Source: Chrysochromulina tobinii (taxonomy: Eukaryota > Haptophyta > Prymnesiales > Chrysochromulinaceae). Taken from it: a stretch of DNA of 27,917 nucleotides. The first letter of the stretch is position 1. The number at the start of each line of letters is the position of its first letter. Shown here one piece after another: positions 1-27,917 of the stretch. The DNA lies in NCBI GenBank assembly GCA_001275005.1, contig JWZX01002068.1, positions 1-27,917 of the forward strand, given 5' to 3'. Under the pieces are notes generated by a model. It was given only the letters and a program-made list of their open reading frames with translations. It was not told the origin of the DNA and did not search any database. A program made the position numbers and the translations under genes.

Positions 1-86
1 CTAACCCTAACCCTAACCCTAACCCTAACCCTAACCCTAACCCTAACCCTAACCCTAACCCTAACCCTAACCCTAACCCTAACCCT
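1..86. repeat. Telomere repeat array (CCCTAA)n
   Basis: About fourteen uninterrupted copies of CCCTAA open the window and stop abruptly at base 86. The C-rich strand reads 5'-3' away from the end, so the complementary TTAGGG strand runs toward the terminus. This is the correct polarity for a left chromosome end rather than an interstitial array. TTAGGG repeats occur in animals, fungi and many algae including haptophytes; most land plants use TTTAGGG. Confidence 0.97.
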
Positions 87-173
87 GATTGAGGGATCTG
101 AAGACGGGATGCTCTACTTGCCATGGAAACCTGCCGGGCAGCAGTGGCTGCACGCGGCTAGCGCGCGGCACAG

Positions 174-817
174 ATGGATCCCGACGTGCGTGCGGCGCGC
201 AAGTTGCTGCACGACGACTTTAAGAAGCGCTGGCTTGAGGAGATGCCGTCGCAGCAGCGCATGGAGCTCGACATCTCCACACTCCTCGACCCACGCTTCA
301 AGGACTACAACTTCTGGCCTGCGCAACACCAACCTCGACGAGGAGAAGGAGTCCGCGCTCGGCTCGCTGAAGGCAGTGTGGCTAGCTAACTGGAAGCCGG
401 TTGCTCCGACGCCTACGCCTACAACCACAGGTGTGACGACTCCCTCTCCCTCGTTCACCACAAAGGCACTGAGCACGGAGGCTGCGAAGGGAGCGTCGAG
501 CTCCTTTTTTGACTTCCCCTTGGCACCTATATGGACGTCGAGGAGGCCGCCGAGGAGCTTGATAAGTACCTCGCGCTGCCGGTCGAGAAGAACACTGACC
601 TGGATGTGCTGGCCTGGTGGAAAGCCAAGGATTGTCAAAAGGACGGCCTGCCAGTTCTTGCCAAGATGGCACGCCAGTTCCTTGGCCGCCCGGCCTCGTC
701 TCTGCGGGCGTTGAGCGTATGTTCTCGAAGGCGGGCAAGCTCCATGGCGAAGACAAACAGCGCCAAGAAGATGGGACCCTCGAGCACTGCCTCTTTGCCT
801 CCGCCAACACCGAGTAG
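174..817 (+). pseudogene. Degenerate hAT-family transposase (C-terminal part with dimerisation domain)
   Basis: The fragments encode the C-terminal end of a hAT DNA transposase, but in three reading frames. Frame 3 (174 on) gives the hallmark LLDPRFKDYNF. Frame 1 (about 325-510) continues with an acidic and Thr/Pro-rich spacer. Frame 3 returns at 531 with the hAT C-terminal dimerisation motif (ELDKYLALP, DVLAWWKAKD, PVLAKMARQFLGRPASS). Frame 2 finishes it (GVERMFSKAGKLHG) to a stop at 817. At least three indels are needed to read it through, so it cannot make a full transposase. No N-terminal BED finger or catalytic RNase H part is visible between it and the telomere, so the 5' part is missing. 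It lies 88 bp from the telomere repeats, a typical graveyard position for transposons. Confidence 0.85.
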
Positions 818-1400
818 GGATGAGAGAGCACGCATGAGTGGAGCAAGAGATGAAGAGAGGCAGCGCGGCAATGCGACCCGTGGGGTGACCGGGGTGAGTG
901 GGGTTTCGAGCCGGATATCTCCGAGTATGTTCGGATAGTGGCCCGATCCAATCCGGACAGAACTAGATAGATGATAGTGTCCAAGTGCTGTCTGGTAGGG
1001 TAAGATACTGCCCCAAAGGTCACTGATCAACAGATATCCGGATATCTATCTATATCCGGATACATACCTTACCGTGCACCTCTCGCATGGTACACAGCCA
1101 CTCGCTCCAAGCGGTCCCAACCCTCACCCTCACAATGTCCATTGTCATGTCTCATGACCTATCCGCTGCGCGCTGGATTGTGCAGCAGAGCAATCTCCAT
1201 CATCCCCTCTGCGCGGGCTGCCGCTCCCATGTTTCTGAGCTCTCTCTCCCGCTCCCTGCACATCATCCCTCTTTCTCGCGCCCGATTCCAACACCAGTCG
1301 AGCCCACATCCGTCGCGAACTCGCGATGGGGCTAAATAGGGGCTAAAGACGCGCCCCCGCCTCGTTGCCGAGTTGTTTGAACATGCTGAGGAGAAGCTTT
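818..1400. other. Intergenic stretch between hAT remnant and first gene
   Basis: No convincing gene is visible on either strand. The stretch holds a perfect 14-bp palindrome GATATCCGGATATC at 1033-1046, further ATCCGGA-type motifs near 949 and 1054, and a doubled GGGGCTAAA at 1327-1345. The rest is pyrimidine-rich low-complexity sequence. It is downstream of both the hAT remnant and the minus-strand gene ending at 1401. Confidence 0.6.
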
Positions 1401-3113
1401 TTACACATTTTGCACACCCTCTGGCTTCGGCGAAAACATCCCCAAGAACGAAGACACGAGCGGCGTGTTCTGGAGCTCGAATCCTTCTTCGACTGCGAGT
1501 ACGAGCTTTGGGGCCTCCGGGGCCTTGGTTGCGCCTGTGGGTTTGGGCTCCGGGGCCGCCATCTCATCGGCACTCTCAGCTTTGGCTCTCCGAGCTGCGG
1601 CCCCCTTCATGTCCCCCTTGTTGTCCTGTTGAGCCACCTGGACATCTGGTACCTGGAGGCCGTCATGTTGGGCCTCCCGACCATTCGGGACTTGCAGGCC
1701 ACTGTTATTGCGGCCCTTCTCGTTAAGATGGCGACGACGGCGCATGAAGACCAGGGCGAGGACAAGAGCAATGATGACGCCGACGATGACGCCGATGACG
1801 ACGCCCATGGAGCCGCTCGTCTCGACTGCCAAGGCACCGGTCAGCAGCGGCGGAGGAGGCGGCGCGACGTTGGCAATTGTTGGTGGCGTCACGACCGTGA
1901 GCACGGCAATCGAGACGCTGGTGACACTCGCGAACATGGCGGTGGCGCTGCTCGTGTTGCTCGTCGCGGTGGCCATCGTCGACCGCACCGAGGCCGCCGT
2001 CGCCGTGGGCGTCAGGATCCACACGCCCACGATGACGCTGCCCGGCGATATGGTCAGCTCCACCGCCGATGGGTCGACGCCTGCCTGGGCCGCGGTCGCG
2101 CTCTTCATCTGGGATTGCACGCTCAGGGTGAACGAGGAGACGTCGCCGGCGAGCCGAAGGGTGAACCCGACGACGCTCATCGCCGGGGGCAAGGGTGAGG
2201 GGGAGGGCGGCTGGGGAGAGGGCGAGGGCGGCGGCGGTGAGGGCGGCGGCGAGGGCGAGGGCGGCGGCGGCGAGGGCGGCGGGGGCAAGGGCGAGGGCGG
2301 CGAGGGCGAGGGCGGCGAGGGCGAGGGCGGAGGAGGAGGAGGAGGAGGAGGAGGAGGAAAACACGCTTCTGCGAAGGTGGTCGCGACTATGAGGTTGCGG
2401 ATCGAGAGGGTCCAGGGTGGTGTCGAGTTCGTCTGCTGGAATGCGACTGCGCTGATCGTGGTACTAGCCGCGACCGGGTTAGTCGTCCTGATAGGCGCGG
2501 AGGCCTCCGAGGTGGCGTCGACCCAGAGCGAGCACCTGTCGTCCGTGGTGTTGTAGCCGTAGACCAGGCGGTATGTGGTGCCATACGCCATCTCTGCGGT
2601 GATGCCTCCGGCGTTGACGTTCCCCAACTTCAGCCGGTAGCCTGTGCTCGTGTCGACCACGACGCGAACGAGACATATCCTTTGATTCACATTGAAGGCG
2701 TAGAAGTGCGTGAAGGCGTTACCTATGCCAAAGATAGGAAGGGAAGACGGGGTGGCATGGTTGATGTCCATACCGGCGTACACTGAGCCCGTAGACACCA
2801 CCGCTGTGAGGTTGCTGTAGACGTCCTCTGCAAGAGTGCTGCTCACATTGAATGCGCCTTGACTGACAGTGACAGGGCCCGAGCCTTGATTGGGATCTAG
2901 ACCATTCGTCTGGAATGCCCACACGCCGCCCACGTCTGGCGTCGACCCCACGAGGTTGCCGTCAGTCGAGAAGTCGTCCCTCATGAGGATGGTAGCCGAT
3001 TCAGCGGCGAGCTGGGCGCTGACGAGGGAAATCCAGAGCATCATCGTGGCCTTGCGCGCGGCGCGAGCTGCAAGAACCGGGGCAGGCCTGTTTCGTTCGC
3101 GAACTTCCCTCAT
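1401..3113 (-). CDS. Type I membrane surface protein: LamG/lectin-like domain, Ser/Pro-rich linker, membrane-proximal domain, TM anchor
   Basis: A single-exon ORF of 570 aa starting at ATG 3113; Met24/25 is an alternative start that would put a short hydrophobic signal peptide (MMLWISLVSA) at the N-terminus. Domains in order: residues about 46-250 form a concanavalin A/LamG-like fold (RDDFSTDGNLVGSTPDVGG is typical of its first strand) with N-glycosylation sites; 253-310 a pure P/S linker; about 315-412 a domain with the pattern GDVSSFT...GSVIVGV that recurs in the gene at 18862; 436-457 a transmembrane helix followed by RRRR; then a 110-residue cytoplasmic tail rich in Ala, Pro and Lys. Inferred role is a cell-surface or cell-covering adhesion/recognition protein; ligand unknown. 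The domain class is inferred by eye from the DxGG-type lectin pattern, so the lectin function is tentative. Confidence 0.8.
   Translation of the reverse strand: MREVRERNRPAPVLAARAARKATMMLWISLVSAQLAAESATILMRDDFSTDGNLVGSTPDVGGVWAFQTNGLDPNQGSGPVTVSQGAFNVSSTLAEDVYSNLTAVVSTGSVYAGMDINHATPSSLPIFGIGNAFTHFYAFNVNQRICLVRVVVDTSTGYRLKLGNVNAGGITAEMAYGTTYRLVYGYNTTDDRCSLWVDATSEASAPIRTTNPVAASTTISAVAFQQTNSTPPWTLSIRNLIVATTFAEACFPPPPPPPPPPPSPSPPSPSPPSPLPPPPSPPPPSPSPPPSPPPPSPSPQPPSPSPLPPAMSVVGFTLRLAGDVSSFTLSVQSQMKSATAAQAGVDPSAVELTISPGSVIVGVWILTPTATAASVRSTMATATSNTSSATAMFASVTSVSIAVLTVVTPPTIANVAPPPPPLLTGALAVETSGSMGVVIGVIVGVIIALVLALVFMRRRRHLNEKGRNNSGLQVPNGREAQHDGLQVPDVQVAQQDNKGDMKGAAARRAKAESADEMAAPEPKPTGATKAPEAPKLVLAVEEGFELQNTPLVSSFLGMFSPKPEGVQNV
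2187..2360 (-). repeat. Coding low-complexity repeat for (S)Pn linker
   Basis: On the minus strand this is an imperfect array of TCGCCGCCC-type triplets encoding PPPSPSPP units in the surface protein at 1401-3113, with a run of (CCT)n encoding eleven prolines at its 5' end. It is prone to length variation. Confidence 0.8.
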
Positions 3114-3320
3114 GAATTTGAATCGACGGGACGCTCAAGGACGCTGATTCGACCCTCATACCGAGGCGTGGCGCTGTTCAACAGCCAAAGCTAAACGCAA
3201 TCAGGGGTCCAGGCGCTCAAGTATACACTCGAGGCTCGGCGCCCTCGCGTCGGCCCGTGCAGTTTGTAACGTTTACAAGTTTACATTTCAGACCTAAGGG
3301 CACATCTCCGCCGCAGCGGC
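3114..3320. other. Short intergenic region between tandem minus-strand genes
   Basis: This would hold the promoter/5' UTR of the surface protein gene and the 3' UTR of the TTL gene. It contains GTAACGTTTACAAGTTTACA at 3267-3286. A related GTTTACAAGT occurs at 14779-14788 in the other intergenic region downstream of a minus-strand start. No gene seen. Confidence 0.4.
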
Positions 3321-5552
3321 CTATACCACACTACGCCGCACCTTGTTCCGATGAGCCTCCGCAAAACGCATGGCTGCAAGCCGCCGCACGTGCGCCGCCG
3401 CCGCAGTCGCCACCGCCTCACTTCGGACCGTATTCATAGCCGCGAGCTTCGGCGCGATCGACGGCGGCGGGAGCGGCGGCTCAGGATTGATGGCGGCCGG
3501 ATGGAGTACATCTGACGGCAGCTCTGGCTCTGGCACTACCGCCGCCGCCTCGCGCTCGCTTTCGGATCGGCTGAGCGCGAGCACGCCGTTGATGGTACGC
3601 AATCCAAAGAGAGGTTCGTTAATGGTTCGCAGTCCAAAGAGAGGTTCGTTAATGGTTCGCAATCCAAAGAGAGGTTGCGTTGGCCCCGCGGCTCCAGCCG
3701 GGGCGGGGGAGGACAAGTCGTCATGGTCGTCGTCCGCAATGCCCATGAGCACCTCCGCCTCCGTCGCCCCTATCGCCGCCGTCGCCGCCGGCGCCTCGGC
3801 CGGCGCCTCGGTCGCCGCCGGCACCACCGTCGGCACCACCACCCGACCTATGAGCAATTGAAATCCTGATCCAACAAAGTCTGCACAGTGCACCCCATCC
3901 AGCGCAGGGCGCGGCTGTGGCGGCGTGCACGGGCCCGCCGCCACCGCTGCGGGCCCGTCCGCAGCAAGCTCCACGTAATCGTCGACCAAACGTGCGACCA
4001 GTTTGCCGTGCCACTCGTTTTGGGCCGCGAGAAGTGGGTTGGCGTTGACCTCGATCAGGTACGGCACGCCACTCGCTGTGAGCATGAAGTCGTACCCAAA
4101 GAGGTGGCACACGCGCCGGCCGCGCCCTTGCTCCCGCAGACCGCCGACGAGCTCCTTGCGGGCGGCCAGCACCGCATCCGCGACGATGGCGTAGATGCGC
4201 GGTAGCACGTCGGCACGAAAGTCAATGTGAGGATGCACGTGCCGCCCAATCTCATCGAACGAGATCGCATTGCCCTCCTCGAACCGGCCGCACTTGTCAC
4301 TCTGGGCTTGCATGCAATAGTTCGTCAGGTGCACCAGGCGCACGTGTGCCGCCGCCGCCTCGGTCGCCTCTCGATCCATCGCCGTGGCCGCAGCGGCCGC
4401 CGCAGCGGCCGCCGTAGCGGGCGTCGCAGCGGGCGCCGTAGCGGGCGCCGTAGCGGGCGCCGTAGCGGGCGTCGAAGGCTTCGGCAACGAGAAAACCTCG
4501 GATGAGGTGCGGGCGTACCCCTCACGGTAAGCCCACACGCGCAGCCCGGCGAGCGAGCCCGGGTCCGACTCGACCACCACCCACACGCGCAGGTCAAACT
4601 TGCGCCCCTGGTAGAGCAGGGGGGCCTCGAGGTACTTTTGGGCGATGAAGCCCTGCGTCGACGGTCGCGCCGTCTCGAGCGCCCTCTCAAGCTCCGAAAT
4701 GTCGGAAGCGATGGCGATGCCTTCGCCGCCGCTGCCGTTCGTCGGCTTGAGCAGCCACAGGTTCGTCAAATTCGTCGCGCGCTGCTCGGCAGGTACGCGC
4801 GGGTCGGCGCCGCGGCCCACGAGGCTGTGCGCCGCGCGTACGGCACGCCACGCGTGGCAGTTGGCCGGCTCGACCTTGAGCAGCTTGAGGTTGGGCACGT
4901 AGAAGGAGAGGGGCACGAAGGCCCATGGGGAGAGCCCCTGCTCGCGGTAGTAGGCCACCAAGGACGCGAGCGATCCGTCCTTGGTGGTGAGGCTCGCGTG
5001 GCTTGGCCAGCGATTGACCGTCTGAGGCCGCCCATGACTGTCCACCGCCGGGTAGTCGGCAGAATAGAGGGAGGCGCTCGGTGGCGCGAATCCCTCCGCC
5101 TGCCGACCAGCACCAAAGTGGGGCCCACATAGCAGATCCCGAAAAACGAAGCTGACACCGCCCTCGGTGAGAGCCTTCGACAGCAGCAGGTTCTCCTGCT
5201 GCTTCGTCAACGGCTCGACGGCGGCAGCGCTGCTGCTCGCGAGCAAGGCTCCCCGGACAGGCAGCACGTTGGTGGCAACCGCCCACGATGTCAACTCCGG
5301 CCCACACCACTCTGGCCTGCGCTCAAAGGCATCGCGCAGGAAGGACGTGCCATTTCCTCGAAACACGACATAGCGGCGCTTGGATGCGCCGGACGTCTGT
5401 ATCGGCGGCAGCGGCAGCGTGAGTTTGCTTGCTGCAGCCTTGAGCTTCTTGAGCTTGTCACTCGCCTTGATAGGCGCCGGCGCAGACGGTTGTGCTGGCC
5501 GTATGGCTTCCAGGCCCGGCCGTCGAGCGTCCATGGCGAGGAGAGCATTCAT
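3321..5552 (-). CDS. Tubulin-tyrosine ligase family protein (TTL/TTLL)
   Basis: ATP-grasp enzyme predicted to ligate an amino acid (Tyr, Glu or Gly) to tubulin in flagella or cytoplasmic microtubules. Single exon, 743 aa from ATG 5552; the frame is open further upstream but without an ATG. Visible motifs: YVVFRGNG near 61-68, the nucleotide-binding WLLKPTNGSGGEG near 266-278, QKYLEAPLLYQGRKFDLRVW at 305-324, HLTNY at 408-412, FGYDFML at 485-491 and EVNANP at 501-506 with the catalytic Glu and Asn, so the active site looks intact. Two insertions are unusual: a TAPA/poly-Ala stretch (about residues 360-392) inside the ATP-grasp core before HLTNY, and three exact copies of a 10-residue unit (PLFGLRTINE) in the long C-terminal extension. 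The substrate amino acid cannot be told from sequence alone. Confidence 0.92.
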   Translation of the reverse strand: MNALLAMDARRPGLEAIRPAQPSAPAPIKASDKLKKLKAAASKLTLPLPPIQTSGASKRRYVVFRGNGTSFLRDAFERRPEWCGPELTSWAVATNVLPVRGALLASSSAAAVEPLTKQQENLLLSKALTEGGVSFVFRDLLCGPHFGAGRQAEGFAPPSASLYSADYPAVDSHGRPQTVNRWPSHASLTTKDGSLASLVAYYREQGLSPWAFVPLSFYVPNLKLLKVEPANCHAWRAVRAAHSLVGRGADPRVPAEQRATNLTNLWLLKPTNGSGGEGIAIASDISELERALETARPSTQGFIAQKYLEAPLLYQGRKFDLRVWVVVESDPGSLAGLRVWAYREGYARTSSEVFSLPKPSTPATAPATAPATAPAATPATAAAAAAAAATAMDREATEAAAAHVRLVHLTNYCMQAQSDKCGRFEEGNAISFDEIGRHVHPHIDFRADVLPRIYAIVADAVLAARKELVGGLREQGRGRRVCHLFGYDFMLTASGVPYLIEVNANPLLAAQNEWHGKLVARLVDDYVELAADGPAAVAAGPCTPPQPRPALDGVHCADFVGSGFQLLIGRVVVPTVVPAATEAPAEAPAATAAIGATEAEVLMGIADDDHDDLSSPAPAGAAGPTQPLFGLRTINEPLFGLRTINEPLFGLRTINGVLALSRSESEREAAAVVPEPELPSDVLHPAAINPEPPLPPPSIAPKLAAMNTVRSEAVATAAAAHVRRLAAMRFAEAHRNKVRRSVV
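3588..3677 (-). repeat. 30-bp coding minisatellite, three copies, in TTL gene
   Basis: Three adjacent 30-bp units (3588-3617, 3618-3647, 3648-3677) differ at only a few bases and encode three copies of PLFGLRTINE/G in the C-terminal tail of the TTL protein. The near identity points to recent expansion. Confidence 0.9.
4380..4475 (-). repeat. 12-bp coding minisatellite and poly-Ala tract in TTL gene
   Basis: Repeats of GCGGGCGCCGTA (plus strand) and GCCGCAGCG-type triplets encode (TAPA)n followed by poly-Ala inside the ATP-grasp domain, between the VWAYREGYAR segment and HLTNY. It probably forms a disordered surface loop. Confidence 0.8.
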
Positions 5553-5804
5553 AAACGAGAAACGCGTCGTTCTGAGCGTTTCTTGAGGGACCCGGTGTTT
5601 CGTTCTCAGAGTCAGAGCCCCCCCCAAAACAAAACAAAAGAGCGTTTCCTATGTACAGAAGGCCGCAAACTTTCAGACGGAATATGCGAAGCGACGAGCG
5701 AAGTCTCAGGTACAAGTATTCATAGAGTCACGGTCCCTCTCGCACGCTCGGGCCTACGAATAGCCGGAGGGGGAATGGGAAGGCGAGCCAAGCGCCCGTT
5801 TCCT
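5553..5804. other. Intergenic region between TTL and cyclic-nucleotide-binding genes
   Basis: Promoter/5' UTR side of the TTL gene and 3' flank of the neighbouring minus-strand gene. It contains a C8 run at 5618-5625 and an AAAAC/AAAAG-rich stretch at 5626-5640. No gene is supported. Confidence 0.4.
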
Positions 5805-7658
5805 TTACGACTTGATGTCGATGACCTTGCCGGATTCAGTGATGATCTGTTTCGTCTTGGGCTTGGGTACGTCGCTCAAGTTGCCAAAGTTGGACTTTTC
5901 TGTCCCGTTGATCTGGTTGACCTTCTTGTACATGCTCGAGTACGCGAGGTTCATGCGGAAGAATTCGGGGATGATCTCCTGCAGCTTCGCCGCGTGCTTG
6001 CAATGGATCGAGAGCAGCGTGCTCTCCGCAACTGTGAATGCCGTCGCGACGCGCGGTCGGCCGTCCGCGAAGAGCGCCGCCTCCCCGAACCAAGGATTCT
6101 TCGAGTGCTCGTCGCATTGGGAGACCATTACGTTACGCTCGGCCCAACTCTCCGCGCCAGCCTCCGCGCCAGCCTCCGCGCCAGCCTCCGCGCCAGCCTC
6201 CGCGCCAGCCTCCGCGCCAGCCTCCGCGCCAGACTCCGCGCTGGCCTGCGCGCTGGCCTGTGGCGGCGGCGGCGGCGGCACGCTGGGAACGCTGTGAGTC
6301 TCCCTCCCGGCCTCGCCACCCTTGAGCTTGAAGATGCCGACGGCGCCCGAGACGAGCACGTACATCTTGTCCGACGCGTCGCCCTCGTTGAAGACGACGC
6401 GGGAGGCGGGTATGTGCTCGAGCTCCGAGATTCGTCCAAGGGCCTCCAGCTTGAAGTACGGCAGACGATCGAACCACGTGACCGTATGGAGGAGCTTGGC
6501 GTAGTAGATCCTCTTGAGCGAGTCGAGGTCGACGGGCAAGTCCAGCATGTCCTTGGCCGTCATGCGCAGGCACCACGAGTCGTCGAGCGCCGTCACCGTC
6601 GCCTCCCGACGTACGTGTACCGAGGTCGCGAGGGCGGACTCGCCGAAGCAGGCTCCCGGCTGGAGTGCCACGTCGATGTGCTTGCTTTCGGACTTGCAGC
6701 AGACAGCGCCCTCGATCAGCATGTAGAAGGCCGAGCCGTACGTGCTCTCGCGCAAGATCTGCGCCCCCTTTTTGAAGAGGACGATCTCGCTCCGTCCGAG
6801 AAGCTTTCGCAGCTCGGAGTTTGAAAGGCGGCGGAACCATGTGACCGCGTTGAGCATCTGGATCACCTTCGTGGCGTTAGTGCGCCCTGCGAGGTTGAGG
6901 CCCTCTTGGTTGTCTCCGGCCTGCGGCGACTGCAGCAGCTTCTCCACCTGGCCGCTGAGCATGAGGAACGACGCCCGGCGCGTCTTTGCGAGCGACTTCT
7001 TCAAATTCTCCTTCATCGACTCCCATTTTTGGGGTGCGGCGAGCGTAGAGGGCGAGGCATTGATTCCCACGCCGGGCAGGTCATGGTTGCCCGCGCCCAC
7101 CTGCTCGATCAGCAGATCCTCGGGCGTGCGCCGGACCCGCTTCCGCTCCTGCTCTTCGGCCTGCTTCTGCGCAGTCCCCATTGCGCCCGAGACAGCGGCT
7201 GCGGGATCCTCCTCCGGCGATGGCATGGCCTCAGCCTCGGCCTCCGCCGGCGACGTCTGCTTCTTGCCGAGCGTGCCGGGCGGCAAGATGGGCGGGCGGC
7301 TCGTCGGATCCGAGGGCTTCCGTATGCGCACGCGCGACGAGCCCGTGAACTTCTCGCCGTCGGTGAACATCAAGCCAGGGCTCAGCGCGACGACGCTGTT
7401 CCCGACGAGCGGAGCATATCGAGAGATCTGTGGCAGCGTCTTGAGCTTCGGGCGTAAGTCGAGCGGGGGCGAGAGGGCCGAACCGAATCGGTTCGACCGG
7501 GCGCCGACGGCGCTGCCTCCCTTGATCAGCACCGGCAGCGGAGCGAAGACGGCGGAGACCACATTGGACTTAACGTGGCCCACCTCGGAAAACGGTGCGA
7601 TCATCGTCATGTCACGGTCGTCGCGGGCTGAAAAATAGCGCGTCGCTGTCTGTGGCAT
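5805..7658 (-). CDS. Tandem cyclic-nucleotide-binding-domain protein, PKA regulatory-subunit-like
   Basis: 617 aa from ATG 7658. Two cNMP-binding domains are visible. Domain A (about 273-375) has the phosphate-binding cassette FGESALATS followed by RREATV. Domain B (about 394-560) has FGEAALFADGRPRVAT. Both keep the Gly-Glu pair and the Arg that bind the cyclic phosphate. A basic site KTRRASF (about residues 225-231) lies roughly 110 residues before cassette A, and the A-B cassette spacing is about 120 residues once a low-complexity insert is removed. Both distances match the known layout of PKA regulatory subunits (inhibitor RRxS/A, CNB-A, CNB-B). The N-terminal 200 residues show no recognisable dimerisation domain. 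Domain B is interrupted by a PPPPPP stretch and (AEAG)n repeats. It may hold a kinase subunit in check until cAMP or cGMP binds; a generic CNB protein is the alternative. Confidence 0.85.
   Translation of the reverse strand: MPQTATRYFSARDDRDMTMIAPFSEVGHVKSNVVSAVFAPLPVLIKGGSAVGARSNRFGSALSPPLDLRPKLKTLPQISRYAPLVGNSVVALSPGLMFTDGEKFTGSSRVRIRKPSDPTSRPPILPPGTLGKKQTSPAEAEAEAMPSPEEDPAAAVSGAMGTAQKQAEEQERKRVRRTPEDLLIEQVGAGNHDLPGVGINASPSTLAAPQKWESMKENLKKSLAKTRRASFLMLSGQVEKLLQSPQAGDNQEGLNLAGRTNATKVIQMLNAVTWFRRLSNSELRKLLGRSEIVLFKKGAQILRESTYGSAFYMLIEGAVCCKSESKHIDVALQPGACFGESALATSVHVRREATVTALDDSWCLRMTAKDMLDLPVDLDSLKRIYYAKLLHTVTWFDRLPYFKLEALGRISELEHIPASRVVFNEGDASDKMYVLVSGAVGIFKLKGGEAGRETHSVPSVPPPPPPQASAQASAESGAEAGAEAGAEAGAEAGAEAGAEAGAESWAERNVMVSQCDEHSKNPWFGEAALFADGRPRVATAFTVAESTLLSIHCKHAAKLQEIIPEFFRMNLAYSSMYKKVNQINGTEKSNFGNLSDVPKPKTKQIITESGKVIDIKS
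6149..6254 (-). repeat. 12-bp coding minisatellite (AEAG)n inside second cNMP-binding domain
   Basis: Seven near-identical units of CCTCCGCGCCAG plus degenerate flanking units (plus strand) encode (AEAG)n in the loop of the second cyclic-nucleotide-binding domain. The reading frame is unaffected by unit gain or loss because the unit is 12 bp. Confidence 0.9.
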
Positions 7659-8805
7659 GGTACCGACGCAGAGCGCGAATCGTCGGTCAGGGGATCGCAA
7701 TACCCTAATCCGAGCGTTCCTCGCTCGACATGATCGTTCAGATTTCCAAGGGGCTGCCAGCCCCTTGAGATTTCCGCGTCCGATCCGAAACTAATGCCCT
7801 ATTTAAAATAGGCCTTCTGCGGAATTCTAACTTGTGTTTAGTTAATATGAGGAATACTAGCGAATGAATATATCTATCAAGTCACAATCCAGTTGCCCTG
7901 CCCAACAACTCGTTGATCGACTCTGCGCGCGCTTCCTGGGCTTTTTGTGCCCCGGCCCCCGCATCTTCGCTCGTCGAACGAGCTGAGTCCTTGGTGTCGC
8001 GTCAACGGTACTGCTGCCTCAGCCTCTGCTGGGCGGGATCCTTGTGATCGGCAATCAGGTGGGGGGTTGGCGTTTGGGGGGAAGGTGGAGGTGAGTCGGC
8101 GTGTCCTCAACCGTCGATCGTACACGTGTGCCGTCGGTGTTGTGCCCGCCGGCCCCGCCGCCTCCGGCTCCGCTAAGTAAGTAAGTAAGTAAACAACGCC
8201 AACTGGCAGCGTACACGTGGCGAGGGGGTCTCCCCCAGGCATACGAAGCGTGTACGGTGTTACCGGCTCCGCTGAGGCCTGCGGCCCTGTGCCCGTGGCG
8301 CGTGTCTGCGCGCTTTAATAAGTATTTCGGCGTTTGGCAATCTCGAACGCGGCGCGCTTGCGCTCGCCACACGACGATATCGATTTTCACTCGTTTCAGA
8401 CAGTCACAGTCGAGTGCGAGCTTTTCTAGCGCAAACTTGACGAAACGACACGACACATGTGACGCTTTCAATTAAAGTTAGCGGAGTCGATGTCCCCACG
8501 TGAGTCTTCGCGCGCCCCTGGCGCCATGCGTGCGTGATGCTCCGCCGCCCGCCCATTCCGTTCAGACTCAAGAGCGTGCCCGCATTTGCCCCAACCCGCG
8601 GCGACATGCCACATGCGCTCTGCAAGAACTGCGCACGCACGAGCGCAGCTCTGTCCCTGATCTCTCCTCTCTCCCCCCGGCATGCGACCGTGCCGCTGTT
8701 CATCGGGCCGCACGCGCCGATGCAATCGCGGCCTCTCTCATACCGGCCGGAGCTCCCCCCGAGCTCCCCCCCGAGAGAGGCCGCTCCCCCTGCAATTGCG
8801 GCCTC
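7659..8805. other. 1.1-kb intergenic region without supported gene
   Basis: Small ORFs on both strands here lack recognisable motifs or plausible composition. The stretch has an AT-rich segment at 7795-7870 upstream of the cyclic-nucleotide-binding gene (possible promoter), a GTAA tetranucleotide repeat at about 8174-8192, and an imperfect 68-bp duplication at about 8718-8825 containing GTATGAGAG and GGCCGC on the minus strand. The duplication starts right at the 3' end of the PX gene, so the last part may be its 3' UTR or an unrecognised further intron. Confidence 0.5.
8174..8192. repeat. (GTAA)n microsatellite
   Basis: Four to five copies of TAAG/GTAA in tandem in a non-coding stretch. Confidence 0.8.
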
Positions 8806-11800
8806 TCATACCAGCCCGGAGCCGCCGAGCAGCTGCGAGCGCACGCGTGCCTCCTCCGCATCGAGCTTGGCGCGTGCGGCCAGCACGAGCTCCGTCGTGG
8901 CCGCGGCGGCCGTGTACTGCTTCGAGAGCACCTGCGCTCGCTCCGTGGCCTCGAGCTCTGATAGGGCTGCGTGCATCGTACGTAGCGCGTCCATCGCCTC
9001 CTGCACCTGATGAGGGAGGCAATCAGCATGCACTCAGAGCGCTGTGGTGGGCGGCGATCGCGTCCATCGCCTCCTGCACCTGATGAGGGAGGCAATCAGC
9101 ATGCACTCAGAGCGCTGTGGTGGGCGGCGTCCATCGCGTCCATCGCCTCCTGCACCTTGGCTGCGCCGAGATAGTCCCGAGATGCCACCTTGTCCGCCTC
9201 GGCCACTTGCAACTCCGCCATCAGCCCCGTGGGCGCCGACCCGGCGCTGACGGCACGGGCCGGGTCGGCGGCGGCGTCGGGTAGCCGCGATGCCTCGGCG
9301 GCGGCCACGGCCGCCGCCGACTTGGCCGGTGGCGAAGCCTTGCCAGTGGGTGACGTGAGCACGGGCACAGCTGCCGACTTGGCCGCCGCCGCCTTCGCCG
9401 CCTCCGCCTTAGCCGCCTCCCTCTCCGCCGCCATCGCCTCTAGCTTGGCCGCCGCCATCGCCTTCGCTCGAGAGAACCAGCCCCCGCCGGCGGTGACGAA
9501 CCCGGCGGTGGGCTTCTCGTCACCGGCCGAGGCCGCCGCTTCGCCGCCACTGCTGCCATCCTTGGGAGGCGCCGCGCCGGGCACCTCCGCTGCCGGAGTG
9601 AGCGCATCGAGATCGAGCAGAGGCGCGCCGCCCGCCACGGCGCTCGGCTCCCCTTCCGCTTCGTCAAACGAGAGCCTCGAGGTGCGTCGGTCGTCATCAA
9701 GGTCGAGGGCCGAGGTGCGACGCGCCTCGCTCGATCCCGCGCCTCCTCCCCACAGGCTGCGCCAGCGCGGCTGCTGCTGCGGCTGCGGCTGTAGGTCCAA
9801 GTGGTGCGGCGGCGGCGGCGGCGGCGGCGACGGATCGGTCGACTCGTCGCCGAGTGCCTCAGCCGAGAGGAGTGGCGCCGCGCCGCGTGCCGGCGACGGC
9901 GCTCCGAGAAGCTCGGCAGAGAGCAGAGGGCTTGCACCAGCGCCACCCCCGCCAATCGCCGACAGAGTGTCCGCGTCCATATGCAGCCACGCGTTGACGT
10001 CGATGAAGGCGTAGAGCCTGGGACCGCCACGGCGCACACCCTTGAGGGCCGCGGCGGCGGCCAGCTGGCGGAGGTAGCCTTGGAGCTGCTGGCCGCGCTT
10101 CTGCTTGGCGGCCGCCTTGCCCGCGGGCGTGAGCGCGACCTGCATCCGACCGAGGGGGAACTTGGACGGCACGTACGGCGCGAGCGAGGGCTGCACGGCC
10201 GCATGCAATTGGACGAAGTTGGAGAATCGGTGCTTGGCGCGATGCTCGGTCATCGTGCCGTCGTCGGCCTGCAGGATCGAGTGCAGCACGTACTCGGTGA
10301 ATTCCTCCTCGTCGACGAAACCGACCACCGAGATCGCAATCCCCGTCGCCATGAGCTGCCCTTCGACCTCAATGCCCGCCCACGCCCCCGGTCTGCTCCT
10401 CTGTGAGTGCGGTGCAGCGCAGCTTGGGTCGCACCGTCCACTGCCCTTCGGGTGAGAGTGCATCCTGCCACACGGCCCCTTGCCACGAGGGCGCGTGCCG
10501 GTCGGGCGTCGCAGGCACGGTGGAGTCCACGAGCTGCAAATAGGCGGTCGTGGAGCCCAGATGCGTGTCAAGCTGCCCGGCCCACGTCTGCACCTTGCCC
10601 TCGTTGACGAAGGCGAGGAAGCGCGGCACGGAATGTCCGGGAGTCTCCATTGGAATCTCCGTCAGCCGGAAGAGAGGCCGCTGGTTGACGAAGCTGCCCT
10701 CATCCAGCCGATAGAGGCCCTCGTACGGGGGTCGTTCGCCCTCGATCGCGCCCTCCTGCATGAGCAGCAGCGCCGGCGGGGCGAGGGCGAGGCGGCGAGT
10801 CCTCTCCGCGTCGCTGAGCAGCGCCGCCGGCGCCGCCTCCACACGCGCCCCAGCTGCTGCCTCGTCGGTCTGCCCCGCCGCGGCCGCGACGCACTCGATG
10901 CCACCAAAGGCCTCGTGACGCCCCTTGCGAAGCCCCTCGAGGGCCTCCGCCCGCAGCCGCTGCAGCCGCGCGCTCGTGCTCTCAGGAGACTTATCGGCCG
11001 CCGCCTCCGCCGCCGCCGCCTCGGCCGCCGACTCCACCTCGGCCTTGTCGCCCCGCGCGAGCTTCGCGAAGTCGTCCCCGAACTCCACCTGGGTCGAGAT
11101 CGGGTCGAGATTGACGAAGCTCATGGGCGGCGATCTCAGGCACTCAAAGGCAATCAACTTACAATCCAGAGCGTGCCCCTCACCTTCGTCTGCCCGACGA
11201 GATGCGTGAGCTCGTCGAAGATCTCGAGCTCCGAGGTGCGCGTGAGCCGCTCGAGCTTCTCCCGCCGTCCCGAGATGCACGCACTGAGCTCCTCGCGCCC
11301 CTGGCCCTTGGCGATCCCCTCTAGGCGCCCGAGAAGAGCCAACTGCTCCGCAGCCTCCTGCAGCACGGGTGCGTTCAGCTCGGCCTTGCGGTCGGCGGCC
11401 GCACGCCGGCACTGGGACACCCACGCGTACGTATCGCGCATCAGGCGCAGGCCCGGCTCGCCGTTGATCTGGTACGCCGCCTGCCCGACGCCCGCCTGCT
11501 GCGCCGTGTCGAGCGCGGCCTCGAGCGCGGCCGTGTCCTGCTCCGCCGTTGTGGCGGCGCGTGCGGCGAGCAGCTCCGCCACCGCGTTCGCACGTGCCAT
11601 TTGGACATGCTCGAGCTTCGCCTGCGCTGCCCCGAGCAGTTCGAGATCGATGCCGCCGGCATTGCATGCGCCGAGCAGCCCGTGTGTCGTGAGCGCGTCC
11701 ACGTCGAGCGCCGTCTCGGGCGTCGTGAGCGCGCTCGTGAGGCATGCGCGCACGGCCGCCCGCGCTGCCTGCACGTCGGAAAGCCAACTCGAGGCGGCGG

Positions 11801-12885
11801 TGACGAGCCTCTCGCCTGGCTCGCCGCCCTCAAGGCGGTACGCGGGCTGCGCGACGCCCGACTCGAGCGCCTGCTGGATGGCTTGCTCGAGAGCAGCCGT
11901 GTCCTGCGCTCCACCAGGGCCGCGCTTCGTCAGAGAGGCAATCAGATGCGCTCCTCCAGGGCCGCGCTTCGTCAGAGAGGCAATCAAGAGGCAGTCAAGA
12001 GGCAATCAGAAGAGGCAATCATGAGGCAGCCAAGAGGCAATTGACGACACTCACCTGCTCCGCGAGGGTCGCCGCCTGCACGGCCCGGAGCTGCGCCACC
12101 GCGCTTTGACGAAGCGAGATCACCATCTCGAGCTTCGTACGTGCCATCAGCAGCTCGTTGCTGTCGATGCCGCCGGTGAGCGCCGCGCGCCCGACGCCCT
12201 CAGCCTCAAGGCGCGCCGTGTCGAGCATGGAGGGCGCTGTGTCGAGCGCGCTCGCCAGGCACTCGTGCACCCCCGCGCGCGCCGTCTGCACCGCCGTCAG
12301 CCATTGCTCTGCCTCTGCCAAGACTCGACGGCCAGGCTGCGGCAGTGCGGCAAAGGCCTCTGGGCGGAGAAGGCTGCGAATGCCGCTCGTCAGCAGTGAA
12401 GTCAGCCACCCCTCGAGGAACCCTTCCGCGCCACTGGCGCCGCTGCCGCTGCCGCTGCCGCTGCCGCTGCCGCTGCCGCTGCCGCTGGGCCCGTTGCTTG
12501 CAACGTCGCTGGCGGCGGCGCCCGAGCCCGCGCCGCACCGAACGCGTGAGCGCCTTGTGCCCTCAATGCCATCACGGGTCTCGAGGACCCACAGATGAGT
12601 TCCCACGGGCAACTCAGTGATCTTCGCACTGCTCAGATCGAACCCAGCTCGCAGGACGAGCGGCTTGCTGCCGACGACCATCTCGACCTGAAGGGGGGAA
12701 GGCGCCGTGGTGAGCACATGCATGCAAGGCAGAGCGCTGCCGACGACCATCTCGACCTCCGCCGCCGCCGCGCCGTCCTTGCCTCCGCTGCTCACCTCGG
12801 CGCTGCTCACCTCGTCCTCGTCAGCATCGCACTTGATCCCGCTCGCCTCCGCCACCGTCGCTGCCGTCGCTTGTGTCGTCGTCGT

Positions 12886-12916
<31 letters not shown>

Positions 12917-14496
12917 AACTCATCGGCCACTACCTCGTACGCCGCTTGCCCCACGCCCGACTCGCGCGCCGTCTCGAGCGCCGCCTGCAGTGCGGCCACG
13001 TCTTGGCTCGCCATGTGCTTCGAGCGCACCGCCCGCAGCTGCTGCACGGCGGCAGCGCGCGCCGCGACCGTCTCCGCCAGCAACGCACGCCCTCTGTCGA
13101 GGAGGGAGGGCTCGACACCGCCCGCCACGAGCGCCGCCTCCACGCCGTTGGTGCGCAGCACCTCCACGTCGAGCTCGGCGCGCGGCTGCGCCAGCATGGC
13201 CTGCAAGCATTCGGTGACGGCCGTGCGTGCGGACAGCACCGCGTTCAGCCACGTCGTTGCATCGGCCATAAGCTCGTCGCCCAATCTAGTCGATGCTGTC
13301 GTCGAGAGCTCGAGGGCGCCCTCGAGGCGGTACGCAGGCTGCGCGACGCCCGCCTCCCGCGCCTCCCCAATGGCGGCCTCGAGCTCGGCCGCGTCCTGCT
13401 CCGCCATCGTGCTCGCCCGCGCCTCCACCAGCCGCGCCACCGCCCTCACGCGCCGTGCGAGCACCTTCTCGAGGAGCCCCTGGCCCTTGGTGAGCATGGC
13501 CTGCAGCTCCGCATCGATGCCGCCCGCGAGCACAGCCGCCTCGAGACCACGCACTCGCAACGCCTCAACGTCCAACGTCGCGGCGCTCATGCCGAGCCCT
13601 GCCTCGACGTGCTCACGCGCCCGCTGACGCGCATCGCGCACCTGGTACAGCCATGCTCGAGCTCCTTCCACCACCTCGGCGCCCGGCGCACCGCCCTCGA
13701 GCCGGTGGCTCGGCTGCGCGACGCCCGCCGCGTCCGCTGCCTCGAGCGCCGCCCGCAGCACCTCTACATCCTGCTCCTGCATCGAGGGCTGTCTGGCCAT
13801 CTGCAGCACCGCAGCCGCGGCCGTTCGTGCCTTGCTCACGTCGTCGAGACGCTCGCGCGCGGTGATGAGGAGCGCGACGGCCACGCAGCGCGTCTCGAGC
13901 GCCTCCTTCGCCGCAGCGGCCACGCCCTCGTCCTTCGACTTTGCCAACTCCTCCGCGTCGCCGCGCTTCACCCATGCCGCCGCCACGATCTTCTCGAGCT
14001 CCGCCGCATCGAGTGCGCAATTCGCCTTCTCGAGCAGCTTGTAGATGCGGTCGTCGTCGGCGGAGCCGAGCAGTTTAGAGCCCGCATGTACCGCGCTCTT
14101 CCACGCGAGCCCCATCTTTTCCGACCACGACGCGCGCTTCACGGTGGTGGTCGTCTCCGTCGAAGGGGCGCTCGGCGACTGCCGGGTGGCCGCCGCGGCC
14201 ACTGCCCGGTCGTCCTTGATCACGAGCCAGGCTCCCAAGCGTTCACGCACGTCGGCCTCCTCAGTGGCCAGCTTGGACTGCGCGGCTTCCACCTGTGCCT
14301 TGGTCTCCTCGGCATCGGCGTACTGCTTCGCCCGCACGAGCTCCTGCTCATTTGCCTCGAGCGTCTCAATGGTGGAGACGAGCCCCTCAAGGCTCACCCT
14401 GGCATTTTCCAGCTCCTTGGCTGCGGCGTAATCTTTGGCCTTGCTCTTCGCCGCCTCGGCAGCGGAAAGCTCGCGAAGCAGCGCGCTCCTCATCAT
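8806..14496 (-). CDS. Large multi-exon PX-domain protein with tandem helical repeats and UVR-like coiled coils at both ends
   Basis: Gene model: exons 14496-12757, 12687-12055, 11903-11184, 11088-9156, 9006-8806; all phase-0 joins, about 1741 aa. One base must be dropped from a G5 run (10385-10389) in exon 4 for a single protein; otherwise it is two genes, the second starting at ATG 10352. Residues about 3-90 and 1653-1741 are homologous helical hairpins (KDYAAAKELENARVSLEG and DYLGAAKVQEAMDALR, each followed by ELEA..E). The middle carries repeated units of the form LE.AI..A...GVAQPAYRLEGG...WL. Around 1150-1275 is an unknown beta-rich module (GLYRLDEGSFVNQRPLFRL). A PX domain follows (about 1281-1399: RFSNFVQLH, PSKFPLGRM, LQGYLRQL), which normally binds membrane phosphoinositides. 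A Ser/Pro and Ala/Lys-rich stretch links it to the C-terminus. Likely a membrane-associated scaffold. Start ATG 14496/14493 is chosen because the conserved hairpin begins just after it. Exon joins are inferred from protein continuity between repeats. Confidence 0.75.
9007..9155 (-). other. Intron with two tandem units, each headed by a copy of the next exon
   Basis: Splicing AAG|GTGCAG...CATCAG|GTGCAG joins AAK to VQEAMDALRTMH in phase 0 and skips the in-frame stop. The intron consists of two units (9155-9080, 76 bp; 9079-9007, 73 bp). Each begins with the same 21 bp that open the downstream exon (9006-8986) and ends in GCTGATTGCCTCCCTCATCAG-type branch point and polypyrimidine tract. Use of the nearer acceptor (9080) would leave a stop. 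Confidence 0.8.
11089..11183 (-). other. Intron in PX gene (ends uncertain)
   Basis: The upstream frame hits a stop at 11154-11156 and the downstream frame is different, so a splice is needed. Donors AAG|GTGAGG (11183) or ATT|GTAAGT (11162), with acceptor CCCAG|GTG (11089), all keep phase 0. An acceptor at TTTGAG (11143) also keeps the frame but gives only 41 bp. The intron contains CGCTCTG and TTGATTGCCT, blocks also present in the intron at 9007-9155. Confidence 0.65.
11904..12054 (-). other. Intron in PX gene with repeated TGATTGCCTCT modules
   Basis: CAG|GTGAGTGTCG...GAGCGCAG|GAC joins TLAEQ to DTAALEQAI, exactly restoring the repeat pattern seen elsewhere in the protein (MAEQDAAELEAAI). 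The phase is 0 and the length 151 bp. Inside, TGATTGCCTCT or a close variant occurs about six times. A block of about 38 bp (11909-11946 and 11951-11983, plus strand) is tandemly duplicated next to the acceptor. Confidence 0.9.
12440..12487 (-). repeat. 6-bp coding repeat for (SG)n linker
   Basis: Tandem CCGCTG (plus strand) encodes a Gly-Ser linker in the PX gene between a short beta-rich segment and a helical repeat. Confidence 0.85.
12688..12756 (-). other. In-frame 69-bp intron headed by a 21-bp copy of the next exon
   Basis: GAG|GTCGAGATGG...CCCCCCTTCAG|GTCGAGATGG. The first 21 bp of the intron (12756-12736) are identical to the first 21 bp of the downstream exon (12687-12667). The remaining 48 bp end in a strong polypyrimidine tract and CAG. 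The length is divisible by three and there is no stop, so the segment would be read as 23 extra residues if not spliced. Removal leaves one copy of VEMVVGS. Confidence 0.75.
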
Positions 14497-14944
14497 CGCT
14501 CGGCGCGCCCGAAAAACCGAACCGTGAACAAACGTGTGAAGCTGAAGAAGTAAGTCCACCGAGCGACGCGACCACTGCGTGGCAGTGTTTTGCGTGGTAG
14601 TGGCTGGTCGGTACCTTGTGTGTCGATTCAACTGACCCTTTCTCAAGTAAAGGCCCGGTCAGGGGGAAGGGACCGGGGGAAGGGGAGAGTGGGTGAGATC
14701 AGGATGTTCTCCCAGCCGTTTGGGAATGATAGTGCGTGGATAAGCTATTACGTGTAACGTGACGGCGGACGGTGGACGTTTACAAGTCTTAGAATTTCAC
14801 CGTGAGCGTGACTGTTTCTCGCGTCCCCGCACCCCGGAGGGTTTTACCGATTTACCGCTTCAAGTTTCGCACGTCGCACCCCACCCTATGACCCTGTGAG
14901 GTCCTTAGAATACACTGTGCATGTGACGAGTACAAACGTTTTCC
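14497..14944. other. Intergenic region between two minus-strand helical-repeat genes
   Basis: This holds the 5' flank of the PX gene and the 3' flank of the membrane protein gene. Two imperfect copies of CTTAGAAT...GTG..GTGAC occur at about 14788-14814 and 14905-14927, plus GGGGAAGGG-type purine repeats at 14660-14690. No gene is supported. Confidence 0.4.
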
Positions 14945-17900
14945 TTAGTTCAAGGCAATCACTATCGAGGGCGCAGTGTTTCCACGCCGGACTTTCGCCC
15001 GCCTAAATGATGTTCGCATGCTATCGAGGAGCTCGTTTGCCCCGGCAAGCTCGGCCTCGTCCACCCCTCCGTTCATGCGCACGCCTTGCAACGCCGAAGC
15101 GAGCGTCTCGACTGCGCTTTCGAGCGCCATCTCCGCCTCGTCCGATTCCTCCCCCACGCGGCTCAAAGCCTTGACGCCCATCTTAGCGGCAGATGTGATA
15201 AAGCTTGCGGCCTTCTCAGCCTCCCCGCGAGCCTCTAGCGCTTCGCGCAGGATACTGTTTGCAGAGACGATGAGGTCCTCGGGGACAGGCTTCGACTTGG
15301 CGGCGGCGAGGGCGCCCTCGAGCTGCGGAATCGCGATCATCTTGAGCTGTGAGTTGGATCCCGAGCGGAACAGTTTCAGCTGCTCTTTGCAGAAGGCCAT
15401 GGCACGGTAGACGCGGTCAGCAACCCCCACCGCCTCCCGAATCTGGACTCGCAAACGCTTCAGCTTCGCCTCGGCCTCGCTAACGATGTGGTTGTCGACG
15501 TCGGCCCGCTGCGCTGCTGGGATGAGCTGCATGAGCTTCTCCTCGGCGCTCAGCAACTGCGACTGCGTTGCGACGTCTGAGACAGACTCAATAGCCGCCT
15601 CGAGTAGTTGCTGCGCTGTTCTGACCGCATCTCGTGCTTCCACTAATTCGGTGAGCAAACTCTCACCCTCACTCAACATGGAACCACGCACAGCCACGTT
15701 GGCCGCTTTGGTCTCGCTGAGCGCATTCTCGAGCGGTGGGATGGCTTCCGATAGTGGCAACGCCTTCTGCTGACCATGAAGGACTTCAAGCGCTTCCCTC
15801 CCCGCCGCGATCGCCTCGAGCAGCCGATCCTCGCCCCCGGAGTTGACCCACCTGCTCTCCTTGCCTTTGCGCCGTAGCCTCACATAAAAGAGCGTAGCGG
15901 CCGCGGTCAGGTTGGCTTGAGCCAGAAGCGCCTTCACTCTCATGCCATGTGCCCTTTTGATGAGATTGGAGTTGACGCCCGCGCGACGAGCCTCCTCGAG
16001 CGCCTCGTCGAGCTCTTGCACGTCTATGGTGCATAGGGCTCTTTTGGCCGTCTCCGAGACGTGATCCTCCGAGGCGGAGTCTGTGGCAAACATCTCCGAA
16101 GCGCTCGGAGGCGCTGGCGCCGCTTCTGGCGCCGCCGCTGGGGCAAGCACGCCTGAGGCTGCGCCGCAAACGTCTTCTTCTGCTGGCTTGTCCACTCGTT
16201 TTCCAAAAGGAGAGGCAGGCTCTGACCCAGATTGTGGCGCATCAGCTTGTGGATCCAAGTCAAGGAAAGCCTGCAAGCGCGCGACGGCTCGAGCATGGAA
16301 GCTTTGCGCATGCGACGCCTTGCTGAGGGCTTCCTTCGCTTTGGAAATACGAGACTTCGGCACATCTGCGACGATGGCATTCTCGATGGCATTCCTAAGC
16401 TCAGCCAGAGAGAGCTCCAGAGGATCGCCGGCCATGGCGTCCTGGAGAGCTTCTATCGCTCTCTCGCGGCGGGTCTCCTCCATCTTGAGGGTCTCTTTGG
16501 CAACCTCTTCCTGTCCCAACTTGAATTCGCGTACCAGACGCAGCGCCTCGCTCGCCTGCTTGACGATGTTGATTGGGACGTTGGCCGTCAAGGCGTCGTC
16601 TATCGCACACGTCAGCTTGCGCTCATCGATCTGCCTGGTGGACTCCAGAATCATGGACCGCAACCTCTCCTCCGCCTTCTTCAGCGCCTCGCCATGTTGC
16701 CGTCGCTCTTGCTCGGACCGCACTCCTTCAGCGTGTGCAACCTCGCTTGTTACAACACGCACGAACTCGCTGCCCGACAGAGCTGTTGCAAGGGCGGACA
16801 CGAGCGCAAGGACTGTGGGCGCCGACAGCACCGCCATCCCCTGAGCGGCCACGACAAAGTACATCGACATAATAGCCGTCTTCAGTGGAGCGAGACGCAC
16901 GTGCGCTCCGATGCTGTTGATCCACGCGGCCAAAGCCACTATGTGAGGCGAGGCTCTCGCATGCTCAAAAGTCGCATGTGAGTCAACTCGCCTGAAGGAG
17001 AAGGACCCGTCGGCGTTTTCTTCAAGGTCCGACGGCAGCACGAAAACGGTACGCGGGCGCACCGGGTGCATCGGGGCGTCGAAGACGTCGTGAGTGTCGA
17101 AGAAGTCATCGAGTAATGTGAGCTTCGAGGGCTGCCGCCACCGGTTCATCAACCGCTCCGAGCGCAAACTCCCCGGCGTTGGGGCACACCATTGTCTGAG
17201 CTGCGCTACCTGCTTCCTCACGATCGCCTCCACGGTGCGCATGAGGACGAAGTTGGCTCTCCTCTGTCTCTCGCCAATCCTGTCCATCGAGGGCAGGCAG
17301 CACACTCGCGGCGCGTTCTTGACGAGCCAGATGAAGGTGTCCACGAGCGAGTAGGTGGTGCAGACGACTAGAAGTAGCGCCGCTAGCACGTTTGTGGTGC
17401 GCATCCACTCGGGGGGCACCCAACGGTCCGCAGGCAACACGCCCGAGTCGACGCACCAAGCCTCGAATGAGAGCAGCAGCAGGGACGCCTGCACCAAGGC
17501 GGCCAGCCCGACGACGCATTGCACAAGCTTGCCAACGAGCTCTTGGCGCGCCTCGAGCCACGATTTGCACCCACCGCGTCCCCTTTGCTTGGCAAGCGCG
17601 GCCGAGTCCGAAGTGAGTGGCGTCGCGACGGCAGCAGAGAGCGCGGCAAGGGGCAACGCGATGGCGAGCGCGCTCGCACCGCTGTTGAAGCCGCAAGCAG
17701 TCGCGAGGGCGCCCAACACCAGCGGGAAGCTGAAGACTGCGGCAACCGTCCAGGTAGATGCCTCCTCGGCAGCAAGTTGCAGCATGGCGGTTTGCTCGGC
17801 GAGCGTAATCGTATCCTGCTGTCGGTAGAGTGCCTCGTAGGCGCTGCGCTCCTGTTCGGCGGCCGCGTGCTCGATGCGCGCGGCCTTCGCTTCCTTGGCG

Positions 17901-18301
17901 GACCACTTCACGGGTCGAATGTCTATCTTGGGCGGAGTCGCATGGCCAAATCGACCCATCTCATATGGCGAGCGCTTTGGGCTGGTTTTGGACAATCTGG
18001 GCATTTGCAACTTCTCGTGCGGCAAGATGTGGATGCCCTTGTTCATTCCGTACCCGGGGCCTTTAGGCTTGTGCACCAGCTCGCCGTTCATCGTCGATTG
18101 GCGCCCAATACTCACGAAGTGGACCATGGCCGTTTGGTCAATGGACCTGCCGTTGAAATAACCTTCCGGGTTGGTGAATGCCCGCGTGTCCACGAGCTGG
18201 TTCGCTGGCGGAGGCGCCCATGGCGGTAGCCGCACCGGGCTCGGAAGCTGGTTCGATCCGCGGCCTAGGGTACGCTTGGTCGGACTCTCCGCCAACGCCA
18301 T
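14945..18301 (-). CDS. Multi-pass membrane protein with C-terminal tandem alpha-helical repeats
   Basis: Single exon, 1118 aa from ATG 18301. Residues 1-180 are soluble, Pro/Lys-rich and end in a helical segment. Hydrophobic segments suitable for membrane helices lie at about 184-204, 210-229, 259-278, 303-327 and 476-508. From about 530 to the end the protein is helical, with a degenerate unit of about 35-40 residues recurring within it, L..AI..A....V....I..A...L (for example LRNAIENAIVADVPKSRISK, LDEALEEARRAGVNSNLIKR, LEGALAAAKSKPVPEDLIVS). This is the same pattern as the repeats in the neighbouring PX gene, so the two genes probably share ancestry in this part. No enzymatic motif is seen. 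It may tether a scaffold to an internal membrane. Family not recognised. Confidence 0.8.
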   Translation of the reverse strand: MALAESPTKRTLGRGSNQLPSPVRLPPWAPPPANQLVDTRAFTNPEGYFNGRSIDQTAMVHFVSIGRQSTMNGELVHKPKGPGYGMNKGIHILPHEKLQMPRLSKTSPKRSPYEMGRFGHATPPKIDIRPVKWSAKEAKAARIEHAAAEQERSAYEALYRQQDTITLAEQTAMLQLAAEEASTWTVAAVFSFPLVLGALATACGFNSGASALAIALPLAALSAAVATPLTSDSAALAKQRGRGGCKSWLEARQELVGKLVQCVVGLAALVQASLLLLSFEAWCVDSGVLPADRWVPPEWMRTTNVLAALLLVVCTTYSLVDTFIWLVKNAPRVCCLPSMDRIGERQRRANFVLMRTVEAIVRKQVAQLRQWCAPTPGSLRSERLMNRWRQPSKLTLLDDFFDTHDVFDAPMHPVRPRTVFVLPSDLEENADGSFSFRRVDSHATFEHARASPHIVALAAWINSIGAHVRLAPLKTAIMSMYFVVAAQGMAVLSAPTVLALVSALATALSGSEFVRVVTSEVAHAEGVRSEQERRQHGEALKKAEERLRSMILESTRQIDERKLTCAIDDALTANVPINIVKQASEALRLVREFKLGQEEVAKETLKMEETRRERAIEALQDAMAGDPLELSLAELRNAIENAIVADVPKSRISKAKEALSKASHAQSFHARAVARLQAFLDLDPQADAPQSGSEPASPFGKRVDKPAEEDVCGAASGVLAPAAAPEAAPAPPSASEMFATDSASEDHVSETAKRALCTIDVQELDEALEEARRAGVNSNLIKRAHGMRVKALLAQANLTAAATLFYVRLRRKGKESRWVNSGGEDRLLEAIAAGREALEVLHGQQKALPLSEAIPPLENALSETKAANVAVRGSMLSEGESLLTELVEARDAVRTAQQLLEAAIESVSDVATQSQLLSAEEKLMQLIPAAQRADVDNHIVSEAEAKLKRLRVQIREAVGVADRVYRAMAFCKEQLKLFRSGSNSQLKMIAIPQLEGALAAAKSKPVPEDLIVSANSILREALEARGEAEKAASFITSAAKMGVKALSRVGEESDEAEMALESAVETLASALQGVRMNGGVDEAELAGANELLDSMRTSFRRAKVRRGNTAPSIVIALN

Positions 18302-18861
18302 GCTGCTGCAGCCGCCCGGCGAGCCAGGGGTCGGGTGTTCTGGCGACGGCAGTGCGGACGGCTTCGGGCTGCTTGAGCCTCACCCAAAAGTTCAGTTTTA
18401 GTGCACGCTGTGCGAGCCTACCCATCTAGGCCAACCACGAACGCCTATGGGCCTACCTCGATTGCGACGCTCATCAATCGGATCGCACGTGCGCCGTTCA
18501 AGATCACACTTTTAAGGGGTACTGGCCAGATAGGCCCTCCATGTAATATCAGGTCGTGCACACACTAACATTGAATTAATTGTTCGTGCGGTACGGACGT
18601 ACGGTACCGCCTTTGTGTTAATGTTTACGTGTGAATGTGAATGTGAATGTGTGTATGTGTGATTCTAACACGGTTGTCGCGTCTGTCGTGTTTGCGTTCA
18701 CACGTCGACTTCTTCTGCAACTTATTTGGGAGCGTCCGCGCGGGCAGCCGACGGCGATTGACCCAAGCTGCCGAGGTGCCGACCGAGCTAGTACTGTCCG
18801 AGAGGCTCGGTTCAAGCAAGCCAAGAAGCCGTCGGCGAACCTTGCTTGGCCAGAAAGGACG
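18302..18861. promoter_or_regulatory. 560-bp divergent promoter region
   Basis: It separates the divergently transcribed membrane-repeat gene (minus) and temptin-domain gene (plus), so it must contain both promoters. It holds an inverted repeat with 7-bp arms GCGGTAC/GTACCGC at 18588-18610, followed at 18629-18662 by tandem GTGAAT repeats. No TATA-like element can be assigned with confidence. Confidence 0.5.
18629..18662. repeat. Short (GTGAAT)n tandem repeat
   Basis: Three exact GTGAAT units followed by GTGTGTATGTGTGA. Similar TGTGAA-rich sequence occurs in the intergenic regions at 20508-20545 and 27063-27083. Confidence 0.7.
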
Positions 18862-20413
18862 ATGGTGATCCTTCACGCTCGCTCTGTTCTTCTGCTCTTC
18901 ACCGTGCCACTCATGAGTGCTGTCGAAGGCTATCCGGGCCGTAGAGATGTTCTTCCCAATGCGTACAGCAGTGAATACGGCCAACAATTTTATGACAACG
19001 TGGGCCACGTGGGCGGCTTCCGATACTCAGTGCGTGATGCTGGCAATGTGTGGACGCTAGCACTTTGTCAAGCTGACGATGACTCTGATGGCCAAAGCAA
19101 CGGTCTTGAGATGGGGCGACCCTTGCTGTACGTGGGCCCTAGGCACTGTCGCCCAGTTCACCACTGGCCTGAGCTATCCAGGCGATCCCAGCTCCAGAAC
19201 GAGCAGGTCGATGCCCACTTGTTGTACCCCGAGCTCGACGGCGCCCAATTGTAGCCCACCCCCATCCTCGCCCTCGCCGCCACCCCCATCGCCCTCGCCG
19301 CCGCCAACCTCGCCTTCGCCTTCGCCACCGCCGCCTTCACCCTCGCCACCCTCGCCCTCGCCGCCACCCCCATCGCCCTCGCCGCCGCCGCCGTCGTCAC
19401 CACCGTTACCGCCCTCGCCGCCACCCCCATCGCCCTCGCCGCCGCCGCCGTCGTCACCACCGTTACCGCCCTCGCCGCCACCCCCATCGCCCTCGCCGCC
19501 GCCGCCGTCGTCACCACCATTATCGCCACCATTCCCTTCGCAGCCGCCACCCTCACCTTTGTCACCCGGAGCTGTCTCTTCGCCCTCGCCCTCGCCACCA
19601 CCGCCGTCGCCCTCGCCGCCGCCACCCTCGCCATCACATCCTCCGCCACTGTACTCGCCGCCGCCCTCGCCGCCTTCAATGTCGCCCTCGCCGCGGCCGC
19701 CCTCGCCGCAATTGCCACGGGTTCCCGCGTCGACGCCGCCGCCTCCCTACATCGTCGAGGTGACATTGGTGGCTTCGGGCGACGTGAGCGACTACACGGA
19801 CTCGGTGCGCGCCTCAATCGTAGACTCCTTTGCGGCGGCGGCCAACGTGCCAGCCTCGACCGTTCGTCTCACTGTCACATCGGGCTCCGTACGCCTGTCG
19901 CTGAGCATCGCCGCCGCCACGCTCGCGGCTGCTCAGACGGTCGAGGCGGCCCTCGCGCCGGTTCTGAGCAGCGCCGCCAATGCCTCGGCGCTGCTGCCAC
20001 CGAGCCTCTCCGTCACCGCCACGCCCGTGGTGCAGCTCATCGACTCGTCGCAGTCGACGCCGCCGGTGGCGGTAGCGCCACGACTGGTATCGGGATCGGT
20101 ACCGGTAGGCGCCATCATCGCAATTGCCGTGGCCGTCGGTGTGGTGGCGCTCGGCACGGCGCTGTGGTTTGCGCTGCGAGCTGGCTGGTGCAAGCGTGTA
20201 CAAGCAACCGTGGATGCGATGCCGCCCAAGTGCGCGAACTCGCCTAAGACGCAGACGAGTATGGAGCACACGAATGGGATACAGACGGTCAGCGCAGAGT
20301 CGAGTGCACCGCAAGCCAGGTCGCCGCCGCAGAGGTCGCCTAAGAGCTCGCCGCCTCTGAGCTCGCCGCACAATGAGGCGAGCTCGACGAGGACGTTGTT
20401 TAGAGTTGATTGA
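18862..20413 (+). CDS. Temptin-domain membrane protein with Ser/Pro-rich linker (one-base frameshift)
   Basis: From ATG 18862 a signal peptide (MVILHARSVLLLFTVPLMSA) leads into a temptin-type Cys/Cys domain: YPGRRDVLPNAY, VGHVGG, WTLALCQADDDSDGQSNGLE, then GDPCCTWALGT. The acidic DDDSDG..NGLE loop is the family's typical metal-binding-like signature. Between MG and DP the frame changes. One base too many in the G4 run at 19113-19116 is enough to explain it, and no GT-AG intron fits. Dropping that base gives 516 aa. After the domain come a long P/S linker (about residues 120-280), a domain with GDVSDYT...GSVRLSLSI like that in the gene at 1401-3113, a TM helix (near VGAIIAIAVAVGVVALGTAL) and a short Ser/Pro-rich tail. 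Temptin is a secreted pheromone component in Aplysia; here a surface recognition or matrix role is inferred. It could be a sequence error or a recent pseudogene. Confidence 0.78.
19250..19740 (+). repeat. Coding Ser/Pro repeat with 57-bp higher-order units
   Basis: Encodes the hydroxyproline-rich-type linker of the temptin-domain protein. Within 19350-19520 a 57-bp unit (19 residues, PPLPPSPPPPSPSPPPPSS) is repeated three times with almost no divergence. Confidence 0.85.
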
Positions 20414-20673
20414 GCTGTTTGAGAGCGATAGGGTGCAGCTCGTGACTAGCTCGCCGCGCAGTAACCAGTATTTGCATGTGGACAGCTGCAACTGCAAATC
20501 GTGATGTGCATGTGAAATTGTGAATCGCACGTGAATATGTCATTGTGAAAGTATGAAAATTTGGCATGCAAGATGATATTACTTTTTGACGAAATGATTT
20601 CTTATCCGCTGTTTCGCCCTGGAACGCCTCCTTCCTAGCGGGTAATCCTTTTGTTATCCTGGTCGTCGCCAAG
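20414..20673. other. Intergenic region between tandem plus-strand genes
   Basis: It contains a cluster of TGTGAA/ACGTGAA motifs at 20508-20545 and an AT-richer stretch at 20540-20605 ahead of the hydrolase gene. It probably holds the 3' UTR of the temptin gene and the hydrolase promoter. Confidence 0.4.
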
Positions 20674-22500
20674 ATGAATACCACGCGGTGGACTGACACT
20701 CGTACCGGAAATTCGGGCCCAACACTCCCACTATTGGCGCTCGACGGCGGACTGAGACACCTCCAATCCGCGAATACCCTGCGGCAAAGCGCCTTTGTGC
20801 AGCGGCTCCGCACGGGCGCATCCATAAGCATCGGCGTGCTCGGCGCCAGCGTTGCTCAGCAGGGAGGGTGCCTCGACCAGCCCGGTGAGCGCTGCATGCT
20901 CTACAGCCGTAAAGGCTATTTTGTGCGGCTTCTGCGGTACATTAACGCGACATGGCCGCACCCATCGAACGCGCTGCACAATGGAGCCATCGATGCGACC
21001 CCAGCGCAAAGCTTCATGACGTGCCTGATGCCGCTGCTACCCGTGGCGCCGCCGCAGCTCCTGCTCCTCGAATTTGGCTCGATGGCACGCTCTATCGATC
21101 TGCCCCGCACAGAGCTGCTCATCCGTCGGCTGCTTGCGCTGCCATCGCAGCCGCTCCTCCTCTTCGTGACCGTGCGCGAATGGTGCGCCTCGTCGCACAT
21201 ATGGTTCAACTCCAAGCGCAATGTGTCTGCCAAGACCCTTTTCTCGAAGCATACTTACGCTCAAGGCGCCGATACACTGTACGCGAAGGCCGAGGCGACC
21301 TTCGAGCGCTTCTGTTTGCACTATGACTTGAGCTGCGTCTCATACCACGGCGCCCTCGCGCGAGGCTTCTACGGCGGCTGGCCCGGCTTCGAGCTCGCGG
21401 CGATTGCAGCCGACTGCCTGCACCCTGCCAAGGGAAGGCATGGCGGGGCTTACATGACGCAACTGCTCGAGCATTGGACTCGGCGCGTCATGGCCGCTGC
21501 GGACAGCGCCGTTACGAGCGCCTCGCCCATGGGTGCGCGGGAACGTGCCGCAGCCTTGTCGCTGCGAATCATGCCAACGGAGCCGCCAACGGCACATCTC
21601 GCGTCGCGAGCGTTGCCCGCGCCGCTTCTGCCCGAGGCACGGCGAGCTCTTCGCATGCCCCGCGCTGAGATTGAACCGGACCGCTGCTGGGGCTTTGGGC
21701 CGTTGGGAGCGCATGGGAAGCACTACAGGTATGCGCGGCTGCAGTTGGTGCCCTGGCGAACTGCGTACTGCGCGACGGCCGATCTGCCATTTGAACGGTG
21801 TGAGTTCCGGTGTGATCGGGCATCATGCGCACAATTGTGTCCCGCCGTCCACCCTGGTGAGCCCTCGTATCTGGCGGCGGCGGCAGTGCCTCCCACTGTG
21901 AGCACCGCGACCGCACCTCACTCTACCTCTGCTCTCTCATTGCCGGTCTGGACTCACTGCCTGTATGCCCTCGGACAATCGAGTGTGCGCGGGCGGCGCC
22001 CGAAGAGGTCAGAGGGGGCACTCGCCCTGCGGCCCGGGGCCTCGATTGAGGTGCCTCTCGACATCTCACGCGCACACGCTGCCACCGGCGCTGTTGCTTG
22101 CGCGGAGCTCTCTTATCTGACCTCATATGAGCACATGGGCGTCGCGAGCGTCAGTTGCGTGCGCGGTTGTGCATGTGACTCGCGGCGCATCGATGCCCAC
22201 AGGCCTCCGGACGCTCACGAGCGCAACGTGTCCTTGTTCAGCCAGCTGCGGCTAACCCTGCGGCTGAGTCGACGAGGGCGCACGCCGCCCATGCCGCCTC
22301 AGTCCACGACGACGACAGAGGAGGAGGAGGAGGAGGAGGCTGTGAGGGAGGTGGATACTGTGTGCTGGCTGCGCGTGCGCGTGCTGGACGACAGCTCGAG
22401 TGGTGGAGGGCACAAATTCAAGTTGCGACTGGCCACTGTGGCCGTCGGCGCGGCGTGCGCAGAGGGCGAGCAGAGTTCGAGAAGCACAGTACGTTCTTGA
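20674..22500 (+). CDS. SGNH/GDSL-like hydrolase with C-terminal Cys-rich beta domain
   Basis: Single-exon ORF of 608 aa from ATG 20674. SGNH blocks: VLGASVAQQGGC (nucleophile Ser59 in G-A-S), NGAIDATPAQSF (block II Asn/Gly near 103-104), LLLEFGSMARS (block III position, residues 130-140) and DCLHPAKGR (block V, Asp247 and His250). Block III lacks the usual G-x-N-D asparagine, so the oxyanion hole may be altered. From about residue 345 a C-terminal region has paired Cys and the segment LTSYEHMGVASVSC.RGCAC, which resembles a beta domain that follows SGNH domains in algal proteins. A short Glu run occurs near 550. Expected activity is hydrolysis or transfer of an ester (acetyl) group, possibly on a polysaccharide. 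No signal peptide is seen at this start, so an upstream exon may be missing. The reading frame is otherwise intact. Confidence 0.75.
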   Translation: MNTTRWTDTRTGNSGPTLPLLALDGGLRHLQSANTLRQSAFVQRLRTGASISIGVLGASVAQQGGCLDQPGERCMLYSRKGYFVRLLRYINATWPHPSNALHNGAIDATPAQSFMTCLMPLLPVAPPQLLLLEFGSMARSIDLPRTELLIRRLLALPSQPLLLFVTVREWCASSHIWFNSKRNVSAKTLFSKHTYAQGADTLYAKAEATFERFCLHYDLSCVSYHGALARGFYGGWPGFELAAIAADCLHPAKGRHGGAYMTQLLEHWTRRVMAAADSAVTSASPMGARERAAALSLRIMPTEPPTAHLASRALPAPLLPEARRALRMPRAEIEPDRCWGFGPLGAHGKHYRYARLQLVPWRTAYCATADLPFERCEFRCDRASCAQLCPAVHPGEPSYLAAAAVPPTVSTATAPHSTSALSLPVWTHCLYALGQSSVRGRRPKRSEGALALRPGASIEVPLDISRAHAATGAVACAELSYLTSYEHMGVASVSCVRGCACDSRRIDAHRPPDAHERNVSLFSQLRLTLRLSRRGRTPPMPPQSTTTTEEEEEEEAVREVDTVCWLRVRVLDDSSSGGGHKFKLRLATVAVGAACAEGEQSSRSTVRS

Positions 22501-23232
22501 TCGTTGACGACGGATGTCCGCGCCGCACGACGCGCATAAGCCATAACGACCCGGTTCCAGGTAATTTGTATAAAAAGCTCACCACTCAGGAATTGAGCAG
22601 TGTCCCACGGCCTTCTGAGGCACATGCAGTGTCGTCTACATATCAATTGGGGCCATGCAATGCCAATCGTGGCACTCGTAACAAGGAAGGTGTGACTGTA
22701 CCAACCGAAGCGCTTCGCAATCAGTCTCTCCGTAATCAGTCTCTATCTCTCCGCAATCAGTCTCTCAGTTGACGTGCGGAGCCGTCGCTCTCAGTTGACG
22801 TGCGGAGCCGTCGCTGGGACCGGACCGCGGTGCCCCCGGCGCGGGGCGCCGCGGTGTGTCGCGCGGGACAGTCCGCAGATCATGCCGCAGATGTGATGTC
22901 CGATGATGCCTCGCGCGGGCGTTGCCGCACGTTCGACTTCGAGACACTGGTGACTCACTGACGTGTCTCTCGGCAGTGAGTTGTGCACCGAGGCAGATTC
23001 TTTGACTTACGAGATTACAACTGCGAACTGACTCACGGCGCCGCCGAGAATTCGCGTCCACGTCGGCACGTGCATGCATATGTTCACGGATCCGGCTCTT
23101 TAGTTGCCTCTCTTCCTGTGTCCTTGCTCTTTTCGCCCCTCAGGGCCGCCGCTAGCGTACAGGCCGCACGCGTGTCCGTCGACTCCACTCGCATCGCAGC
23201 ACCGGAGAAACTAACATGCGAACGCGCAGCCC
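22501..23232. other. 730-bp intergenic region between convergent genes
   Basis: The hydrolase (plus) and the DCC gene (minus) end toward each other here. It holds a tandem repeat cluster at 22716-22814 and a GC-rich palindromic stretch near 22820-22860 (GGCGCGGGGCGCC). No gene is supported; it is probably 3' UTR and terminator sequence for both genes. Confidence 0.5.
22716..22814. repeat. Tandem short repeats (CGCAATCAGTCTCT)n and a perfect 26-bp duplication
   Basis: CGCAATCAGTCTCT-like units occur near 22716, 22731 and 22752. They run into two perfect 26-bp copies at 22763-22788 and 22789-22814, beginning TCTCAGTTGACG. Confidence 0.85.
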
Positions 23233-24017
23233 TCAGGCCGCCGTCGCTGCACCGCCGTCCTTCTTCTCATCCTCCTCGTCGCCGTAGTCGAGCATGCACT
23301 CCTCCTCGGCGTCACATCCCTCGCCCGCCGACGCCTTCTGGACGTCCCTCAGTTGCGTAACGGCAGACGCGAGCGCCTTGCCGCCAGGAAGCCACTTGGA
23401 GATTTTGTGGCGATGCTCCGAGACGACGGAGTAAACGCCGTCGATAAACCAGCGGATGATCGGCAGGCGAAGGACAGCCATGAGCCAGCCGAGGCCGACT
23501 GCGGTGTACGCGGTCAACACCGCCTCCGAGCCCTCTGCGACCCGTCCGCCGCTGATGACATGGAAGTGGGCCATTGCGTCCTCGAAAGCAACATTTCCGT
23601 TGGCGGCAGGCGAGTAAGAAGGGTCGCGGATGTTGACGAATTCGAGCCGGCTCCGCCTCCTATCGAACCAGCTGAGAATGGCCTTGTTGGTGAGGCACAC
23701 CTGTACGGTCGATATGCTGAGCCGTATCAGCAGCGGCAGCCGAGGAAGCAGGAGAGCGGCGTTGCGAGCGCAGAGGCGGGATGGCAGGCTCGCTGGCGCA
23801 CCATGCATTTCCCGTCATACAAGACTTTGGTTCGCGCATCCTCGACTGGCAGTGCAAAGGCAGCGGAGCGCACGGTGCTGCTGCGTTGCTGCGCCAATCG
23901 CGGCAGGGCGCTGGGCCCATGGAAGGCGCAGCATGCGGCGAGCAAGTGCAGCATCTGCGTCGTGATGAAGACTCTCGTGTCTTTGCAGACTCTCCAGATT
24001 GCCGAGTAATTTGTCAT
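23233..24017 (-). CDS. DCC-family putative thiol-disulfide oxidoreductase (DUF393), two exons
   Basis: Exon 1 24017-23802 and exon 2 23700-23233, joined across a 101-bp GT-AG intron in phase 0, give 227 aa (206 aa from the alternative ATG at 23954). The join restores the family's opening motif VLYDGKCMVC with its C-x-x-C redox pair; each exon alone lacks it. The rest fits the family: FVNIRDPSY, FEDAMAHFHVIS, EAVLTAYTAVGLGWL and LPIIRWFIDGVYSVVSEHR. The N-terminus from 23954 (MLHLLAACCAFHGPSALP...) is hydrophobic then Arg/Ser-rich, as in a bipartite plastid leader, and plant relatives include organelle proteins. The C-terminus is strongly acidic (DYGDEEDEKK). It is divergent from the SET gene 132 bp away. 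Biochemical activity of the family is little established. Confidence 0.85.
23701..23801 (-). other. Intron splitting the C-x-x-C motif of the DCC gene
   Basis: ATG|GTGCGCCAGC...GACCGTACAG|GTGTGCCTC, phase 0, 101 bp. It falls between Met and Val of C-M-V-C. CTGCTGATACGG about 33 bp before the acceptor is a plausible branch site. Confidence 0.88.
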
Positions 24018-24148
24018 GCGTCGACTCCCTCGCGCGGACTCCAGAAGCAGCCATCGGCAGCTGTGAACTACATCTTCTGAGTTCGCGGGGAGAGGACCTT
24101 TGTCGAACCATTGCAAATAGAGTGTGGCGGCCTTTACTCTACGTGATC
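24018..24148. promoter_or_regulatory. Short divergent promoter between DCC and PHD-SET genes
   Basis: Only 131 bp separate the most likely starts (24017 minus, 24149 plus), so the two genes probably share a bidirectional promoter. If the DCC start is 23954 the gap is about 194 bp. No core element can be named. Confidence 0.4.
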
Positions 24149-25773
24149 ATGCGTCGTCGGTCCGTTCAATCCGACTCGCTCAACGTGTGCCCGATGTGCA
24201 AGAAGGTCGTAGAATACGGCCTCATGTGCGAGAGCTGCGCCTGTTGGTTCCATGCCAACGAGCAGTGCTGCGGTGACGCTCTCGCGACGGCATTCACCAC
24301 GAGTGGACGCGACGCGTGGTGCTGCCTGAATTGCTACCCTCGGCAGGGCGAGACCCAGCCGGTGGACCCACTCAAGCTGCCCGCCACTAACATTGACCAC
24401 GTCGATTGGCGCCGAGCCTTCCGCATCCTCACCGACTCGTGCGCTGGCTGCGGCCTCAAGGTGCGCACCGACCACAGTGCTCTGCGCTGCGGGCGGTGCG
24501 AGCTCGCGTACCACGCGGTCGATCGGTGCACCGGCCTGAGCGAGCGCGAGATCGCGACGCATCTGGAGGCGGCGGCCGCCGCGGACGATGCCGCTGCGGA
24601 CAACGGCGCCGCCGCCACCGCCCGCAGCACGTGGTGGTGCCCGACGTGCATGGTACATGAGACTGGCGCGGCCATCGATGATGCGCTCGTGATGGCGGAC
24701 TGCACCGGCGGCCAGGAGGCACACGCGATCCCGCTGCTCAATGAGGTCGACCCGGAGGCCAACCGCGCCCTGCCTGTCGAGGAGCAGGTGCAGGCGGGCG
24801 GCTTTGAGTACGCGAAGCAGGTGACGTGGCGCCACCCGAACGCCATCAAGCAGTTCACGACGCTCTCTCACGCCAATTGGGGCGGCCGGTGCATCGACGC
24901 GGAGGCCACGTCGTGGCTACCCGGCAACGAGGAGTCCAAGGGCCAGCCGATCCGGCGGGAAGGTGGTGGCGAGGGCGCCGCGTACAATCGGCAGGGGCAG
25001 CTCCTCTTCGCGCGCGATTGCATCTTTGAGTGCAACGAGACGTCCTCCTGCGGCCCCGACTGCCCGAACCGCGTCGTGGGGCGTGGCGTGTGGGCGCCGC
25101 TGCAAGTGGTCAAGACCGTTGGTCGTGGATGGGGCGTGCGCTGCCGCCAGCGACTCGCAGCGGGCAGCTTCGTATGTGAGTACACCGGTACGATGCTCTT
25201 CGACACGGATGCGGCCGCGGCCGGGCCGGCATTCAAGTGCTCACCACGGCACGCGCCCCTCTTCCCCACAGGTACGATGCTCCTCGACACGGATGCGGAC
25301 GCGGCCGGGCTCGAAGTGGATGACTCATACCTATTCAACCTCGACGGCGAGGACAAGGGGCAGGTGAGCAAGCGGCGGCGCACTGGTGCCGCCGCCTCGG
25401 GCACCTCAGCGATCGCCGCGCAGACCTCGAAGAACCCTGAGCTTGCGGTGGATGCGTCGCGTATCGGCTCGGTCGCACGCTTCCTGAACCACTGCTGCGA
25501 GCCGAACCTGTTCGTGCAGGTGCGCTCAGCGGAGGAGGAGGTGTGAATGCGTCTGAGTCTGAGTGTGTCTGAGCACCTCCTTGATGGCCTCCCTCTCAGT
25601 CTGTCTTCATCGAGTACTCGTGCCGCGTGCACCGCATCGCGCTCTTCGCCGCGCGCGACATCCTGCCGTACGAGGAGCTCACGTACGACTATGGCTACGT
25701 CGTCGGCTCCGTCGAGGGTAAGACACTAAAGTGCCTGTGCGGCGCGCCCTCGTGCCGCGGGTACCTCTTCTGA
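24149..25773 (+). CDS. PHD-PHD-SET domain histone lysine methyltransferase (SUV39/EHMT-like), three exons
   Basis: Exons 24149-25187, 25272-25519 and 25600-25773 give 486 aa. Start ATG 24149 is chosen because the upstream open frame overlaps the divergent promoter. Domains: PHD-type zinc fingers at about C14-C63 (CPMCKK...CESC..WFH...CCLNC) and C98-C167 (CAGC...CGRCELAYH...WWCPTC), a partial pre-SET ([18 protein letters not shown], about 291-307), SET ([43 protein letters not shown]) and post-[18 protein letters not shown] with the C-x-C-x4-C zinc site. It transfers methyl from S-adenosylmethionine to a histone lysine, most likely H3K9, in the nucleus; the PHD fingers probably read histone tails. 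The N-terminal Cys triad of pre-SET looks missing. Retaining intron 1 would insert 28 residues within the SET domain. Confidence 0.92.
25188..25271 (+). other. In-frame 84-bp intron headed by a 39-bp copy of the next exon
   Basis: ACCG|GTACGATGCTC...TTCCCCACAG|GTACGATGCTC. The first 39 bp of the intron match the first 39 bp of the downstream exon (from 25272) with two mismatches; the other 45 bp end in a pyrimidine tract and ACAG. It has no stop and a length divisible by three. Removal gives [17 protein letters not shown]...[10 protein letters not shown], which matches normal SET spacing, whereas retention duplicates TML.DTDA.AAG. Confidence 0.8.
25520..25599 (+). other. Intron 2 of the PHD-SET gene
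   Basis: GTGCAG|GTGCGCTCAG...TGGCCTCCCTCTCAG|TCT, phase 0, 80 bp. Without it the frame stops after EEEV; with it [13 protein letters not shown] continues to [20 protein letters not shown] and the post-SET motif. The acceptor region CTTGATGGCCTCCCTCTCAG resembles the TGATTGCCTCCCTCATCAG acceptor in the PX gene. Confidence 0.93.
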
Positions 25774-25971
25774 CACGCAAGCACATCAAAAAGCATTCGA
25801 ACATCTTCCCTCCGCGAGAGACCGAGTGAACTGTAGGACGACGACTAATAAACTGCGTAGGAGTAGTAGCGGCGAACACGACTGTACCGGTTCCAACGTA
25901 CCGAGTGCCCATGCCGGGGTTCATGTTATTATAATACATACAGTGCCGCGCGGACTGACGGCGACGCACGA

Positions 25972-27060
25972 TTATGACGCAGGGTCAGAGGGGCTGTGCT
26001 CCTCCGCAGTAGCAGCAGGTCCCGCGGGTCGCTGATACGGCGTTCCTTTGCCCACGGATTGGCCAGCCCTCTGCTTCGCCATCCGATCGTACATGATGAG
26101 GCTACCCGCCACCGCCACATTGTAGCTCGCATAGTGCTCGGATTCTAGCGAGACAGTCGCGTGGCATGCACGTAGCACGGAGGTCGGCAGCCCCGCATCT
26201 TCCGAGCCCAAGATATAGACGGCGTCAAGCGGATGGTCGAAAGACGAGAGGGGTGTGCCGCCAAACTCAACGGCGACCCAAAGCGCGCCACGCGGCGCAA
26301 AGGTCTGTGCAAAGGCGTTCCAGTCGTCCAGCTCAAAGAAAGGCACCCTCGTGATCGCATTCACCGTGTCCGTTGGCTGGTGCTTGTACCGCGTGCCGAT
26401 GGTAAATAGGAAGCTCGAGCCGAGCTGATACGCCGAACGCCAGAGCGTTCCCAGATTCGCCTGGTTCTTGGCGTTGATCACGCCGATGCCAAAGTAGCCC
26501 GCTTTGGGGATCTTGCCAGACGGCTGCGCAGCTTGGTCAGCGCGCGCGGCATCGAAACTCGTAGCAGTGCGTCGGAACAACTTGACGTCGATGCGCCGAG
26601 CCACACGCGAGCCATCAGCCGCAGTGGGCTTCAGAGGCAGCTCAACATCTTTCGCATGCGCCAGGTCTTCAGCATGCGGAGAGGTGACTTCGCGCAGCAC
26701 GGGCAGCCACGAGCCCGTGCTGGCTTCCGATTCATAGATGCATGCAAAGAAGTGCCGCAAATCCACTCCATCGTCCACGAGAGCTCGCAGCACCTCAGTG
26801 CCGCGCGCAACGTTTGGATCAGCCGGTTGCAGTTGGGTCAGTCTGCCTTGCGCGAGCGTGCCGCCATCGTACATGTAGCGCACGAGCACTGGATCTAGAT
26901 CCACCCTCGGCGAGATCGGGTTCCCTGGCAGTTGCTGCGATAGATCCATTCGGCACGAGACCGGCCCATGTGGCAGAAGATGTCTGATGACGCCATACAT
27001 GCTTACGGCTGCCGTGGTAGGCGCGGAGAAACACATCAAGACCACGAGAAGGGTCATCAT
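25972..27060 (-). CDS. SPOUT (TrmH/SpoU family) RNA methyltransferase with N-terminal leader
   Basis: Single exon, 362 aa from ATG 27060 (ATG ATG). The C-terminal half carries the three SpoU motifs: motif 1 NQANLGTLWRSA (Asn202, Gly204, Arg208), motif 2 YILGSEDAGLP (Gly285, Glu287) and motif 3 YASYNVAVAGSLIMYDR. These form the trefoil-knot AdoMet site that methylates ribose 2'-OH in tRNA or rRNA. The N-terminus MMTLLVVLMCFSAPTTAAVS is a clear hydrophobic leader, followed by about 150 residues with no known fold. This suggests delivery to the plastid or another organelle rather than a cytosolic enzyme. It is divergent to the secreted protein gene at 27170. The motif 3 first residue is Tyr rather than the usual Ser/Leu-Asn pattern, but the Asn is present. 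Confidence 0.88.
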   Translation of the reverse strand: MMTLLVVLMCFSAPTTAAVSMYGVIRHLLPHGPVSCRMDLSQQLPGNPISPRVDLDPVLVRYMYDGGTLAQGRLTQLQPADPNVARGTEVLRALVDDGVDLRHFFACIYESEASTGSWLPVLREVTSPHAEDLAHAKDVELPLKPTAADGSRVARRIDVKLFRRTATSFDAARADQAAQPSGKIPKAGYFGIGVINAKNQANLGTLWRSAYQLGSSFLFTIGTRYKHQPTDTVNAITRVPFFELDDWNAFAQTFAPRGALWVAVEFGGTPLSSFDHPLDAVYILGSEDAGLPTSVLRACHATVSLESEHYASYNVAVAGSLIMYDRMAKQRAGQSVGKGTPYQRPAGPAATAEEHSPSDPAS

Positions 27061-27169
27061 TTCATGTGAACATTATGTGAACGTGACACGACCGACGCTC
27101 TCAAATGCGCGTGCATGCGTCCCCTGAGTAACGGAAACTCGCCCGTGCCTGGCCGTTCGCAGATGGACG
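27061..27169. promoter_or_regulatory. Short divergent promoter between TrmH-like and secreted protein genes
   Basis: 109 bp between ATG 27060 (minus) and ATG 27170 (plus). It contains two TATGTGAAC/CATGTGAAC motifs at 27063-27083, similar to the TGTGAA clusters at 18629 and 20508. A bidirectional promoter is inferred. Confidence 0.4.
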
Positions 27170-27917
27170 ATGTTGAGGTCCATTATCAGCGTAGCATCGC
27201 TGCTCGCGACCGCGACCGCGCAGGTTCCCGGGTGCAACGACCCGAGAGCGGACAATTACGACCCGAGCACGTCACTTGGCCGCAGAGACCTTTGCGAGTA
27301 CGAGGGCTGCAACGACAGCACCGCTACCAACTTCAACGCGCTGGCAACTTGTGCGAAACACCTCTCTCCATGCCTATCTCTCCTCTTGCAACTCAAACAA
27401 GATACAAACAAGACTCACTGCCTTGTGTCAGAATCTCTCAAACCCCTGCCCATGTCCCACCACGTTCGCAGACAACGACGGAACCTGCGTCTTTCCTCGC
27501 GTCGGATGCGTTGACACCACTGCCTCGAATTACTTCGGCGGCCTGTACGGGTTCAGCTGCGCAGAAACTCCACCGCCAGCGGTGCCGCCTGCCTTTGTGA
27601 GACCACCGCCACCGTACCCGAGCCCACCTCCGTCACCACCGCCCTCGCCTCCGCCCTCGCCTCCGCCTTCGCCTCCGCCACCCTCGCCTCCGCCACCCTC
27701 ACCCCCTCCATCGCCGCCGCCCTTCCCTCCGCCACCCTCACCCCCGCCGCCCTCGCCTCCGCCTCCCTCGCCTCCGCCGGGCCCACCAAAGCCACCACCT
27801 TCGCCGCCGCTGCCGTTGGCACCTCCGCCATCGATATCACCGAGGCCACCTCCAGTGCCACCCAAACCACCGCCGTTGCCGCCTGGACCACCCTCACCAC
27901 CAGAGCTACCGCCGTTC
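27170..27917 (+). CDS. Secreted protein with GC-D repeats and Ser/Pro-rich region (3' end beyond window)
   Basis: ATG 27170 starts a signal peptide (MLRSIISVASLLATATA). Mature residues begin with short Cys repeats of the form GCNDPRADNYDP...CEYEGCNDSTATNFNALAT. A 121-bp intron (27351-27471, T|GTGCGAAACA...TTCGCAG|AC, phase 1) joins this to YNDGTCVFPRVGCVDTTASN, completing the second repeat (GC.D..A.NY.....DG.C) and starting a third. The known repeat type GCTDxxAxNYxxxAxxxDGSC is common in secreted bacterial and algal proteins. From about 27560 the frame is a long (P/S)n stretch that stays open to the last base. Like the genes at 1401 and 18862 it may continue to a membrane anchor outside the window. 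Role inferred as cell surface or extracellular matrix. Confidence 0.85.
27351..27471 (+). other. Intron in the GC-D repeat secreted protein
   Basis: Donor GTGCGAAACA and acceptor CGTTCGCAG, phase 1, 121 bp. Splicing restores the repeat ATNFNALATYNDGTC; the unspliced frame loses the repeat and runs into unrelated sequence. Confidence 0.88.
27590..27917 (+). repeat. Coding Ser/Pro-rich repeat (partial)
   Basis: CCGCCACCCTCGCCTCCG-type units encode a PPPSPPP linker that continues past the window edge. Confidence 0.8.

What the first reader, a model, noticed from the sequence alone, without database searches (positions are those of the whole stretch)
9007..25271. A family of introner-like introns built from a target duplication plus a shared short element
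Three introns in two unrelated genes have one architecture: [copy of the downstream exon's first 21-39 bp][45-55 bp element ending in a pyrimidine tract and CAG/ACAG][downstream exon]. The non-duplicated parts are related. The introns at 12688-12756 and 25188-25271 share GTGCTCACCACGGC. Those at 12688-12756 and 9007-9155 share (plus-strand sense) GCATGCA followed within 2-3 bases by CAGAGCGCTG. The intron at 11089-11183 shares CGCTCTG and TGATTGCCT with that at 9007-9155. Introners with target-site duplications are known in Micromonas and Aureococcus, and direct repeats around new introns from break repair are known in Daphnia. Duplications of 21-39 bp with the 5' splice site donated by the target look unusual.
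Basis: partly seen in the sequence, partly recalled or inferred. Interest (0 to 1): 0.9.

Follow-up and report, generated by a model that had tools for sequence, protein, structure and literature searches.

The report
Introns that copy into new genes
A probable haptophyte alga carries thousands of tiny introns that seem to multiply by copying their tail end into new places in genes, each time borrowing a fresh start signal by duplicating about 30 bases of the target, which suggests a so far undescribed route by which genes gain introns.

Summary
The finding is real and larger than reported. Two window introns (12688-12756, 25188-25271) belong to one introner family with 2,277 sites in the 53-Mb genome. 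The third (9007-9155, a tandem pair) belongs to a second family of the same architecture (2,028 sites). In a deduplicated sample, 98 of 116 single copies with an acceptor are flanked by a direct repeat of the downstream exon head (median 28 bp; permuted control 1.7%). The upstream repeat copy supplies the 5' splice site, the element the 3' one. 66 of 96 mapped lengths are not multiples of 3. Environmental relatives lacking the introns at the exact spliced position exist for all three sites, 7 of 7 homologues for 12688-12756.

The new point is what moves. In four donor-recipient pairs the new intron carries 12-16 bases of the donor site's exon, that is, of the donor intron's own target duplication. 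The mobile unit is thus a 5'-truncated copy of an intron, and each insertion rebuilds the 5' splice site from the target. RNA copying (favoured) and DNA template switching both remain open. Splicing was not tested with RNA.

The parts
12688..12756 (-). Family 1 introner intron, 69 bp (GT..AG on the minus strand)
   Evidence: absent from 7 of 7 homologues
12736..12756 (-). Intronic (upstream) copy of the 21-bp target duplication; donates the 5' splice site
12667..12687 (-). Exonic copy of the 21-bp target duplication
12688..12735 (-). Inserted family 1 element, 48 bp, ending CAG
25188..25271 (+). Family 1 introner intron, 84 bp, in a SUV39-like SET methyltransferase gene, between CEYTG and MLLD
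25188..25226 (+). Intronic copy of the 39-bp target duplication
25272..25310 (+). Exonic copy of the 39-bp target duplication
25227..25271 (+). Inserted family 1 element, 45 bp, ending CCCCACAG
9007..9155 (-). Tandem doublet of a family 2 introner (units of 76 and 73 bp, each GT..AG)
   Evidence: absent from P0101 and P0102
8986..9006 (-). Exonic copy of the 21-bp target duplication; further copies at 9059-9079 and 9135-9155

Best explanation
These are recently active introner families in a probable haptophyte. A new intron arises when the 3' part of an existing intron (a stretch with a branch-point-like TGCTCAC or TGCTGAT, a pyrimidine tract and the terminal AG; 5' end variable) is copied into a gene just before a GT, while about 16-40 bp of target starting at that GT is duplicated. 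The upstream duplicate's GT becomes the new 5' splice site, the copied AG is the 3' splice site, and removal of one duplicate plus the element restores the mRNA exactly. The mobile unit needs no 5' splice site of its own: truncation at each round is healed by the new target duplication. SHOWN: architecture, copy number, strong gene-sense bias, relatives without the intron, carry-over of donor exon sequence in four pairs. INFERRED: splicing (lengths not divisible by 3, exact empty sites). INFERRED, most likely but not shown: the copied molecule is an intron RNA, joined by its 3' end to the target and reverse transcribed, with the 5' junction made about 30 nt further into the target; this could be partial reverse splicing into mRNA with template switching, or target-primed reverse transcription at a staggered nick.
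For: Sites: 2,277 family 1, 2,028 family 2, reversed-pattern controls 0. Repeats: 98 of 116 distinct single copies with an acceptor, against 1.7% of 1,127 permuted pairs; acceptor within 5 bp of the right-repeat start in 87 of 98; left copy opposite the acceptor GT in 74, GC in 8, other in 14, unmapped in 2; 66 of 96 lengths not divisible by 3. Orientation: of 184 copies with an acceptor the downstream flank scores sense coding in 105, antisense in 1, ambiguous in 32, non-coding in 46, against 20% sense, 22% antisense, 46% non-coding for random segments; neighbouring copies on one strand in 49 of 51 cases. 5' ends variable, 3' end at the acceptor. Donor exon carry-over: L109->L047, 16 nt exact; L126->L100, 13 of 14 nt; L021 copy 4298->L021 copy 3237, 15 nt exact plus the shared core variant CACGACGCC; L021 copy 4897->L019, 12 nt exact plus a shared 3' tract. 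Relatives without the intron at all three window sites. 26 RVT_1 matches in the genome, 22 over the cut-off.
Against: No RNA data. Three clear unspliceable single copies with repeats (L012 + strand 1024, L018 + strand 6396, L058) end upstream of the pyrimidine tract, so the 3' end is not absolutely fixed by mechanism and selection must sharpen it. Of seven extensions searched genome-wide, four found only themselves and one an ambiguous match. 18 of 116 copies show no repeat at the threshold; family 2 has repeats in only 12 of 38 singles. Arrays with breakpoints inside the core look like DNA slippage. Nearest relatives tend to be neighbours (17 of 70 in the same stretch, permuted 4.7), as DNA copying would also give; mean similarity within a stretch is not raised (p 0.79). 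The downstream flanks of two donors (L109, L021 copy 4298) did not reach the coding threshold, so 'exon' rests on their position after the acceptor.
Confidence: 0.55

Rival explanations
1. DNA template switching or staggered-break repair: a nascent strand that has copied 16-40 bp of the target jumps by microhomology into a donor intron, copies to its AG|GT, and returns to an AG|GT site at the start of the target stretch, giving target - donor intron - target without RNA.
For: Variable repeat length, tandem arrays and breakpoints inside the core, nearest relatives often neighbours, a few unspliceable copies with other 3' ends, short overlaps at some 5' junctions by eye.
Against: Should work on both strands and in non-coding DNA, where insertions are not purged; copies with an acceptor are 105 sense to 1 antisense. 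In none of the four donor-recipient pairs does the copy run past the donor's AG into its exon (by eye).
Confidence: 0.3
2. A short SINE-like non-autonomous retroelement with its own RNA is moved by a LINE or Penelope-type enzyme and happens to end in a 3' splice site.
For: Variable target duplication and 5' truncation; RVT_1 genes present.
Against: Recipients contain the donor's target duplication, so the template was an intron copy in place, not a separate element transcript; two unrelated element bodies share the architecture. No link between the elements and an RT gene was tested.
Confidence: 0.1
3. A DNA-transposon (MITE) introner as in Aureococcus or Micromonas.
For: High copy number and target duplication; one splice site from the target.
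Against: No inverted ends by eye (GCATGC.. / ..CCCCACAG), variable 16-40 bp duplication, variable 5' end, donor exon carry-over.
Confidence: 0.04
4. Not introns: in-frame coding repeats or assembly artefacts.
For: Two of the three window introns are multiples of 3 and open in frame; some array copies lack splice sites.
Against: 66 of 96 lengths break the frame; the SET insert interrupts a conserved motif that the other aligned homologues keep; independent environmental contigs show alleles with and without the inserts.
Confidence: 0.01

Closest known systems
Introners as surveyed by Gozashti et al. 2022 (PMC9860276; seen: abstract, passages, sections 9, 11 and 15)
   Same: Many similar introns per genome, mostly aquatic protists, gene-enriched; families that carry the 3' splice site and recruit the 5' one from the target duplication are described there.
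   Different: Previously characterised families are described with 3-9 bp repeats; here the median is 28 bp. Their screen requires similarity to begin within ten intronic bases of both ends (section 15), so families whose first 16-40 intronic bases are target sequence would tend to be filtered out (my inference). No copying of donor exon sequence in the parts I read.
Chrysochromulina sp. introners (same paper, Fig. 2 legend)
   Same: Also a haptophyte (recalled).
   Different: 4-bp duplications; [quoted passage not shown]
Fungal introner-like elements and stwintrons (PMC9860276 passages; PMC12403724 passages)
   Same: RNA-based propagation by reverse splicing has been proposed for fungal introners.
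   Different: No target duplications; stwintrons show no splice-site co-option.
Daphnia new introns from staggered break repair (PMC4202315, passages)
   Same: Direct repeat of the exon edge at the other end of the intron.
   Different: Exon-edge repeats of 4-12 bp; no recurring element in the passages I saw.
Amoebophrya introner elements (PMC7789003, passages)
   Same: Repeated introns with direct repeats at the borders.
   Different: Inverted repeats of 8-20 nt, direct repeats of 3-5 nt, largely non-canonical splice sites.

Membership tests
Introner (sequence-similar introns at many gene positions) | Many similar introns in unrelated genes of one genome | tested here: met
   2,277 and 2,028 sites; 244 family 1 copies examined in the window, 19 longer stretches and 97 short ones
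Introner (sequence-similar introns at many gene positions) | Similarity begins near both intron ends (criterion of the 2022 screen) | tested here: not met
   The first 16-40 bp of the intron are a copy of the local exon
Introner (sequence-similar introns at many gene positions) | Recent gain: relatives lack the intron | tested here: met
   Protein level, three window sites
Introner (sequence-similar introns at many gene positions) | Spliced from mRNA | not testable with these tools
   Inferred from lengths and exact empty sites
DNA-transposon (MITE) introner | Terminal inverted repeats | tested here: not met
   By eye on the element ends; no formal search
DNA-transposon (MITE) introner | Short target duplication of near-constant length | tested here: not met
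   5-95 percentile 16-40 bp
LINE/SINE-type retroelement | Variable target duplication, 5' truncation, fixed 3' end | tested here: inconclusive
   First two met; 3' end fixed in spliceable copies, not in three unspliceable ones
LINE/SINE-type retroelement | 3' end shared with an RT-encoding partner | not tested
   26 RVT_1 matches; their 3' ends were not read

The most novel reading that the evidence does not exclude
Excised spliceosomal introns are themselves a retrotransposing unit in this alga: intron RNA is joined by its 3' end to AG|GT sites of genes and reverse transcribed with 5' truncation, and the target duplication regenerates the 5' splice site at every round. At least two unrelated intron families use the same machinery, and the published introner screen would tend to miss this class.
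Probability: 0.45. Interest if true: 0.93.

Novelty: new variant of a known kind. Interest (0 to 1): 0.8.

Why it matters
How new introns arise is a long-standing question, and most known mass intron gain is attributed to DNA transposons. Here donor and recipient introns can be paired by donor exon sequence left inside the recipient, which shows that introns, not fixed transposons, are what is copied. Natural sequences differing by single insertions exist, so mechanism and fitness cost can be studied in populations. The target-derived 5' part also means that screens requiring similarity near both intron ends would undercount such families.

Tried and rejected
Scanning for any direct repeat at short spacing without the element drowned in tandem repeats; later scans were filtered or anchored at AG, and 32 of the 74 AG-anchored hits fell in neither family (by eye mostly simple arrays or the reverse strand of family 1). 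Deriving the 12688-12756 element from the 9007-9155 intron (shared CAGCGCTCTG) was dropped, since CTCTGCCTT recurs before the core in other copies. Donor searches for seven 5' extensions: donors for L047 and L100; only self for L020, L022, L105, L052 (the pattern had a wrong first letter of mine); an ambiguous three-mismatch site for L080, not counted. The extensions were picked for length, so this is no donor rate. Mean similarity of copies within a stretch was not above chance (0.551 against 0.569, p 0.79); only the nearest-neighbour test was. The long-ORF control of the coding classifier was not clean: of 620 segments 243 sense, 63 antisense, 121 ambiguous, 193 non-coding, some of those ORFs probably being spurious. 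No Rfam or tRNA match in the window. A viral-contig scan found one record, probably chimeric. Rows dropped before counts: L026 (taken as an allelic copy of L024 by eye), 7 copies with short flanks, 104 array members within 150 bp, 2 duplicate singles, 15 singles without a recognised acceptor. Of those 15, 9 have repeats: two (L037, L070) do have an acceptor that my rule missed, L012, L018 and L058 are clear unspliceable copies, the others are low-complexity, tandem or overlapping.
Full report
What was given. The held longer stretches are 63.7% GC. The window begins with CCCTAA repeats, telomere-like. The only haptophyte named among the hits of its SET-domain gene is Prymnesium parvum at 50% identity, so I take the organism as a haptophyte, with modest confidence.

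The observation. All three introns have the claimed build. Two share an element with the core GCATGCA.GTGCTCACCACGGCGC (25188-25271 with two changes), followed by a pyrimidine tract and an end in CAG. The third, 9007-9155, is a tandem doublet of a second element..GCATGCTGATTGCCTCCCTCATCAG. The intron proposed at 11089-11183 shows no exon-head duplication by eye, and three environmental proteins start inside it.

Copy number. The core pattern occurs 524 times exactly and 2,277 times with up to 3 mismatches, in similar numbers on both strands of the assembly; the reversed pattern gives 0. The family 2 pattern with up to 1 mismatch gives 2,028, control 0. Some contigs are uncollapsed duplicates (L044 and L059, L045 and L060 match over the 90 bp compared on either side), so these are site counts, not locus counts.

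Target duplication. I examined 244 family 1 copies with up to 4 mismatches in the window, 19 longer stretches and 97 short ones. Of 237 with enough flank, 133 were single (no other copy within 150 bp on the strand; 118 with a recognised acceptor) and 104 lay in arrays. After removing 2 duplicates, 131 singles remained, 116 with an acceptor. 98 of 116 have a flanking direct repeat (local score 12 or more) against 1.7% of 1,127 permuted left/right pairs. The acceptor lies within 5 bp of the start of the right repeat in 87 of 98. The left-copy dinucleotide opposite the acceptor is GT in 74, GC in 8, other in 14, unmapped in 2. From that point the repeat runs a median of 28 bp (5-95 percentile 16-40); the intron is a median of 79 bp. 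Length mod 3 is 30 / 24 / 42 for 0 / 1 / 2, so 66 of 96 would break the frame if retained. In an earlier set that was not deduplicated, 101 of 124 singles had repeats (control 1.3% of 1,208) and 21 of the 101 were perfect. Among 99 anchored GT or GC cases the target reads roughly cAG|GTRcG, as a 5' splice site would. Family 2, in the window and 19 longer stretches: 12 of 38 singles have a repeat, median 31 bp, control 2.1% of 679; an ungapped scan of the same sequence picked 11 such introns.

Gene sense. With a codon-usage score, of 184 copies with an acceptor the 102 bp downstream score as sense coding in 105, antisense in 1, ambiguous in 32 and non-coding in 46; of 55 without an acceptor, 11, 1, 8 and 35. 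Random segments give 20% sense, 22% antisense, 13% ambiguous, 46% non-coding. Exons of the SET gene are themselves called non-coding in 21 of 155 tests and antisense in none, so part of the 46 can be coding; a control on long ORFs was less clean (63 antisense of 620). Neighbouring copies 150-1,500 bp apart are on the same strand in 49 of 51 cases. Random insertion followed by selection should leave many antisense and non-coding survivors; in this sample they are scarce.

Relatives without the introns (protein level). 25188-25271 splits the motif CEYTG-MLLD. Of the 91 homologues found, 13 were aligned: P0001 (a cluster of 61 sequences) has the same insert, 11 have none, and P0011 has an unrelated insert of about 35 residues at the same point, perhaps an independent intron there. 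P0003 is otherwise identical to the window protein, lacks the insert, and still reads into the next intron; it may be an allele without the intron or a partly spliced transcript. 12688-12756: 7 of 7 homologues found lack the 23-residue insert; six are 98-99% identical, from clusters whose longest contigs are 8-21 kb, and end by reading into the next intron, which points to genomic DNA. 9007-9155: P0099 and P0100 read into the introner, while P0101 and P0102 continue as the predicted spliced product VQEAMDALRTMHAALSELE; these two could be DNA or spliced RNA. The insertions look recent, and the one at 12688-12756 appears polymorphic.

What moves. The 5' boundary of the insert varies: it lies at GCATGC (within 1 bp) in 26 of 99 but can be up to 36 bp upstream, and some extensions are shared among copies (for example TCGAACCTAAGATGGACC). 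In four cases the extension is exon-side sequence of another site. L047 carries AACCACCTCCACGATC, which is part of the target duplication around the doublet in L109. L100 carries GGGCTGGTCGTCTT, matching 13 of 14 bases of the target duplicated in L126. The L021 copy at 3237 carries AGCCATCGCACCTCT from the target duplicated at the L021 copy 4298, about 1 kb away on the same strand, and shares its rare core variant. L019 carries CTCTCCGACCTC from the target duplicated at the L021 copy 4897 and shares its rare 3' tract. By my own rough arithmetic (equal base frequencies), the 15- and 16-nt matches have chance probabilities of about 1e-6 to 3e-5 given the number of copies compared; the 13-of-14 and 12-nt matches are weaker alone (order 4e-4 and 2e-3). 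In none of the four pairs does the recipient continue past the AG into the donor's exon (by eye). The copied unit starts inside the donor intron and ends at its 3' splice site.

Mechanism. This gives a cycle: the 3' part of an intron is copied before a GT, the target from that GT is duplicated, and the duplicate supplies the next 5' splice site. An RNA copy explains the fixed 3' end, the 5' truncation and the gene-sense bias. DNA template switching explains the arrays, the neighbourhood of nearest relatives (17 of 70 against 4.7 permuted) and the unspliceable copies with other 3' ends (L012 + strand 1024, L018 + strand 6396, L058). I put RNA at about 55% and DNA at about 30%. A transposase is unlikely. 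The genome has reverse transcriptase genes, but no link to the elements was tested.

Literature. Gozashti et al. 2022 (PMC9860276; abstract, passages, sections 9, 11 and 15) report introners in 175 of 3,325 genomes, describe 3-9 bp repeats for some previously characterised families, and require similarity to begin within ten intronic bases of both ends, a rule these families would tend to fail. Daphnia (PMC4202315, passages): exon-edge repeats of 4-12 bp. Amoebophrya (PMC7789003, passages): 3-5 nt direct repeats plus inverted repeats. Stwintrons (PMC12403724, passages): none. A survey of repeats near introns: mean 11.4 bp (PMC11782384, passages). I also saw passages of PMC12768974 (mirusvirus introners) and PMC12730881. 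In eight searches of the held library (introner with target site duplication, haptophyte, transposons and horizontal, target-primed reverse transcription, or alone since 2023; intron gain with direct repeats and breaks, or template switching; introner-like elements with lariat) no listed title or abstract start described introners with duplications this long or donor exon carry-over. Roy et al. 2023 and Huff et al. 2016 were seen only as references; no supplementary files were read.

Limits.

Noticed in passing
L127:4495-4518 (IMG/VR record, 4554 bp): The family 1 core with pyrimidine tract and CACAG lies 36 bp from the end of a contig filed as viral; just before it are CTGACGAACC repeats like those in the alga (L012), while the rest looks phage-like by eye. 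Probably a chimeric contig.
   Followed up: partly
P0011, aligned to window 25188-25271: A homologue from another lineage has an unrelated insert of about 35 residues at the same point after CEYTG: perhaps an independent intron gain at the same site.
   Followed up: no
L073:20-200, L092 (minus strand), L018:6396: Core copies with target-like repeats but no pyrimidine tract or AG, in units of 60, 48 and 63 bp (multiples of 3): insertions that look unspliced, possibly coding.
   Followed up: partly
L109, L012, L013, L068, L079: Tandem doublets or triplets in which each unit is itself a complete GT..AG intron directly abutting the next, with no exon between.
   Followed up: partly
window 11927-12051 and many held loci: Long arrays of about 10-bp units (CTGATTGCC / CTGATGACC on the coding strand); family 2 may have grown out of them.
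   Followed up: no
window 25188-25226: The intronic copy of the target encodes MLF here but MLL in environmental P0001, while the exonic copy is the same in both: the intronic copy already varies in nature.
   Followed up: no
both element families: Both contain GCATGC; TGCATG is the Rbfox binding motif of animals (recalled), so it may be a splicing enhancer.
   Followed up: no
window 19224-19745 and 27613-27917: Repetitive stretches of CCGCC/TCGCC-type units, perhaps proline-rich cell-surface genes (by eye).
   Followed up: no
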